This document shows positions 1 to 64,000 of a stretch of 64,000 nucleotides of DNA, piece by piece. The position numbers and the translations under genes are program-made. Position 1 is the stretch's first letter. Each line of letters begins with the position of its first letter. Under the pieces are notes generated by a model that saw only the letters and a program-made list of their open reading frames with translations, did no database searches and was not told where the DNA came from. Source of the stretch: Luteimicrobium xylanilyticum (GTDB taxonomy: Bacteria; Actinomycetota; Actinomycetes; Actinomycetales; Cellulomonadaceae); assembly GCF_009429125.1 (NCBI RefSeq), contig NZ_CP045529.1, forward strand, positions 3,658,001-3,722,000, given 5' to 3'.

Positions 1-1
1 G

Positions 2-376
2 ATCTCCGTCACGTTCCCGGGCGAGGTCGTCTCGGCCGACAAGAGCGCGAAGATCGACGGGAACACGGTGACCTGGACCTCCGACGACGGCACCGTCCTC
101 AACCTCGACGCGCGCGGCAAGGCGACCGGCGACGGGGGCGGCGGCGTGCCCGTGTGGGTGTGGATCCTGATCGGCGTCGTCGTGCTGGCCGTCGCCGCAG
201 CCGTCGTCTTCGCGCTCACCCGGCGTGGCCGGCCGGGCGACGCACCCACCGACGGCGAGGCTGCGCCGTCGGGCGCGGCGCCGCGGGTCGAGCCCACGCC
301 GCCGACGCAGCCGCTGCCGCCGGCCGCACGCCCCGCCGAGGGCGAACCGCCACCTCCCCCGCCGCCGCCGTCGTGA
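2..376 (+). CDS. LppM-like (DUF3153) membrane protein, C-terminal part
   Basis: The reading frame is open from the window edge, so the N-terminus and any lipoprotein signal lie outside. The visible part starts with a beta-rich stretch (ITF-like 'ISVTFPGEVVSADKSAKIDG', then 'NTVTWT') that resembles the LppM/DUF3153 domain of actinobacterial membrane-attached proteins. A Gly-rich linker, one membrane helix (VPVWVWILIGVVVLAVAAAV) and a Pro-rich cytoplasmic tail follow. Family assignment is by recognition of the pattern; the cellular role of this family outside mycobacteria is not established. Confidence 0.6.
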   Translation: MSVTFPGEVVSADKSAKIDGNTVTWTSDDGTVLNLDARGKATGDGGGGVPVWVWILIGVVVLAVAAAVVFALTRRGRPGDAPTDGEAAPSGAAPRVEPTPPTQPLPPAARPAEGEPPPPPPPPS

Positions 377-385
377 GAGTGCGGC

Positions 386-1387
386 TCACACCGTCAGCGA
401 CGGCTCCTCGGAAGTCGACAGCGTGAGCACGACGCCCGCCAGTTGCGGGGTCTCCGCGACCTTGCGCTCGAGCGCGTCGAGCCGGCGCGCGACGACGTGC
501 TCGGCGTCGTCGCCGACGAGGTCGACGCTCGCCACCAGGTACAACGACCGCGGCCCCACGTACTCGAGCCGCAGGTAGGTCACGCGGACGACGTCGGGCA
601 GGGCGAGCAGCCCCGCGAGGACGACGCGGCGCGTGCGCTCGTCGACCCCCGCGCCGACGAGGAAGTCCCGGTTGCGCCGGATGAGGACGATCGCGACCAC
701 GCCCAGCACGAGCCCGACGACGATCGACCCGATCGCGTCCGGGACCGGGGACCCGGTGAGCTGGTGGGCGAGAACACCCACGAACGCGACGAGGAGGCCG
801 ACGAGGGCGGCAGCGTCCTCGGCGAACACGGCCCGCAGCGTCGGGTCCGACGTCGCGATGACGTGCTCGACGACGTCACGCTGGGCCTCCTGCGCCTCCC
901 CCCGCGCCTGCCGCACCGACCGCAGGAACGACGTCCCCTCGAGGACGAACGACAGCGCGAGCACCGCGTACGCGATCCCGAAGTCCGTCGCGGGCTCGGC
1001 GTGGAAGAGCTCTTGGATGCCGTGCGTCACGGACACCCCCGCGCCGACGGCGAACAGCCCGATCGCCGCGAACATCGACCACACGTACGCCTCACGCCCG
1101 TAGCCGAGCGGGTGCATGGCGTCGGCCTTGCGGCGCGCCGACCGGTCCGCGGCGAGCAGGAAGATCTCGTTGCCGGTGTCGGCCCACGAGTGCACGGCCT
1201 CCGCGACCATCGACGCCGAACCCGTGAGCACCGCCGCCACGGACTTCGCGACCGCGATCACGAGGTTCGCCGCGAACGCGATGATCACGGTGAGCGTCGA
1301 GTCGCCCCGCTCCTCGGGCGGGGCCGCGACACGAGGAGTGCCGGGGACCGCCGCGCGGGCGTCGGACGCGGGCGGGGTGTCGGCCAT
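386..1387 (-). CDS. Cation diffusion facilitator transporter
   Basis: A 333-residue CDF-family exporter, expected to move Zn2+, Co2+, Ni2+ or a similar divalent ion out of the cytoplasm in exchange for protons. The metal-site motif of helix 2 (HSWAD in EAVHSWADTGNE) and the helix-5 Asp (EDAAALVG) are present, followed by helices 5-6 and a soluble C-terminal domain. The open frame extends far upstream, but ATG at 1387 gives the normal family length and the upstream part lacks membrane character. It is divergent from the Ni/Co gene set at 1509-4296, which suggests shared metal homeostasis. Substrate cannot be read from sequence. Confidence 0.88.
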   Translation of the reverse strand: MADTPPASDARAAVPGTPRVAAPPEERGDSTLTVIIAFAANLVIAVAKSVAAVLTGSASMVAEAVHSWADTGNEIFLLAADRSARRKADAMHPLGYGREAYVWSMFAAIGLFAVGAGVSVTHGIQELFHAEPATDFGIAYAVLALSFVLEGTSFLRSVRQARGEAQEAQRDVVEHVIATSDPTLRAVFAEDAAALVGLLVAFVGVLAHQLTGSPVPDAIGSIVVGLVLGVVAIVLIRRNRDFLVGAGVDERTRRVVLAGLLALPDVVRVTYLRLEYVGPRSLYLVASVDLVGDDAEHVVARRLDALERKVAETPQLAGVVLTLSTSEEPSLTV

Positions 1388-1508
1388 GCGGTTCGGTCTA
1401 TCACGCGACGAACCTCGACGCCTCCTGCCCGGAGCGTTCACCCGACCGACCGGCGACAGCCACCTCCCGGCACGCTCGCGTTCGGCCTCACCCGGTCGAA
1501 TCCCTGCC

Positions 1509-2420
1509 GTGACCTCTTCGTTGCTCGGCTGGACGCCCTTCGGCGAGCTCGGGAACACGATGCTCGGCTTCGTCACCTCGCCGCACTTCGCCCCCGCCGC
1601 CCTCGCCTTCGCGTTCCTCGCCGGCGCCGCGCACGCCGTCGGGCCGGGCCACGGCAAGAGCCTCGCGGCCGCCTACCTCGTCGGGTCGCGCGGCACCGTC
1701 CGCGATGCCGCGTGGCTGGGCGGCTCGGTCGCCGTCATGCACACGGTCTCCGTGCTCGTGCTCGCCGTGCTGTGGACCTTCTTCGACCTGTCCGGGCTCG
1801 TCGACCTCGAGGACCTCACCGGCGCGCTCGAGCTCGTGGCCGGACTGACGGTCGTCGTGGTCGGTGTGCTCCTCGTGGTCCGTGCCCGGAGCGCGGGAAC
1901 GGCCACCTCCGAAGGGTCGCTCACCCACCGCCACGGCCCGTTCGGCCGTGCGCACACGCACGTCCACCCGGCGTCGGGCCACGAGTCCCACCACGACGGC
2001 CACGACCACACCCACGAGCACGGCGACCACCAGCACGAGCACCCCCGCACGCACGACCACCCGGCGACCGCCACCCGGCCCGTCAGCCGCCCCACCCTCG
2101 TCACGCTCGGAGCGGCCGGCGCGCTCACGCCGTCACCGTCCGCGTTCCTCGTGCTCGTCACGGGCATCTTCGCGGGACGCTCGGGGCTGGCGATCGGCCT
2201 CGTCCTCGCGTTCGGCGTGGGGCTCGCGTCGGTGCTGTTCGGAGTCGGGATGGCGGCACTGTGGGGCCGGTCGTTCGTCGTCGCGCACGCCCGCCCGACG
2301 GCGGCGCTCCAGACCGTCGCACGCGCCGTCCCGTTCGTCACGGGCGCCGTGATCGCGCTGGCCGGCGGAGCGATCAGCGTGCTCGCGCTCGGCGGCATCC
2401 TCACGCCCGGCGCATCCTGA
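1509..2420 (+). CDS. NicO-family nickel/cobalt transporter with His-rich loop
   Basis: About 303 residues. The first helix carries the NicO/RcnA signature HAVGPGHGK, and a second conserved segment GALTPSPSAFLVL follows a cytoplasmic or exposed loop (about residues 139-184) extremely rich in His, a probable Ni/Co-binding segment. Members of this family either export (RcnA) or import Ni/Co; direction is not decided by sequence. I take GTG 1509 as start because it precedes the first helix; ATG 1560 or ATG 1386 (the latter overlapping the divergent CDF start) are alternatives. It is the first gene of a three-gene set with a NiCoT permease and a secreted protein. Confidence 0.8.
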   Translation: MTSSLLGWTPFGELGNTMLGFVTSPHFAPAALAFAFLAGAAHAVGPGHGKSLAAAYLVGSRGTVRDAAWLGGSVAVMHTVSVLVLAVLWTFFDLSGLVDLEDLTGALELVAGLTVVVVGVLLVVRARSAGTATSEGSLTHRHGPFGRAHTHVHPASGHESHHDGHDHTHEHGDHQHEHPRTHDHPATATRPVSRPTLVTLGAAGALTPSPSAFLVLVTGIFAGRSGLAIGLVLAFGVGLASVLFGVGMAALWGRSFVVAHARPTAALQTVARAVPFVTGAVIALAGGAISVLALGGILTPGAS

Positions 2421-2438
2421 CGAAGGAGCGCAGCAGCA

Positions 2439-2477
2439 GTGTCCGCATCCGCACCCAGCCCGAACGGAGCCCCGTGA
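2439..2477 (+). CDS. Possible 12-residue leader peptide before the NiCoT gene
   Basis: GTG at 2439 follows a strong GAAGGAG (2422-2428) and opens a frame of 12 codons (VSASAPSPNGAP) whose TGA at 2475-2477 overlaps the GTG start of the permease (GTGA). The arrangement would permit translational coupling. It may be chance, or the true permease start may lie here with a frame change; no conservation evidence is available to me. Confidence 0.25.
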   Translation: MSASAPSPNGAP

Positions 2478-3622
2478 CCACGACCGGGACCACGCCGACC
2501 ACCGCACGCCCCGGAGGAGCCCGGCGCCTCGGGCCGGGCGAGGCCCGCTCGCTCGCCGGCATGGCGACCGTGGTGGTGCTCCTGCACGTCGTCGGGTTCG
2601 GTGTCCTGCTCGCACTCGTGTCGCCCCGCCACTTCGCGCTCGGCGGCGACCACCAGGTGTTCACGGTCGGGGTCGGGATCCTGGCCTACTCGTTCGGGAT
2701 GCGACACGCGTTCGACGCCGACCACATCGCGGCGATCGACAACACGACGCGCAAGCTCGTGAGCGACGCCGCGGACCGCCAGGCATCCGGGCTCGCCCCA
2801 GGCCGACGACCGCTGTCGGTAGGGTTCTGGTTCTCGCTCGGGCACTCGACGATCGTGTTCGTGCTGGCATTCCTCCTCGCGGTCGGGGTGCGGGCGCTCG
2901 TCGGCCCGATCCAGGACGACGCGTCGGCTCTCCACACCGTGACCGGCGTCGTGGGCCCGACGGTCTCCGGCGTCTTCCTGTGGGTCCTCGGGCTTCTCAA
3001 CCTGGCCGCGCTCGTCGGGATCGTCCGGGTGGCGCGCGCGATGCGGCGCGGCGACCACGACGAGGCCGCGCTCGAGCAGCAGCTCGCGCGCCGCGGGCTG
3101 CTCAACCGGGTCCTCGGCGGCCTGACCCGCACGGTCCGCACGCCCGCCGGGATCTACCCGGTCGGGGTCCTGTTCGGGTTGGGCTTCGACACGGCGACGG
3201 AGGTCGGCCTGCTCGTCCTCGCCGGCGGCGCCGCCGCGTTCGCCCTGCCGTCCTACGCGGTCCTCGTCCTGCCCGTGCTGTTCGCCGCAGGGATGTGCCT
3301 GATGGACACCGTCGACGGCGTCCTCATGAACGCGGCCTACGGCTGGGCGTTCGCCCGGCCCGCGCGGAAGGTCTTCTACAACCTCATGGTCACGACGATC
3401 TCCGTGCTCGTGGCGCTCGTGGTCGGGACGATCGAGCTCGTCGGCGTCCTCTCGGACCGGTTCTCCATCGAGACCGGTCCGCTCGCGTGGGTCGCGGGGA
3501 TCGACCTCGACCACGCCGGCTTCGTCATCGTGGGGCTGTTCGTCGTGTGCTGGCTCGTCGCCCTGGCCGTGTGGCGCTGGGGCCGGGTGGAGGACCGCTG
3601 GACGCGGGGCGCGGCGTCATGA
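2474..3622 (+). CDS. NiCoT-family nickel/cobalt permease (HoxN/NixA type)
   Basis: A 382-residue integral membrane permease for high-affinity Ni2+/Co2+ uptake. It has the NiCoT signature in helix II (RHAFDADHIAAIDNTTR) and the other conserved segments FSLGHSTIV, LFGLGFDTATEV and GMCLMDTVDG. GTG 2474 is preceded by GGAG at 2466-2469 with suitable spacing. The long frame further upstream is antisense to the CDF gene and is not coding. It lies 53 bp after the NicO gene and overlaps the next gene by ATGA, so the three are probably one transcription unit. Confidence 0.92.
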   Translation: MTTTGTTPTTARPGGARRLGPGEARSLAGMATVVVLLHVVGFGVLLALVSPRHFALGGDHQVFTVGVGILAYSFGMRHAFDADHIAAIDNTTRKLVSDAADRQASGLAPGRRPLSVGFWFSLGHSTIVFVLAFLLAVGVRALVGPIQDDASALHTVTGVVGPTVSGVFLWVLGLLNLAALVGIVRVARAMRRGDHDEAALEQQLARRGLLNRVLGGLTRTVRTPAGIYPVGVLFGLGFDTATEVGLLVLAGGAAAFALPSYAVLVLPVLFAAGMCLMDTVDGVLMNAAYGWAFARPARKVFYNLMVTTISVLVALVVGTIELVGVLSDRFSIETGPLAWVAGIDLDHAGFVIVGLFVVCWLVALAVWRWGRVEDRWTRGAAS

Positions 3623-4296
3623 CGCGCCGGGCGCTCGTCCTGGGCGCGGGCGCTGCGCTCGCGACGTCGGGCGTCGTCGGCCTCCTCGCACCGGCTGCGT
3701 CCGCGCACCCGTTCGGCGCTCCTCCGACGGCGACCGTCAGTCGCACCCAGCCCACCACGGTGCGCGTGCACTGGCAGGTGGGCGCCGTCGACGACCTCAG
3801 CTACCTCGCCGCCGACCTCGGCCTCCTGCCTCACGACCGCGTCCTGCTCGACGGCGCCGTGACGCCCCGCGAGGGCGACGCCTCGATCCTCGAGCGGTCG
3901 TCGCGGTTCGACTCCTACGTCTTGGAGCACGTGACCGTGACCGCGGGCGGCGACAGGTGCACGGGAGCCGTGACGAAGAAGGTCGACCTGCTGGGGTCGG
4001 GTGTCGACGTCGACTTCCGGTGCGCCCGCACGGTCGCACGGGCCACGGTGAGGCTGACCCTACTCACCGACATGAGCCCTCTCTACTCAACGCTGGCCAC
4101 GGGTCCGCGCGGCCAGAAGGCCGCCTACGCGGAGGGTGACACGTCGCACGAGTGGACGTTCACGGACGAGGGCGCAGCCCCGTCCGCCCGCGCGTGGGTG
4201 CCGCTCGCGCTCAGCGGTGGGGCCCTCGCGGCTGCAGGCGCGGGGGCCCTCGCGGTCCGGGCTCGACGCCGCCGCCGCAGCCCGGCGGGTGCCTGA
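3619..4296 (+). CDS. Secreted membrane-anchored accessory protein of the Ni/Co gene set
   Basis: A 225-residue protein with an N-terminal signal (RR followed by a hydrophobic stretch ending ASAHPFG), an extracytoplasmic domain with two Cys residues (DRCTG and DFRCAR), and one C-terminal membrane helix followed by an Arg-rich stop-transfer tail. It begins inside the stop codon of the permease gene (ATGA overlap). I do not recognise a named domain; the exported part is reminiscent of the extracytoplasmic domains that accompany NicO/HupE-type transporters. A role in metal delivery or sensing is inferred only from the operon. Confidence 0.65.
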   Translation: MTRRALVLGAGAALATSGVVGLLAPAASAHPFGAPPTATVSRTQPTTVRVHWQVGAVDDLSYLAADLGLLPHDRVLLDGAVTPREGDASILERSSRFDSYVLEHVTVTAGGDRCTGAVTKKVDLLGSGVDVDFRCARTVARATVRLTLLTDMSPLYSTLATGPRGQKAAYAEGDTSHEWTFTDEGAAPSARAWVPLALSGGALAAAGAGALAVRARRRRRSPAGA

Positions 4297-4440
4297 GACC
4301 CCCTCCAGGTACTGCTCACCTGACACACACCGAATGTTCAGCGGACACTCGGCTGCCGGCGGCCCGGACGCAAGGCGGAGTTCGTCGCGAACCGATGGTC
4401 TCGGGTCGCAATGCGTCATCCGACCGACCAAGGAGCAGGC

Positions 4441-7400
4441 GTGACATCACGACCCGTGGCTCGATCGTGGCGGCGGCTCGCCGCCACGATCGCCGGGCTG
4501 GCGATGGCGGGCACCACGATCATCGGTGCCTCCGTAGCCGCCGCCGTCGCGAGCGACAACCCACCCGCGACCACCTCGACCACCCCGACCACCCCACCGA
4601 CCGCCGACGTCCTCGACGTCGACTTCGCCGACGGCACCCCCACCGACCACGCGGCCGCACGGGAGGCCCACACCGTCGGCAGGCCGACAATCGCGCTCGA
4701 CCCGACCCTCGACCGCGTCGTCCCGTCCTTCGACGGCGGCATCGACGCGTACTGGTACGACCTGGCGGACGCCTGGGACACCTCCGCGTCGCCCAACCTC
4801 ACCACCTCGGTGTCGATCGAGTGCGACTTCCGGTTCGACGGCGACCTGCCTGCCAGCCCGGCGAGCGCCGACGGCGCCGAGAACGACGTGTGCGCGGGCC
4901 GCGAGGGCGGCGGCTACGCCTTCTACGTCCCCAGCGGGAAGTCTGAGCTCGTCTGGTCCGCCTACGTCGACGGTGCCTACAAGACGGTGACCTCGCCGGC
5001 CCTGACGAAGGGCACCTGGTACCACGTCGTCGGGACGTACGACGGCACGTCGCTCAAGCTGTACGTCGACGGCGAGCTCGCCGGCTCAGGGAGCTACCCC
5101 GGGACCGTGGGTGCCCCGAGCGTGACCGCGCGGGGCTTCGTGATCGGCGGTGACGTCACGACCGGCCCGTCGGCCCAGCGCCAGAGTCCCGTCACCGTCG
5201 CCGCGACACGGATCTTCAGCGCCGCGCTCGACGCCGACCAGGTCGCCGCGCTCGACGGCAGGTCCCAGTGGCTCACCACGCCCGGCACCGGCGCGACCGC
5301 GCCCCCGCCCGTGGTCGTCACGCCCACCGTGCCCGACGGCGTCCCCGCGGCCGACGTCCTCGACGTCGACTTCACGGCCGGCTCGCCCGTCGACCACGCG
5401 CAGAGCCGCCAGGCGCTGCGCTTCGGTGACCCGCGGCTCACGGTCGACAAGGACCTCAACCGGGTCGTCGCGTCCTTCGACGGCGTCGACGACGGCTACG
5501 ACTTCGCGGCCGACGACGCGTGGGACTCGCGTCACGTCCCGAACCTCACGAAGGCGTACACCGTCGAGTGCACGTTCCGGTTCGACGCCGCCCTGCCGGT
5601 CAGCGCCGCGCACAAGATCTGCGGCGGCGAGAACGGGGGTGGCATGTCGGTCTACGTGAAGGGCTCCTCGCTCAGCGCCCAGTTCTACGTCGACGGCGCC
5701 TACCGCACCATCAGCACGGCCGCGACGTCCGGCACCTGGCACGACGTCGTCGCCCAGTACGACGGCTCGTCGATCCGGCTCTACGTGGACGGGAAGCTCG
5801 TCAAGGCCACGGCTCAGACCGGTACCGCGACCGGACCGTCGGGCGCCAAGTTCCTGGGGGTGGGAGCGGACCAGAGCTCGGGTGGCGCGTCCATGGAGAG
5901 CTGGGCCGAGGTGACGGTCGCGTCCGAGCGGATCTGGGACTCCGCGCTCACCGCGACGCAGATCGGTGACCTCGCCGACTCCGTCGCGACGCCCGTCTCG
6001 AAGGCCCCGAAGGGGGACGTCCTCGACGTCGACCTGTCCGACGGCACCTACACCGACCACGCGGCGGGCCGCACGCCCGACGTCACCGGCAACCCGGTGG
6101 TCGCGACGGACGTCGCGCTCGGCAAGTCGGTCGCGTCGTTCGACGGGGCCAAGGACGGCGTCCTGTACCCGCTGCAGGACGCGTGGGACGGCGGCTCGAC
6201 GCCACAGCTGACGAGCACCTACTCGGCCGAGTGCGTGTTCCGCTTCGACGGGACCCTGCCCACCGCAGCGGGCAACAAGACCTGCTCGGGCGAGAACACG
6301 GGCGGGTTCGCCATCATCGTGAACGGCACGAGCGTCCAGGCCGACTTCTACGTGGCGGGGGCCTACCACGCGCTGACGGCGCCGATCCAGGCCGGTGTCT
6401 GGTACGACGTCGTGCAGGTCTACGACGGGTCGACGATCAGGCTCTACGTGAACGGCTCGCTCGCCGCCCAGGCCGACCAGACCGGCGCACCGGGCGCACC
6501 GAACGGCACCAAGTCCCAGAACTACGGGATCGGCGCCGACACCTCCAGCAGCGGCGGCATCGAGTCGCAGTCCGCTTCGACGATCTCGGCGGCCCGCATC
6601 TGGAGCACGCCGCTCACGGCAGCCCAGGCCGCCCAGCTCAGCCTCGACGCCTTCGGGGCGCGGCAGACCGACGTGGCGCTCACGTCGACCGTGCCCGCGG
6701 CCGGGCAGAAGCTCACCAAGCCGGTCGACCTCGAGGTGAAGATCAAGGACCAGGGCGCGGCGACGGGCTGGGTCTACACGATCGACGGCGTCGGGGTCCG
6801 GCCGGGCGAACGTGTCGGCGCGGGCCTCGCGGCCGGCTCGCACACGCTCGCGGTCACGGCCACGGACGTGTACGGGCACCCGCTGTCCTGGACCGTGCCG
6901 TTCACCTCCTCGGCGATCCCGACCGGCGGTGGCACCGACACCGGCCAAGGTGGCGGAAAGGTGACGCTCTCGGCGGTCGCGAACGCGCCCGACGGCGGCA
7001 AGGTCACCACCACGTTCAAGGAGGCGCAGGCCAGCATCGCGTCCGGCGGCGTCCAGGGCACCGTGCCCGTCGTGCCGTCCGCCCTCGACTTCACCTACGA
7101 CGACGCGGGCACCGTCACCGGCCAGCAGGCCGAGGACGGGAAGACGGCGGCGAGCCCCTCGAGCCACGAGGGCATGCCGTTCCAGCGCTTCGAGGTCAAG
7201 GTCCCGGCCTACGACGACGACCGCCACGTCCGCTGGTCGGGCCTGGTCGACCCCGAGCGCAGCGTCAGCCTGCGCGTGTGGGACACCGCGTCGTCGTCGT
7301 GGAAGGAGATCGCGACTGCACGCGGCGCCTCGGACGGCGCCACGGCGCTCGAGGGCGACGTGACACCGTCCGAGGTCGACGGCGACGTCGTGCACGTCCT

Positions 7401-10050
7401 CGTGCTCGCCCAGGACCCGTTCGCGGACGACCTGTCCGCGCGCGACGCCTCGGCGGCCGGCACGGCGGACCACTTCGAGAACCCCGACGACTACGACTTC
7501 TCGTTCGTGCACTGGACCGACCCGCAGTTCATCGCGGAAGGCGCGGCGGGCGGTTCCGGCAAGATGCCGACCAGCCCCGAGTACCAGACGTCGTCGGGCG
7601 TCGAGACGGCGGAGGAGCAGGCCGTCTGGGCCACGGCGTACCGCGACGCGGCGAAGTGGACCATGGCGAACGCGAAGTCCAGGAAGATCGCGTACGCCGC
7701 CATGACGGGCGACATGATCAACTCGGACGTCGTCGACCCGTACGCGAAGAACCCGGACGGCACGCTCGTCTACCCGACCCAGCTCGACGAGATCACCAAG
7801 GAGAACGCGTTCGCGTCCGGCGTGATCGACTCGTTCTCCGGCTCGGGTGTCCCCGCGCAGGTCATCGCGGGCAACCACGACGACAACAACGGCCAGCAGA
7901 CCGGACCGGACTCGCTCTTCTCGCAGGCGTTCTCGGCGTCGGGCTTCTACGACCAGGCGAAGGACTGGCCGGCCGGCGCCTCGTTCCACACCAAGGACGA
8001 GACCACGAACGCGGACGGTACGACCGCGAAGCAGGGCGAGGACAGCCAGGACAGCTACGTGCTGTTCTCGGCGGGCGGCCTCGACTTCGTCGCGGTCGGC
8101 CTGTCCTACGGCGTGACCGACGAGGAGGCCGACTGGGCCAACTCCGTCTTCCAGCGCTACAAGGACCGCAACGGCATCCTCATCACGCACTCCTACCTGA
8201 ACGCGTCCCCGAACGAGGACGGCCGCGACGCGGCCTACACGGGCGACGACGGCGCACCGCTCTACAAGAAGGTGGTCACGGCCAACCCCAACGTGTTCCT
8301 CGTGCTCGCGGGGCACATCCACGGCGTCGGCACGAACCTCGTGACCGTCGCCGGACCCCAGGTGCAGCACAAGGTCGTCGAGCTGCTCGCCGACTACCAG
8401 GAGTACCAGCAACCCGCCAGCAAGATCTTCACGGCCGAGAACTGCCCGACGTGCGTCGTCGACGCGAGCGGCAACATCGACGTGGACGGCGACGGTGTGA
8501 TCGACCACAAGCCGGGCGACAAGCTCCGGTTCGGGGCGAGCTTCCTGCGGCTGCTCCAGTTCGACACCAAGAAGAGCACCATGTCGGTGGACTCGTTCTC
8601 GCCGTTCTTCGACGAGTTCGGGACCCACACCTACGACACGAAGACGCCGGTCCGGTACGACGGGTCCGAGGACAACTTCACGGTGCCCGTCGACCTGACG
8701 ACCCGCACGACGTCGTTCGCGACGGACGGCCTGGCGGTCGTCACCCCGACCGACACCGTGATCGGCACCGCGACCGGGAAGTCCGGCTTCCCGGTGTCGG
8801 TCACGTGGTCGGGCCTGACCGCCGGACAGGCGTACGCCTGGACGGCGAGCAGCACCGACGCAGCAGGCGACGACCTCGGTGAGCTCGACCAGTTCGGCGG
8901 GTTCTTCGTCGCGAGCGCGGCCGGCACCGACGTGACCGCGCCCGTGATCACGCTGCCGTCGTCGTCGAGCGTCCACGAGGGTGACGCGTTCGACCCGCTC
9001 GCCGGCGTCACCGCGAAGGACGACACGGACGGCGACGTGACCGCGGCTCTCAAGGTCACGGGCACGGTCGACACCACCGAGCCCGGGACGTACACGCTGC
9101 TCTACAGCGTGTCGGACGCCAACGGGAACGTCGCCCAGGTGCAGAGGGCCGTCAAGGTCGTCGCGCAGACGACGCCGGAGCGGACGCCCACGTCCGTCAA
9201 GGCGTCCAACGTGACGGTCAAGGCGGGCCAGGAGCTCACGCTCACGGCCACGGTCAGCCCCGCCGGCGCGACGGGCACGGTCACCTTCGTCAACGGCGAG
9301 GAGCCGTTGTGCGACGCGACCGTCACGGCCGGGAAGGCGAGCTGCGTGCCGTACCGGACGCCCGTCGCCGGGACGTACGCGATCTCCGCCCAGTACCTCG
9401 GGGACACGACGCACGCACCGTCCGACCGGTCGTTCGTGCTGACCGTGACGCGGCCGACGAGCACCACGCCCGCCACGACGACGGTCACCGGGACGGCGGC
9501 CACGTGGACCTACGGGAAGAACGGGACCGTCCGCGTCGCCGTCAAGGGTGGCTCGACCACCCCGACGGGCGAGGTGCTCGTGCGGTCCGGCTCGAAGGAG
9601 CTCGGCTGGACCCAGCTCCGGGGCGGCAAGGGCACGGTCACGCTCGCCGTGGGCTCGCTGCCGCCCGGCACGCGGACCCTCACCCTGGTGTACGGGGGCG
9701 ACGCCTATCACAAGGCGTCGCACGCGTCCCTCCGGGTCACGGTGCGCAAGGCGGCCCCGAAGGCCACGGTCTCGGTGACCAAGGCCCCGACGAGCAGGGC
9801 CAAGGGCAGCGCCCGGGTCACCGTCTCCCCGGCGGTGCGCGGGCTCCCCGGTCCCACCGGCAAGGTCACGGTCACGCTGAAGAAGGGCAAGACCACCTGG
9901 ACCGCGACGCGGACGCTCTCGAAGGGGCACGTGGCGGTCACGCTGCCGAAGCTCACGAAGGGCACCTGGAAGGTCACCGCGACCTACCAGGGTGACACCC
10001 GGTACGGGCCGGCGACGGTCACGGGGAAGGCGGTGCGTGTGACCCGCTGA
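4441..10050 (+). CDS. Giant secreted metallophosphoesterase with three LamG-like domains
   Basis: About 1869 residues, starting at GTG 4441 after AAGGAG. A signal peptide is followed by three tandem LamG/concanavalin-type repeats (about 57-273, 303-513, 526-733), each opening with a variant of ADVLDVDFADGTPTDHA. An Ig-like segment precedes a calcineurin-type metallophosphoesterase (about 1016-1390) with the metal-ligand motifs HWTDPQF, MTGDMIN, GNHDDNN, ITHSY and AGHIHGVG. The C-terminus has a DUF5011-type domain (PVITLP...TDGDVTAAL) and three Ig-like_3 repeats. No sortase motif or terminal membrane helix is seen, so it is probably released or held non-covalently. The phosphodiester or phosphomonoester substrate is unknown; the LamG repeats suggest polysaccharide binding. 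Confidence 0.85.
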   Translation: MTSRPVARSWRRLAATIAGLAMAGTTIIGASVAAAVASDNPPATTSTTPTTPPTADVLDVDFADGTPTDHAAAREAHTVGRPTIALDPTLDRVVPSFDGGIDAYWYDLADAWDTSASPNLTTSVSIECDFRFDGDLPASPASADGAENDVCAGREGGGYAFYVPSGKSELVWSAYVDGAYKTVTSPALTKGTWYHVVGTYDGTSLKLYVDGELAGSGSYPGTVGAPSVTARGFVIGGDVTTGPSAQRQSPVTVAATRIFSAALDADQVAALDGRSQWLTTPGTGATAPPPVVVTPTVPDGVPAADVLDVDFTAGSPVDHAQSRQALRFGDPRLTVDKDLNRVVASFDGVDDGYDFAADDAWDSRHVPNLTKAYTVECTFRFDAALPVSAAHKICGGENGGGMSVYVKGSSLSAQFYVDGAYRTISTAATSGTWHDVVAQYDGSSIRLYVDGKLVKATAQTGTATGPSGAKFLGVGADQSSGGASMESWAEVTVASERIWDSALTATQIGDLADSVATPVSKAPKGDVLDVDLSDGTYTDHAAGRTPDVTGNPVVATDVALGKSVASFDGAKDGVLYPLQDAWDGGSTPQLTSTYSAECVFRFDGTLPTAAGNKTCSGENTGGFAIIVNGTSVQADFYVAGAYHALTAPIQAGVWYDVVQVYDGSTIRLYVNGSLAAQADQTGAPGAPNGTKSQNYGIGADTSSSGGIESQSASTISAARIWSTPLTAAQAAQLSLDAFGARQTDVALTSTVPAAGQKLTKPVDLEVKIKDQGAATGWVYTIDGVGVRPGERVGAGLAAGSHTLAVTATDVYGHPLSWTVPFTSSAIPTGGGTDTGQGGGKVTLSAVANAPDGGKVTTTFKEAQASIASGGVQGTVPVVPSALDFTYDDAGTVTGQQAEDGKTAASPSSHEGMPFQRFEVKVPAYDDDRHVRWSGLVDPERSVSLRVWDTASSSWKEIATARGASDGATALEGDVTPSEVDGDVVHVLVLAQDPFADDLSARDASAAGTADHFENPDDYDFSFVHWTDPQFIAEGAAGGSGKMPTSPEYQTSSGVETAEEQAVWATAYRDAAKWTMANAKSRKIAYAAMTGDMINSDVVDPYAKNPDGTLVYPTQLDEITKENAFASGVIDSFSGSGVPAQVIAGNHDDNNGQQTGPDSLFSQAFSASGFYDQAKDWPAGASFHTKDETTNADGTTAKQGEDSQDSYVLFSAGGLDFVAVGLSYGVTDEEADWANSVFQRYKDRNGILITHSYLNASPNEDGRDAAYTGDDGAPLYKKVVTANPNVFLVLAGHIHGVGTNLVTVAGPQVQHKVVELLADYQEYQQPASKIFTAENCPTCVVDASGNIDVDGDGVIDHKPGDKLRFGASFLRLLQFDTKKSTMSVDSFSPFFDEFGTHTYDTKTPVRYDGSEDNFTVPVDLTTRTTSFATDGLAVVTPTDTVIGTATGKSGFPVSVTWSGLTAGQAYAWTASSTDAAGDDLGELDQFGGFFVASAAGTDVTAPVITLPSSSSVHEGDAFDPLAGVTAKDDTDGDVTAALKVTGTVDTTEPGTYTLLYSVSDANGNVAQVQRAVKVVAQTTPERTPTSVKASNVTVKAGQELTLTATVSPAGATGTVTFVNGEEPLCDATVTAGKASCVPYRTPVAGTYAISAQYLGDTTHAPSDRSFVLTVTRPTSTTPATTTVTGTAATWTYGKNGTVRVAVKGGSTTPTGEVLVRSGSKELGWTQLRGGKGTVTLAVGSLPPGTRTLTLVYGGDAYHKASHASLRVTVRKAAPKATVSVTKAPTSRAKGSARVTVSPAVRGLPGPTGKVTVTLKKGKTTWTATRTLSKGHVAVTLPKLTKGTWKVTATYQGDTRYGPATVTGKAVRVTR

Positions 10051-10066
10051 CCCGCGTGCCGACGGC

Positions 10067-10102
10067 GACGGCCCCCTCACCCGTCCGGGTGAGGGGGCCG
10101 TC
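10067..10102. terminator. Strong hairpin terminator between convergent genes
   Basis: A perfect 16-bp inverted repeat (arms 10067-10082 and 10087-10102, loop GTCC) lies between the phosphoesterase gene and the convergent mrpG. It has no T tract, as is common in high-GC actinobacteria, and could serve both directions. Confidence 0.8.
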
Positions 10103-10114
10103 GTCGAGGTCGCG

Positions 10115-10531
10115 CTACCCGGACGCGTCCGACGGCGGCCGGTCCTCCTGGGCGGCCTCCGACTCGTCCTCCTCGGCGAGCGCGGCCTCCTGGTCGGCGG
10201 TGAGGTCGTCGACGACGAGGTCGTCGTGCACGACCTTGCCCGTCCGGAACCCGGCCCGCCCCACCATGTGCGCGGCGACCGGCGCGGTGAGGAGCTGAAA
10301 CACGACGACGAGCACGAGCATCCCGACGACGGACCACACGTGCACCCGCAGCCCGACGCCGACGAGCATGAGGACGAGTCCCAGCACCTGCGGCTTGGTC
10401 GCCGCGTGCATCCGGGCGAGGAGGTCGGGGAACCGCACGATCCCGATTCCGGCGGCGAACGCGAGGAACGCGCCGAGCAGCATGCAGATCGCGGCGACGA
10501 CGTCCGCGACACCGATCCAGTCGATGCTCAT
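10115..10531 (-). CDS. mrpG: Mrp Na+/H+ antiporter subunit G
   Basis: 138 residues with three predicted membrane helices and the MnhG/MrpG core GIVRFPDLLARMHAATKPQ, then a long acidic C-terminal tail (EEDESEAAQEDRP). It is the last gene of the mrp operon and overlaps mrpF by ATGA. MrpG is a small membrane subunit needed for assembly of the multi-subunit cation/proton antiporter. Confidence 0.93.
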   Translation of the reverse strand: MSIDWIGVADVVAAICMLLGAFLAFAAGIGIVRFPDLLARMHAATKPQVLGLVLMLVGVGLRVHVWSVVGMLVLVVVFQLLTAPVAAHMVGRAGFRTGKVVHDDLVVDDLTADQEAALAEEDESEAAQEDRPPSDASG

Positions 10532-10893
10532 CGCTCCCCTCCCTCCGCCCGCTCGACGGCGTCGGCGTCAGCGGCGACCTGCTCGTCGCCGTCCACGTCA
10601 CCGAGTGCGGGTGGAAGCTCGATCCGGCCCTCCTCCTCGCGTTCGACGGCCGCGAACCGTGCGACCGTCACCGACCCGACGAACGCGACGAGCGACATGA
10701 CGACGAGGATCGGGATGGTCGTGGCGCGCCGCGAGTACGCGGCCTCGAGCGCGATCGCGCCGACGATCGTCGTGGTGAACACGTCGAGCGCGACGGTCCG
10801 GTCGAGCATCGACGGTCCTCGCTCGGCGCGGTAGATCGCGCAGCCCGCGGCCACCGTGAGCAGCGCGATCGTGATGACGAAGACGACGGTCAC
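10528..10893 (-). CDS. mrpF: Mrp antiporter subunit F
   Basis: 121 residues. The MnhF signature is visible: three helices and the motif RAERGPSMLDRTVALDV. The C-terminal tail is acidic. The GTG start (10891-10893) overlaps the stop of mrpE in GTGA and its own stop overlaps mrpG in ATGA. Frames further upstream are shadows of mrpE. Confidence 0.92.
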   Translation of the reverse strand: MTVVFVITIALLTVAAGCAIYRAERGPSMLDRTVALDVFTTTIVGAIALEAAYSRRATTIPILVVMSLVAFVGSVTVARFAAVEREEEGRIELPPALGDVDGDEQVAADADAVERAEGGER

Positions 10894-11468
10894 GCCGCAC
10901 CCCCTCCCCGCGTCGCGAGGCCCGCGGCCTCGAGCTCGGCGTCGGACGCGAGCGCCCGCAGGACGCGCGCCTCGAGCGCGAGCACGTCGGCGCGCACCTT
11001 GTCGACGCCGCCGTAGGCCTCGAGGTCGAGGACGTGCAGGTAGAGCATGCCGGTGAGCCGGTGCACCTCGACGACGAGCGAGCCGGGCACGAGCGAGCTG
11101 AGCTCCGCGGTCACCGTGAGGTAGATGTCGCTGGGGTTGCGCAGCCGCACCCCGACGACGGCGCCGCGCGGCTGGCGCCCGGGCCGGATCGCCTGCCAGG
11201 CGACCTGGAAGGAGGCGACGAACAGGTCGGCGCCGAACCGCACGAGCAGGGCGAGCACGCGCAGCGGTCGCACGTGCCCGTGGAACGGCAGCTGCGGGAG
11301 CGGCAGCAGCACGACGACGAGCACCCCGAGCAGCAGGCCCGCGAGCACGTTGCCCCAGGTGAAGGACCCCCAGAGCAGCACCCAGACGAGGGCGAGCCAG
11401 AGGATCGCGGACCACTGGTGGCGCAGCCGCTCCCGCCACGTCGTCCGGCGGCGGACGTGCAGGCTCAC
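10890..11468 (-). CDS. mrpE: Mrp antiporter subunit E
   Basis: 192 residues; two N-terminal helices followed by the MnhE core with RNPSDIYLTVTAELSSLVPG and the C-terminal MLYLHVLDLEA segment. It starts at GTG 11466-11468, overlapping the stop of mrpD by GTGA. The subunit is required for assembly of the antiporter complex. Confidence 0.92.
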   Translation of the reverse strand: MSLHVRRRTTWRERLRHQWSAILWLALVWVLLWGSFTWGNVLAGLLLGVLVVVLLPLPQLPFHGHVRPLRVLALLVRFGADLFVASFQVAWQAIRPGRQPRGAVVGVRLRNPSDIYLTVTAELSSLVPGSLVVEVHRLTGMLYLHVLDLEAYGGVDKVRADVLALEARVLRALASDAELEAAGLATRGGGAA

Positions 11469-13081
11469 GGCGTGCCCTCCCCGCTGTCGACGGCGTTCGC
11501 GGAGCCGGTCGGGGCGCCGGCCTTGGGCGTCGACTCGTTCGACTCCCCGACACCGCGGTCGTGTCCGTCCGGGAACACGGCCTCGACGTACGAGCCGTCG
11601 CGCAGCGCGGCTGCGGCGCGGTCCGCGTAGGAGTACAGGGGGCCGGCGAACACGGTGAGCGCGAGCCCGAACGCCACGAGCGCGCCGGTCGGGACGACCA
11701 TCCCGCGCGGCACCCGCGCGTCGGTCGCGATCTCCTGCGGCGCCTCCTGCCAGAACGCCTTGTTCCATGCCTTGACGATCGCGTAGAGCGTGAGCAGCGA
11801 CGTCACGACGGACCCCACGACCAGCGTGTACGCGAGGAACCCGCCTGTGCGGACGCCGTCTTCGACGAGCCCCAGCTTGCCGAGGAACCCGGAGAGCGGC
11901 GGGATCCCGGCGAGATTCATCGCCGGGATGAAGAACAGGATCGCCAGGCCCGGCGCGAGCTTCGCGAGGCCGCCGAGCCGGTCGAGCGACGTCGACCCGC
12001 CACGGAGCTCGACGAGCCCCACGACGAGGAACAGCGCCGTCTGCACCGTGATGTGGTGCACGACGTAGAAGATCGCCGCGGCCGTCCCCGGCTGGGTCGC
12101 GAGCGCGATGCCGAACAGCATGTAGCCGATGTGGCTGACGAGCGTGAAGGACAGCAGACGTTTGATGTCGTCCTGGGCGACCGCGCCGAGGATCCCCACG
12201 AGCATCGTCAGCAGCGCGACCCACATGAGCCCCTGGTCGATGCGCGGGTCGGTGGGGAACAGGAGGGTCTGGGTGCGCAGGATCGCGTACACGCCGACCT
12301 TGGTCAGCAGGCCCGCGAACACGGCCGTGACCGGGGCGGGCGCCGTCGGGTACGAGTCCGGCAGCCAGGCCGACACCGGGAACATCGCCGCCTTGATCCC
12401 GAACGCGAGCAGGAGCAGGAGCTGGATCGCGAGCCTGGTCCCGGGTTCGACGTCGGGCAGGCGCTCCGAGAGCTGCGCCAGGTTCACCGTCCCGGTGGCC
12501 GCGTAGGTCAGGGCGATCGCGATCAGGAAGACGATCGAGGACAGCAGCGCGACGACGACGTAGATCGAGCCCGCGCGGATGCGTTCGCCCGTCCCTCCGA
12601 GCGTGAGGAGCACGTAGCTCGCCGCGAGCAGGATCTCGAACCCGACGTACAGGTTGAACAGGTCGCCCGCGAGGAACGCGTTGCACACGCCGGCCGCGAG
12701 GACGAGGTACGTCGGGTGGTAGATCGAGACCGGGATGCTCGACGTCTCCTCCTCGGCCTCCTCGCTCACACCCTGCGCCAGCGAGTACAGGAGGACGCAC
12801 AGCAGCACGAAGCTCGAGACCGTCACCATGAGCGCGCTCAGGCGGTCGGCCACCAGGTCGATGCCGATCGGCGCGGCCCAGTTCCCGACGTCGACGACGA
12901 GCGTCCGGTCGTCCGTCAGGACCAGCAGCGCGACCCCGACGGCGAGCACGCCCGCGAGCGCGACGACGCTCACGACGCGCTGGACGCGTGGGCGGCGCGC
13001 GAACGCGAGCGCGACGCCGGCCGCGAGGAGCGGCAGCATGACGGGCAGCGGGACGAGGTCGGCGGCCGCGAGTCCGGTCAT
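11465..13081 (-). CDS. mrpD: Mrp antiporter subunit D
   Basis: 538 residues, a proton-translocating subunit related to complex I NuoM/N. About 14 membrane helices; conserved segments include LYVGFEILLAASYVL, GIKAAMFPVSAWLPDSYPTA (Lys and Trp-Leu-Pro core of the antiporter family) and LLSFTLVSHIGYML. The C-terminal tail is hydrophilic. ATG 13079-13081 overlaps the mrpC stop (ATGA). Confidence 0.95.
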   Translation of the reverse strand: MTGLAAADLVPLPVMLPLLAAGVALAFARRPRVQRVVSVVALAGVLAVGVALLVLTDDRTLVVDVGNWAAPIGIDLVADRLSALMVTVSSFVLLCVLLYSLAQGVSEEAEEETSSIPVSIYHPTYLVLAAGVCNAFLAGDLFNLYVGFEILLAASYVLLTLGGTGERIRAGSIYVVVALLSSIVFLIAIALTYAATGTVNLAQLSERLPDVEPGTRLAIQLLLLLAFGIKAAMFPVSAWLPDSYPTAPAPVTAVFAGLLTKVGVYAILRTQTLLFPTDPRIDQGLMWVALLTMLVGILGAVAQDDIKRLLSFTLVSHIGYMLFGIALATQPGTAAAIFYVVHHITVQTALFLVVGLVELRGGSTSLDRLGGLAKLAPGLAILFFIPAMNLAGIPPLSGFLGKLGLVEDGVRTGGFLAYTLVVGSVVTSLLTLYAIVKAWNKAFWQEAPQEIATDARVPRGMVVPTGALVAFGLALTVFAGPLYSYADRAAAALRDGSYVEAVFPDGHDRGVGESNESTPKAGAPTGSANAVDSGEGTP

Positions 13082-13584
13082 CGTTCCTCCCCTCCGCCCG
13101 TCCGGTCCTTGCTGATCTCGTCGTCCGTCTCGTCGCGCGTCCGTGCGGCCTCGTCGTCGAGCGTCTCGCCGGACTCGACGGCGTCGGCGTCCTCGAAGCT
13201 CGGTTCGTTCTTCGCGGCGAGCCGCGCGATGCGGCGGTCCTCGACGTCGTCCTGCACCTCGTCGTGGCCGTGGAGCTGCCACGACCGGTAGGCCATGGCG
13301 AGGACGAACGCCGTGAGGCCGAGCGTGATGACGATCGCGGTGAGGATCATGGCCTGCACGAGCGGGTCGCTCATGTGCCACAGGGGCGTGGTCCCGAGGA
13401 TCGGGGCGCCGCCGGCGCGGCCGCCCGCGACGAGCAGCAGCAGGTTGACGCCGTTGCCGAGCAGGATGAAGCCGATCAGCACGCGCGTGAGGCTGCGCTC
13501 GAGCAGCAGGTAGACGCCCGTCGTCACGAGCACGCCGATGGCGAGCACGAGGACGACGGCGGGGGTGGTGTCGAGGGCGTGCAT
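13078..13584 (-). CDS. mrpC: Mrp antiporter subunit C
   Basis: 168 residues, NuoK-like subunit with three helices; core residues GFILLGNGVNLLLL and DPLVQAMILTAIVI are typical. The C-terminal third is a charged, acidic extension longer than in many homologues. Its start codon overlaps the mrpA stop by one base (TGATG). Confidence 0.94.
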   Translation of the reverse strand: MHALDTTPAVVLVLAIGVLVTTGVYLLLERSLTRVLIGFILLGNGVNLLLLVAGGRAGGAPILGTTPLWHMSDPLVQAMILTAIVITLGLTAFVLAMAYRSWQLHGHDEVQDDVEDRRIARLAAKNEPSFEDADAVESGETLDDEAARTRDETDDEISKDRTGGGEER

Positions 13585-16500
13585 CAGTCGTCCTCCCTGA
13601 CCGCGCGGAGCTCGAGGTCGGCGTGCCGGTCGATCTCGGCGCCGAGCGACCGGAGGATGTCGAGCACCAGCCCGACGACGACGAGGAACACCCCGATGTC
13701 GAAGAACAGCGACGTCACGAGGTGGACCTCCCCGACGAGGGGCACGTGCAGGTCGAAGATCGTCGACTGCAGCACCTCTCCGCCCGCGAGCATCGCGGCG
13801 AGGCCCACGCCGACGGACAGGAACAGGCCTGTGCCCAGCAGCACGCCGGGCTGGACGGGCGCCGCCTCCCCGAGCTCGTACCGCCCGCCCGCGAGGTAGC
13901 GCACGACGAGCGCGATCCCGACGACGAGCCCCGCCGCGAACCCGCCTCCGGGGTTGTTGTGCCCCGAGAACAGCAGGAACGCGGCGTAGACGATCATCGA
14001 GTGGAACAGCAGCCGGGCCACGACCTCGAAGATCACGGACCGGCGGCGCGGGGCGAGGGTCGCGCTGGCCCGCAGCCACACCTGCATCCGGTTCCACGCC
14101 TCGGGCGCGGTCCCCCGGCGTCGCAGCGCGGCCCCACGGTCGTCCTCGTCCGTGCCGCCCGACCAGACCCCGGGCGCCTCGTCGCCGACGCGCGCCCGCT
14201 CGGAGTCCTCGGCGCGCAGGATCGCGCCGCCGCGCCGCCTCAGGAACACGAGCGACGCGACGCCGGTGGCCGCGACGAGGAGGACGGAGATCTCGCCCAT
14301 GGTGTCCCAGGCGCGGATGTCCACGAGGGTCACGTTGACGATGTTCTTGCCGCCGCCGTAGGAGTACGCCTCGTCCGGGAACTGCGCGGAGACCGGCGTC
14401 GCCATGCGCGCGTTCGGGGCGACGACGGCGAACGCCATCACGGTGACCCCGGCGACCAGGCCGATCGCGAGCCGCGTCCAGCGGCTACGGGCCAGCGGGC
14501 GGTTCGAGAAGTAGGGGGGCAGCCGGCGCAGCACGAGCACCATGACGACGAGCGTCACCGTCTCCACGAGCACCTGCGTGAGCGCGAGGTCGGGGGCGCC
14601 GTGCAGCATGAACAGGACGGCGTTGCCGTAGCCCGCGATGCCCGCGAGGAACACCGCCTTGAGCCGGCGTCGCGACCGGGCGGCCAGCACCGCGGCGACG
14701 CCGATCGCCGCGACCGCGACCGCCTGGGCCGGCGTGTCCCAGCCCCGCAGGTCCTGCGGCCAGGTCGTGTGCGTGACCAGGACGACGCCCGGGAACGCGG
14801 CCATGACGATGACGATGACGCCCAGGTAGAAGGGCAGGGAGCCGCGCTGGGTGAAGGACGTGACGTCCGCGGCCGCGTCGTCGAGCCTGCGCATGGAACG
14901 CCGGTAGACGACGTCGGCCTCGGGGAGGTGGTGACGCAGGTACCAGGCACCCACGCGGGCCTGGAAGCCCTCGACCCGGACCCGTCGCCACCACGCGAGC
15001 ACGCCGACGCCCAGGATCAGGACGGTCAGCCCGAGCGCCGGGCCGAACCCGCCCCAGAGTGCGAGGTGGCCGCGCTCGCCCACGGGCAGCGTCTCGGCGT
15101 ACGGCTCGAGCAGTTCGGTTCCCAGGTGCGGGACCAGGGCCGCGGCGAGCCCCAGCATCGCGAGCACGAGCGGCGGCACCGTGAGGAACGGCGACTGAAT
15201 GTGGAGCGTCGACGGGTCGATCGGCGGCTGGGCGGGGGTGCCGTCAGCGTCGGGAAGCGCCTCCGTACCTGCCCCCGCACCGAGGTTCTTCGTGGCGAAC
15301 GCGCCCCAGAAGAACCGCAGCCCGTAGGCGACCGTGAGCATCGAGCCGACGACGACGGCCGCCAGCACCAGCCCGTCGACCCACCCGGGCACGATGCCCG
15401 CCGGGTGCAGCAGCGCCTCCAGGCCCGCCTCCTTGGCGACGTACCCGGCGAACGGCGGGAGCCCGATCATGGACGCGGTCGCGAGCCCGCCCGCGAGCGC
15501 CGTGACCGGCATCTTCCGGCCGACGCCCGTGAGGCGGCGCAGGTCGCGCGTCCCGGTCGCGGCGTCGACCACGCCGGTCACGAGGAAAAGCGACGCCTTG
15601 AACATGGCGTGCGCGCCGAGCATCGCGATGCCCGCGAGCGCCGTCGCGCGGCTCCCGAGCCCGACGAGGAGCGTGATGAGCCCGAGCTGGCTCACGGTCC
15701 CGAACGCGAGGACGAGCTTGAGGTCCTGCTGGCGCAGCGCCCGGTACCCGCCCAGCAGGAGGGTGCCGCACCCGAGCACGATGACGATCGTCTGCCAGAC
15801 GGCGAGGTGGGCGTAGGCGGGCGCGAACCGCGCGACCAGGTAGACGCCGGCCTTCACCATCGCGGCGGCGTGCAGGTACGCGCTCACGGGGGTCGGCGCG
15901 GCCATCGCCGCGGGGAGCCAGAAGTGCAGCGGGATCAGGGCCGACTTGGTCGCGGCCCCCGCGAGCAGGCAGACCACCGCCGCCGTCACGGCCGTGCCCG
16001 ACGGCGGGTGCGCCACCACCTGCGAGAGCGAGTACGTGCCGGCGGCCTCGCCGAGGATGACGACGCCGACGAGCATGGCCAGCCCGCCCGCCGTCGTGAT
16101 GATGATGGCCTGCATGGCGGCGCGCCGGGACGCCTTGCGTTCGGCGTAGTGGCCGATGAGCAGGTACGACGCGACGGTCGTGAGCTCCCAGAACACGAAC
16201 AGCAGGAGCATGTCGTCGGCCGTGACGAGCCCGACCATCGAGCCGGCGAACCCGACGAGGGTCGCACCGAACCGTCTGAGGCCGTGCGCGGAAGGCGCGA
16301 AGTACGCCGAGCAGTACACCAGGACGAGCGCCCCGACGCCGCCCACGAGCAGCAGCATGAGCCAGGACAACGTGTCGAGCCGGAACGTCAGCGTCAGGCC
16401 GAGCTGCGGGATCCACTGCCAGTGCTGGACCGGCACGTCGCCGTGCATGACGCGCGAGGTGCACGCAAGGGCGTAGACGGCCGCTGACGCGGGGGCGAGG

Positions 16501-16592
16501 GCCAGCACGAGGAAGCCTCGGCGGCCGAGCCAGGAGATGATCGCAGGCGCCAGCAGCACCATCAGCAGATGGGCTACGAGCAGCTGCAGCAC
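13584..16592 (-). CDS. mrpA: Mrp antiporter subunit A fused to subunit B
   Basis: About 1002 residues. The N-terminal two thirds is the NuoL-like MrpA (motifs ELTTVASYLLIGHY, KSALIPLHFWLPAAMAAPTP, FGTVSQLGLITLL). A hydrophilic stretch with acidic residues separates it from a C-terminal MnhB domain (about 830-990; HSMIVYAAFLLFSGHNNPGG and VHLVTSLFFDIGVFL), so no separate mrpB exists; this fusion is usual in actinobacteria. GTG 16590-16592 is chosen because it follows GGAG at suitable spacing and opens directly into helix 1; an ATG at 16664 would add 24 hydrophilic residues. It heads the mrp operon, whose products exchange Na+ for H+ in pH and salt homeostasis. Confidence 0.93.
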   Translation of the reverse strand: MLQLLVAHLLMVLLAPAIISWLGRRGFLVLALAPASAAVYALACTSRVMHGDVPVQHWQWIPQLGLTLTFRLDTLSWLMLLLVGGVGALVLVYCSAYFAPSAHGLRRFGATLVGFAGSMVGLVTADDMLLLFVFWELTTVASYLLIGHYAERKASRRAAMQAIIITTAGGLAMLVGVVILGEAAGTYSLSQVVAHPPSGTAVTAAVVCLLAGAATKSALIPLHFWLPAAMAAPTPVSAYLHAAAMVKAGVYLVARFAPAYAHLAVWQTIVIVLGCGTLLLGGYRALRQQDLKLVLAFGTVSQLGLITLLVGLGSRATALAGIAMLGAHAMFKASLFLVTGVVDAATGTRDLRRLTGVGRKMPVTALAGGLATASMIGLPPFAGYVAKEAGLEALLHPAGIVPGWVDGLVLAAVVVGSMLTVAYGLRFFWGAFATKNLGAGAGTEALPDADGTPAQPPIDPSTLHIQSPFLTVPPLVLAMLGLAAALVPHLGTELLEPYAETLPVGERGHLALWGGFGPALGLTVLILGVGVLAWWRRVRVEGFQARVGAWYLRHHLPEADVVYRRSMRRLDDAAADVTSFTQRGSLPFYLGVIVIVMAAFPGVVLVTHTTWPQDLRGWDTPAQAVAVAAIGVAAVLAARSRRRLKAVFLAGIAGYGNAVLFMLHGAPDLALTQVLVETVTLVVMVLVLRRLPPYFSNRPLARSRWTRLAIGLVAGVTVMAFAVVAPNARMATPVSAQFPDEAYSYGGGKNIVNVTLVDIRAWDTMGEISVLLVAATGVASLVFLRRRGGAILRAEDSERARVGDEAPGVWSGGTDEDDRGAALRRRGTAPEAWNRMQVWLRASATLAPRRRSVIFEVVARLLFHSMIVYAAFLLFSGHNNPGGGFAAGLVVGIALVVRYLAGGRYELGEAAPVQPGVLLGTGLFLSVGVGLAAMLAGGEVLQSTIFDLHVPLVGEVHLVTSLFFDIGVFLVVVGLVLDILRSLGAEIDRHADLELRAVREDD

Positions 16593-16723
16593 GTCCGCTC
16601 CGTCCTGTCGGGGGCGGGGGTCGCGAACGACCGGGGGACCGCAAGGATCGTACCAAGCGGACACCTGACGGATGCCATTCGGACGTCACCGACAGGCGGA
16701 CGACCACGCCGCTCGGAGGGGCG

Positions 16724-17881
16724 CTACTCGGCGTCCTGCTCCAGGTCGGCGACACCCACGAGGAAGCCGTCCTCGTCCGCGACCTCTCCGCCGACGGCGT
16801 GCTGCAGCGCCGCCGCGATCTCCCCCACCACGCCGAGGGCACGGGTCCGGGAGAGCACGTGCGCCAGCGGTGGCTCCTCGCGCTGCGAGGCCTCCAGGTC
16901 GGGCGCCTCCCAGCGCACGTGGTAGGCGAGCGCGCCGCCCGCCGTCCACGGCAGACCCTCGAGCGCGAGCGGCACGATCGGCTCCGCGCCGACCTCGACG
17001 GCGACGACGCCATCGGGTCCCAGGTCCACGACCACCGCGTAGCCCTCGAGCGTCATGGGCTGCTGGAGGGTCGCCATGTCGACCTCGTCGGCCGCGTGCT
17101 GGAGCGCGCGCACCTGCTCCTCGGAGAGCTCGCCGATGCCGAGCGCCGCCGGGTCGTAGGCGATCTTCGGCGGCCCCTCCCACTCGACGCCCGTCGTCGC
17201 CAGCTGCGCCGCCGGTTCCACCTGCCGCAGCAACGTCTGGGCGGCCTCGGGCTCGAGCCAGACGTCCGTGAACAGCGTCAGGTCGACGTTCGCGTCGGGG
17301 TCCGGCACGAGGGTCACGTCCGGGCTCACGGCCCCGCCCAGGTCGACCCGGACCGCGCCCGCGAGACGCCGGGCGGCAGCCACCAGCCAGTCGACGACGA
17401 CGCCCTCCTCCCCCGTCGGCAGGCCCACCGGGAACGCGCGGCCCAGGCCGTCACGGTCCCCGCCGCCCGGGTACGGGGGCTCCCCGCGCTCGCGCGCGCA
17501 CGTCACGTCGAACACGTACGCCGTCCGGTCGGGCAGGCCCGTGCCGAAGCCGTCCGTGAACTGCGGCGCGTACGGGCCCACCAGCACCGTGCTCGCCGTC
17601 AGCCGCAGCACGCCAGGCTCGCCCGGCCGCGCCCACCGGCCCGGCGCCGAGATCAGGTCGATCCCCTCGGGCGCGACGTCCCAGTGCGCGCCCGGGAACC
17701 GGCTGACCGCGAGTGCCTCGACCTCGTCGGGCAGCACCTCGGAGGCGAAGCCCAGGAGGTGCCGGGAGCGGTCGAGCGGGGCTGCGGCCGTGACGGCCGG
17801 CAGGAGCGGGAGCGGGGAAGCAGGCACGTAGTCTCTCGGGTCCTCGGATTCGGTGGGAAAGTCTTCCGGCAGGCCGGTCAC
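16724..17881 (-). CDS. Hypothetical protein
   Basis: 385 residues, acidic, with no signal peptide or membrane helix. I do not recognise the family. Repeated beta-rich segments (TASTVLVGPYAPQFTDGFG, GYAVVVDLGPDGVVAVEVG) suggest a soluble globular protein. The GTG start lies one base after the dcd stop on the same strand, so it may be co-transcribed with dcd. The frame is intact and codon bias is typical of its neighbours, which supports a real gene. Confidence 0.7.
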   Translation of the reverse strand: MTGLPEDFPTESEDPRDYVPASPLPLLPAVTAAAPLDRSRHLLGFASEVLPDEVEALAVSRFPGAHWDVAPEGIDLISAPGRWARPGEPGVLRLTASTVLVGPYAPQFTDGFGTGLPDRTAYVFDVTCARERGEPPYPGGGDRDGLGRAFPVGLPTGEEGVVVDWLVAAARRLAGAVRVDLGGAVSPDVTLVPDPDANVDLTLFTDVWLEPEAAQTLLRQVEPAAQLATTGVEWEGPPKIAYDPAALGIGELSEEQVRALQHAADEVDMATLQQPMTLEGYAVVVDLGPDGVVAVEVGAEPIVPLALEGLPWTAGGALAYHVRWEAPDLEASQREEPPLAHVLSRTRALGVVGEIAAALQHAVGGEVADEDGFLVGVADLEQDAE

Positions 17882-17882
17882 G

Positions 17883-18463
17883 CTAGACCTCCGTGCGGTG
17901 GAAGCTCTGCCACGACCGCGACGCCGTCGGGCCGCGCTGACCCTGGTACCGCGAGCCGTAGGCCTCGCTGCCGTACGGGTGCTCGGCCGGCGACGACAGG
18001 CGGAAGAAGCACATCTGGCCGATCTTCATGCCCGGCCACAGGGTGATGGGGAGCGTCGCGACGTTGCTCAGCTCGAGCGTCACGTGCCCCGAGAACCCGG
18101 GTCGATGAACCCCGCCGTCGAGTGCGTCAGCAGACCCAGGCGCCCCAGGCTGGACTTGCCCTCGAGCCGCGCCGCGACGTCGTCGGGCAGAGTGACCGCC
18201 TCGAACGTCGAGCCCAGGACGAACTCGCCCGGGTGCAGGACGAGCGGCTCGTCGCCCTTCGCCTCCACGAGCCGGGTCAGCTCCGGCTGCTCCTGCGACG
18301 GGTCGATGAACGGGTACCGGTGGTTGTCGAACAGGCGGAAGAACTTGTCGAGCCGCACGTCGATGCTCGACGGCTGCAGCATCGACGGCTCGTACGGGTC
18401 GAGGACCACGCGCCCGGCGTCGAGCTCGGCACGGATGTCACGATCGGAGAGCAGCACGCCCAC
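17883..18463 (-). pseudogene. dcd: dCTP deaminase, interrupted by a one-base frameshift
   Basis: The N-terminal 120 residues ([18 protein letters not shown] ... [20 protein letters not shown]) and the C-terminal 66 residues ([19 protein letters not shown] ... [13 protein letters not shown]) are both clear Dcd, but lie in different frames. They rejoin exactly if one G is added to the run at 18096-18101 (minus strand CCGGG), giving the family-standard [16 protein letters not shown]. Dcd makes dUTP (or dUMP in the actinobacterial bifunctional type) from dCTP for thymidylate synthesis and is rarely lost, so a sequencing or assembly error is the likelier explanation. The catalytic Glu of the AGFIDPG region lies close to the break. 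Confidence 0.9.
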
Positions 18464-18508
18464 ACGGTAGCCCGAAGTCCTGGACCCGTGGTGACGTGGG
18501 TCATACCG

Positions 18509-18961
18509 TCACGCGCGGAGCGGGCGCCCCTGCGCGTCGACTGCGTACGAACCCCGGGTGGCCGTGAGGTAGAGGATCCCCTCGACCAGGCCCCAGATGG
18601 CGACCAGCGGCGACAGGATGCCCACCGAGAGCACGGTCAGCAGGAGCATCAGGACCCCGATGCCCGTGTAGCCGAGGTAGAACCGGTGGATGCCGAGCGA
18701 GCCGAGGAAGATCCCGAGGAGGCCCGCCGCGAGCTTCGACTTCGCCGTCGGGTCGACGGGCACGTAGCCGTAGGGCACCTGGCCCGGGTACGGCTGCTGG
18801 CCGGGGTACGGGGCCCGACCGGGGTAGGGCGTCTGCGCGCCGTACGGCTGCTGTCCCGGATACGGCTGCTGCCCCGGGTACGGCTGGCCCTGCGGAGGCT
18901 GCTGGCCGGCGTACGGGTCCTGGGGCTGACCGCTGGGCGGGCCGTACGGGGGCTGTGACAT
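18509..18961 (-). CDS. TM2-domain membrane protein with Pro/Gln/Tyr repeat N-terminus
   Basis: 150 residues. The first half is a low-complexity repeat of the type PYPGQQPYPGQ; the second half is a TM2 domain with two helices (KLAAGLLGIFLGSLGIHRFYLG and VLMLLLTVLSVGILSPL regions) and the characteristic GxHRFYLG turn. ATG 18961 is the start; the open frame continues upstream through the antisense of the tRNA gene and is not coding there. Function of TM2 proteins is unknown. Confidence 0.88.
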   Translation of the reverse strand: MSQPPYGPPSGQPQDPYAGQQPPQGQPYPGQQPYPGQQPYGAQTPYPGRAPYPGQQPYPGQVPYGYVPVDPTAKSKLAAGLLGIFLGSLGIHRFYLGYTGIGVLMLLLTVLSVGILSPLVAIWGLVEGILYLTATRGSYAVDAQGRPLRA

Positions 18962-19051
18962 GAAGCGGTCCTCCGGGCAGGTATGATCGACGTCGCACGC
19001 TGGCGTTCGAGGATGGTCCCACACGCGGGAGCACCCACGGATCCGCGTCTC

Positions 19052-19122
19052 GCGGGTGTAGTTCAATGGTAGAACTTCAGCTTCCCAAGCTGACAGCGCG
19101 GGTTCGATTCCCGTCACCCGCT
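19052..19122 (+). tRNA. tRNA-Gly (anticodon CCC)
   Basis: A full cloverleaf can be drawn: acceptor GCGGGTG/CACCCGC, D arm GTTC/GAAC, anticodon stem TCAGC/GCTGA with loop TTCCCAA (anticodon CCC at 19084-19086), and T arm GCGGG/CCCGT with TTCGATT. CCA is not encoded. A strong hairpin follows at 19132-19168. Confidence 0.97.
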
Positions 19123-19131
19123 CCGCACGCG

Positions 19132-19168
19132 ACGAAGGGCCGGTCCTCCACGAGGACCGGCCCTTCGT
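19132..19168. terminator. Terminator hairpin after tRNA-Gly
   Basis: Perfect 16-bp inverted repeat (19132-19147 and 19153-19168, loop CCACG), ten bases after the tRNA. Positioned to end the tRNA transcript. Confidence 0.85.
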
Positions 19169-19275
19169 GCGTCCACGGTGCGGTCGCCCGCTCCTCGCCG
19201 ACCTGACGAAATCCTTGCCGATCCGGCGATCTCACAACCGATTCCGCCAGGTCGACGTCGGCACGCCCGAGGCTC

Positions 19276-19596
19276 TCAGCCGCGTCCGCCGAGGCGCCGG
19301 TAGACGACGTCGACGCGGTGCGCGAGGCGCGCGACCCCCACGAGCCCGACGACGAGGCCCACGCCGGTCAGGACGAGCCCGAGCGCCACCCGTCCGTCGG
19401 TCGTGCCGTCGCTGTCGATGGCGGCTGCGCTGATCTCCCCCGCGAGAAAGAGCACCAGCCCGACGACGAACAGGACCGTCCCGAGCACGAGCGGCACCGC
19501 CGTCTCGTGGCCGCCCGCGGGAGGGAGCTCGAGCCGGTCGAGGCGGGCCGCGTCGTCGTCCGACGGGGAACGCGGGGCGGTGGGTTCCGTGGTCAT
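19276..19596 (-). CDS. Small two-helix membrane protein
   Basis: 106 residues. A hydrophilic N-terminus is followed by two hydrophobic helices (AVPLVLGTVLFVVGLVLFLA and VALGLVLTGVGLVVGLVGVA) and a short basic tail. No family recognised. The start ATG is at 19594-19596. Helix-rich composition and typical codon bias support coding. Confidence 0.65.
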   Translation of the reverse strand: MTTEPTAPRSPSDDDAARLDRLELPPAGGHETAVPLVLGTVLFVVGLVLFLAGEISAAAIDSDGTTDGRVALGLVLTGVGLVVGLVGVARLAHRVDVVYRRLGGRG

Positions 19597-19624
19597 GGCC
19601 GGAACGATAGCGCGGTACCCGGGG

Positions 19625-20713
19625 TCAGGAGCCCGGGCGCGCCCGTGGCTTGAGGTGCACGTCCGGGAGGACCGGCGCCGGCAGCGGCCCGCCCGCGTAC
19701 CCGACGACCTCGCCGAAGCGCCCGTCGGCCACGCCCGGTGCGTACTCCGTGCCGCCGTGGTTCGGCCCCTCCCCGGACGTCATCACGAGCCCGGCCTGCC
19801 AGTCGGCACGGGCGCGGGCGACGTCGTCGTGCGTGCGGCCGACGAAGTTCCACCACATGACGACGTCCTCGCCGAACGGCTCGCCGCCGAGCAGCATGAT
19901 GCGGGCGCCGACCGTCCCGGCGTCGTCGGTCACGGCGTCGGGACCGGCCTCCAGCACGAGCTCCGACGGTCCCGGCGCGACGTACGCGAGGTGGTCCCGC
20001 TCGACGTCGACACCATCCACGCGCACCGACCCGGCGTCGAGCAGCACCGCGTGCTCGAACCCGGGCTGGGTGCGGACGACGACGCGCGCGCCGGGTGCGA
20101 GGTCGAGCTGGGCCCCGACGATGGGCGTGAAGGCGGTCGCGGGCGACGTCGCCGAGACGACGCCCCTGGCGCCGTCGGCGAGGGCGAGCGTCCCGAGCAG
20201 CACGTGCGCCACCGCGCCCTCGACCCGGAGGACGGGCAGGTCGGCATGGTGCTCGAAGAAGGGCGCGCCGTCGAGCGCACCCGACGGCAGCGCGGTCCAG
20301 AGCTGGACGCCGTGGAGGGTGCGCGCGGTGGTGCCGGCGGGCGTCTCCTCGGAGTGCGAGATCCCGCGCCCCGCGGTCATGAGGTTGAGCTCGCCAGGGC
20401 GGACCGTCTCGAGCGAGCCCACCGAGTCGCGGTGCAGCACCTCGCCGGCGAACAGCCAGGTGACCGTCTGCAGCCCGGTGTGCGGGTGCGGGGGAACCTG
20501 CATGCCGGGACCGGTGGTGACGTCGTCGGGCCCGTAGTGGTCCGCGAAGCACCAGGCGCCGACGAGCGAGCGCGCCCGCTGCGGGAGGGTGCGGCGCACG
20601 GTCATCGCGCGCGCACCGCCGAGGGGGACGGTGCGAGGCTCGAGGAGCTGGACTCCGTCGGCCGCACCGGAGCGGCAGAGCTGTTCGGCGGGCCGCGTCT
20701 CGAGGTTGCTCAC
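19625..20713 (-). CDS. Pirin family protein
   Basis: 362 residues, bicupin. The metal-binding motif of the N-terminal cupin is intact (HPHTG in PPHPHTGLQTVTWLF; GRGISHSEE). Pirins bind Fe2+; some oxidise quercetin, others act as regulators, so activity cannot be assigned. The start is GTG 20711-20713 (VSNLETRP). Single gene, flanked by a hairpin at 20790-20824. Confidence 0.9.
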   Translation of the reverse strand: MSNLETRPAEQLCRSGAADGVQLLEPRTVPLGGARAMTVRRTLPQRARSLVGAWCFADHYGPDDVTTGPGMQVPPHPHTGLQTVTWLFAGEVLHRDSVGSLETVRPGELNLMTAGRGISHSEETPAGTTARTLHGVQLWTALPSGALDGAPFFEHHADLPVLRVEGAVAHVLLGTLALADGARGVVSATSPATAFTPIVGAQLDLAPGARVVVRTQPGFEHAVLLDAGSVRVDGVDVERDHLAYVAPGPSELVLEAGPDAVTDDAGTVGARIMLLGGEPFGEDVVMWWNFVGRTHDDVARARADWQAGLVMTSGEGPNHGGTEYAPGVADGRFGEVVGYAGGPLPAPVLPDVHLKPRARPGS

Positions 20714-21256
20714 GCGCCCACGCTATCCACGCCCGACGCCCCTCGCTCCCAGGCCGGTGTCAGGGGCGGCTGGAACGATCGGTGAGAGCGAAGGCCCCTC
20801 GGAGTACGAGTCCGAGGGGCCTTCTCTGGGCCGCTAGTCCCAACACCGACACCGTGTGACGTCACGGCTCGGCACGGACACTCGCGCCCACCTTCCATGC
20901 GCGCGCAGGCCGTGCCTCTCGCGGCCGGTCTCCCGGGACCGTGCGCACCCTGCGCCGTCCTGCAGCTCCTCGTGCCTGCCGGCCCTGTGCCGGACCGGCG
21001 GCGTGCGAGGGGTGGTGCACCGTTCTCCGTTCGACCGTCCGACCGGCCACCAAGGCGACGCTCCTCCGCGTGGCGGTTCTCCGGAGCCTCGTCGCAGCGG
21101 CAGGCCGTAGGACTGTTCTAGACCCGGTTCAGGCGGCCGACAACCCCTTCTCCGGGTCAATCTCGGTGTGCAGCGAACGCACAGGGTCATCCACAGGGGG
21201 TTCCGCGGAACACCGTCGTCGCGCACACCCCTGTGGAGGAAATCTGTGGACGGCGG
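20714..21256. other. 543-bp gap without a convincing gene
   Basis: All short frames here have unremarkable composition and no recognisable domain. The stretch holds the hairpin at 20790-20824 and, near the end of the AidB-like gene, three TGTGGA/TCCACA sequences: TCATCCACA (21187-21195), CCCCTGTGG (21228-21236, inverted to 21191-21199) and CTGTGGAC just after. The first differs by one base from the DnaA box TTATCCACA. Confidence 0.5.
20790..20824. terminator. Hairpin terminator upstream of the pirin gene
   Basis: Perfect 14-bp inverted repeat (20790-20803 and 20811-20824, loop GTACGAG) followed by TCT. It could end transcripts entering from the aidB side or the opposite direction. Confidence 0.65.
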
Positions 21257-22999
21257 TCAGCCCGCGTGGTCCGCCAGGACGGCGCCCAGGTCTGCCCCGG
21301 ACGGCAGGACGCCGTAGCCGAGCGCCCGATCCTCCCCCAGCCGCGCCACGACGAACGCGTCCGCCGACGCGTCCGACGCGAACCGCACCATGAGCGACGC
21401 CTGCAGCCCGAGCGCGAGCGCCTCGACGAGCCGCCGCGCCTGGGCGGGCGCGGTCCCGGGATCGCGCGCCACCCCCGCCACGAGCCGCCGGGTGCGCACG
21501 AGGTGCCGATCGAGGACCGCGCTCGCGCCGGTCGCCCGCGACACCTCGGCGTCGAACGCCTCGAAGCTCTCCGGGTCACGGGCGAGCGCGCGCAGCACGT
21601 CGAGCGCGATGACGTTGCCCGACCCCTCCCAGATCGCCATCACGGGCTGCTCGCGGTAGCGCCGCGCGAGCGGGAACGCCTCCGTGTAGCCGTTCCCGCC
21701 GAGACACTCCATCGCCTCGTACGCGTGCGCCGGCCCGCGTTTGCACACCCAGTACTTCGCGACGGCCGTCGCGAGCCGGGAGAACCCGCGGGCGGCTGCG
21801 CCGTCGCCGTCCCCCGTGGTCACGTCGTCGAACGCGGCGGCGAGCCGCAGCGACGTGAGCGTCGCGGCCTCCGACTCGAGCGCGAGGTCCGCGAGCACCG
21901 CCGTCATGGCGGGCTGGTCGACGAGCCGCGCACCGAACGCCGTGCGGTGCCGCGCGTGCCAGAGCGCCTCCGCGACGCCCTGGCGCATGCCCGCGGCCGT
22001 GCCGTGGACGCAGTCCTCGCGGGTCCGCGCGACCATCTCGATGATCGTCCGGACCCCACGGCCCGGCTCACCGACCAGGTACCCGACGGTGCCGTCGAGC
22101 TCGATCTCGCTCGACGCGTTCGACCGGTTGCCCAGCTTGTCCTTCAGCCGCTGGATCCGGAGCACGTTGCGCGTGCCGTCGTCGAGCACGCGCGGCACGA
22201 GGAAGCAGGAGACGTCGTCGGCCGGCCGCTCCTCGCCCGACGACGTCCTCCGGGCCGCGCGCGCGAGCACGAGGAACGCGTCGGACATCGGGGCCGAGCA
22301 GAACCACTTGTGCCCCGTGAGCAGGTAGGGCGCCCCGGGGTCGTCGGGCGCGAGACCGCCCCCGTCGCCGACGGCCGGTCGGGCGAGCGTCGTGCCGGCC
22401 CGGACGTCCGACCCGCCCTGCTTCTCGGTCATCGCCATGCCGAACAGCGCGCCCCGCTTGCGGTCGGGGCCGTCCCCGAAGGGCACCAGGCCGCCGTCGT
22501 ACTCGCGGCTCAGGAGCCGCGGGACCCAGACGTCGGCGAGCGCGGGCGCGTGCGCGAGCGAGGGGACGGCCGCGTGCGACATCGAGACGGGGCACGCGTG
22601 ACCCGGCTCGACCTGGGCGAACAGGCTGAAGACGGCCGCCCGTACGACGTTCGCGCCGGGCCGCGGCTCGGCCCACGCGGAGGTGTGGGCGCCGTGCGCG
22701 ACCGCCGCGCCGAGCACCCGGTGGTAGGCGGGGTCGTAGTCGACCTCGTCGAGCCGCCGGCCCCACCGATCGAACGCCCGCAGCTCGGGGTTGACGCGGT
22801 TCGCGCGCTCGGCGTCCGCCTGGAAGGCCGCCGACCCGACGAGGCGCCCGACGTCGTGCAGGCGGTCGTCGCCCCACGCGCCACCGAGGGCGTGGACGGC
22901 GCGGCGGAGCACCGGGAAGTCGGCGTACTCGTCGACCCCCTCCCGGGGCGGCACCTGGTTGGTGACCTCGTGCGTGACGTGCGGGCGCGGCTGCGTCAC
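21257..22999 (-). CDS. AidB-like acyl-CoA dehydrogenase
   Basis: 580 residues, the length of the AidB/isovaleryl-CoA dehydrogenase-like family. Motifs of FAD-dependent acyl-CoA dehydrogenases are present: MAMTEKQGGSDVRAGTT, LTGHKWFCSAPMSD, RLKDKLGNRSNASSEIE, ECLGGNGYTE and the AidB-type PVMAIWEGSGNV. AidB is linked to the adaptive response to alkylating agents in E. coli; in actinobacteria its role is less clear. The GTG start overlaps the stop of the TetR gene by GTGA, so the regulator probably controls this gene. Confidence 0.88.
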   Translation of the reverse strand: MTQPRPHVTHEVTNQVPPREGVDEYADFPVLRRAVHALGGAWGDDRLHDVGRLVGSAAFQADAERANRVNPELRAFDRWGRRLDEVDYDPAYHRVLGAAVAHGAHTSAWAEPRPGANVVRAAVFSLFAQVEPGHACPVSMSHAAVPSLAHAPALADVWVPRLLSREYDGGLVPFGDGPDRKRGALFGMAMTEKQGGSDVRAGTTLARPAVGDGGGLAPDDPGAPYLLTGHKWFCSAPMSDAFLVLARAARRTSSGEERPADDVSCFLVPRVLDDGTRNVLRIQRLKDKLGNRSNASSEIELDGTVGYLVGEPGRGVRTIIEMVARTREDCVHGTAAGMRQGVAEALWHARHRTAFGARLVDQPAMTAVLADLALESEAATLTSLRLAAAFDDVTTGDGDGAAARGFSRLATAVAKYWVCKRGPAHAYEAMECLGGNGYTEAFPLARRYREQPVMAIWEGSGNVIALDVLRALARDPESFEAFDAEVSRATGASAVLDRHLVRTRRLVAGVARDPGTAPAQARRLVEALALGLQASLMVRFASDASADAFVVARLGEDRALGYGVLPSGADLGAVLADHAG

Positions 23000-23625
23000 G
23001 CCCGCGCCCCGAGGACGCCGCGCAGGCAGAACCCGAGGATCGTCGCGACGAGCCGGTCGGGGTCCGCGTCTTCGCCGAGCGGCGCGAGCGGGCCCGTCAG
23101 CGCCGACGCGACCGCCCCGACGAGCGCGGCCCCCACGATGCGCGTGTCCTGGGCGGGCAGCTCGCCGGACGCCACGCCGTCGGACACGATGGCGCCGAAC
23201 AGGTCCGCGTACTCGCGCGCGAACAGGGTGCGCTCCGCCTCGACCGCGGGGTCGGCGGGCTCGAGCAGCAACGCGCGCGCCAGCCGCCGACGACGCAGCG
23301 CGCGGCGGGCGAACGTGCCCACCACCCGCTCGACGCGGGCCTGGGCGGCGTTGGCGGGTGCGTCGTCGGGCCGGGGCTCGGCCGCCTCGCGGACGCGCGC
23401 GAGCTCGGCGGACGCGATCTCGCGGAACACGGCCGTGAGCAGGTCGGCACGCGCCGGGAAGTAGGTGTAGACGCTGCTCGGTCCGAGGCCGGCGCGTGTG
23501 GCGACGGCCTGCACGGTGGCGCCTGCGAAGCCGCGCTCGGCGACGACGTCGACCCCCGCCTCGATCAGGGCGGTGCGACGGCGGTCGCGCGCGGCGCGGG
23601 TGGCTTCGGTCTCGCGGTACGGCAT
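22996..23625 (-). CDS. TetR/AcrR-family regulator
   Basis: 209 residues. N-terminal HTH: ALIEAGVDVVAERGFAGATV, then AVATRAGLGPSSVYTYFPAR, typical of TetR. The C-terminal ligand domain is unassigned. ATG 23623-23625 follows GGAGGA (minus strand). It is translationally coupled to the AidB-like gene and is likely autoregulated via the sequences at 23694-23755. Confidence 0.9.
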   Translation of the reverse strand: MPYRETEATRAARDRRRTALIEAGVDVVAERGFAGATVQAVATRAGLGPSSVYTYFPARADLLTAVFREIASAELARVREAAEPRPDDAPANAAQARVERVVGTFARRALRRRRLARALLLEPADPAVEAERTLFAREYADLFGAIVSDGVASGELPAQDTRIVGAALVGAVASALTGPLAPLGEDADPDRLVATILGFCLRGVLGARA

Positions 23626-23693
23626 GCTGGTCCTCCTCCGGGCCCGGTCGGGCGCCGGGACGCGAGAGGGAGACGCCGTTGTCCCCTCTCGCT

Positions 23694-23755
23694 CGAAGCA
23701 TCGAAGCACGGTTCGGAGCTTCCGGCGAGACCAGACTGGGACAGGTGACCCAATC
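23694..23755 (-). promoter_or_regulatory. Candidate TetR operator/promoter region
   Basis: Two signals lie 70-130 bp upstream of the TetR start: a direct repeat CGAAGCA/CGAAGCA (23694-23700, 23702-23708) and an imperfect inverted repeat GACTGGG-N8-CCCAATC (23734-23740, 23749-23755; one mismatch). The 22-bp size suits a TetR dimer. No clear -35/-10 pair can be assigned. Confidence 0.4.
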
Positions 23756-23772
23756 GTGACCTCGCCCAGCCG

Positions 23773-23830
23773 CGAAGTAGTACGGCCGCCGGTATACCTC
23801 GCGAGGTATACCGGCGGCCGTACTACTTCG
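23773..23830. repeat. 58-bp perfect palindrome
   Basis: Arms 23773-23801 and 23802-23830 are exact reverse complements with no spacer (centre CTCGCGAG; inner part GGTATACCTCGCGAGGTATA). It sits 22 bp after the pullulanase stop on the same strand, so it probably acts as its terminator, yet it is longer and more perfect than the other hairpins in this window and contains the AT-rich blocks AAGTAGTAC and GTATAC. Confidence 0.8.
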
Positions 23831-23852
23831 GCGTCGAGGTCGGCGCGATCCG

Positions 23853-26800
23853 TCAGCGGTGACCGTGGCCCCCGTGGCCCCCGTGGCCGTCGTGCCCACG
23901 AGACTCGGCGAGGGTGAGGACCGCGACCGTGCGGGCCGGCACGGTGACCGTGCCGGTGCGCGCGTCCCACGTGGTCCGCTTGACGACCGGGTCGTCACCC
24001 TGGCGCTGGAGAGTCGAGAGTACGTAGCCCTTGCCCTGCAGCGCGGAGAGCGTCTCGGTGGCCGTCGTCGTGCCCGCGTTGAACACGACCAGGACGCCGT
24101 CGAGGTTCCGGTCGACGTCCTTGCCGCGCGTGTCGTCGACGTTCATCGCGATCACGCCGGGCGTGGTCGTCGTCGGGAACGTGAGCTTCTGCTCGACGAG
24201 CTTCGCGGAACCCAGCGAGAACAGCGACGTCGAGCGCTTGAGCCGCAGGAGCTGCTGCGCCTCGTCGGTCGCGGTCGCGATGTCCTTCGCCGTCGGGTCC
24301 AGGGCCTTGTCGGCGAGCAGCGGCTTCATGACCGACCACTGCGAGCCGTTGTCCCCGGACATCGGCAGACCCTTGCCGAACCCGTTCGTCCTCCCGGACC
24401 AGTCGATCGCGTTGAACCAGTCCCCCGAGTTGTAGCTGTTGTTGTCGAGCGACTTGCTGCGCAGCAGGTCGGACCCGGCGAGCCACAGCGACGGCGACTG
24501 CGACAGCGTGGCCGTCGCGAGCGACAGCGTCTGCATGCGCACCCGGTCCGCCATCGACGTGGCCTGCGGCAGCTTCATCGTGAGCGCGTCGAAGAGAGTC
24601 TGGTTGTCGTGCGCGTCGACGTAGGAGATGGACTCGTCGGGCTCGCTCGCGTAGCCCGCGGGCTGACCGTTGTAGTCGACCTCGGAGCCCTTCTTCGTCG
24701 TCCCGTCCGACGTGACGAGGCTGAAGTCCTTGAGGTTGCCGGACAGGCCGAGCTTGACGAGGTCCTCGTCGTGGCCGAGCAGCGCCTTCGACGCGTCGTC
24801 CGCGGTCCCGTACGACGGGTTCCCGTTGGGGTCGGTGAACAGGCCGGAGCCGAAGCCCTGCTGCTGGACCGTCGACGCGTCGACGGGAGACCCGCCGCGG
24901 ACGCCGTCGCGCAGCCGGTCGTTGAACGTCCCGATCCCGGTCCCGTCGAGCTGGCCCTGGGTGGCCTGCGTGAAGTACGCGTTGTTCGCGACCGCGCCGA
25001 AGTTCCAGCCCTCGCCGTACAGGTAGATGCTCTTCCCGTCGACGCCGTCCTTGCGGAGCGTGAGCCTGTCGAGCGCGGCGCGCACGGCCTTCATGTTGTC
25101 GACCGAGTGGAAGCCCATGAGGTCGAACCGGAAGCCGTCGACCTTGTAGTCCTTGGCCCACAGCACCACCGAGTCGACCATGAGCTTCTGCGCCATGGTG
25201 TGCTCGGTCGCGACGTCCTGGCAGCACGTCGAGGTCTCCACCGACCCCGCCGCGTCGAGCCGGTGGTAGTAGCCCGGGACCACGCGGTCCAGCACCGACT
25301 GGGGGTCCTGGCCCGACGCCGAGGTGTGGTTGAAGACCTCGTCGACGACGACGCGCAGCCCGTCCGCGTGCAGCGCACCGACCATGGTGCGGAACTCCGC
25401 GACGCGCGAGCCGCCGTCGGGGTGCACCGCGTACGAGCCCTCGGGGGCGAGGTAGTGCAGCGGGTCGTAGCCCCAGTTGTAGGCGTCGGAGTCCGCGACC
25501 GCCCCGACGCACGCCTGCTGCTGGTCGGAGTCGGGGGCGTAGGAGGCCAGCTCGCTGTCGGTGCAGACGGGGGACTTCTGCTGGGACCGGTCCTCGTTCA
25601 CCGAGGCGAAGTCGAACGTCGGCTGCAGGTGGACGGTCGTCAGGCCCGCCTTGGCCAGGGCCCTGAGGTGCTCGGTCCCGTCGCTGGTCGTCGCGAAGGC
25701 GCCGTAGGTGCCGCGGAGTGCCGCCGGGACCGTGGGATCCGTGGCGGAGAAGTCGCGGACGCTCAGCTCGTAGATCGTCTGCTGGGTCGGGTCCGCGACG
25801 CGCGGGGACGCCGTCCGGGCCCACTGCGACGGCTCGAGCGAACGGTCGTCGAGGCCGACGAGCACCGAGCGGGTCGAGTTCGTCGTGAGGGCGACCGAGT
25901 ACGGGTCCGTGACGTCGTTGGTCTCGACCCGGCCCGTGGTGGGCGCGTAGACCTTCACCTCGTACAGATACTGCCGGTTGCGCCACGACGGCGAGCCGGC
26001 GACGGTCCACGTCCCGTCCGACGCGCGGTGCGCCCGGACGCGCTGCGGCGCCCCCGTGCCGGACGACGGGTAGAGCAGGAGGTCGACGTCCTGCGCGGTC
26101 GGGGCCCACAGCGCGAGCCGCGGCGCACCGTGCGTCCACGTCACGCCGAGGGTGCGGCGCTGCGCGGAGGTGCCGTAGACGTCGTCGAGCACGCCGGGGA
26201 CCTGCACGCCCGTGAGCGCCCGGAGCGTGCCCTCGCCGTCCCAGGCCGCGAGCCTCAGCTCGCCCCGCAGCGCACGCTCCACGGCGGAGCGGGACAGGTG
26301 GCGCGGATGGAGCGCGACGTAGCCCCGAAGCGCCGGGAACCTCTTCAGCTGCGCGGCCGTCAGCCCGTTCGGGTCCGCGGTCAGCGGGACCTTCGTGCCG
26401 CCACCGATCGTGCTGCCGTCGCGCGTGAGCGACGCGTCGGCGGACGAGTACAGGGCCCAGGTGGTGGCCTGCGGGACGAGGTCGGCGGGGACCGCGACGG
26501 TCCGGGCGTCGACCCACTGCGCGGCGTCCTCGGCCTCGCCGGCGACGGGCGCGTCGGTGACGTCGACCGCGAGCACGTGCGTGGCGAGCGTGTAGGTCAG
26601 CACGACCTGCTTGCCCGACTCGACCGTGAAGGGGATCGGGTCGCCGCCCTTCGCTCCGCCCTGGCCGTAGACCTCGTCGTCGGACAGGCCGTGCGCGACG
26701 CGCACGTGGTACGTCCCGGCCGTCAGCCCCGTGAGCTTCGCGGTGTAGGTCCCGTTGCCGTCGGGGTCCTCGAGCCAGGCGCCGAGGCAGTCCGCGTCGT

Positions 26801-27278
26801 CGTCGGCGGAGCAGCCGAGCTGGGTCTGGAAGTCGCCGACCGCCGAGACGATGGGGTCGGCGGCGGTGTTGGTGGCCCAGTGCGTGACCGGGTCGTAGAA
26901 GAACGTGACGGGCTTCGAGCCGTCGGTCGTGTACGTGATGTTGGCGCCGCCTTGCGCGCCGCCCGCACCGTAGTTCACGTCCCACGAGTCGTTCAGCGCG
27001 GCCTTGTACTCGTAGCTGCCGGCGGGCAGGTCGTAGGTGCGCGACCAGACGCCGTCGGGCCGCTGGGTGAGCTCGGCCTGCGCGCAGCTCACGTCCCAGT
27101 CGCTCGCGCAGCCCATCTCCGTGTTGTGCGTGCCGGGGATGCTGACGTGCTGGGCGTCGGCGGCGGAGGCCGCCACGATGCCCGGCACCGTGACGAGGGG
27201 GACGAGGACCGCGGCCGCGGCGCCGGCCGCGAGGGTTCGGGGGATCCGGGCCGCACGGCTCCGGGGTCTGGTCGACAT
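23853..27278 (-). CDS. pulA: Secreted pullulanase (GH13) with two X25-type modules
   Basis: 1141 residues from ATG 27276-27278 (RBS AAGGAGAG). A signal peptide (RR then hydrophobic core, cut near ASAADA) is followed by two tandem X25-type modules (about 44-138 and 142-240; shared patterns NYGAGGAQGG and VYGQGGAKGG), a pullulanase N-terminal domain, and the GH13 barrel. Type-I pullulanase motif YNWGYDP (about 600), nucleophile Asp719 in DGFRFDLMGF, acid/base Glu756 in YGEGWNF, and Asp891 in VDAHDN are intact. It hydrolyses alpha-1,6 branch links in pullulan or limit dextrins. The C-terminus is a Gly/His tail (HDGHGGHGGHGHR). It lies downstream of the dextran operon but has its own 230-bp leader. 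Confidence 0.93.
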   Translation of the reverse strand: MSTRPRSRAARIPRTLAAGAAAAVLVPLVTVPGIVAASAADAQHVSIPGTHNTEMGCASDWDVSCAQAELTQRPDGVWSRTYDLPAGSYEYKAALNDSWDVNYGAGGAQGGANITYTTDGSKPVTFFYDPVTHWATNTAADPIVSAVGDFQTQLGCSADDDADCLGAWLEDPDGNGTYTAKLTGLTAGTYHVRVAHGLSDDEVYGQGGAKGGDPIPFTVESGKQVVLTYTLATHVLAVDVTDAPVAGEAEDAAQWVDARTVAVPADLVPQATTWALYSSADASLTRDGSTIGGGTKVPLTADPNGLTAAQLKRFPALRGYVALHPRHLSRSAVERALRGELRLAAWDGEGTLRALTGVQVPGVLDDVYGTSAQRRTLGVTWTHGAPRLALWAPTAQDVDLLLYPSSGTGAPQRVRAHRASDGTWTVAGSPSWRNRQYLYEVKVYAPTTGRVETNDVTDPYSVALTTNSTRSVLVGLDDRSLEPSQWARTASPRVADPTQQTIYELSVRDFSATDPTVPAALRGTYGAFATTSDGTEHLRALAKAGLTTVHLQPTFDFASVNEDRSQQKSPVCTDSELASYAPDSDQQQACVGAVADSDAYNWGYDPLHYLAPEGSYAVHPDGGSRVAEFRTMVGALHADGLRVVVDEVFNHTSASGQDPQSVLDRVVPGYYHRLDAAGSVETSTCCQDVATEHTMAQKLMVDSVVLWAKDYKVDGFRFDLMGFHSVDNMKAVRAALDRLTLRKDGVDGKSIYLYGEGWNFGAVANNAYFTQATQGQLDGTGIGTFNDRLRDGVRGGSPVDASTVQQQGFGSGLFTDPNGNPSYGTADDASKALLGHDEDLVKLGLSGNLKDFSLVTSDGTTKKGSEVDYNGQPAGYASEPDESISYVDAHDNQTLFDALTMKLPQATSMADRVRMQTLSLATATLSQSPSLWLAGSDLLRSKSLDNNSYNSGDWFNAIDWSGRTNGFGKGLPMSGDNGSQWSVMKPLLADKALDPTAKDIATATDEAQQLLRLKRSTSLFSLGSAKLVEQKLTFPTTTTPGVIAMNVDDTRGKDVDRNLDGVLVVFNAGTTTATETLSALQGKGYVLSTLQRQGDDPVVKRTTWDARTGTVTVPARTVAVLTLAESRGHDGHGGHGGHGHR

Positions 27279-27316
27279 GCGCTCTCCTTCGAGTGATGAC
27301 CGCCCCGCCGCATGGC

Positions 27317-30300
27317 TCACCGCACGACTGCAACGTCCTGCAAGATGTGCAACAGGGAGAAACGAGCACCACCGTAGACGCGCGGCGGAGAGACGACAAG
27401 CCGTCGCGACCCCCAGGCATGCGCGTCCAGACGCAGACGCGGGGAGGTTTCGCCCTTGTCAAAAAGGACAAACCTCCCCGCATCCCTTGCAGCAACTCTC
27501 AGGTGACCGGGCGCGCTACCTACGGCTGCCCGAGACCCCCCCCCCCCCCCCGGGCTCAGCCGCACGAACGGGAGTACCGGACCGCCCGGCTGCGGTGCGA
27601 GCACCTTCGCCTGCGTGGTCCCGCGCGGCACGAACGTCTTGACCACGTTGCCGTCCGAGGTGTCGGAGTCGAACGGTGACTGGTCCGTGGGCACGCCCCG
27701 GCCTCCGCAGAAGCGCCACTCGCCGGTCCACGACGGGACCCCTGCGGCTGTGCAGTCGAACACGGGACGCACGTTGGACACCCCCTCCCCGTCCTCGGCG
27801 GCGCTCATCATCGCGACGACGAACGAGGCCTTGGACAGGTCCATGCCGTCGAACACGCTCGCGGGGATCGTCAGCACGATGTCCTTCTGCTCGCGGACCG
27901 TGAGCGTCGCATCGCCCACGCGCGTGCCGTCGGAGGCGAACACCCCGGTGGTACCCGTGGCACCCCGCTGATGACGTGGGTTCGCGACGGCGACGAGCTG
28001 CCACGGATCCGAGGTGCTGACGTTGGTCCCGGCGAGGGCGGGCGTCCGGCCCGACCCGCCGGCGGTCCCGCTCCTGATGTACACGTGGACGAGCTGCAGG
28101 CTCATCCCCTCCAGCGCCCACGGGTTGAGGATCTGTCCGTCGACCGTCGTCACGAGGTTGACGTTCTTCCCGTCCCGGTAGACGGCGAACGACGTCATGT
28201 CGAACGACCCGTCGGTGAACACGTCGGCGCTCGGGTACTGGTAGGTCCCGGGACCGTCGTCGTGCCCTGCCGGCGTCGACAGCGAGCCCACCAGCGTGCC
28301 GTAGCCGCCGTCGGCGTCCGTGGAGGCGCGGGTGCTGAACACCAGCGGCCGGGAGACCGTCGCGGTCCCGCGGCCGGTGACCTTGAGAGGCGGACCGGCG
28401 GTCACCTTGACGGTGGTGCGCTTCGGGCCGATCACGAGGTCGAAGGTGGTCCCCTGGAACTTCATGCCCGTCAGGCGGATCTCGTCCAGCGCGGTCGGGA
28501 GCACGGGCGACAGCGAGATGCCGTCCGTCCCCCAGCGCAGCCCGCTGTAGCCGTAGTAGAACTCCTGCAGGAACCCGCCGGCCCCCGTGACGAAGGTGAA
28601 GGCGTGCCCGCCGCCACGCTCCTCGGTGAACTGCTCGAACGGGCCGCGCATGAACGCCGTCGAGGAGCGCTGGGTGAACCAGTACGCCTCCTCGCTGCGG
28701 CCGAGCCCTGCCGCGACGATCGAGTGCATCGCATCGGTCATCGACGGGCTGGCGTTCTCGTCCACCTTCGTGGAGTAGTAGTCGAGGTCGCTCGCCGTGA
28801 GCTCGTCCGACTGCTCGTGCTGCCACGGGTACGTGAGCATCACCGCGTCCGCCTGCTTGATCGTCCGGCCGTCGTAGCCCGCGTACTCCTGGGTGACGCC
28901 GCGCTCGGCATCCGTCGGGACCACGAGGCCGTCGGCGACCTTGGCCCACTCAGGTGCAGGCGTCTCGTGCACGACGTCGGCCGCCTGCGCCGCCAGCCGG
29001 AGCACCTGGGCCGCAGCGACGTTCGTGTACGCCGAGTCGTCCCGACCGACCGAGCCGTTGCTCGCCCACTCGTCCGGCGGCGTCACGTCGTCGATGTGGT
29101 ACTTCCCGTCGGACCCACGGGTCGAACGACTCACCCAGAACTCGGCCGCACCCTTGAGGACCGGCCACCCCTCCTTCTTCAGCCACGCCTTGTCCCCGCT
29201 GGCTTCGTAGTACTGCCAGAAGGCCAGCGCGACGTCGGCCGTGATGTGGACCTCGTGCCCGCCGAAGAACAGCGACGTCGTCTGCTCCTTGCCGTCCAGA
29301 CCGCCCTCCCACGGGAACCGGATCCCGTCGTAGCTCTGCGCACGGTACGTCTGCGTCGACGCGTCGTACTCCATGGTGTGGCGCGCGTTGTAGCGCGCGT
29401 CGTCGAGACGGTCCACCCGGTACTGCAGCACCGCCTTCGCGAGATCCGGGTCCTGCGCGACGAGCGACGGCCACATCCAGGTCTCGGTGTCCCAGAACAC
29501 GTGGCCTCCGTAGTTGCCGGACGACAGCCCGGCGGGGGTCGGCGACCAGGCCCGTTCACCCACGCTCGCGAGCAGGTAGAAGCGGCTCGCGCGGATCTGC
29601 CGCTGGAGCTCGTCGTCGCCCTTGACCTGGACGTCTCCCTGCCACAGCGTCGCCCACGCCCTGTCGCTCAGCCGCCGGGCCGTGCCGTACCCGCGGTCGG
29701 AGGCCCTCTCCGCGACGCGCGCCGCAGCGCTCGTCGTCTGCGAGGCGCGCTCGACGTCCTGCGTGGTCGCGAGGCCCACGAACTTGGTGAACGCGTAGGT
29801 GCGTCCCGCCGAGACGCGCGCCGTGAGCGTCTGCTGCACGGCGCCGGAGGCCGCCACGTCCTCGTCCTGGCTCAGGCTTCCGCGCCCCTGGAGCTCGGAG
29901 ACGACGCTCGCACGCTGGTTCGTGCCGGGCAGCGTCGTCGTCAGGCCGATCTGCTGGTCCACGCGGCTCGCCGAGCGCGTGAAGGTGGCGTCCTCCGGCG
30001 CGGCACGGGGGTCGAGGACGTCGGTGACGGCGAGCTCTCCCGTCCAGTGCGGCCGCACGGTGACGCGGACGACGCCGAGCTGGTCGTCGGCCCTGCTGGG
30101 CAGGACCGTGTACTCCACGTCGCTCTTCCTTCCGGCCGGTGAGGTCCACGTCGCCCGTGTGCTGATGGCGCCCGTCCGGAGATCGAGCGTCTGGCGGTAC
30201 CCGCTCAGGCCGCGTTCCGTCAGGCCGACCTCGGTGGCGCCCTCGACCGGATCGGCCCCGGCCTTCACGAGCGCGACGTCGTCGACGTTGACGCGACAGT

Positions 30301-31141
30301 CCTGACCGGACGCGCAGCCGAGTGCGACCTGGGTGCTGCCGGCGTCGCTCCGGACCGGCACACGGACCGTCTCCCAGTCGTCCCAGCCCCCGGTGGCCGG
30401 GAGGTCGACGGTCTGCGCCGAGCCGCCGACCGTGACCGTGAGCTCGCGCGCCGCGGCCGTCCCGTCACCGGGATCCCCCGCCGCGTACCGAATCAGGAGC
30501 TCGGCGTCGTCCGCCGAGGTCCCGGTGACGGCGACGACCGAGCGCGACCCGACGGTCCCCCAGCCCTGCACGAACGCCGATCCCCGGTAGCCCGAGTGGT
30601 CGGTGGCGGTGGACAGCCCGCCCGAGAGGTCGGCGTCCTCGGCCTGGCAGACCGTCCCGAACGCGCAGGCGGCGCCGAAGGCGTCGTCGAAGCTGCCCGA
30701 CCCGTCCGAGACCGTCAGACCGGTCCACGCCGGTCCGGACTCACGCGCCTGCTTGCCGTCGTCCCCCGAGGCGTAGAAGCCCTGGATCTGGAACGACGTC
30801 GGGACGTCCGCCGTGCTGTAGCCCTGACCCTGCGCGGGGACGCGGGCCGCGAAGTACCCGTTCCCGGTGAAGGTCGGGTAGTAGCTCCCGTCGAACGGAT
30901 CGGTCGCCACCAGCCGCCAGGGCGATCCGCCCGTCGAGCCGTGCGAGCCCTGCGCCCCCGCGCCCGACGCCGCGGCGACGGTGGTCCCGGTCGCCGCGAG
31001 GGCGACGCTCAGGACGCCCACGAACAGCCGTTGCGACACGCGGCGCAGGGTGCCGCGCGCGGGAGACCACCTTCGCGGTCTCCCGTGGCGACGGCCGTGA
31101 CCGCGAGGGTCCGGAAAGGACGACGTACTGACCTGCGACAT
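27317..31141 (-). CDS. Secreted GH65 glycosidase with inserted CBM and glucodextranase-like C-terminus
   Basis: The open frame is 1274 residues. A long N-region with a signal (about 36-63) leads to the GH65 N-terminal sandwich, which is split by a CBM6/35-like module (about 165-293; CQAEDADLSGG ... GYRGSAFVQGW). The (alpha/alpha)6 barrel spans about 500-880 with FWDTETWMWPSL, acid Glu691 in PPDEWASNG, IKQADAV and HEQSDE. Residues about 953-1195 match the C-terminal domain of the neighbouring GH49 protein. GH65 holds phosphorylases and hydrolases of alpha-1,2/1,3/1,4 glucosides; secretion favours a hydrolase (acid trehalase or kojibiose hydrolase type). The homology ends at PFVRL; a G16 tract (27536-27551) then runs into about 78 residues of likely non-coding sequence, so the real stop is probably near 27516-27550. 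Confidence 0.85.
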   Translation of the reverse strand: MSQVSTSSFPDPRGHGRRHGRPRRWSPARGTLRRVSQRLFVGVLSVALAATGTTVAAASGAGAQGSHGSTGGSPWRLVATDPFDGSYYPTFTGNGYFAARVPAQGQGYSTADVPTSFQIQGFYASGDDGKQARESGPAWTGLTVSDGSGSFDDAFGAACAFGTVCQAEDADLSGGLSTATDHSGYRGSAFVQGWGTVGSRSVVAVTGTSADDAELLIRYAAGDPGDGTAAARELTVTVGGSAQTVDLPATGGWDDWETVRVPVRSDAGSTQVALGCASGQDCRVNVDDVALVKAGADPVEGATEVGLTERGLSGYRQTLDLRTGAISTRATWTSPAGRKSDVEYTVLPSRADDQLGVVRVTVRPHWTGELAVTDVLDPRAAPEDATFTRSASRVDQQIGLTTTLPGTNQRASVVSELQGRGSLSQDEDVAASGAVQQTLTARVSAGRTYAFTKFVGLATTQDVERASQTTSAAARVAERASDRGYGTARRLSDRAWATLWQGDVQVKGDDELQRQIRASRFYLLASVGERAWSPTPAGLSSGNYGGHVFWDTETWMWPSLVAQDPDLAKAVLQYRVDRLDDARYNARHTMEYDASTQTYRAQSYDGIRFPWEGGLDGKEQTTSLFFGGHEVHITADVALAFWQYYEASGDKAWLKKEGWPVLKGAAEFWVSRSTRGSDGKYHIDDVTPPDEWASNGSVGRDDSAYTNVAAAQVLRLAAQAADVVHETPAPEWAKVADGLVVPTDAERGVTQEYAGYDGRTIKQADAVMLTYPWQHEQSDELTASDLDYYSTKVDENASPSMTDAMHSIVAAGLGRSEEAYWFTQRSSTAFMRGPFEQFTEERGGGHAFTFVTGAGGFLQEFYYGYSGLRWGTDGISLSPVLPTALDEIRLTGMKFQGTTFDLVIGPKRTTVKVTAGPPLKVTGRGTATVSRPLVFSTRASTDADGGYGTLVGSLSTPAGHDDGPGTYQYPSADVFTDGSFDMTSFAVYRDGKNVNLVTTVDGQILNPWALEGMSLQLVHVYIRSGTAGGSGRTPALAGTNVSTSDPWQLVAVANPRHQRGATGTTGVFASDGTRVGDATLTVREQKDIVLTIPASVFDGMDLSKASFVVAMMSAAEDGEGVSNVRPVFDCTAAGVPSWTGEWRFCGGRGVPTDQSPFDSDTSDGNVVKTFVPRGTTQAKVLAPQPGGPVLPFVRLSPGGGGGSRAAVGSAPGHLRVAARDAGRFVLFDKGETSPRLRLDAHAWGSRRLVVSPPRVYGGARFSLLHILQDVAVVR
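27328..27353 (-). promoter_or_regulatory. Three TTGCA repeats in the pullulanase leader
   Basis: On the + strand TGCAA occurs at 27329-27333, 27339-27343 and 27348-27352, about one helical turn apart, 50-75 bases upstream of the start codon. A palindromic TTGCAGCAA lies at 27487-27495. TTGCA-containing repeats are familiar as operators in actinobacterial amylase and maltose promoters controlled by LacI-type MalR; assignment to such a regulator is inference. Confidence 0.45.
27439..27481 (-). terminator. Hairpin after the GH65 gene
   Basis: Perfect 12-bp inverted repeat (27439-27450 and 27470-27481) with an inner TTGTC/GACAA pairing and an A5 (T5 on the minus strand) in the loop. It lies just past the expected end of the GH65 gene and upstream of the pullulanase leader, so it probably ends the dextran operon transcript. 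Confidence 0.6.
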
Positions 31142-31186
31142 CTGCTCCTCCTCGAGCTGTCGTGCGTACGGTGGCTGCGTCGGGTC

Positions 31187-34100
31187 TCAGTGCCGCAGCA
31201 GCCCGGAGAGGTCGAGGGGCCCCGACCCCGCGTAGTGCACCCGGTAGCTCTTCGACGTCTTGTCCGGTGCGCTGGCGGTGATGCGCAGCGTGGCCGGTGG
31301 GAGCCAGGGCAGGTGGGTGTCGACCGTGAAGGACCGCGTGGCGCCCGCTGCGACCGTGCCGAGCCTCCGCGCGCCGAACAGCCCGGGCGTGGTCAGCGTG
31401 ACGGCCGTGTCGCCGTCGTTGCGCGCCTTGATCGTGAGGACCTGCGAGCGCCCCACCTTCGCGCTCGTCGCCGTGAGCTGCACGTCCACGACGGTCGGCG
31501 CGGAGTCGAGCCGGACGTACGGGACGACGACGCGCCCCTTCGTCCAGTCCATCACCACGGACTGGGGACGGGCACCCGAGATGACGTCCAGGGCGTTGCT
31601 GTCCGTGACGTCGGTGTCCTTGGCGTCCCCGACGTCGGTCCAGCTGCCCGCGCCACCACCGAGCCGGTACTGGCCGCCGGTCGCGTAGACGGGGCGGACG
31701 TTCCCGACGCCCTCGCCGTCCTCGGCGTCGCTGAACATCGAGACCTGGTAGGCGGCCGTCCGCAGATCGACGCCTCGCAGCACGCGGGCCGGCACCGACG
31801 AGACGATCTTCCCTGCGGGGATCACCGTCAGGTCGGCGTCACCGACCCTGCTCAGGTCCGCGCCGTAGACCCCGGTGCCGAACCTCGACGAGTCGTAGCG
31901 GCCGTCCGCCACCACGGCGTACCGCCACGTGCCGGCCGCCGACGTGTTGGTGCCCGGCAGCAGGTCCGTCGTCTTCTTCGATCCCCCGTCCCTGACGTAG
32001 ACGTTGAGACGCTGGGTGCTCATCCCGTTGCCACCCCACGGGTTGTGGATCTCTCCGGCCGTCGACGCCACGAAGCGCACGACGTCCCCGTCGCGGTAGA
32101 CGTCGAACCCGGTCAGGTCGAAGCTGCCCTGGTTGAACGCGCCGTCGGTGGGATACGTGTAGCTCCCGGGCCCGTCGTCGTCGCCGGTCGGATCGCTGAC
32201 CGAGCCGACCTTCGTGCCGAACGCGTAGAGAGTGAACCGCTGTACGTTCACGACGCCGTCGGCGCCGACCGCGGTGACACGGACCCGGTTCGAGATCGCA
32301 CCCAGGTCGACGGTGGCCGAGTACGTCCCCGAGGAGGAGACCGCGGCGGAGGTCGTGACCCCGTCGGCGGTGACCGACACCGAGACGGCGTCGGTCTTCC
32401 CCGTGACCGTCAGCGACCGCGACGCTGCCGTGTCGCCGTCGTGCAGCCCGTCCACCGTGAGTGCCGGCTGCGCGCCGGTGGGCTGGCCGTCGCTCGTGGC
32501 GTCCCAGCTGTCCCACGTGTCCGCGTCGAAGTCGAGCCGGCCGAGCTCGTCGGACGCCCAGTTGTCACCGGCCTTCAGGACGGGGACACCGCCGACCGTG
32601 TAGTCGTGCAGCAGGATGCCGTCGCCGTCCTGCGTCTCGTTCCCGATCGAGACCTTGTTCCCGGCGGTGTCGGTGTACCGCTTGAGGAGGCTGACCTGGG
32701 ACGACGGGTCGAGATCGTTCCAGGCGTCGATGTGCAGGCCGTCGATCTCGACGTTCCTGGTGTTCGACAGGGCGAAGTCCCGGATCGCGCAGTTCGTCAT
32801 GCCCTCGACCCGCGTGTTCGTGAAGCGCATGTTCTTGACGGTCGTGGCCGTGTCCGCCCGGTCCGTCGCGCTCATGTCCTCCCAGTGCGACGAGGAGTTG
32901 AAGATGCAGGTGTTGTACTTGACGTCCTTCCAGTACATCCGGTTGTGGATCACGTCCGTGTCGGCGACGGTGACGCCGTCGATGTCGCGCGGAGTCCAGC
33001 CCCACTGGACGACGGGGCCGTTCTCGTTCTTCCAGATCACGGTGTTCTTGATGTCGACGTCCGAGTGGTAGAGCTTGAGGACGTCGTCGTTGGCGTGGAA
33101 GAACGTGTCCTTCATCCGGCCGCCGTCGTAGAGCTCGATCCCGTCGGTCTGCCAGTACCAGCTGCCGACCTGCTTGTAGTTCTCGACGTTCATCTGGAAG
33201 CCCGTCACCGGGATCTCCGTGTCGCCGTCGTGCGCGTACACGACGAACGAGTGGTACGGCGGGGAGGCGATGGTCACGCCCTGGAGGTCGAGCGTCTGCT
33301 GCGTGTCCGACGACTCGAACTGCAGCATCTTCACGCAGCTGACGTGGCAGTTGTCGCTCGTCGTGTGCGCGTAGCCGTTCGCGGTGTCCGCCTCGTAGAC
33401 GTACTGCTCGCCTGACAGCACCCCGAGCCCCGTCACCTTGTAGTGCGCCTGCGTGTCGTGCGGGAAGCGGAACGCGCCCTTCACGTAGGCGCCGGGCGCG
33501 AGGTAGACCCACTTCACGTTCGCCGGGAGCTGTGCACGGTAGTCGGCACCCATGGAGTACGTCCCGGGCCCGAAGTACACGATGTCCTGGGTGATCGAGT
33601 CCAGGTCGTCGACCTTCCCGGGTGCCGGACGGTAGATCGACCCGTCGGCGTCCGTCGGCGCGAGACTGTCCTCGTCCTGCGCGGACGGCTCGGGGTTCGC
33701 GAAGACCAGCATCGAGTTCTGAGGCTCCGTGTCCACCGCCCGGTTGCCGTCCGCGACGGTCGTGAGCTCGCCGCTCGCCCCCGACATGTCGTTGTACGCG
33801 GTCACGAGCTGCGGGTCGAACTCGACCGAGAACCGATAGCCGTCGCTCGAGTACGGCACGTGCACCCGGATCGTGTGGTCGTCCACGAGCTGCTTCTCGA
33901 AGCCGAGATTCGTGGGCCGGATCGTGACCTGGTCCGCCGAGCTGATCGTCTGCCCGGTCTTCAGGCTCACGTCGACCCAGACGTCGGTCGAGTACTCGAA
34001 GCTGGACCAGCTCATCGTGAGGTTCGCCGACGACGAGAACTCGGCACCGTCCTGCTCCGTGTACCCCCGCTTGCCCTCGCCGCTGCGGGGCACGCTCATG

Positions 34101-34438
34101 TAGACGAACGAGCGGTACGCCGCGTCGGGTGCGTCGGTCGTCGCGACCGTCGCGTCGTAGACGGTGGACCGGCGGACCTGGTCGTCCGGCACGGACCCGG
34201 TCGTGGCGACCGAGTTGTCGTGCCACCACGTGGTGAGCGAATCGCTCGCCGCGACGGGCAGGTCGTCCGGGTCCGTGGCGGTGGTCGCCGCCGCCGAGGT
34301 CGCGCCGGGCGCGCTCTCGGCGGCGGTGAGCTGCGCCGTCGTCCCGGCGAACGCGCCCCCGGCGGGGACGAGGACCAGCCCTGCCAGGGCCGCGACGGCG
34401 GCCGCGACCCGTCGTGCATGGAACGTGCGTCTCATCAT
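31187..34438 (-). CDS. Secreted GH49 dextranase/isopullulanase-type hydrolase
   Basis: 1083 residues. Signal peptide (about 1-32), GH49 N-terminal beta-sandwich, then a right-handed beta-helix. The catalytic Asp triad is visible as Asp432 (WYWQTDGIEL) and Asp451-Asp452 (FFHANDDVLKLY); the 19/20-residue spacing equals that of the Penicillium Dex49A triad (376, 395, 396). GH49 enzymes cut internal alpha-1,6 links of dextran or alpha-1,4 links of pullulan. After an Ig-like segment (about 660-740) comes a glucodextranase-like domain (about 748-975) and a final CARDB-like domain. Operon position between a GH13_31 and a GH65 gene supports dextran or isomalto-oligosaccharide breakdown. Confidence 0.9.
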   Translation of the reverse strand: MMRRTFHARRVAAAVAALAGLVLVPAGGAFAGTTAQLTAAESAPGATSAAATTATDPDDLPVAASDSLTTWWHDNSVATTGSVPDDQVRRSTVYDATVATTDAPDAAYRSFVYMSVPRSGEGKRGYTEQDGAEFSSSANLTMSWSSFEYSTDVWVDVSLKTGQTISSADQVTIRPTNLGFEKQLVDDHTIRVHVPYSSDGYRFSVEFDPQLVTAYNDMSGASGELTTVADGNRAVDTEPQNSMLVFANPEPSAQDEDSLAPTDADGSIYRPAPGKVDDLDSITQDIVYFGPGTYSMGADYRAQLPANVKWVYLAPGAYVKGAFRFPHDTQAHYKVTGLGVLSGEQYVYEADTANGYAHTTSDNCHVSCVKMLQFESSDTQQTLDLQGVTIASPPYHSFVVYAHDGDTEIPVTGFQMNVENYKQVGSWYWQTDGIELYDGGRMKDTFFHANDDVLKLYHSDVDIKNTVIWKNENGPVVQWGWTPRDIDGVTVADTDVIHNRMYWKDVKYNTCIFNSSSHWEDMSATDRADTATTVKNMRFTNTRVEGMTNCAIRDFALSNTRNVEIDGLHIDAWNDLDPSSQVSLLKRYTDTAGNKVSIGNETQDGDGILLHDYTVGGVPVLKAGDNWASDELGRLDFDADTWDSWDATSDGQPTGAQPALTVDGLHDGDTAASRSLTVTGKTDAVSVSVTADGVTTSAAVSSSGTYSATVDLGAISNRVRVTAVGADGVVNVQRFTLYAFGTKVGSVSDPTGDDDGPGSYTYPTDGAFNQGSFDLTGFDVYRDGDVVRFVASTAGEIHNPWGGNGMSTQRLNVYVRDGGSKKTTDLLPGTNTSAAGTWRYAVVADGRYDSSRFGTGVYGADLSRVGDADLTVIPAGKIVSSVPARVLRGVDLRTAAYQVSMFSDAEDGEGVGNVRPVYATGGQYRLGGGAGSWTDVGDAKDTDVTDSNALDVISGARPQSVVMDWTKGRVVVPYVRLDSAPTVVDVQLTATSAKVGRSQVLTIKARNDGDTAVTLTTPGLFGARRLGTVAAGATRSFTVDTHLPWLPPATLRITASAPDKTSKSYRVHYAGSGPLDLSGLLRH

Positions 34439-34489
34439 CGAGCTCCCTCAGAACATCGTCGTCGTGCGGGTGGGTGGTGCAGCGGGCGG

Positions 34490-36226
34490 TCAGCGGGCGG
34501 GGGTCACGAAGACCCGTGCCTCCCACGGCCGCAGGACGGCGCCGGCAGCACCGTCCTCGTAGTTGGCGAGGATCAGCTCGGCCCCGTCCTGGCCGGCCGA
34601 GACCGCGTCGTCGGCGGGCGCGTCCGACAGGTTCACGAGGACCAGGAGCGTCTGCTCGCCAAGCGTGCGTCGGAACCCGAAGACCGCCGGGTTCCCGGTG
34701 TCGACGCGGGAGTAGTCGCCCACGGCGACGACCTCGCGCTCGTGCCGGAGCGCGACCAGGCGCCGGTAGTAGGAGAACACCGAGCGCGGGTCGTCGTACT
34801 GCGCCTCGGCGTTCAGCCAGGTGTGGTTCGGGTTCACGTCGATCCACGACGCCCCCTGGGTGAAGCCGGCCCCCGGGCTCGCCTCCCACTGCACGGGAGT
34901 GCGGGCATTGTCCCGGCCGTTGCGGCGCATCCCGTCGAGCACGGCCTCGGCCGTCAGCCCGGTGCTCGCGGACTGGGCGAAGAAGTTCAGGCTCTCCACG
35001 TCGCGGAAGTCCTCGAGCGTCTCGAAGGCGCCGTTGGTCATCCCCAGCTCTTCGCCCTGGTAGATGTACGGGGTGCCCCGCAGGAGGTGCAGCATCGTGG
35101 CCAACGCGGTCGCCGACTCCCGCCAGTACGCCCCGTCGTTCCCGAACCGCGACACGGCACGGGGTTGGTCGTGGTTCGAGAGGTAGAGGCTGTTCCAGCC
35201 CTCTCCTCCCACCGTCTCCTGCCAGCGCGACAACGAGTCGGCGAGCGCACCGGGCGCGAGGTCCTGCGGGTCGAACTTGGACGCGCCGTGGTCCAGCCCG
35301 ACGTGCTCGAACTGGAAGACCATGTCGAGCTCGCGGCGCGCGGGCGCGGTGACCAGCAAGGCCTCCTCGGTCCCGACCCCGGGCATCTCGCCGACGGTCA
35401 GCATCCCCGGACGGCCGTCGAAGACCTCCCGCCGCATCTCCTGGAGGAACTCGTGGAGCCGGGGTCCGTGGGCGTAGTGGGCGAAGCCGTCGCCGCGACC
35501 GGTCGCCGGGTCCGTGGCGGTGGCGTCGGGAAGCGCGACGTCCTTGGAGATCAGGTTGATGACGTCCATCCGGAAGCCGTCGACACCGCGGTCCAGCCAC
35601 CAGCGCATCATCGAGTAGACCGCCTCGCGGACCTCGGGGTTCTCCCAGTTGAGGTCGGGCTGCTTCGTCCCGAAGAGGTGCAGGTAGTACTGGCCCGTCG
35701 TCTCGTCGAGCGTCCAGGTGGGGCCCGAGAAGAACGACTCCCAGTTCGTGGGCTCCGCCCCCGGCTCCCCCGCGCGGTGGCCAGGACGCGGGTCGCGCCA
35801 CCAGTACCAGTCGCGCTTGGGGTTGTCGCGCGACGACCGGGACTCGACGAACCACGGGTGCTCGTCGGACGTGTGGTTGACCACGAGGTCCATCACGAGC
35901 CTCATGCCTCGCGCGTGCACGGCCTCGAGGAGGCGGTCGAAGTCGTCGAGCGTCCCGAACACCGGGTCGATGTCCTGGTAGTCGCTGATGTCGTAGCCGT
36001 TGTCCGCCTGGGGCGACCGGTAGACCGGCGACAGCCAGATCACGTCGACGCCGAGCCGCGCGAGGTGGTCGAGCCGTCCGACGATCCCCGGAAGGTCACC
36101 GATCCCGTCGCCGTCGGAGTCCGCGAAGCTGCGCGGGTAGATCTGGTAGACGACCGCGGACGTCCACCAGGGCGCGCCGTCGGCACCCTCCTCGGCGGAG
36201 GTACGGGCAGGGTCGAGCAGGGTCAT
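34490..36226 (-). CDS. GH13_31 oligo-1,6-glucosidase / dextran glucosidase
   Basis: 578 residues, cytoplasmic (no signal). GH13 motifs: MDLVVNHTSDEH, nucleophile Asp221 in GFRMDVINLI, acid/base Glu280 in LTVGEMPG, and Asp353 in SNHDQPR. Val222 directly after the nucleophile is the residue that marks alpha-1,6 specificity in the oligo-1,6-glucosidase group (alpha-1,4 enzymes have Ala or Thr). It would release glucose from imported isomalto-oligosaccharides. ATG 36226 has GAAGGA eight bases upstream; the TTG two codons earlier is too close to that site. Confidence 0.93.
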   Translation of the reverse strand: MTLLDPARTSAEEGADGAPWWTSAVVYQIYPRSFADSDGDGIGDLPGIVGRLDHLARLGVDVIWLSPVYRSPQADNGYDISDYQDIDPVFGTLDDFDRLLEAVHARGMRLVMDLVVNHTSDEHPWFVESRSSRDNPKRDWYWWRDPRPGHRAGEPGAEPTNWESFFSGPTWTLDETTGQYYLHLFGTKQPDLNWENPEVREAVYSMMRWWLDRGVDGFRMDVINLISKDVALPDATATDPATGRGDGFAHYAHGPRLHEFLQEMRREVFDGRPGMLTVGEMPGVGTEEALLVTAPARRELDMVFQFEHVGLDHGASKFDPQDLAPGALADSLSRWQETVGGEGWNSLYLSNHDQPRAVSRFGNDGAYWRESATALATMLHLLRGTPYIYQGEELGMTNGAFETLEDFRDVESLNFFAQSASTGLTAEAVLDGMRRNGRDNARTPVQWEASPGAGFTQGASWIDVNPNHTWLNAEAQYDDPRSVFSYYRRLVALRHEREVVAVGDYSRVDTGNPAVFGFRRTLGEQTLLVLVNLSDAPADDAVSAGQDGAELILANYEDGAAGAVLRPWEARVFVTPAR

Positions 36227-36282
36227 CGACAAGTTCCTTCGGTGGTGCGGTCAGGGCGGTCGGCCCGGGACGACGGCGGCGC

Positions 36283-37206
36283 CTACTTCACGGCGCCGAG
36301 GTTCACGCCGCGCATGAGGGTGCGCTGGAAGAGGAGGAAGAACACCAGCGCCGGGAGGATCCCGACGAGCGACGCCGCGGCGAGCGCGGTCGGGTCGCTC
36401 GTGTACTGGCCGGACAACGCACCGAGAGAGACGGAGACGGTCTGGTTCGAGGCCGAGGGCAGCAGGATCAGCGGGAGGAAGAAGTCGTTCCACGTCCAGA
36501 TGAAGAAGAACGTGAGGAGCACACCCAGCGTGGGCCGGGTCAACGGCAGCACGATGTGGCGCAGGACCTGGAACCTGCTCGCGCCGTCCAGGCGCGCTGC
36601 CTCGAGCACCTCCGACGGGAAGGCGCCCAGCACCGACGCGAGCATGTACGTGCCGAAGGCGCTCTGCAGGACGGCGGAGATGATGATGACGCCGAGCCGG
36701 GTGTCGTAGAGGTCCAGGTCCCTCGTGAGGACGAACAGGGGGTAGACCAGCGCCTCCTGAGGGATGGTGAACGCCACCATGAAGATCGCCAGGATCCAGA
36801 TCCGCCCGCGGATCCGGCCGATTCCGATCGCGAACGCGCTGAGCAGGCTCAGCGCGACACCCGCGACCGCGACGCAGCCGCTGATGACCACGCTGTTGAC
36901 CAGCTTCTGACCGAAGTCGACACCCTTCCAGAAGTCGACGACCGCCTGGAACGACAGGTGGCTCGGGAGGGTCAGGGGGGACCCGCTGATGTAGTCCTCG
37001 GACGTCTTGAACCCGTTGACGAGCGCGATCCAGAACGGGAAGAGCATCAGCAGCGCGCAGGCGACCACGACCGCGAGCACGACCCAGCCGCTGATCCCCC
37101 GTCGTGAGCGGGCGCCCCGGCGTCGAGGGGTGGTCGGCCGCCCGGCCGGTGGTGCGGTGTCGAGGGTCGTCGGCTGCGGCGTCACCGAGGCCGTGTCGGT
37201 CGTCAT
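36283..37206 (-). CDS. Sugar ABC transporter permease, MalG type
   Basis: 307 residues; an N-terminal basic segment, six membrane helices and the EAA loop EAARLDGASRFQVLRHIVLP that contacts the ATPase. Family CUT1, importer of oligosaccharides. Its start overlaps the stop of the preceding permease gene (ATGA). Confidence 0.94.
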   Translation of the reverse strand: MTTDTASVTPQPTTLDTAPPAGRPTTPRRRGARSRRGISGWVVLAVVVACALLMLFPFWIALVNGFKTSEDYISGSPLTLPSHLSFQAVVDFWKGVDFGQKLVNSVVISGCVAVAGVALSLLSAFAIGIGRIRGRIWILAIFMVAFTIPQEALVYPLFVLTRDLDLYDTRLGVIIISAVLQSAFGTYMLASVLGAFPSEVLEAARLDGASRFQVLRHIVLPLTRPTLGVLLTFFFIWTWNDFFLPLILLPSASNQTVSVSLGALSGQYTSDPTALAAASLVGILPALVFFLLFQRTLMRGVNLGAVK

Positions 37207-38153
37207 TGGTCCAGCCCTTCGGTGGAGCGTGCCTGGTATCGCATCGCGACGACCGCGACGACGGTGACCACCACCGCGAGCACGGTCGCGACGGCTGCTC
37301 CGTACCCGACCCGCATGGTGGTGAAGAAGTTGTAGTAGGAGAAGTAGGAGGGCACGATCGTCGACGTCCCGGGGCCGCCCTTGGTCAGCATGTAGATCGG
37401 CGCGAAGACCTTGAGGGCTGCGACGGAGGTCGTGATGAGGACGACGGCGATCTCCGGACGCAGCTGGTTGAGCGTGATCGTGCGGAACCGCTGCCACCAG
37501 TTCGCCCCGTCGAGCTCCGCCGCCTCGTACAGCGCGGGGTCCACACGGGAGAGCCCGGCCATGAAGATGACGACGGTGTAGCCGATCTGCAGCCACACGA
37601 GGACGTTCATGACGGCGTAGATGGCCAGGTGCGCGTCACCGAGCCAGTTCTGCGCGAGGGACCCGAGGCCGACGCTGCGGAGCACCGTGTTGATGACCCC
37701 GTAGTCGGGTTGGTACATCCACTTCCACAGCACGCCGGCGACCGCGATCGGGAGGATCTGCGGCAGGTAGAACGTGGCGCGCAGGATGCTCCCGGTACGC
37801 GTCCCGAACCGCGGCGCGATGAAGTCGAACAGGACCGCGGCGACCAGGACGCCGAGCGCGGTCGGGATGATCGCCATCGCGACGATGAAGTAGATGCTGT
37901 TGCGGAACGACGTCCAGAAGGTCGCGTCGTGGAACAGCGTGGTGTAGTTCGAGAGGCCGACGGGCGTCATCGTGCCCACGCCGGACCAGGAGTGGAAGGA
38001 GTACCAGATGTTCATGCCGAACGGCACGAGCACGACGGCGGCGAAGCCGATCGCTCCGGGCGCGAGGTACCACCAGTAGCCGGCGGTCCGTTCGCTGGTC
38101 CCGGTGCGACGACGCACCGGTCCGGAGCGGACGGCCTGGGTCGTTGAAGTCAT
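37203..38153 (-). CDS. Sugar ABC transporter permease, MalF type
   Basis: 316 residues with six predicted helices and the EAA loop YEAAELDGANWWQRFRTITL. Partner of the MalG-type permease. ATG at 38151-38153. No ATPase gene follows; CUT1 importers in actinobacteria often share one ATPase (MsiK type) encoded elsewhere. Confidence 0.94.
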   Translation of the reverse strand: MTSTTQAVRSGPVRRRTGTSERTAGYWWYLAPGAIGFAAVVLVPFGMNIWYSFHSWSGVGTMTPVGLSNYTTLFHDATFWTSFRNSIYFIVAMAIIPTALGVLVAAVLFDFIAPRFGTRTGSILRATFYLPQILPIAVAGVLWKWMYQPDYGVINTVLRSVGLGSLAQNWLGDAHLAIYAVMNVLVWLQIGYTVVIFMAGLSRVDPALYEAAELDGANWWQRFRTITLNQLRPEIAVVLITTSVAALKVFAPIYMLTKGGPGTSTIVPSYFSYYNFFTTMRVGYGAAVATVLAVVVTVVAVVAMRYQARSTEGLDQ

Positions 38154-38218
38154 GTCAGTCCTGTTCCCGGGGGGCCGGGCGACGACGAGCGGCGTCGCCC
38201 GGCCCGCTCTGCGGCCGG

Positions 38219-39526
38219 CTACTTGCCGGCCGGCTTGCCCTGTTCGTAGGCGCTCTTGATCGCGTCGACGAGCTGATCGGGCGTCGTGGTTCCCTGCGTC
38301 AGGGAGCTGATCTGCTGGAGCAGCACGTCGTTGAGCCCTGCGGCCGGCCAGTCGGGGTACCAGGCGAGTCCGCCGTCCTTCTCAGCCAGGAGCTTGTTGA
38401 ACGTCGTGGACTGCAGCGTCCCGACCGGGGAGGTCACGGCCGAGGGGTCCGCCGCGATGGGCACCCCCGCCTTGTTCCCCAGCATGTTCTGGATCTCGGG
38501 GCTCAGCGTGATCTCGATGAAGTCCTCGGCGAGGGTCTTGTTCTCGGCCTTGGCGGGAACCACCCAGATGTTGCCGCCCGACCCCGGGGTGAAGGTCGTG
38601 TCGGGCCACCGGAACTGGTCCCACTTGAAGGACTTGATCTTGTCCTGGAAGGTGCCCGCCCACCAGGTGCCGGAGTAGAACATCGGGTACTTCCCGGCCT
38701 CGAAGGCGTTGCCGGAGTCCTGGGCGCTCACGCCTGTCGAGCTCTTGGCGATGTAGCCCTTCTTCACCCAGTCCTGGTAGGTCTGGGCGGCCTGCTGCCA
38801 CGCCGACCAGTCCGGCTCGCCGGTGAACTGCTGGTAGGCCGACCACGAGTCGTGGTTCATGTGCAGCAGCGCAAGCTGGTAGAGCAGGTGCTCGCCGGGG
38901 TAGTCGTTGGATCCGAGGGCGAGCGGCGTGATCTTGTGGTCGACGAACGTCTGCATGTCCGACTCGAGCTCGTCGAGCGACGTCGGCACGCTGAGCCCGT
39001 ACTTCGCGAAGAGGTCCTTGTTGTAGTACATGCCGACGTACTCGCCGTAGTTGGTGACGCCGTAGCGCTTGCCCGTCCCCATCACACCGCTGGCGTCGTA
39101 CAGGCCCACGTCCTGCGCCGAGTTGTCGAGGTCCCAGCCGCGGTCCTTCGCGACCTGGGTGAGGTCCGTCAGCAGGCCGGCCTTCGCGACGCTGCCCGCG
39201 GTGGCGTTGCCCTTGAGGTACTCCAGCACGTCCGGCGTGTCCTTGGAGTCCAGGATCAGCTGGCCGGACTGCTGCATCTGGTCGTAGGTCTTGAGCTCGA
39301 ACTCGACCTTCACTCCCGGGTGCTTCTCCTTGAAGATGTCGATCGCCTTGTTCCAGGCGTCCGAGAGAGCCGAGTCGTCGTTCTCCCACCACCAGACCTT
39401 GAGGGTCTTCCCGTCCCCTCCGGTCGCGGCGCCCGAACCGTCGGACGATCCCGAGCAGCCGGCCAGGGTGAGGGCCAGCGCCGCTGCGGCCGCGGCGGCC
39501 GCCAGCACGCCTCTGTGCTTACGCAT
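38219..39526 (-). CDS. Sugar-binding lipoprotein of ABC transporter
   Basis: 435 residues, extracellular solute-binding family 1. Lipoprotein signal with lipobox LAGC (Cys24) after an Ala-rich core. ATG 39524-39526 follows GAAGGAGA. Mature start KTLKVWWWENDD is typical of CUT1 binding proteins. First gene of the alpha-glucan operon; the ligand is inferred to be an isomalto- or panose-type oligosaccharide from the enzymes encoded downstream. Confidence 0.94.
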   Translation of the reverse strand: MRKHRGVLAAAAAAAALALTLAGCSGSSDGSGAATGGDGKTLKVWWWENDDSALSDAWNKAIDIFKEKHPGVKVEFELKTYDQMQQSGQLILDSKDTPDVLEYLKGNATAGSVAKAGLLTDLTQVAKDRGWDLDNSAQDVGLYDASGVMGTGKRYGVTNYGEYVGMYYNKDLFAKYGLSVPTSLDELESDMQTFVDHKITPLALGSNDYPGEHLLYQLALLHMNHDSWSAYQQFTGEPDWSAWQQAAQTYQDWVKKGYIAKSSTGVSAQDSGNAFEAGKYPMFYSGTWWAGTFQDKIKSFKWDQFRWPDTTFTPGSGGNIWVVPAKAENKTLAEDFIEITLSPEIQNMLGNKAGVPIAADPSAVTSPVGTLQSTTFNKLLAEKDGGLAWYPDWPAAGLNDVLLQQISSLTQGTTTPDQLVDAIKSAYEQGKPAGK

Positions 39527-39644
39527 CCATGTCTCCTTCTGAGTCACGACCTCGTCGTAGTGAGCACTCGTGCCACCGACCCGGACCCGGGAGGAGGCAA
39601 CGCACGGGACCCGCTCCGGGACCCCCGTTTCTTTCGCGACAACA

Positions 39645-39673
39645 TTAACGACCATCGAAGGCTTCGACGTCAA
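39645..39673 (-). promoter_or_regulatory. Promoter with palindromic operator for the alpha-glucan operon
   Basis: On the minus strand TTGACG (39668-39673) forms a good -35, followed 17 bases later by CGTTAA (39645-39650, or the nearby TTAATG) as a weaker -10. The spacer contains the perfect palindrome TCGAAG-C-CTTCGA (39655-39667). An operator in this position would block RNA polymerase; the adjacent divergent ROK regulator is the obvious candidate to bind it. Confidence 0.6.
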
Positions 39674-39760
39674 GTGGGGCCCGATCACGGTTCGGACTCG
39701 TCAGGCTGGCTGCACTAAGTTCCGCGGCTGTAGTATCGACGGCGACCGAGAGGAGGCCTG

Positions 39761-40942
39761 GTGGCCCGACCCGCATCACCGTGGTCGCAGCTGAGCCCGT
39801 CCAGTCGTCGTGTCGCGCTCGAGGTGCTGCTGCACGGGCCGCTGGCGCGCGCCGAGATCGCCACGCGCCTGGACCTGTCCGCGCCGAGCCTCACCAGGCT
39901 GACGAAGCCGCTCCTCGACGCGCGGCTGCTGCACGAGGTCGCCGACGCCGGCCAGCGTGCCGCGGGCGGCCGGCCGCTCCAGCCCCTCGACATCCAGGCG
40001 GACGTCCAGCGCTTCATCGGGATCAAGCTCGCAGGATTCCGCGCCTACGGCGTCCTCACGAACCTCCGCGCCGAGATCATCGCCTCCGACGTCACCGAGA
40101 TCGGCGACCAGTCGCCGACCGCCGTCGTCGCCAAGCTCGAGGAGCTCGCGAAGAAGCTGTCGCACGACGCCGCCGACCAGGTAGCGGCCGTCGGTGTCGC
40201 ACTCGGAGGTGCCGTCCGCGGGTTCTCCCACGTCGAGCGCGCCCCCTTCCTGCACTGGCGCGACGTCCCGCTCGGCGGCCTGGCCGAAGCCACGCTCAAG
40301 CTCCCGACCGTCCTGACCAACGACGTGGACGCCCTCATGGAGGCCGAGCACTGGTTCGGTGACGGCCGCGACGTCCAGAACTTCGCCACCCTGACCATCG
40401 GCGCCGGCGTCGGCGGCGGGCTGGTCGTGCACGACCGGCTCGTCACCGGCCCCGACTCCGGCCTCGGCCTGCTCGGGCACTTCCCGCTCGACCCGCTCGG
40501 CCCCGCGTGCCCCGAGGGCCACCGGGGATGCGCGGACGCCCTGCTCAGCACCGAGGCGATCCAGGTCCAGGCGGCACTCGCACTCGGGCGCCCCGTCACC
40601 TACGACCAGGTCATGGACCTGGCACAGGCGGGCGACCCCGTCGCCGAGCAGCTCGTGGGCCGCTCCGCCCACGCGTTCGGCCTGCTGATCGCGGCGGTGG
40701 CCAACATCGCGCAGCCCGAACGCATCATCCTGACCGGAGAGGGGATCCGTCTGGCCCACGTGGGCGAACGTCAGCTCCGCAGCGCCCTCGCCCAAGCCCG
40801 GGTCCCGGAGGCGTCACCGCTCGACCTACGGGTGCTCGAGGACGACCCCGACCTGTGGGCCCGAGGAGCGGCCGCTGTCGCCATCCAGCGGACGGTGCTC
40901 GCCCACCTGCCCGACCACCGAGCCATGACCGTCTCGAGGTAG
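39761..40942 (+). CDS. ROK-family transcriptional repressor
   Basis: 393 residues. Winged HTH of MarR/NagC type at the N-terminus (ARAEIATRLDLSAPSLTRL) followed by a ROK domain. The kinase-type phosphate motif DxGGT is replaced (GIKLAGFRAYGV), as in repressors, and the Zn motif CxCGxxGCxE is degenerate (CPEGHRGCAD). Start is GTG 39761 after GAGAGGAGG. It is divergent from the alpha-glucan operon and is expected to repress it until an imported sugar binds. Confidence 0.92.
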   Translation: MARPASPWSQLSPSSRRVALEVLLHGPLARAEIATRLDLSAPSLTRLTKPLLDARLLHEVADAGQRAAGGRPLQPLDIQADVQRFIGIKLAGFRAYGVLTNLRAEIIASDVTEIGDQSPTAVVAKLEELAKKLSHDAADQVAAVGVALGGAVRGFSHVERAPFLHWRDVPLGGLAEATLKLPTVLTNDVDALMEAEHWFGDGRDVQNFATLTIGAGVGGGLVVHDRLVTGPDSGLGLLGHFPLDPLGPACPEGHRGCADALLSTEAIQVQAALALGRPVTYDQVMDLAQAGDPVAEQLVGRSAHAFGLLIAAVANIAQPERIILTGEGIRLAHVGERQLRSALAQARVPEASPLDLRVLEDDPDLWARGAAAVAIQRTVLAHLPDHRAMTVSR

Positions 40943-40961
40943 CCGGCGATAGCCTCGTACC

Positions 40962-41501
40962 GTGACCGACGACGCGAGCACCGACGCCATCACCCCCGAC
41001 ACCAAGGACTGGACCTGGGTCCTCGACGAGGCGTGCCCGGAGTGCGGCTTCGAGGCCGGTCGGCTCGAGGTCGAGGACGTCGCACCGCTGGTGCGCGACT
41101 CGCTCCCCCGCTGGCGCGCCCGCCTCGCCGCGGACGACGCCCGCACCCGCCCGGCGCCGGGCGTCTGGTCACCGCTCGAGTACGGCGCCCACACCCGCGA
41201 CGTGTTCCGGATCTTCGACGTGCGGCTGACGTCCATGCTCGAGTCCGACGACCCGCTGTTCGCCAACTGGGACCAGGACGCGGCGGCCCTGGAGGACGAC
41301 TACGCGAGCCAGGATCCCGCCGTGGTCGGCCGGGAGCTGGAGGCGGCGGGCCGCGCGATCGCGGGCCGCTGGGACGTGGTGACGCCGGATCAGCACGAAC
41401 GTCCGGGTCGGCGGTCGAACGGGTCGGTGTTCACGGTGCGAACCCTCGGCCAGTACTTCGCGCACGACCTGGTGCACCACCTGCACGACGTGGGCGCCTG
41501 A
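40962..41501 (+). CDS. DinB-family protein
   Basis: 179 residues, GTG start 40962. Four-helix DinB/maleylpyruvate-isomerase-like fold expected: metal-ligand candidates are His in EYGAHTRDV and the HDLVHHLHD near the C-terminus. A CPECGFEAG segment near the N-terminus is common in this actinobacterial subgroup. Many members are thiol transferases dependent on mycothiol; the substrate here is unknown. It lies 19 bp after the ROK gene on the same strand and ends 19 bp before the convergent MFS gene. Confidence 0.85.
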   Translation: MTDDASTDAITPDTKDWTWVLDEACPECGFEAGRLEVEDVAPLVRDSLPRWRARLAADDARTRPAPGVWSPLEYGAHTRDVFRIFDVRLTSMLESDDPLFANWDQDAAALEDDYASQDPAVVGRELEAAGRAIAGRWDVVTPDQHERPGRRSNGSVFTVRTLGQYFAHDLVHHLHDVGA

Positions 41502-41520
41502 GCCGGTCGACGGAGCGCGG

Positions 41521-42987
41521 TCAGGCGGCACCCTCGACGACCTGGGTCTTGCCGCCACGCCTGACGACCCGCGCGTCGTCGGACATGTCCTCGAGCTCGC
41601 GCCCCTTGGTCTCGGGGACCTGCCACCAGACGAAGAAGAACGACAGGATCGCGAAGAAGGCGTAGAACCCGTAGGCGAACGTGAGCCCGATCTCGGAGAA
41701 CTTCGGGAACGTCGTCGAGATGAAGAAGTTGGCGAGCCACTGCGCGGCAGCGGCGACCGCGAGCGCGGTGGCGCGGATCGAGTTGGGGAACATCTCGCCG
41801 AGCAGCACCCAGACCAGCGGGCCCCACGTGGCTCCGAAGGACACGACGAACCCGTTGGCCGCGACGAGCGCGACCGTCCCCCAGGCACCCTCGAGGCTCG
41901 GGTTGTCGCCGGAGCCCGTCGCCTGGGAGAACGCGATCGCCATGGTCGTCAGGCACACGCCCATGCCGGCGGAGCCGACGAGGAGCATGGGACGCCGGCC
42001 GACCTTGTCGACGAGCAGGATCGCGACGACCGTCACGACGATGTTGGTGATCGACGTGATCACGGACTCCAGCAGGGCGTCCGACTCGTCGAAGCCCACG
42101 GACTGCCACAGCGACGACGAGTAGTAGAAGATCACGTTGATCCCGACGAACTGCTGGAACACGGACAGCAGGATCCCGACCCACACCACGGGTTTGAGCC
42201 CGAAGCGGTTGCCCCGCAGGTCACCCAGGGACTCGCGCTTCTCCTTGTCGATCGTCTTCTCGATCTCCTGGATCTTCAGGTTGACGTCGAGCTCGCCGGA
42301 GAAGTCGTGCAGGACGCGCGACGCCTTGTCGTAGTCCCCCTTGTGCACGAGGTAGCGCGGGGACTCGGGCAGCCCGAGCGCCGCGATCCCGTACACGGCG
42401 GCCGGGATCGCGGTCACGAAGAACATCCAGCGCCACGCCTCGAGGCCCCACCAGAGCGTGTCGGAGGCGCTGCCCGCGGTGTTCGCGAGCAGGTTGTCGG
42501 ACAGCAGGGCCACGAAGATGCCGAGGACGATCGCGAGCTGCTGCAGCGACCCCAGGCGCCCACGGACCCTCGCGGGTGAGACCTCCGCGATGTAGGCGGG
42601 GGCGATGACCGACGCCGCCCCGACGCCGAGGCCGCCGACGACGCGCCACAGGATGAACAGCGGCAGGTTCGGCGCGAGTCCGGTGAGGATCGACGACGCG
42701 AGGAACAGGAACGACGCGATCACCATGACGGGGATGCGGCCGAGACGGTTCGCCACTCCCCCGGCGAACCAGGCGCCGACGGCGCAGCCCAGCAGCGCCG
42801 ACGACACCGCGAACCCCTGGAGCCCGGTGTTCGTGATGTCGTAGTGCTTGTTGATCGACTCGACGGCGCCGTTGATGACGGAGGTGTCGAACCCGAAGAG
42901 GAAGCCACCGAGCGCGGCGCCCACGGAGATCAGGACCACCCGCGCGTTGAACCGCGAGACCGTCGGCTTCTCGCTCGCGTCCGACAT
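41521..42987 (-). CDS. Sugar porter (MFS) transporter
   Basis: 488 residues, 12 helices, with sugar-porter signatures: GGFLFGFDTSVINGA, PAYIAEVSPARVRGRL, PESPRYLV, QQFVGINVIFYYS and the final VPETKGRELEDM. Imports a hexose or pentose by proton symport or facilitated diffusion. ATG 42985-42987 is chosen over the 15-codon-longer frame because the family normally starts close to the first helix. It may take up the glucose released by the extracellular hydrolases; this is inference. Confidence 0.92.
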   Translation of the reverse strand: MSDASEKPTVSRFNARVVLISVGAALGGFLFGFDTSVINGAVESINKHYDITNTGLQGFAVSSALLGCAVGAWFAGGVANRLGRIPVMVIASFLFLASSILTGLAPNLPLFILWRVVGGLGVGAASVIAPAYIAEVSPARVRGRLGSLQQLAIVLGIFVALLSDNLLANTAGSASDTLWWGLEAWRWMFFVTAIPAAVYGIAALGLPESPRYLVHKGDYDKASRVLHDFSGELDVNLKIQEIEKTIDKEKRESLGDLRGNRFGLKPVVWVGILLSVFQQFVGINVIFYYSSSLWQSVGFDESDALLESVITSITNIVVTVVAILLVDKVGRRPMLLVGSAGMGVCLTTMAIAFSQATGSGDNPSLEGAWGTVALVAANGFVVSFGATWGPLVWVLLGEMFPNSIRATALAVAAAAQWLANFFISTTFPKFSEIGLTFAYGFYAFFAILSFFFVWWQVPETKGRELEDMSDDARVVRRGGKTQVVEGAA

Positions 42988-43092
42988 GACGTACCCCCGC
43001 TGGTCTCGGCGATCCCGCTCCTCCCTGGACACTACCGAGGACGCGACGACCCGCCACCGGAGCGGCGGGCCGGGCCGTTCAGGCGAGCGCGT

Positions 43093-43524
43093 TCACCCGT
43101 CGCTGGGGACGGCGTCGAGCGCGGCCCACTCCTCGTCGGTGAGCAGGCGCGACCGGATCAGGAAGCGCACGCCCTCGGGCGCCTCGACGCTGAACCCCGA
43201 CCCGCGGCCCGGAACCACGTCGATCGTCAGGTGCGTGTGCTTCCAGTACGCGAACTGGGCGGCGCTCATCCACACGGGCACCGTGAACGACGACGGCGGT
43301 CCGCCGTCCGCGTCGGGGTCCGCGATCACGAGGTCGCCCAGGCGGACGTCGGCGGTCTCGGAGACGAGGAAGTCGCCGTCGGGGTAGCACATGGGCGACG
43401 ACCCGTCGCAGCAGCCGCCGCTCTGGTGGAACATGAGCTCGCCGTGCCGGCGCCGCAGCCGCGCGAGGAGCGCGGCCGCGGTGTCGGTGACGTCGACCCG
43501 GCCCAGGACCGGAGGCGTGGTCAC
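43093..43524 (-). CDS. DUF779 protein associated with aldehyde dehydrogenase
   Basis: 143 residues. DUF779 hallmark FHQSGGCCDGSSPMCYPDGDF with clustered Cys residues, and WKHTHLTIDVVPG. It directly follows the aldehyde dehydrogenase gene (12 bp gap), the usual arrangement of this family. Its molecular role is unknown; the Cys cluster suggests metal binding. Confidence 0.9.
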   Translation of the reverse strand: MTTPPVLGRVDVTDTAAALLARLRRRHGELMFHQSGGCCDGSSPMCYPDGDFLVSETADVRLGDLVIADPDADGGPPSSFTVPVWMSAAQFAYWKHTHLTIDVVPGRGSGFSVEAPEGVRFLIRSRLLTDEEWAALDAVPSDG

Positions 43525-43536
43525 GTCGTCCGTCTC

Positions 43537-45060
<1,524 letters not shown>

Positions 45061-45148
45061 CGCTGCCTCCTCGCAGACGTGCCCCGGCGCCTCGGGTGGA
45101 GGCGCCGCACGGCGCTGTGCGCCGTCGGGACGACGGTAGGGACGGCAC

Positions 45149-45167
45149 CGTTGCAGGTGCGTTGCAG
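45149..45167 (-). promoter_or_regulatory. Tandem CGTTGCAG repeats upstream of the aldehyde dehydrogenase
   Basis: CGTTGCAG occurs at 45149-45156 and again at 45160-45167, exactly 11 bases apart, 90-107 bases upstream of the start codon. A direct repeat on one face of the helix suits an activator; the adjacent GAF-domain regulator is the natural candidate. Confidence 0.45.
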
Positions 45168-45220
45168 CGACGTGGCGCTGTGCGCGAGCACGGGATGACC
45201 GCCCGGGGCGGGGCCGGGGG

Positions 45221-46470
45221 TCAGCGGAGGGTGCGGTCGAGCAGGGCGAGGCGGCCACGCGCCCGGGCGTGCGCGGCGCTCCCGGGCGGGCTGAGCCGGA
45301 CGAGCCGCATCCAGGCGGCGTGGTCGTCGGCACCCTCGCGGCGTGCGGTCCAGCGCTCGACGACGTCCCGGTCCGTGCTGCGCAGGACGGCGGAGCGCAC
45401 GTCGGCCTCGAGCTCGTCACGCAGCCGCTCGACGCCCGGCGCGATCGAGCGTGGGAGGAGCGGGCCGCGGTACGCGTCGACGGCGGACACGACGTCGTCG
45501 GACGCGAGAAGCGCGCGGACCTCCGCCACGTCGGTGCGGAGCGGGAGGGCGAGGCGGTAGGGGTGCCCGGCGTCGAGCAGGGGCCCGACGACGCGGCGCA
45601 GCCGCGAGATCTCGGCGCGCACCGTGACGTCGGACAGCGCTCCCGGAGCGAGGAGGACGGCGAGCTCGTCGGCGGTCGAGCCGCCGGGGCTCTCGGCGAG
45701 CAGGACGAGCAGCTCGGCGTGGCGCAGGCTGAGCCGCTGGGCGGGCGCACCGGGGAGCCGGAGGCTCGGGGCCGGGGCGAGGGCCTGCAGGCCCGGGTGC
45801 GCCTCCGGCGTGGGCCGCCCGTCGGGGTCGGTCCGCCCGAGCCGGGCGAGCTCTCGTTCGACGGCCGCGGCGGATGCCCGGACGAGCGACAGCATCACGC
45901 CCGACGCCGCGGGGGCGCCGCCCGTGACGTCGAGGACGCCGAGCACCCGCCCGGTGGCGAGGTCGCGCACGGGTGCCGCCGCGCACGAGTAGGCCTGCAC
46001 GGGCCGCGTGAAGTGTTCCGGGCCCACGACCTGGACGGGCCGCCCGGTCGCGAGCGCCGTGCCAGGCGCGTTCGTCCCGACGACGTCCTCGCGCCACACG
46101 GCCCCTCGACGAACCCGATGCTCCCGACCTCGTCCCGCACGCGCCGGTTGCCCTCGACCCACAGGAGCCGGCCGGCGCCGTCGGACAGGGCGACCACCAG
46201 GCCGTCGTCGGCGACGGCATCGACGAGGAGGTCGCGGACGATCGGCATCGCGGCGGCGAGCGGGCTGCGGGACCGCTCGCCGACGAGGTCGGCGCGGGTG
46301 AGGGCGACCTCGGTGTGCGGCGAGTCGGGGTCGAGGCCGCGGCGCAGGCTGCGCGCCCACGAGTCCGCGACCAGGGCACGGACGCCGGGCCGACCCCGTA
46401 CGGACGCGACGTCCCCGGCCACGACGGCCTCGTACGCGGCGTTGACGCGACGGTCGACGGCCACCGGCAC
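45221..46470 (-). pseudogene. GAF-domain transcriptional regulator, frameshifted
   Basis: AcoR-like actinobacterial regulator, about 416 residues if repaired. N-terminal part from GTG 46470 (VDRRVNAAYEAVVAG ... VRDEVGSIGFVEG) and the rest (AVWREDVVGTNAPGTALATG ... DRTLR) are in different frames; adding one G to the four-base run at 46102-46105 restores the GAF-domain motif FVEGAVWREDVVGTN. Domains: N-terminal sensor, GAF (about 75-210), and a C-terminal winged HTH-like region ([18 protein letters not shown]). No sigma-54 domain. Expected to activate the downstream aldehyde dehydrogenase. Likely an assembly error. Confidence 0.8.
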
Positions 46471-46541
46471 CTCCCACAGTGTTGCCCGCGACGTCGCGGG
46501 CCGAGGTGCAGCCAGTGTACGGAGTGGAGCACGATGAGCCC

Positions 46542-47407
46542 ATGGGTGAAGCAGCCTCCCGGGCGCGCGTCGCGGTCACGGGCTCGACGGGACACCTGGG
46601 GCGCCTGGTCGCGCGCCTCCTCGCGGACGACGGCGTCCCTCAGCGTCTGCTCGTCCGCTCGCCCGAGCGGGCCCCCGACCTCCCGGGTGCCGAGGTGTTC
46701 CAGGCGGCGTACGGGATCGGGACGCGGTCGCGCGGGCGCTGGACGGCGTGGAGGTCGTGCTGTTCGTCTCGGCGACGGAGTCGGCGGACCGCACCGACCA
46801 GCACGAGCGCTTCACCGAGGCAGCGGTACGGGCCGGGGTCCGGCACGTCGTGTACACGTCGTTCCAGGGGGCCGCTCCGGACGCGTCGTTCACCCTCGCG
46901 CGCGACCACGCCGCGACCGAGGAGATCCTCCGCCTGTCGGGGATGGCGTGGACGTTCCTGCGCGACTGCCTCTACCTCGACGTCCTGCCCGCGTGGATCG
47001 GCGACGACGGTGTGCTTCGTGGTCCGGCAGGCGACGGAGCGGTCGCGGCGGTCGCCCGGGCCGACGTCGCACGCAGCGCTGCGGCCGTCCTGACCGACGT
47101 CCTCGCCGACCCCGGCACGCACGGCGGGCGCGCCTACGAGCTGACGGGTCGGGAGGCCATCACGCTCGACGACGTCGCCCGCACGGTGCACGAGGTGACC
47201 GGCCGACCGGCTCGGTACCACGCCGAGACGCTCCGCGAGGCGTACGCGTCGCGAGCGGTCTACGGGGCGCCGCGGTGGCAGGTCGACGCCTGGGTCTCGA
47301 CCTACACGGCGATCGCCGAGGGCGCGCTCCGGCACGTGAGCGGGGACGTCGAGCGGCTGACCGGGCGGGAGCCGATGACGCTCCGGGACGTGCTGCAGGC
47401 CACGTGA
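46542..47407 (+). pseudogene. NmrA-like NAD(P)-binding oxidoreductase, frameshifted
   Basis: Start MGEAASRARVAVTGSTGHLG has the Rossmann motif of SDR_a5/NmrA proteins (QOR2/YtfG type). The frame is lost after PGAEVFQAAYG and resumes as ALDGVEVVLFVSATESADR, HVVYTSFQGAAPD, TFLRDCLYLDVLP to the end at 47407. Adding one G to GGG at 46713-46715 restores a continuous AAYGDRDAVARALDGVE. About 288 residues when repaired. These proteins reduce quinones or sense NADP; the exact role is unknown. Confidence 0.8.
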
Positions 47408-47450
47408 GCGGGCGTCAAAGGTTATGACGTCCCAGTGTTACCGTGTCAGC

Positions 47451-48053
47451 ATGCCAAAGATCATCGGGGGGTCCCTGCACGAGCACCGTGCGCAGACCCG
47501 GCAGAAGCTCTTCACCGCACTGTCCGCCCTGATGACCGACCGAGGCTTCGACACCATCACGCTCGCCGAGATCGCCTCCGCCGCGGGGGTCGGACGCACC
47601 GCCGTCTACAACCACTTCCCCGACAAGGAAGCCATGCTCCTCGGCTTCATCACGCACGAGACCGAGCAGTACGTGCACACCCTCGAGCGGGCGCTCGCCG
47701 ACGTCGACGACCCCGTCGAGAAGCTCCGCACCTACGTCCGTCAGCAGGCCCGGCTGTCGCGCGTGTTCCACCTCGCGCCCGGCCCCGACCTCCGGAGCAT
47801 CCTGTCCAAGCAGGCCCAGCACCGGCTCCGTGAGCACGTCGTCCTCGTCGAGACGATCCTCCGCAACATCCTCGACGAGGGCGTCCGGACCGGGGAGTTC
47901 CCGCCGCAGGACGTCGAGGTGACCGTCGGGCTCGTCAACGCCTGCCTGTCCGGCCGCCTCATCCCCGAGAGCTCGCCCGAGCGCGAGCGCTGCATCGCCG
48001 CGACCGAGTCGTTCGTGCTGCGCGCGGTGGGCGCCCAGCCGGTCGCGGCCTGA
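47451..48053 (+). CDS. TetR-family regulator
   Basis: 200 residues from ATG 47451 (a GTG-like earlier frame at 47424 lacks an RBS). HTH: FTALSALMTDRGFDTITLAE, then IASAAGVGRTAVYNHFPDKE. A C-terminal TetR domain follows. The start is close to a possible -10 (TGTTAC, 47436-47441), so the mRNA may be leaderless. Target unknown; the NmrA-like gene directly upstream on the same strand is a candidate. Confidence 0.9.
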   Translation: MPKIIGGSLHEHRAQTRQKLFTALSALMTDRGFDTITLAEIASAAGVGRTAVYNHFPDKEAMLLGFITHETEQYVHTLERALADVDDPVEKLRTYVRQQARLSRVFHLAPGPDLRSILSKQAQHRLREHVVLVETILRNILDEGVRTGEFPPQDVEVTVGLVNACLSGRLIPESSPERERCIAATESFVLRAVGAQPVAA

Positions 48054-48054
48054 G

Positions 48055-48513
48055 TCAGAGGTCGCGCCGGTCGAGGCTGCCGGGCGGCGCCACCCAGGCG
48101 TGTGCGAGCCGCGGCTCCACGCTCGCGAGGTGCTCGTAGTCCCTGTCGTAGTGCACGACCACGGCGCGATGCTCGACGGCGAGCGCCGCGACGAGCGTGT
48201 CGAACGCCCCCGCGGCGCGGACCTTTCCTGCGGCCCAGAGCGCTCGCTGGAGACCGAGGGCGGTCCGATGGGTGGCGCCGGTCGGCTCCAGGACGGGGAA
48301 CGTCGCGAGCGCTCCTTGCACGTCGTCCCACTCCGCGGGCGTCCGTGCGGAGTAGCCGAGCTCGAGCGCGACCGGCGTGGCGACGACGACCTGCCCGCGG
48401 GACTGCAGCGCGGCGACCTGTTCGGCGACCGCCCGGGAGGCGAGGCGAGCCCACACGCTCGTGTCGAGGAGGTAGCGGGTCGCGCGCGCGGAGACGCCGG
48501 TCGGCGTGGTCAC
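48055..48513 (-). CDS. vapC: PIN-domain toxin (VapC type)
   Basis: 152 residues. PIN-domain acidic residues visible: Asp in YLLDTSVWARL, Glu in VALELGYS, Asp in AGAFDTLVAALA and Asp in VVHYDRDYEHL. VapC toxins are ribonucleases that cleave tRNA or rRNA. Its GTG start overlaps the antitoxin stop (GTGA), standard for such pairs. Confidence 0.9.
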   Translation of the reverse strand: MTTPTGVSARATRYLLDTSVWARLASRAVAEQVAALQSRGQVVVATPVALELGYSARTPAEWDDVQGALATFPVLEPTGATHRTALGLQRALWAAGKVRAAGAFDTLVAALAVEHRAVVVHYDRDYEHLASVEPRLAHAWVAPPGSLDRRDL

Positions 48514-48713
48514 CGGCGCGCGGCCGCGCGCACGTCGGGCTCCAGCACGTCGGGCAGGAAGGGCATCGCGGCGAGAGCCTCGAGTGCGTCGGCCTGACGC
48601 GCTCGCGCGACCACCTGCTCGAGCGCGACCGTGATCGCGCCGCGGACGGTCTTCTGCCCCGTCGCCAGCTTGGCCTGCTCGACGAGCTCCGCCGGAAGGT
48701 CGACGCTGGTCAT
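48510..48713 (-). CDS. vapB: VapB-type antitoxin
   Basis: 67 residues from ATG 48711-48713; GTG codons at 48725 and 48728 are alternatives. Ribbon-helix-helix N-terminus (TSVDLPAELVEQAKLATG, then KTVRGAITVALEQVV) as in DUF2191-type VapB, followed by a short C-terminal segment (PFLPDVLEPDVRAAARR) that would wrap the toxin. Overlaps vapC. Confidence 0.85.
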   Translation of the reverse strand: MTSVDLPAELVEQAKLATGQKTVRGAITVALEQVVARARQADALEALAAMPFLPDVLEPDVRAAARR

Positions 48714-48771
48714 CGGCACGGTCACCACCTCGCTCTTCTACATATGGCGAATGATCTCCAATCATATGACC

Positions 48772-49197
48772 CTACCGGCCCACGAGCTCGTCCGGGACGA
48801 GCCATCGCACGCCCCGACGGTGGCTGAGGAGCTGACCCCGCAGCCGCACGCCGGCGACGCGGCACGCCTCAGCGAGCCGCGTCGCCCAGGCGCGGTCGAG
48901 CGTCGTGGCCCGGTCGTCGAGCCGCCGCTCCCACACCACCACGACCTGGGCGGCGTCCAGCTCCTCGACGAGCGCGGCGAGCGACGCCGCGAGCTGCTCG
49001 GCGTTGCCACCGTCGGGGCTGGGCGGGAAGTCAGGGATCGGGAGCAGCACGGGGAGCTGGCAGTCGTCGGCGTCGAGGAAGAACAACCACAGCTGGCGGC
49101 GCGCCGCACAGCCCACGACGTCGCGCACGCGCTCGGTCACGTCCTCGTCGGTGGTGAGCGGGAGATCGGGCAGGTCCAGGGCGTCAGGGATCGTCAT
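48772..49197 (-). CDS. Hypothetical protein
   Basis: 141 residues from ATG 49195-49197. Beta-alpha pattern with LWLFFLDADDCQLPVLLPIP and a later AAQVVVVWERRL; no signal peptide. Similar soluble proteins are scattered in Micrococcales but I cannot name a family. The 17-codon-longer and 43-codon-longer frames upstream cross the iron-box region and are not coding. Confidence 0.6.
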   Translation of the reverse strand: MTIPDALDLPDLPLTTDEDVTERVRDVVGCAARRQLWLFFLDADDCQLPVLLPIPDFPPSPDGGNAEQLAASLAALVEELDAAQVVVVWERRLDDRATTLDRAWATRLAEACRVAGVRLRGQLLSHRRGVRWLVPDELVGR

Positions 49198-49318
49198 GGG
49201 CCCAGGGTGTCGCCTGCGAGCGGCCGACCACCGGCTCGCGACGCACCCGGTGCACGAGGCGGCCTGGGGCAGACCTGGGGGTGGCCGTCGTCGGGCGAAA
49301 ACTGAACACTCCGGAAGG

Positions 49319-49337
49319 GTAGGCAAGGCTAACCTTC
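49319..49337 (+). promoter_or_regulatory. DtxR/IdeR-type iron box upstream of haem oxygenase
   Basis: The 19-mer TAGGCAAGGCTAACCTTC (with flanking G) matches the DtxR/IdeR consensus TTAGGTTAGGCTAACCTAA at the core positions (AGGnnAGGCTAACCT). It ends 47 bases before the GTG start at 49385, suiting repression when iron is sufficient. Confidence 0.75.
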
Positions 49338-49384
49338 CTCGCGTACGCTTCCTGACAACGTGTCATCTGCACCGAGGAGAGAAC

Positions 49385-50050
49385 GTGAGCCTGACCGTCG
49401 CACCCGACGTCCTGCCCACCACCACGCTGTCGCTGCGCCTGCGCGAGGGCACACGGCCCGAGCACGAGCAGGCCGAGGCGTCCGGGTTCGTCGAGCAGCT
49501 CCTCGCCGGGAGCCTCGACGTCGCCGCTTACGCCGACCTGGCCGCCCAGCAGCTCGCCGTCTACCGCGCGCTCGAGGCCGAGAGCGCCACGGTGCGCGCC
49601 GACGCACGCGGCGCGAGCCTCGTCTTCGACGAGCTCACCCGCACCCCCTCGATCGAGCGAGACCTCGCGTTCCTCGTCGGTCCCGGCTGGGCCGACGACA
49701 TCACGATCCGGCCCGCGACGATCGCCTACGTCGCGCACCTGCAGGGCGTCGGCGGCGACCTCCCGCGGTACGCCGCGCACGCGTACACCCGCTACCTCGG
49801 CGACCTGTCCGGCGGACAGATCATCAAGCGCATGCTCGAGCGCCACTACGGGCTCGGCCCCGACGGCCTCGCGTTCTACACGTTCGACGAGATCCCGAAG
49901 TCCAAGCCCTTCAAGGACCTGTACCGCGAGCGCCTCGACGGGCTCGGCCTCGACGAGGCCGAGGTCGCGCGCGCCGTCGACGAGGCGAGGCTCGCGTTCC
50001 GCCTCAACGCGGCGATGTTCGCGGACCTGGGGTCCGTGCACTGCGCCTGA
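49385..50050 (+). CDS. hmuO: Biliverdin-producing haem oxygenase
   Basis: 221 residues. HO-1/HmuO fold: proximal His27 in EGTRPEHEQAEASGF, distal-helix Gly motif YLGDLSGGQIIKRML, and the YTFDEIPKSKPFKDLYRERL segment. It opens haem to biliverdin, CO and Fe2+. GTG 49385 has GAGGAGAG upstream. The convergent haem-uptake cluster (50126-59323) and the iron box support a role in using haem as iron source. Confidence 0.95.
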   Translation: MSLTVAPDVLPTTTLSLRLREGTRPEHEQAEASGFVEQLLAGSLDVAAYADLAAQQLAVYRALEAESATVRADARGASLVFDELTRTPSIERDLAFLVGPGWADDITIRPATIAYVAHLQGVGGDLPRYAAHAYTRYLGDLSGGQIIKRMLERHYGLGPDGLAFYTFDEIPKSKPFKDLYRERLDGLGLDEAEVARAVDEARLAFRLNAAMFADLGSVHCA

Positions 50051-50125
50051 CCGCCGCGAGCGCGGCGACAGCCGCCTCCGGCGCAACCGCGTAGCCGGAC
50101 GCGTGCAGCGCCGCGCAGACCAGCG

Positions 50126-51247
50126 TCACGACGCGGGCGTGGAACCCGGCCCTTCCGGGCTGACGGCCGCGTCACCGTCGGCGTGCACAACGTCGCCGTC
50201 GACAGAGCGGCGGCGGTCGAGGAGCCGAGGCAGCAGCACGGCCCCCAGGACGACCAGCACGACCACGACCAGCGCCGCCCACGGCACGGCCCAGGTCGAC
50301 GCGTCGCCCGACGCGGACGCCGTCGCCCCTCCGCCGACGCCGACCGCGACCGCGTGCACGTCGACCTCGGCCGACGCCCGTCCGAGCGGGCGCACGCCCG
50401 GCACGCTGACCGTCCGCACGACGCTCGACCCGGGCAGCACCTCGGGGGCGTCGTCGGGCAGGGCGACCTTCGCCCAACCGAACGGGCCGGAGACCGCGAC
50501 GGTGCCCGTCGGGACGATGCGGGCGTTGCCCGTGTTGGTGACGCGGTACCGCACGGTCACGGGCACGGAAGCCGCGGGGTTCGCCGAGGTCCCCGCGGTG
50601 ACCTGGACGTCGGAGACGGTCATCGCGGGCGCCAGCGTGCCGGCCACCCGCAGATGCATCCGCAGCGCGAGACGGCGGTCCACGGTCACCGTGGAACCAG
50701 CGGCCCGCTGTGCGAGCGACGTCACGACCCCCGCGCTGTGGTCGCCCGGTGTGGCGTCCTTCGGCACCCGGACGGTGAACCGGACGGTGGTCGAGCCGTG
50801 CGCGGGGACGTGCACAGACGGCTTCGCGACCGTCGTCCACGCCCCGAGGTCCGCCGACTTCTCTCCCGCGGCGAGCAGGTCGAGCTGGCCCGACGACGTC
50901 GTGAACGCGTCGGCCGCGTACACGCGCAGGTCCAGCGCCTCCGCGGAGTGGTTTGTGACGACGACGGCGTCCGTGACGGTCGCGCCGGGCTTCGCCGCGT
51001 ACGCGTAGTTGGCGCGGTTGCCCCCGGACACGTCGGCCTTCGGTGCCTTCGCCGCCGGAGCGAGCCCCCACGAGACGGTGCCCGACGACGCGGCCGCGGC
51101 CGGGACCACAGACGCGAGCGCCGTCGTCGGAAGCGCCAGGACGAGGCCCACGACGACGGCCGCGAGCGCGACCACTCGCCGAAGCAGTCCGGCATCCTGG
51201 CTACTCCGCGGAAGGGTGGAGGTGGTGCGAGCGATGGGGGCGTCCAT
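50126..51247 (-). CDS. DUF916-type (WxL-associated) cell-surface protein
   Basis: 373 residues. Signal peptide, then a DUF916-like peptidoglycan-binding domain (about 55-180; GTVSWGLAPA, NRANYAYAAKPGATVTDAVV), a second beta-sandwich (about 185-320), one membrane helix (VPWAALVVVVLVVLGAVLL) and a charged tail. In Firmicutes such proteins partner WxL-domain proteins on the wall. Here the neighbour at 51317-53194 ends in a WxL-like domain, so it probably holds the haem-binding HtaA protein at the surface. Confidence 0.8.
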   Translation of the reverse strand: MDAPIARTTSTLPRSSQDAGLLRRVVALAAVVVGLVLALPTTALASVVPAAAASSGTVSWGLAPAAKAPKADVSGGNRANYAYAAKPGATVTDAVVVTNHSAEALDLRVYAADAFTTSSGQLDLLAAGEKSADLGAWTTVAKPSVHVPAHGSTTVRFTVRVPKDATPGDHSAGVVTSLAQRAAGSTVTVDRRLALRMHLRVAGTLAPAMTVSDVQVTAGTSANPAASVPVTVRYRVTNTGNARIVPTGTVAVSGPFGWAKVALPDDAPEVLPGSSVVRTVSVPGVRPLGRASAEVDVHAVAVGVGGGATASASGDASTWAVPWAALVVVVLVVLGAVLLPRLLDRRRSVDGDVVHADGDAAVSPEGPGSTPAS

Positions 51248-51316
51248 GGTGAGTTCCTTCGGGTCGCCCCGGCGGCCGGTCCGTCAGCACGGACCGGCCG
51301 CCGAGGCTCGGGTGCG

Positions 51317-53194
51317 TCAGCCGACCGCGGTCAGCGTGAGCGTGCCGGTGTAGTCGCCGGCCGCCGTGTCGAGCGGGATCTGCAGGGTCAGGCCGGCGTC
51401 GATGGTGACGCCGCCCTTCGGGTGGCCCGCTGCCGCGGACGCGAGCGTGCGCGACGCGGCGAGGCCGTCGCCGGAGCCCGGTGCCACCGCGGTGCCGGCG
51501 ACGGCGCCCACGGTGTTCGCACCCACGGCCGGCGTCCAGCCGAGGTACTTCCCACCGAAGGACGCCGCGCCGTCCGACGAGCGGAAGTCGGAGACGGAGC
51601 CCGACAGCGTCCACGCGGGAGCCTCGGTGCGGGTGTCCGTGACCTTCACCTGGCGCAGCGCGCCGGTCGCGGTGAACACGTCGGTGCCGGCGGTCGCGGT
51701 GCCGAGGTCCACGGCACCCGCGCCGAGCACGGTCCACGAGAACTCGCCCGGGTCTCCGGGCTGCTCCCCGCCGCCCGGGTTCTCGCCCCCGGTCTCGGGG
51801 ACGGTCACGTCGACCGGGACGTCACCGTCGCCCGTGAAGGTGAGCGGCGTGAACGTCTCGTAGCCCGCCTGCGCGGCCCCGCCGCCCGGGTAGGTGTAGA
51901 TCCCGTACCGGCCGTCGGTGAGGCCCTTGGCGGTCGCGGCGGCGTCGGCGGCGTCCTTCGAGACGGTGAACGTCGCGGAGAACGAACCGTCGGCCGACAG
52001 CTCGATCGCGCCCTTCGAGGGCCCGCCGACGGTGTCGATGTCGTCCGCGGACACGGCCCACTTGACGTCCGCCGTCGGGCGGGTCGACGAGGCGGCACCG
52101 GCGGACGGCTTCCAGTCCTCCGCGAACTTCCCGAACGCGACGTACACGCCGGCCGGCTTGCCGGCGAGCGGCGGCCGCGAGGCGGTCGCCGCCGACGGGT
52201 CGAAGCCGGTGCCCTTGACGGTGACCTCGGTCTCGCCGGACGCCGAGAGCGTGGTCTTCGAGACCGTGACCTTGGCGTCGAGCGCGGGAGCCGCGGGGAC
52301 GTCCCACGCGACGGACAGCGGCGCGGCGACCTTGCGGGCGTCCGTCGAGCCGCCCGACGAGTACCAGTACGAGCTCTGCCCCGTGAGCTGCTGGAAGTCG
52401 ACGAACGACTGCGGGAACGAGCCCCAGGTCGCGCCGCTCGTGCTCTGCGCCGTACCGGAACCGGTGTCGACCGAGACGCCCAGGTACTCGGGGGTCACGG
52501 TGAAGCCGTCCGCGTCGACCGTCACGCCCTCGAGGTTCGCGAGGGTGATCGTCTTCGGGTCGAGCGCCGACCACTTGGACGTGTCGTTCATGTCGGCCCC
52601 CCAGCCGGACGCCGTCCCGGTGAGCGTCGCGGTGCCGTCGGCGGCGACCTTGAGCTCGGGGTCGGAGACCGTCCAGTAGGTGAGGCCGCCGTAGTAGACG
52701 ACCGTGAACGAGCCGTCCCACGTGATGTCCGCGGTGCCCGCCGCGGTGTCGACCGTGCCCGTCCCGTTCTTCAGCTCGACGCGGTTGCCCGACGTGCTCG
52801 ACGCGGCGGTGGTGACCGCCTTGCCGTCCTTGTCCTGGCACTTGGTGGCCCAGGTGGGCTTCGCCCAGCCGCCGTCCGCGGTGGGCTTCTCGATCGTGAC
52901 GTCGCCGTCCTGGGTCTGGTAGAACCCGTCCGCCTCGGTCCACAGGCGCGACGAGCCGGCGTTCCCGGCCGCCCCCGCGGACAGGAAGTTGCAGCCGCCA
53001 AAGAAGGCGCCGCCGCCGGACTCGGCGTTGACCGACCAGTCGAGCTCGACGCCGCTGACCGACGTCCCGGCGGAGCCCGCGGCGACGGCGGCGGTGCCGG
53101 TCAGGCCGACCGCCCCCGTGACGCCCAGCGCGAGCGCACCGACCCCGGCTGCGAGCCGGCGACCCGCTCGCCTTCGTGGCGTGTTCGTGTCCAT
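51317..53194 (-). CDS. HtaA haem-binding protein with WxL-like C-terminal domain
   Basis: 625 residues. Signal peptide; HtaA domain (about 44-285: ELDWSVNAESGG, VYYGGLTYWTVSDPELKV, WGSFPQSFVDFQQLTGQSSYW); a central Ig-like domain (about 300-445) related to the one in the protein at 54762-56129; an acidic Gly/Pro linker (GGENPGGGEQPGDPGE); and a terminal WxL-like domain (about 470-625; DLGTATAGTDVFTATG, PAWTLSGSVSDF, YTGTLTLTAVG). There is no membrane anchor or LPxTG, so the WxL-like part should attach it to peptidoglycan with the DUF916 protein. HtaA domains bind haem with Tyr/His ligands. Confidence 0.88.
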   Translation of the reverse strand: MDTNTPRRRAGRRLAAGVGALALGVTGAVGLTGTAAVAAGSAGTSVSGVELDWSVNAESGGGAFFGGCNFLSAGAAGNAGSSRLWTEADGFYQTQDGDVTIEKPTADGGWAKPTWATKCQDKDGKAVTTAASSTSGNRVELKNGTGTVDTAAGTADITWDGSFTVVYYGGLTYWTVSDPELKVAADGTATLTGTASGWGADMNDTSKWSALDPKTITLANLEGVTVDADGFTVTPEYLGVSVDTGSGTAQSTSGATWGSFPQSFVDFQQLTGQSSYWYSSGGSTDARKVAAPLSVAWDVPAAPALDAKVTVSKTTLSASGETEVTVKGTGFDPSAATASRPPLAGKPAGVYVAFGKFAEDWKPSAGAASSTRPTADVKWAVSADDIDTVGGPSKGAIELSADGSFSATFTVSKDAADAAATAKGLTDGRYGIYTYPGGGAAQAGYETFTPLTFTGDGDVPVDVTVPETGGENPGGGEQPGDPGEFSWTVLGAGAVDLGTATAGTDVFTATGALRQVKVTDTRTEAPAWTLSGSVSDFRSSDGAASFGGKYLGWTPAVGANTVGAVAGTAVAPGSGDGLAASRTLASAAAGHPKGGVTIDAGLTLQIPLDTAAGDYTGTLTLTAVG

Positions 53195-53334
53195 GATGTC
53201 CTTTCGTGTCGGCACCTCGTGGTGCCTGTCTCGTTGACGCGAGGCGCACGGCCTGGCCGTGCGCGTAGGTGCCGGAAGCCGGCACGTGCCGTCCCGCCGT
53301 CGGCCGGTGTCCAGACCCCGGCGGCGGGGCGGGT

Positions 53335-54765
53335 TCATCCCAGGAACGGGAGGACGAGCCACCCCCTCCGGAAGCCGTGGACCGCGCCGGCAGCGAGCAC
53401 GAGCAGCCCGGCCGTCGCGTACGTGAGGACGTCCCCGCCCGACGGCGCAGCCGCCGTGAGCGCCGGGACGAGCGCCTTGCTCCCGCCGACCGTGGGCGCC
53501 GCGGCTGCCGCGAAGGCCGCCTGACCCGGGTCGGTGGCGACCGGGTCGACGGGGTCGAGCGCCGACGACGTGCCGGCGCCCGCGGAACCTGGTCCCGCGG
53601 CGGGCGAGCCGGTGCCGGTCGCGCCCGCCGCACCGTCGTCCGGGCCGCCACCCGTCGCCCCCGACGACGCCGGCGGCTCGGTCACCGTGTTGGTCGGACC
53701 GTCGCCGGACCCTCCCCCGGCCCCGCCCCCTGTCGTGGCGTCGCCGGGGTCGACCTCGACCGGTGCGTCCGCGTCGTAGCTCACGTAGACCGGCGCGGCG
53801 ACCTTGAACGGGTCTCGCTGCCCGCCCGACGCGAACCAGTACGACAGCTGCCCGGTCCTCGCCTGGAAGTCGACGAAGCTCTGCGGGAACGAGCCCCAGT
53901 ACGAGGCGTTCTCCGAGGTGCGCACGGCCTGCGCCGTCGCGCCCGCGGGCACGGTCACCGCCGTCCCGACGTACGCCGGGACGACCTTGAAGCCCTTGGC
54001 CCCGGTGAGCGGGACACGCTCGAGGTCCGCGAGCACGACGGTCGTCGCGGGCAGCGCGTCCCATTTCGACTGGTCCTCCATCGAGGTCCCGTAGCCGCCC
54101 GCGGTGGCGGTGAGCGTGCCGGTCCCGTCGGCCTCGACCGTGAGCACGGGGTCGCTCGCCCACCAGTACGTGAGCCCGCCGTAGAACACGGACGTGAACG
54201 TGCCCTTCCAGCGGATCGTCGCCGTCCCCTCGTCGGGGTCCACGGTCCCGGTACCGCCGTCGACGACGACCTGCGTGCCCGTGCCGAGCCCGTTGCCCGT
54301 CGACACGGCGGTCTTCCCGTCCGGGGCGAGGCAGCGCGAGGCGAACGTCGCCGCCCGGTAGACGCCCTTCGCGTCCGGCTTCTCGACGCTCACCTTCCCC
54401 GCGGTCGCGTGGTAGTACGTGGCGTCCGTCCAGACCTTGCCGCCGTGCGTGTTCCCGTCCGTGCCGGGCCGGCCCGCCATGAGGAAGTTGCACCCGCCGA
54501 AGTACGCCCCGCTGCCGGCCTCCGCGTTGAGCGCCCAGCGCAGGCTCGCGTCGGACACCGTGAACGGCCCGTCCGTCTTCCCCGTGCCCGGCACGGTCAC
54601 GGTGATCGGGACGTCGTCGTCCGCGGCCACCCCGCCCGACGACGTCGCGTGCGCGGGTGCAGCGGCGGCAGCCGCGAGGGGCGCGCCCAGGGCGACGGTG
54701 GCGAGCACGAGGGCGGCGACACGTCCGACGGCGCGCGACGCACGGCTCGCGGCGCGGCGCGTCAT
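53335..54765 (-). CDS. htaA: HtaA haem-binding protein, membrane-anchored
   Basis: 476 residues. Signal peptide, one HtaA domain (about 65-320; LRWALNAEAGSGAYFGGCNF, SVFYGGLTYWWASDPVLTV, WGSFPQSFVDFQARTGQ), a Gly/Ser/Thr/Pro-rich linker, and a C-terminal helix (GDVLTYATAGLLVLAAGAVH) with a short basic tail. It takes haem from haemoproteins and passes it to the ABC importer. Start ATG overlaps the stop of the preceding gene (ATGA). Confidence 0.9.
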   Translation of the reverse strand: MTRRAASRASRAVGRVAALVLATVALGAPLAAAAAAPAHATSSGGVAADDDVPITVTVPGTGKTDGPFTVSDASLRWALNAEAGSGAYFGGCNFLMAGRPGTDGNTHGGKVWTDATYYHATAGKVSVEKPDAKGVYRAATFASRCLAPDGKTAVSTGNGLGTGTQVVVDGGTGTVDPDEGTATIRWKGTFTSVFYGGLTYWWASDPVLTVEADGTGTLTATAGGYGTSMEDQSKWDALPATTVVLADLERVPLTGAKGFKVVPAYVGTAVTVPAGATAQAVRTSENASYWGSFPQSFVDFQARTGQLSYWFASGGQRDPFKVAAPVYVSYDADAPVEVDPGDATTGGGAGGGSGDGPTNTVTEPPASSGATGGGPDDGAAGATGTGSPAAGPGSAGAGTSSALDPVDPVATDPGQAAFAAAAAPTVGGSKALVPALTAAAPSGGDVLTYATAGLLVLAAGAVHGFRRGWLVLPFLG

Positions 54766-56129
54766 GCGTGCCTCCCGGTCGGGACCGGCTGCGTGGACGG
54801 CTGCGCGACCGACGGGAACAGCGCCTCGGCCTGCGCGACGGCCGGGTCCTGCGGCTCGGCCGCACCCTGCTCGGCCGGCACGTGCGCCCGCGCGGCCCGC
54901 TTGCGCCGTCGGGCCGTCACGAACGACGACAGGATCACCGCGAGCAGGAGCAGCGCCGCCGCGCCGACGACGATCTCGCCGGTCGACCAGCCGTCGCCCT
55001 CCGCCGTCGCTGCGGTCGCCGCCCGGGCGGCGGCGTCGGCGGCGGACGCCTCCGCCGGATCGCGGCGGACGGTGAGCTCGACCTCAGGCGCCTGGCCCGA
55101 CTTCGCCCCGGTCAGCCTGAGCGTGTGCGTCCCGAGCCGGGTGTCGTCCGGGAGCTGCAGGACCCCGGCGACGTCGCCCTGCGCGCCCGCGGTCAGAGGG
55201 CCGACCGCGAGGACGCCGTCGTCGAACGAGCCCACGACCTGCTCGCCGGGCGTGAAGCCCTGCGCGACGAAGCTCAGGACGCGCCCGGCGACCGCGGTGG
55301 TCTTGTCGATGCCGAGCGTCGCGCTCGCGGGCGCCCCGGTGCTCTTCGCGGCCGTGCCACCGTCCGTCGTGGCGCTGCCCGACGTGCCCGCGCCCGACGA
55401 CCCCGCGGACCCGCTGCCCGCCGAGCCGGACCCGCTCGAGCCGGACCCGCTCGCGCCGGCCCCGCTCGCCGCCGAGCCCTGCGTCGCGGCGGACCCCGAC
55501 GAGTCCTGCCCGGTCCCGGACTTCGCTCCCTGCAGGTCGACGAAGCTCACGGGCGTGAACGTCTCGTTGCTCGGGTTCACGACGCCGTGCGCGCCGATGG
55601 TGATGACGCCGCACGTGACCTTGCGGCAGTCGACGCTCACGGTCTTGCCGTTGCGGTCCTGGGTCTGGAACGTCGGCCCGGGGACGACGAGCGTGGTCTT
55701 CCACGTGCCGTCGGCCTTGATCTCGCCGCCGTTCGCCGCGTACTCGGTGTCCGAGCCGGGGAACGCCACGAACTTCTCGAAGCCCTTGTTGTCCTTGGTC
55801 TCGGAGTCGGGGACGTAGCGCAGGTCGGCACCGGTCTTGCCGCCCTGGCTGGGCCGCCAGGACCCGCCCTGCGGGTCGTCGACCCAGCCGAACAGCACAT
55901 AGATGCCGCCGAAGCCACCCTTGATGGACTGGAACCCGGTGCCCTGGAGCGTGAGCGTCGTGGAGTACCGGAGGTCGGCGCGCGCGGCACCGTCGGGACC
56001 GCTCACGGTGACGCGCGGCGCGGCGGACGCCGGGGCGGCCGCGGCGAGGAGGCCTGCTCCGGCGAGCAGCGCCGTCGCGAGCGTCCCGACGACGGCGCCG
56101 ACGAGCCGGGGGCGGCGGACGGGGGTCAT
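54762..56129 (-). CDS. Surface protein of the haem cluster with Ig-like domains
   Basis: 455 residues. Signal peptide; an N-terminal Ig-like domain (about 38-205) with a Cys pair (DCRKVTC) that resembles the central domain of the HtaA-WxL protein; a Gly/Ser/Ala low-complexity linker; a second Ig-like domain (about 268-355); a membrane helix (WSTGEIVVGAAALLLLAVIL) and a basic tail. No HtaA motif. It lies between hmuV and htaA with ATGA overlaps on both sides, so it is part of haem uptake, but its job is unknown. Confidence 0.75.
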   Translation of the reverse strand: MTPVRRPRLVGAVVGTLATALLAGAGLLAAAAPASAAPRVTVSGPDGAARADLRYSTTLTLQGTGFQSIKGGFGGIYVLFGWVDDPQGGSWRPSQGGKTGADLRYVPDSETKDNKGFEKFVAFPGSDTEYAANGGEIKADGTWKTTLVVPGPTFQTQDRNGKTVSVDCRKVTCGVITIGAHGVVNPSNETFTPVSFVDLQGAKSGTGQDSSGSAATQGSAASGAGASGSGSSGSGSAGSGSAGSSGAGTSGSATTDGGTAAKSTGAPASATLGIDKTTAVAGRVLSFVAQGFTPGEQVVGSFDDGVLAVGPLTAGAQGDVAGVLQLPDDTRLGTHTLRLTGAKSGQAPEVELTVRRDPAEASAADAAARAATAATAEGDGWSTGEIVVGAAALLLLAVILSSFVTARRRKRAARAHVPAEQGAAEPQDPAVAQAEALFPSVAQPSTQPVPTGRHA

Positions 56130-57049
56130 GCGGGGGTTCCTTCGGTCAGGTGGGTGTGTGCAGCCGTGCTCGAGGCGCCGCCCTGGGCGGAGCGCCCCCG
56201 CACCGGAAGCACCAGCAGCTCGCCGGTGTCGGGGTGGCGCAGGGTCTGCACGGGATGGTCGTAGACGCGGCTCAGCAGCGCGCTCGTGAGGACGTCGCCG
56301 GGCGCGCCGCCGCCGGCGACCCGCCCGCGCTCCAGCACCACGACCCGGTCGGCCCAGGCGGCGGCGAGGGAGAGGTCGTGCAGCACCACGACGACGGCGT
56401 CACCCGCCCGGGCGCGCGCGCTCGCCTGCGCGAGCACGTGCTCCTGGTGCCGGATGTCGAGGGCCGCGGTGGGCTCGTCGAGCAGCAGCAGGCGCGGCGT
56501 CTGCGCGAGGACGCGCGCGAACGCCGTACGCGCCTTCTCCCCGCCGGACAGCGTCGGGAACCGGCGCTCGGCCAGGTGCAGGACGTCGGCGGTGAGGAGC
56601 GCACGGGCGACGATCGTGTCGTCGTCCTCGGGCTCCTGCGCGCCGGGGACGCCGGCGCGGGCCCAGGGCGCGCGACCCATCCGGACGACGTCGACCACAC
56701 GGAACGGGAAGCTCAGGGACTGCTCCTGCAGGAGCACGGCGCGGCGTCGGGCGAGCTCGGCGACCGGGAGGGACGCGAGCGGCTCGGCAGCCAGGAGCTC
56801 CTGACCCAGCGGGTCCACGTCAGCGGCGTGCCCGGGGACGGGCGGGAGCGCGGACATCCACGTGAGCGTGCCCGAGGTGGGCGCGACGTCGCCGGCGAGC
56901 ACCCCGAGCAGCGTGGACTTGCCGGCGCCGTTCGGCCCGACGAGCGCGAGGACCTCCCCGGCGCGCACCTCGAGGTCGACCCCGTCGAGGATGGTGTGCC
57001 CGTCGATCGTGTGCCCGACGCCGCGCGCGAGCAGGACGGTGGCGCTCAT
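56126..57049 (-). CDS. hmuV: Haemin ABC transporter ATP-binding protein
   Basis: 307 residues. Walker A GPNGAGKST, signature LSGGEKARTAFARVL, Walker B LLLLDEPTAALD and switch His (VVVLHDLSLAA) are intact. Haem-type ABC importers of the FecE/HmuV family. Overlaps hmuU and the following surface-protein gene by ATGA. Confidence 0.95.
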   Translation of the reverse strand: MSATVLLARGVGHTIDGHTILDGVDLEVRAGEVLALVGPNGAGKSTLLGVLAGDVAPTSGTLTWMSALPPVPGHAADVDPLGQELLAAEPLASLPVAELARRRAVLLQEQSLSFPFRVVDVVRMGRAPWARAGVPGAQEPEDDDTIVARALLTADVLHLAERRFPTLSGGEKARTAFARVLAQTPRLLLLDEPTAALDIRHQEHVLAQASARARAGDAVVVVLHDLSLAAAWADRVVVLERGRVAGGGAPGDVLTSALLSRVYDHPVQTLRHPDTGELLVLPVRGRSAQGGASSTAAHTHLTEGTPA

Positions 57050-58173
57050 GCCCACCCTCCCGCCGTCCGGCGCGTGCGGCGCAGCAGCCAGAAGAAGAAC
57101 GGCCCGCCGACGAGCGCGGTGAGCATCCCGATCGGGAGGTCGGCGTAGGCGACGGCGGTGCGCGCGGCGAGGTCGGCGGCGAGCAGCAGGACGGCGCCCC
57201 CGAGCGCGCTGGCCGGGACGAGCACGCGGTGCCCGGGGCCGACGACCATCCGCACGAGGTGCGGCACGACGAGCCCGACGAACGCGATGATCCCGCAGAA
57301 CGCGACGGCCGCCGCGGTGAGCAGGGCGATCGCGACGATCGCGACGAGCCGGAGCCGTTCGACGTCGACACCCACGTGCCGGGCGGCCCGCTCGCCGAGC
57401 GAGAGCAGGTCGAGCCGCGGCGCGAGGACCACGGCGACCGCGATCCCGACGACGACGAACGGCGCGACGATCCCGACGTACGGCCAGCGCGTCCCGTTGA
57501 GGCTGCCGAGCTGCCAGAACACGATCTGCTCGCGTGCCTGCTGGTCCGCGAGGAACGTGAAGAAGGCGATCGCGGCCCCGCACACCGCGTTGACCGCGAT
57601 GCCGGTGAGGACGAGCGTGACGACCTCGGTGCGCCCGTTCGACCGGGCGAGCACGTAGACGAGCAGCGTGGTGACGAGGCCACCGACGAACGCCGCGGTC
57701 GCCGTCGTCCACGGGCCGAGCGTCGACAGGCCGAACACGATGGTCGCGCAGGCCGCGACCGCGGCCCCCGCCGAGACGCCGATGACGCCGGGCTCCGCGA
57801 GCGGGTTGCCGAACACGCCCTGCATGAGCGCTCCGCCGGTCGCGAGCGCCGCGCCGACGAGGACCGCCATGGTGACGCGGGGGAACCGGATGGCCCACAG
57901 GACGGCGTCGCCGTTGACGTTCTCGGGCGCCGGTCCGACGTCGAGGCCCACGTGGTGCAGGACCGAGCCGACGACCTGGGCCGGCGGGATGTCGAGCTGG
58001 CCGACGCCCGCCGAGAGGACGACGAGCACGAGCAGCAGGACGCCGAGCACGACGAACAGCACGGTCGCGCGGGCCGGACGCGCGGGCGGCAGGACGGCGG
58101 GGCCGTCGAGCGCGCGGACGGCGTCGACGGCCCGACGCTCGTCGGCCGGCGCGGGTGCCGTGGGGGCGCTCAC
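57046..58173 (-). CDS. hmuU: Haemin ABC transporter permease
   Basis: 375 residues, FecCD/BtuC type with about ten helices. Motifs: RFPRVTMAVLVGAALATGG, PLAEPGVIGVSAGA, CGIIAFVGLVVPHLVRM. GTG 58171-58173 overlaps the hmuT stop (GTGA). Confidence 0.95.
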   Translation of the reverse strand: MSAPTAPAPADERRAVDAVRALDGPAVLPPARPARATVLFVVLGVLLLVLVVLSAGVGQLDIPPAQVVGSVLHHVGLDVGPAPENVNGDAVLWAIRFPRVTMAVLVGAALATGGALMQGVFGNPLAEPGVIGVSAGAAVAACATIVFGLSTLGPWTTATAAFVGGLVTTLLVYVLARSNGRTEVVTLVLTGIAVNAVCGAAIAFFTFLADQQAREQIVFWQLGSLNGTRWPYVGIVAPFVVVGIAVAVVLAPRLDLLSLGERAARHVGVDVERLRLVAIVAIALLTAAAVAFCGIIAFVGLVVPHLVRMVVGPGHRVLVPASALGGAVLLLAADLAARTAVAYADLPIGMLTALVGGPFFFWLLRRTRRTAGGWA

Positions 58174-59323
58174 TTCGTGTCCCCCGGCGCATAGACGGCG
58201 CGCGTGAGCGCGTCGAGGACGTTCGCCGTCTCGGGCCCGAAGCTGAGGATCTCGGTGTCGTCCATGTCGACGATCCGCCGGTGCTTCCCCGCCGGCGTCT
58301 GGGCGACGGCGGGCAGCTTCTCGAGCAGCCCGTCCACACCGCCGACGGACTCCAGCCCGTCGGTCATCATGAGGATGACGTCCGGGGCGGCCTTGACGAG
58401 CCCCTCGTCGTTGACGGGCTTCATGCCCTTCCAGCCGATCTTCGTCGCGACGTCGACGCCGCCGATCGAGTCGATCAGCGAGTCCGCGCCCGAGCCCTGC
58501 CCGAACAGGTAGTAGATGCCCGCCTGGCCGCGGACGTAGAGGAACACGATGCGTGGCCGGTCGGCGACGTCCTTCGGGACCACCTGCGCGATCTCGGCCT
58601 TCTTGGTCTTGATCTCCTTCGCGGTGCGCTGCGCGAGCGCGTCGCCCTGCGCGGGCACGCCGAGAGCGTCGGCGACCTCGTGGACGAGCGTGCCCACGTT
58701 GTCGAGGTTCCGCTCGGAGTCGACGACGACGACCGGGATGCCGGCGTCGCGCATCTGCAGGACGACGTCCCACGGGCCGAGCGACGTGTCGGTGATGATG
58801 ACGGTCGGCGCGAGCTCGAGGATCGCCTCGGCGTTGAGGTCGTGCCCGTTCTGCGTGACCAGCGGCTTGTCCTTGATGCCGTCGAATGCGGACGACACGT
58901 CCCGGCCGACCACACGGTCGCCGAGCCCGAGGTCGTAGACGATGCGCGACGTCGAGCCGTAGAGGTCGAGCGCGAGGATGCGGCTCGTGTCGGTCACGGT
59001 GACCTTGGTGCCCTGCGCGTCGGTGACGGTCGCGGGCAGCGTGGGCTCCGGGTCCTTCGCGACCGGGTCGACGGCGTTCCTCGCCAGACGTGCCGTGCTC
59101 GGCCCGGTCAGGTCCCGGGGGTGGGCGGCGACGTCGAGACGGCTGAGGGGGTCGTGTCGACGCCCCCGCCGTCGTCGGAGCCGCCCGTGCCCGACGCGCC
59201 GGGGAGCGAGCAGCCGGTGACCGCGAGCGCCGTCACCAGGATCCCGGCGAGGGCGGCGACGATGCGCGGCGCTCGCCGGCGGGACGCCGGGCCGGGGCGG
59301 ACGGACGGACGCGGTGCGGGCAT
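58170..59323 (-). pseudogene. hmuT: Haemin-binding lipoprotein, frameshifted between signal and mature part
   Basis: The signal part from ATG 59321-59323 (IVAALAGILVTALAVTGC lipobox, then GGSDDGG and TSPPTPG) is in one frame and the binding domain (ILALDLYGSTSRIVYDLGLG ... TEILSFGPETANVLDALTRA) in another. One extra G at CCCGGG (59114-59116 on the + strand, C run) joins them as TPGDLTGPSTARLARN. The mature part is an intact HmuT-type helical-backbone binding protein that would present haem to HmuUV. Since everything downstream is intact and coupled, a sequencing error is more likely than loss of function. Confidence 0.88.
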
Positions 59324-59376
59324 GGCGGGGCTCAGACTCCTCGAAGCGGGCACCCGGCACACTCGCAGCCAGGTGG

Positions 59377-59415
59377 TAAGTCTCGCCTAACCTAAGTTAG
59401 CGAAGCCTTACCTGA
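59377..59415 (-). promoter_or_regulatory. Two adjacent DtxR/IdeR-type iron boxes upstream of hmuT
   Basis: Box 1 (59377-59395) reads TAAGTCTCGCCTAACCTAA; box 2 (59397-59415) reads TTAGCGAAGCCTTACCTGA. Both match the 19-bp consensus TTAGGTTAGGCTAACCTAA (in either orientation) at most core positions. They lie 54-92 bases upstream of the hmuT ATG and could also influence the divergent nitroreductase gene. Confidence 0.75.
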
Positions 59416-59435
59416 CAAGCCTCGGTCTCAGGATC

Positions 59436-59459
59436 TGAACGTGTGTCAGATCACGTTCA
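59436..59459 (+). promoter_or_regulatory. Perfect inverted repeat upstream of the nitroreductase gene
   Basis: TGAACGTG-N8-CACGTTCA (59436-59443, 59452-59459), 16 bases before ATG 59476. Size and symmetry suit a dimeric repressor site. No regulator gene is adjacent. Confidence 0.5.
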
Positions 59460-59475
59460 TGACATGCTTCCGGCT

Positions 59476-60072
59476 ATGGAGTTCCAGGACGTCGTCGACC
59501 GCCGCCGCATGACCCGCAGCTACAGCACCGACCCGGTCGACCCGGCGATCGTCGACCGCGCGCTGCGCAACGCGGTCCGCGCACCCAGCGCCGGGTTCAG
59601 CCAGGGCTGGGGGTTCCTCGTCCTCGACACCCCCGACGACGTCCGCCGCTACTGGGAGGCCACGGCCGAAACGGAGCACCCCGACGACTGGCTGACCGGC
59701 ATGATGCGCGCACCCGTCGTCGTGGTCCCGTGCAGCAGCAAGAAGGCGTACCTCGACCGGTACGCCGAGCCCGACAAGGGCTGGACGGACCGCGACGAGG
59801 CCCGCTGGCCGCAGCCGTTCTGGGACCTCGACACGGCGATGGCGAGCCTGCTGATCCTGCAGACCGTCGTCGACGAGGGTCTCGGAGCGCTGTTCTTCGG
59901 GATCCCGCCAGAGGCCGACGCCGCGGTGCGCGAGGCCTTCGGGATCCCCGACGACCACGACCCCGTCGGCGCGATCACCATCGGGCACCCTGCCTCGGGA
60001 GGGGCGACCGGGTCGGCCGCGCGACGACCGCGCCGCGCGATGGACGACGTCGTCCACCGCGGCCGCTGGTAG
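59476..60072 (+). CDS. Nitroreductase-family FMN oxidoreductase
   Basis: 198 residues from ATG 59476 (the earlier GTG 59443 lies inside the inverted repeat). Nitroreductase fold: RRRMTRSYSTDPVD, RAPSAGFSQGWGF, LDTAMASLLILQTVVDEGLG and GITIGHP-like ending (GAITIGHPASGG). FMN-dependent reduction of an unknown substrate with NAD(P)H. Divergent from the haem cluster and close to two iron boxes, so an iron-related reductase role is possible but unproven. Confidence 0.88.
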   Translation: MEFQDVVDRRRMTRSYSTDPVDPAIVDRALRNAVRAPSAGFSQGWGFLVLDTPDDVRRYWEATAETEHPDDWLTGMMRAPVVVVPCSSKKAYLDRYAEPDKGWTDRDEARWPQPFWDLDTAMASLLILQTVVDEGLGALFFGIPPEADAAVREAFGIPDDHDPVGAITIGHPASGGATGSAARRPRRAMDDVVHRGRW

Positions 60073-60139
60073 GTGCCGGGCGCCCTGCCCAGCGTGGCGT
60101 CGCACTCGGCGAACGGGGCGTCGCACTCGGCGAGCAGGC

Positions 60140-61303
60140 TCAGATCCAGCGCCTCGCCTTGAACACGCTCCACAGCCCGACGCTCACGAACGCCATCGCG
60201 ACCAGGGCCAGCGGGTAGCCGTAGTGCCAGCCCAGCTCGGGCATGTCGTCGAAGTTCATGCCGTAGACCGTCCCGACGAGCGTCGGCGCGAACAGGATGG
60301 CCGCCCACGCGGAGATCTTCTTGACCTCCTCGTTCTGGGCGTTGCTCGCCTCCGACAGCGCCCGCATCTCCTCGTTCTGCCGCTGCGAGACCAGGGTCGC
60401 GTTCACGGTGAGGATGTCGCGCAGCGCGACCCGGAAGCCGTCGATGCGCTCCGCGACCTCGGTCGCGTGGTCGGCGACGTCGCGCAGGTAGGACTGCAGG
60501 TCCTCGTCGATCTGGTACTTGTCGAAGCCGGCGCGCAGCGCGTTGAGGATCTGGCGCAGCGGGCGCACGGCGCGCTGGAACTCGACGACCTCGCGGGACA
60601 GCTCGTAGATGCGCCGCGACACCGACGCGTCCCCGCGGAACACCTCGGTCTCGATTTCGTCGATGTCGTTCTCGAGCCCCGCGACGACGGGTGCGTAGCC
60701 GTCGACGACGGCGTCCAGGATCGCGTAGAGCACGGCCTCCGGGCCGCGGGCCAGCATGGACGGGTCCGCCTCGGTGCGGCGGCGCACCGCCGTGAGGTTG
60801 GGCGACTCGGCGTGCCGGACGGTCACCACGAAGTCCGGCCCGACGAACACGTGCAGCTCCCCGAACTCGACCTCCTCGGTCGCGTCCACGTACCGCGCGG
60901 CCCGCAGGACGACGAACAACGTGTCCCCGTACCGCTCCAGCTTGGGCCGCTGGTGGGCGACGATCGCGTCCTCGACGGCGAGCTCGTGCAGGTCGAACTC
61001 GACCGCGAGCCGCGTGAGGTCGTGCTCGCTCGGCCGGTAGAGGCCGATCCAGGCCATCGCGTCGTCCTCGGCGCGCAGGGCACGGAACGTGTCCGCGAGC
61101 GACGCGGGGGTCGCGACGCGGCGGCCCTGCACGTAGATCGCAGAGTCGACGATGCTCGAACCGAGCTCGGAGGCCGCGGTGGCCTCGGGGACGGGCAGGG
61201 CGGGGAGGTCGCCGCGGCGGGCGCGGGCGACGTCGTCGCGCCGCGTCAGCAGGTGCGGGCGACGGGCGAGGGTGGCGAGACGGGTGATCGAACGGTCGGT
61301 CAT
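60140..61303 (-). CDS. corA: CorA-type magnesium/cobalt channel
   Basis: 387 residues. Large cytoplasmic N-terminal domain, long stalk helix, and two C-terminal helices with the selectivity motif GMN (VGTVYGMNFDDMPEL). Forms a pentameric Mg2+ channel. ATG 61301-61303. Confidence 0.95.
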   Translation of the reverse strand: MTDRSITRLATLARRPHLLTRRDDVARARRGDLPALPVPEATAASELGSSIVDSAIYVQGRRVATPASLADTFRALRAEDDAMAWIGLYRPSEHDLTRLAVEFDLHELAVEDAIVAHQRPKLERYGDTLFVVLRAARYVDATEEVEFGELHVFVGPDFVVTVRHAESPNLTAVRRRTEADPSMLARGPEAVLYAILDAVVDGYAPVVAGLENDIDEIETEVFRGDASVSRRIYELSREVVEFQRAVRPLRQILNALRAGFDKYQIDEDLQSYLRDVADHATEVAERIDGFRVALRDILTVNATLVSQRQNEEMRALSEASNAQNEEVKKISAWAAILFAPTLVGTVYGMNFDDMPELGWHYGYPLALVAMAFVSVGLWSVFKARRWI

Positions 61304-61541
61304 GACGGGCTCCAGGACAGCGCTGGCGCACCGTCGGGCGCACGGGTGTGCTGCGGCTCAGGAGCCCGCGGCGCCGGGCGCGCGCGGGTCGTCAGCCGCG
61401 CGCGAGGCGTGCGGGACGGTGCTGGAGGTGCAGGGACACACCGCGACCTCGAGGGCCGCGGGAGCGACTATCACTGGGAGGTTCGCTGCGCATGGCGGTC
61501 CTCCCCTCGCTCGGCACGCGTGGCGTGCGGTGGTGCTGCTG

Positions 61542-62711
61542 TCAGCCCTGACCGGGCCGTCGTCCAGGGTACCGCCGTTCGCCGGCGATCGCGGCCACGA
61601 CGACGAGCGTGAGCACCACGAGCTGCACGGCGAGCGACGTCAGGCGGGCGAGCGGGACGGTGGCCACCGAGACCGCGGCCGCGACGAGCCGCCACCCCCA
61701 GGGGCCGAGCCGCAGCGTCCGGCGGTAGTCAGCGTCGCCCAGGAGGAACGCCGCCGCTCCCCCGGCGACGAGCCACGCGGCGGCCGTGTCGGGCGCCTCG
61801 AACGGTTCACCGGACGCGAGGTGCAGCCCCGCGCCCAGGCCGATGAGCCCGAGCAGCATGAGCAGGTGGTCCACGTAGAACGCGTGCAGCGCCACGGACG
61901 TGCGACGCAGCGGGGACGCGGCCCCGAACGACCGTTCGGCCCGTGCGTCGTCGCCCGAGAAGTAGCACCACCACAGGGACCCGATGACGGCGACCGTCAG
62001 GACGATCGCCACGACCGCCCGGCCGCCGAGCCCGTGCTCCCCGACGTCCGCACCCACCGACACGACCGACTCGCCCAGCGCGATGATCACGAGCAGGCCG
62101 TGACGCTCCACGAAGTGGCTCGCGGTCAGGTCGAACGGGCTGCGCCGGGCGATCGACGCCGCAACGAGGATGAGCACCACCGGGACCAGCGCGAGCGCCC
62201 AGCGCGCGGCGTCGTGCCCCTCGCCGAGCAGCGCGGCGAGGAGGAACGGCACGCCGATCAGGACGTTGAGCGGCGCGACCCGGAGCAGCACGCCCGCCGT
62301 CCCGGGCCCGCCGCGCGCCAGGTACAGGCCGCCGTGGAGCGCGGCCACGACCATGAACGCGAGCGCGAACGGCACGCCGCCCGGCTCGAGCGCGTCGGGG
62401 AGCCCGACCGAGAGCACGAGGAAGCCCGCCATCGCGCCGATGAGGAGCAGGCGCACCGCCGCCGTGTCGGGGACCGCCTGGTTGGTGAGCCACGCGAACG
62501 CGTCGTACATCCACCACACGGCCACCATGACGAGCACGACCCGCCCGATCGTCGGCCAGGCCGGGTCCTCCGCGACGACGTGCGCGACCTGGCTCACCGT
62601 GAAGACGAAGACCAGGTCGAGGAGCAGCTCGAGCGTCGAGACGCGCGAGGCGGCGCGACCAGGACCGACGGCCCGGGCGACGGGGCCGGGCGACGCTCCA
62701 CCGGTGCTCAC
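61542..62711 (-). CDS. Low temperature requirement protein A (LtrA) family membrane protein
   Basis: 389 residues, about eleven helices. LtrA hallmarks: STLELLLDLVFVFTVSQ near the N-terminus, WWMYDAFAWLTNQ, ASHFVERHGLLVIIALGES and LWWCYFSGDD. Function is unknown. GTG start 62709-62711. Confidence 0.92.
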   Translation of the reverse strand: MSTGGASPGPVARAVGPGRAASRVSTLELLLDLVFVFTVSQVAHVVAEDPAWPTIGRVVLVMVAVWWMYDAFAWLTNQAVPDTAAVRLLLIGAMAGFLVLSVGLPDALEPGGVPFALAFMVVAALHGGLYLARGGPGTAGVLLRVAPLNVLIGVPFLLAALLGEGHDAARWALALVPVVLILVAASIARRSPFDLTASHFVERHGLLVIIALGESVVSVGADVGEHGLGGRAVVAIVLTVAVIGSLWWCYFSGDDARAERSFGAASPLRRTSVALHAFYVDHLLMLLGLIGLGAGLHLASGEPFEAPDTAAAWLVAGGAAAFLLGDADYRRTLRLGPWGWRLVAAAVSVATVPLARLTSLAVQLVVLTLVVVAAIAGERRYPGRRPGQG

Positions 62712-62720
62712 GGGAGCAGG

Positions 62721-63443
62721 CTACGGGGCGCCGAGGAGCAGGTCCGTGAGCTCGCGCGGCGTGTGCACGACGGCGACCGCGCCCGCCGCCTCGAGCTCAC
62801 CGGGTTCCGCGTAGCCCCAGGTCACGCCGACGGTGGCGATGCCGTGGCGGGCGGCGCCGAGGACGTCGTGCTCGCGGTCGCCGACCATGACGGTCGTTTC
62901 GGGGCCGACGCCGATCCCCCGCTCGGCCAGGTGCGCGAGCGCGTGCGCCACGACCTCGGCCTTGCCCGCGCGCGTGCCCAGGTCGGTGTCCGCGCCGAAC
63001 ACACCGTCGATGCCGTGCGTGAGGTGCGCGTCGAGGCCGAAGTGCTCGGCGATCCGGCGCGCATACACCTCGGGCTTGGAGGTGGCGACGGCGAGCACGG
63101 CCCCCGCCTCCCGCAGCGCGTCCATCGCGTCCTCGATCCCCGGGAAGACCGCGTTGTCGAACATGCCGCCCGCGGTGAAGTGGCGACGGTACGTGGCCAC
63201 GAGCTCGTCCACGCGGCCGGCCGGCACCCCGCTCGCCCGGAGCATGCCCGGCAGGGGCGGGCCGACGAACCGGCGCAGGGCTGCGTCGTCGGGCACGGGC
63301 AGGCCCGCCTCGGTGAGCGCCGCGCGGAGCGAGCCGACGATGCCGGGCGCCGAGTCCGTGAGGGTGCCGTCCAGGTCGAGCAGGACGACGCCGGGCGGCA
63401 GGGCGGGCAGACGGAGCGACGACGGCGCGGCGGGTACGGTCAC
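62721..63443 (-). CDS. HAD phosphatase (phosphoglycolate phosphatase-like)
   Basis: 240 residues from GTG 63441-63443. HAD motifs: I LLDLDGTLTDSAPG, II VATSKPEVYA, III Lys in RAGKAEVV, IV MVGDREHDVLGA. Cap type and length match Gph/PgmB-like phosphatases; substrate not determined. Longer upstream frames overlap the next gene and are shadows. Confidence 0.9.
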   Translation of the reverse strand: MTVPAAPSSLRLPALPPGVVLLDLDGTLTDSAPGIVGSLRAALTEAGLPVPDDAALRRFVGPPLPGMLRASGVPAGRVDELVATYRRHFTAGGMFDNAVFPGIEDAMDALREAGAVLAVATSKPEVYARRIAEHFGLDAHLTHGIDGVFGADTDLGTRAGKAEVVAHALAHLAERGIGVGPETTVMVGDREHDVLGAARHGIATVGVTWGYAEPGELEAAGAVAVVHTPRELTDLLLGAP

Positions 63444-63487
63444 GCTCGGAAGGCTACGGGGTCGTCGGGGCTCGGGGCCGTGCGCCG

Positions 63488-63955
63488 CTAACCGGCGGAC
63501 GCGGTCGAGCCGTGGCTCCGGCGCCGCGCGGAGGCCTCGACGACCCAGAGGAGGAACGACTGGTCCTGCAGCGGGACGTCGGGCGGGACCACGAGGGAGA
63601 ACCGGTTCGTCATCACGCCGGCACGGCGGGCCTCGCCGATCTGGACGCCGCCGCGGAGCACCTGGAACGCCGTGGAGAACAGGCCCTGCTCGAGCTCGTA
63701 CCGGGCCGCCGGCGTCGCGACGTCCCACGCGTAGCTGAAGAAGGACCGCCGGGTCGCCCCGAGCTGGAACGGCGTGGGTGAGCCGACCGGGCCCGTGCCG
63801 AGGATCCCGCCGCCGGGCTGCCTGGCGTACTCCCACGTCTCGGTCCCGAGGTGGACGGTCGCGCGCTCCCGGAACGTCGCGGTGTCGAACCGGCCCACGG
63901 TCGTCCCGTCCAGCACCAGCTCCTGGTTGCCCCAGCTCCTGCCCCACGTCAGCAT
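63488..63955 (-). CDS. Hypothetical protein, tubby/LURP-like beta-rich
   Basis: 155 residues from ATG 63953-63955. Beta-strand pattern WGNQELVLDGTTVGRFDTA, GEARRAGVMTNRFSLVVPP and a hydrophobic stretch QSFLLWVVEASARRR near the end. The layout recalls scramblase/LURP-one-like proteins, but I am not sure. No signal peptide. Confidence 0.6.
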   Translation of the reverse strand: MLTWGRSWGNQELVLDGTTVGRFDTATFRERATVHLGTETWEYARQPGGGILGTGPVGSPTPFQLGATRRSFFSYAWDVATPAARYELEQGLFSTAFQVLRGGVQIGEARRAGVMTNRFSLVVPPDVPLQDQSFLLWVVEASARRRSHGSTASAG

Positions 63956-63975
63956 GCGGGCACGCTACCGGACGG

Positions 63976-64000
63976 TCAGGCGCGGAGGTGGTCGAGGGCG
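63976..64000 (-). CDS. Possible C-terminal end of a further gene
   Basis: On the minus strand the last 25 bases read ALDHLRA then TGA (63976-63978). Too short to identify; listed because it would place a gene entering from the right, 20 bp upstream of the neighbouring start codon. Confidence 0.3.

Follow-up and report, generated by a model that had tools for sequence, protein, structure and literature searches.

A probable dextran-debranching GH65 enzyme from Luteimicrobium xylanilyticum with a CBM35-type module set into its N-terminal domain

The 64,000-nucleotide stretch of the Luteimicrobium xylanilyticum genome analyzed here (the window) encodes a GH65 protein of 1,274 amino acids (27317..31141, minus strand) with a CBM-like segment in its N-terminal domain. 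A sequence-only reading had taken this segment to be a CBM6/35-type beta-sandwich inserted within the domain rather than fused to an end; the peptides it quoted all lie in this open reading frame in the order given, and its interval, 30264-30648, corresponds to residues 165-293. Is the segment an independent module, and what would it do for an enzyme of this family? We consider it likely that the protein is an exo-acting, kojibiose-hydrolase-like enzyme that removes alpha-1,2 branches from dextran, with the inserted CBM35 binding the alpha-1,6 main chain. Such an arrangement would account for polymer activity in a pocket-type exo-enzyme whose relatives hydrolyze small sugars.

Domain organization and catalytic residues

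We delimited the gene by its open reading frame, Pfam matches, and an AlphaFold model. From N to C terminus, the protein has a signal-peptide-like start (judged by eye), a GH65 N-domain split by the CBM35, an (alpha/alpha)6 catalytic domain, a GH65 C-domain, a Glucodextran_C domain, and a short tail; GH65N, GH65m, and GH65C all score above their Pfam gathering scores. The first part of the N-domain, residues 70-157 (30671..30934), was placed by alignments and model strands, and includes strand 138-145 and the loop aligned with residues 71-78 of FjGH65A, the kojibiose hydrolase of Flavobacterium johnsoniae (structure 7fe3). The second part, residues 301-460 (29762..30241), holds the Pfam GH65N match at 305-460 and strand 312-320 of the model. 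Pfam matches define the central catalytic domain, residues 535-756 (28874..29539), the GH65 C-terminal domain, residues 868-925 (28367..28540), and the Glucodextran_C domain, residues 953-1182 (27596..28285; E value, 1.9e-35), all likewise on the minus strand.

The tail, residues 1191-1274 (27320..27571, minus strand), has a GC3 of 0.68, versus 0.87-0.98 elsewhere in the gene. It has no hydrophobic segment by eye and no anchor like those in the tails of relatives, and from its sequence it is probably a recent read-through.

For comparison of residues, we used an alignment of 84 rows, comprising the window, three other loci, and the 79 best of 363 relatives, with L070 giving two rows. The protein has the three-domain GH65 fold, with the acid Glu and the hydrolase-type base Glu that replaces the phosphate site. 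By alignment, Glu691 (29069..29071, minus strand) is the general acid (FjGH65A Glu472) and Glu840 (28622..28624, minus strand) the general base of GH65 hydrolases (FjGH65A Glu616), and each is Glu in 84/84 rows. The window enzyme also shares with FjGH65A the subsite -1 residues and the kojibiose +1 residues Trp391/Glu392 (here W611/E612), whereas the +1 contact Thr407 is Phe626 in the window protein. The best NCBIfam model was kojibiose hydrolase (NF053734), at 395.9 bits and thus below its cutoff of 800. The acid and base Glu residues, W611/E612, and this best model point to a hydrolase. FjGH65A differs in having neither a CBM nor a Glucodextran_C domain, and it is weak on polymeric branched dextran.

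The insert is an independent CBM35-type module

In the whole protein, Pfam matched CBM_6 at residues 166-292 (E value, 5.3e-6; 27.2 bits), just below the gathering score of 28.9, and the GH65N match was broken into two stretches, the main one at 305-460. The segment alone reached 33.4 bits (E value, 6.5e-8) with CBM_6, above the gathering score, and only 19.2 bits with CBM_35_2, under its score of 23. Among the aligned inserts, CBM_6 matched 22 of 22 at an E value of 0.01 or less, CBM_35_2 matched 18, and CBM_35 matched 11. A phmmer search of the segment against PDB chains gave 1e-13 to CBM35-bearing enzymes. The CBM match is not due to chance; by Pfam alone the module is a CBM_6, while structure and PDB hits say CBM35.

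A Cys-x5-Cys pair, Cys159 (30665..30667) and Cys165 (30647..30649), stands at the base of the module on the minus strand, and both residues are Cys in 24/24 inserts. Because this base is part of the module, better boundaries are residues ~159-295 (30257..30667, minus strand). The variable loop contains Trp253 (30383..30385, minus strand), which the WxxW motif aligns with Trp507, the glucan-stacking residue of PsCITase CBM35-1, and which is retained in 23/24 inserts.

The AlphaFold model of residues 66-945 (pLDDT, 90.7; pTM, 0.89) places the module between strands 138-145 and 312-320. Its best VIA match was FjGH65A 7fe3 (Z, 51.2; 642/659 residues; rmsd, 2.0), and the next best structure was human PGGHG, a Glc-alpha-1,2-Gal glucosidase. 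The model and the insert-free relatives show the two halves of the N-domain closing round the module. Folded alone, the module reached a pLDDT of 93.5 and has the beta-jelly-roll of CBM35s, matching 5x7o (GH31) by VIA with a Z of 20.9 over 134 residues (rmsd, 1.5). The model, the FjGH65A match, and the separate fold led us to reject the possibility that the segment is intrinsic to the N-domain. Residues ~159-295 are a separate beta-sandwich of the CBM35 type lodged in a single hairpin of the GH65 N-domain, an insertion that the sequence-only reading had anticipated.

Each of the top 12 VIA rows for the module is an enzyme that forms or cleaves alpha-1,6-glucosyl bonds: the GH31 glucosyltransferase leads with a Z of 20.9, followed by cycloalternan-forming enzyme (20.1-19.0), CITases (19.2-18.7), and isomalto-dextranase (18.6). 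Isolated CBM35s match at 18.5 and below, and the top rows stand only 0.1-2.4 Z over the best CBM35 of other specificity (4qb1; Z, 18.5), so several of them are tied.

Distribution and history of the insert

The insert occurs at the same point in 24 of the 84 aligned sequences, a fraction that, given how the set was sampled, is not a population frequency. At this point the 24 have 182-195 residues, compared to 33-70 in the other 60, and the GH65N model runs unbroken in the insert-free relatives L035 and L036. Beyond the set, L116, L120, L146, and L152 also carry the insert. The arrangement had been called unusual, which overstates the case, and the idea that it is unique to the window genome was rejected on the same count; at the level of the order, the count was 1/198, the window's own. 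The alignment left out minus-strand matches in the fetched loci (the second GH65 of L102; L008) and the distant loci L008-L033. Among the CBM-profile hits listed, none fell within L008-L033, which have short flanks, and L009 and L010 were matched only by their Glucodextran_C part.

In a tree of the modules, all 29 inserted CBMs lie on one side of a branch from 42 other CBMs, a split that is not strongly supported (85/77; 81% of bootstrap trees). Those 42 were picked from the fetched loci by their match to an insert-derived profile and do not form a neutral sample; duplicates (L001-L004, L113, L127, L144) and matches under about 110 profile positions were omitted. Since the inserted CBMs group together, repeated independent insertions are not favored, at this moderate branch support. 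The tree fits one old insertion followed by several losses, two of which would have left linker scars, and these sequences also leave room for module exchange between lineages. In the 84-row alignment, two members have lost the insert cleanly. A bolder, rather doubtful proposal is that a single ancient insertion of an alpha-glucan CBM35 into the domain created a polymer-debranching GH65 lineage in Actinomycetota, that the module, held by its Cys-x5-Cys base, is a rigid arm that presents the main chain of dextran and so brings its branches to the pocket, and that lineages returning to small substrates excised the arm cleanly, leaving linker scars.

By both sequence profile and fold, the nearest CBMs belong to GH31 enzymes with tandem CBM35s, namely 5x7o and a GH31 encoded in this genome (L147 2156-5398). 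In the module tree, the second CBM of the latter and its kin neighbor the group of inserts, with weak branches. These GH31 CBMs are tandem modules, in contrast to the N-domain hairpin insert of the window GH65.

Enzymes of the same build occur in other actinobacteria, and one seems to have been described before. MdDDE, from the work of Miyazaki et al. in 2023 (J. Appl. Glycosci. 70:15), reportedly consists of a signal peptide, a GH65 domain, a CBM35, a glucodextranase-C-terminus-like D-domain, and a C-terminal transmembrane region. The relative L152/L153 shows these same domains, with the CBM inserted. The C-terminal transmembrane or anchor part of the MdDDE type is present in L152 and absent from the window protein. 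Our literature search, mostly at title level, found no paper on an inserted CBM35 in GH65.

Gene neighborhood and predicted function

Upstream of the GH65 gene, Pfam identified a GH49 (dextranase-type) gene that also carries Glucodextran_B and _C (31187..34438), a GH13 alpha-glucosidase-type gene (34490..36232; also by NCBIfam), and sugar ABC transporter genes for two permeases and a solute-binding protein (36283..39688), all on the minus strand, as well as a divergent ROK-family gene, likely a regulator (39761..40942, plus strand). Downstream lies a pullulanase-type gene (23853..27320, minus strand; Pfam, and NCBIfam TIGR02103 above cutoff). The L152/L153 relative, 53% identical to the window GH65 with the same insert and D-domain, sits beside two GH49 genes, and a GH49 located two genes away from the L153 ortholog is 59% identical to that of the window. 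Judged by the starts of open reading frames, no obvious dextran gene lies near the insert-bearing L034, L148, L149, L150, or L151, so gene order in just two genomes underlies the inferred substrate.

A GH65 enzyme with the predicted activity is known: MdDDE of Microbacterium dextranolyticum frees glucose from alpha-1,2-branched dextran (PMC10316084). The secreted window enzyme probably clips side branches off dextran. The variable-loop site of the module would bind the alpha-1,6 main chain and hold the catalytic pocket of this inverting exo-enzyme against the polymer. Going by gene order, the adjacent GH49 could then cleave the chain once debranched, with the products imported by the ABC transporter and split by GH13. 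Against this stand the kojibiose model below its cutoff, the change of Thr407 to Phe626, and the partly tied CBM specificity rows.

A different substrate would leave the architecture as it is: the enzyme might act on another alpha-glucoside, such as trehalose or glucosyl-galactose, with the CBM binding a different glycan. The missing Thr407, the rank of human PGGHG, and the neighbors of other insert-bearing genes, not obviously dextran-related, agree with this, but the GH49 and Glucodextran_C neighbors in two genomes and a CBM nearest to alpha-1,6-glucan modules make it quite improbable. It is even harder to see the module as structural or vestigial, stabilizing the N-domain or an oligomer after loss of sugar binding. 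Relatives have lost it repeatedly, FjGH65A oligomerizes through an N-domain loop near the insert region (PMC8626586), and dextran dextrinase requires for its activity a CBM35-like domain that is devoid of sugar-binding residues (PMC12446779). The stacking Trp is nevertheless kept in 23/24 inserts and H182, R218, Y219, N285, and D287 in 22 to 24 of 24, a retention exceeding that expected of a vestige.

The module could also belong to the active-site cleft and form distant acceptor subsites. GH66 CITases offer the precedent, as dextran-active enzymes in which subsites come from a CBM35 lodged within the catalytic domain (PMC5408701); their CBM35s are among the closest folds and share the glucan-stacking Trp motif, and the Cys-x5-Cys base could fix the pose. 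Their host, however, is a TIM barrel with the insertion in its seventh loop, and the lateral-edge subsite residue Trp515 of PsCITase aligns with Val261, the position being Trp in 0/24 inserts. In FjGH65A, an N-domain loop touches the +1 sugar through Arg74 (PMC10316084). By the FjGH65A alignment and the model, the corresponding loop precedes strand 138-145, and the insert emerges from that strand's other end. With two clean losses besides, a cleft role is unlikely, and the suggested placement beside the active-site pocket finds no support.

Under the preferred debranching reading, the enzyme is a candidate for debranching alpha-1,2-branched dextran in the sugar and prebiotic fields. Natural pairs for probing the inserted CBM are the window and Rarobacter enzymes, with the insert, and that of Bifidobacterium aquikefiri, without it, at similar identity. 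We considered whether Gly129, in place of FjGH65A Arg74, opens the +1 site to internal branches but set this aside, as the loop aligns only loosely and a nearby residue, R133, is Arg in 23/24 insert-bearing sequences versus 14/60 others.

CBM35-type module inserted in the GH65 N-terminal domain

The GH65 gene (27317-31141, minus strand) encodes a putative dextran alpha-1,2-debranching enzyme of 1274 amino acids. Pfam places GH65N in two stretches, the main one at residues 305-460, with GH65m at 535-756, GH65C at 868-925, and Glucodextran_C at 953-1182. CBM_6 matches residues 166-292, just under its gathering score in the whole protein; once cut out, the segment passes (33.4 bits versus 28.9), and all 22 aligned inserts give a CBM_6 match with an E value of 0.01 or less.

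The sequence-only reading held that this carbohydrate-binding module is inserted within the GH65 N-terminal domain, and structure prediction bore this out. We modeled residues 66-945 with 44 sequences, comprising the window protein, 21 insert-bearing relatives, and 22 insert-free relatives (pLDDT 90.7, pTM 0.89). The model has a separate module in the N-domain, flanked by strand 138-145 before it and strand 312-320 after it, and the module also folded alone (pLDDT 93.5, pTM 0.89). VIA-align placed 642 of the 659 residues of FjGH65A, the kojibiose hydrolase of Flavobacterium johnsoniae (PDB 7fe3), on the model (Z 51.2, rmsd 2.0). Unlike the window protein, FjGH65A has no such module, so about 135 module residues are without a counterpart in it.

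We aligned 84 sequences, the window protein and 83 rows from searches for relatives. The spacing from Gly136 to Gly324 is 182-195 residues in 24 of them and 33-70 in the other 60, which are short at the insertion point. The GH65N model is unbroken in two insert-free relatives (L035 and L036), and a profile built from 16 sequences lacking the insert aligned to FjGH65A with no long gap across the insertion point. Insertion is thus well supported by three lines: the 66-945 model, the lone fold, and presence or absence among the 84 sequences. The codon bias of the insert resembles that of the remaining gene (GC3 0.95 for codons 171-255 and 0.88 for codons 256-340).

The last 84 or so codons of the gene (27320-27571, minus strand) have a GC3 of 0.68, versus 0.87-0.98 elsewhere. 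Tails of related GH65 proteins are Ig-like, Ser/Pro-linker, or transmembrane. In the window, the gene has apparently lost such an anchor and continues by chance as far as a stop adjacent to the pullulanase gene.

Identity of the inserted module

Searched against PDB chains, the segment matched the cycloalternan-forming enzyme (E value 1e-13) together with a GH31 glucosyltransferase and a number of CBM35s. For the lone module, the 12 best VIA rows all belong to enzymes that form or cleave alpha-1,6-glucosyl bonds, namely GH31 glucosyltransferase 5x7o (Z 20.9), entries of the Listeria cycloalternan-forming enzyme (Z 20.1-19.0), CITases, which are GH66 enzymes with an inserted CBM35 (Z 19.2-18.7), and isomalto-dextranase (Z 18.6). 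The margin is small, as the remaining CBM35s start at Z 18.5.

Passages of PMC5408701 describe a stacking Trp at the variable-loop site of the CITase CBM35 and a lateral-edge Trp at a distant subsite. Translating the PsCITase primers printed there gave the motif W507-x-x-W510-x4-W515. The window counterpart is W253-x-x-W256-x4-V261; thus, the stacking Trp is retained and the lateral-edge Trp is missing. The same holds across the inserts, where the stacking position is Trp in 23 of 24 and Phe in the remaining one, but the lateral-edge position is Trp in 0 of 24.

C159 and C165 are Cys in all 24 inserts. A second Cys-x5-Cys pair near the CBM end (C276 and C282; 30296-30316, minus strand) is present in the window protein and some relatives and absent from most Streptomyces inserts.

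Active site and placement of the module

E691 and E840, both Glu in all 84 aligned sequences, correspond to the catalytic acid (Glu472) and base (Glu616) of FjGH65A. At subsite -1, W550, D551, and Q763 are likewise conserved throughout, and K762 in 80 of 84. W611 and E612 correspond to Trp391 and Glu392, but Thr407 of FjGH65A is replaced by F626. The best NCBIfam model is kojibiose hydrolase, with a score under its cut-off. The computations show a hydrolase-type active site and, for the insert, its CBM35 fold, its location, and its conserved stacking Trp.

The inserted module would bind the alpha-1,6 backbone, and the pocket would take off alpha-1,2 glucosyl branches singly. According to passages of PMC8626586, FjGH65A, which has no CBM, acts poorly on branched glucan in polymeric form and well on short branched pieces; a module that holds the polymer would therefore make sense. 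The suggestion that the module sits beside the active-site pocket fared less well. Counted along the profile alignment, the Arg74 loop of FjGH65A falls at about residues 125-136 and leads into strand 138-145, whereas the insert departs from the opposite end of that strand, which makes such a placement less likely.

Arg133 (30743-30745, minus strand), within the counterpart of the Arg74 loop, is Arg in 23 of 24 insert-bearing versus 14 of 60 insert-free sequences. It may mark a substrate group.

Gene neighborhood and distribution

Same-strand neighbors of the GH65 gene include a GH49 gene with its own Glucodextran_C, a GH13 gene, and ABC sugar transporter genes; a ROK gene is divergent from them. 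The GH65 gene is sporadic: at a threshold of E ≤ 1e-60, the family sample has it in 3 of 150 genomes, the order sample in 1 of 198, and the genus in 1 of 3, with the window's own genome included in every count. Elsewhere in the order, 1 of 295 genomes of another genus has an ortholog (53% identical).

The ortholog at locus L153 (1281 amino acids) has the same inserted CBM and Glucodextran_C domain, and ends in a Ser/Pro linker, a hydrophobic stretch, and a basic tail. The Microbacterium dextranolyticum enzyme described in 2023 reportedly has this set of parts. That enzyme is a GH65 protein, occurs both on the cell surface and in culture supernatant, and is active on alpha-1,2-branched dextran (passages of PMC10316084). 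The window enzyme is most likely a further member of this already described kind of enzyme.

Directly upstream of the L153 ortholog are two tandem GH49 genes (L153:12000-15557 and 15557-18478, minus strand), both carrying Glucodextran_B and Glucodextran_C; the farther one shares 59% identity with the GH49 of the window. Members of this dextran gene cluster have a C-terminal domain in common.

History of the insert

On the core tree, built with insert columns excluded, presence or absence of the insert requires six changes. The window protein clusters with the insert-bearing sequence of Rarobacter faecitabidus and the insert-free one of Bifidobacterium aquikefiri, then with that of Mycetocola reblochoni (no insert). 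When 71 CBM domains were placed in a tree, a branch with support 85/77, recovered in 81% of bootstrap trees, set the 29 inserted domains apart from the others; this fits, though not strongly, a single insertion followed by losses. Two insert-free GH65 sequences, in L070 (ORF at 9754) and L074 (ORF from 5728), are nested in an insert-bearing clade and retain the linker (GAQPPT...GTTSNYRQSL and similar) that their kin have after the CBM, and so are read as apparent clean losses of the domain.

The branch adjoining the inserts holds CBMs of a GH31 enzyme from the window's own genome and of that enzyme's kin, with weak branching. This GH31 enzyme (L147 2156-5398, minus strand; Pfam GH31 with CBM_6/CBM_35) carries a pair of CBM35-type modules at its N-terminus, and the second of them is one of the nearest relatives of the inserted group. 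A Micromonosporaceae MAG encodes a 1908-amino-acid protein (L046:5956-11679) with two tandem GH65 units, each with its own inserted CBM, and an F5/8-type domain.
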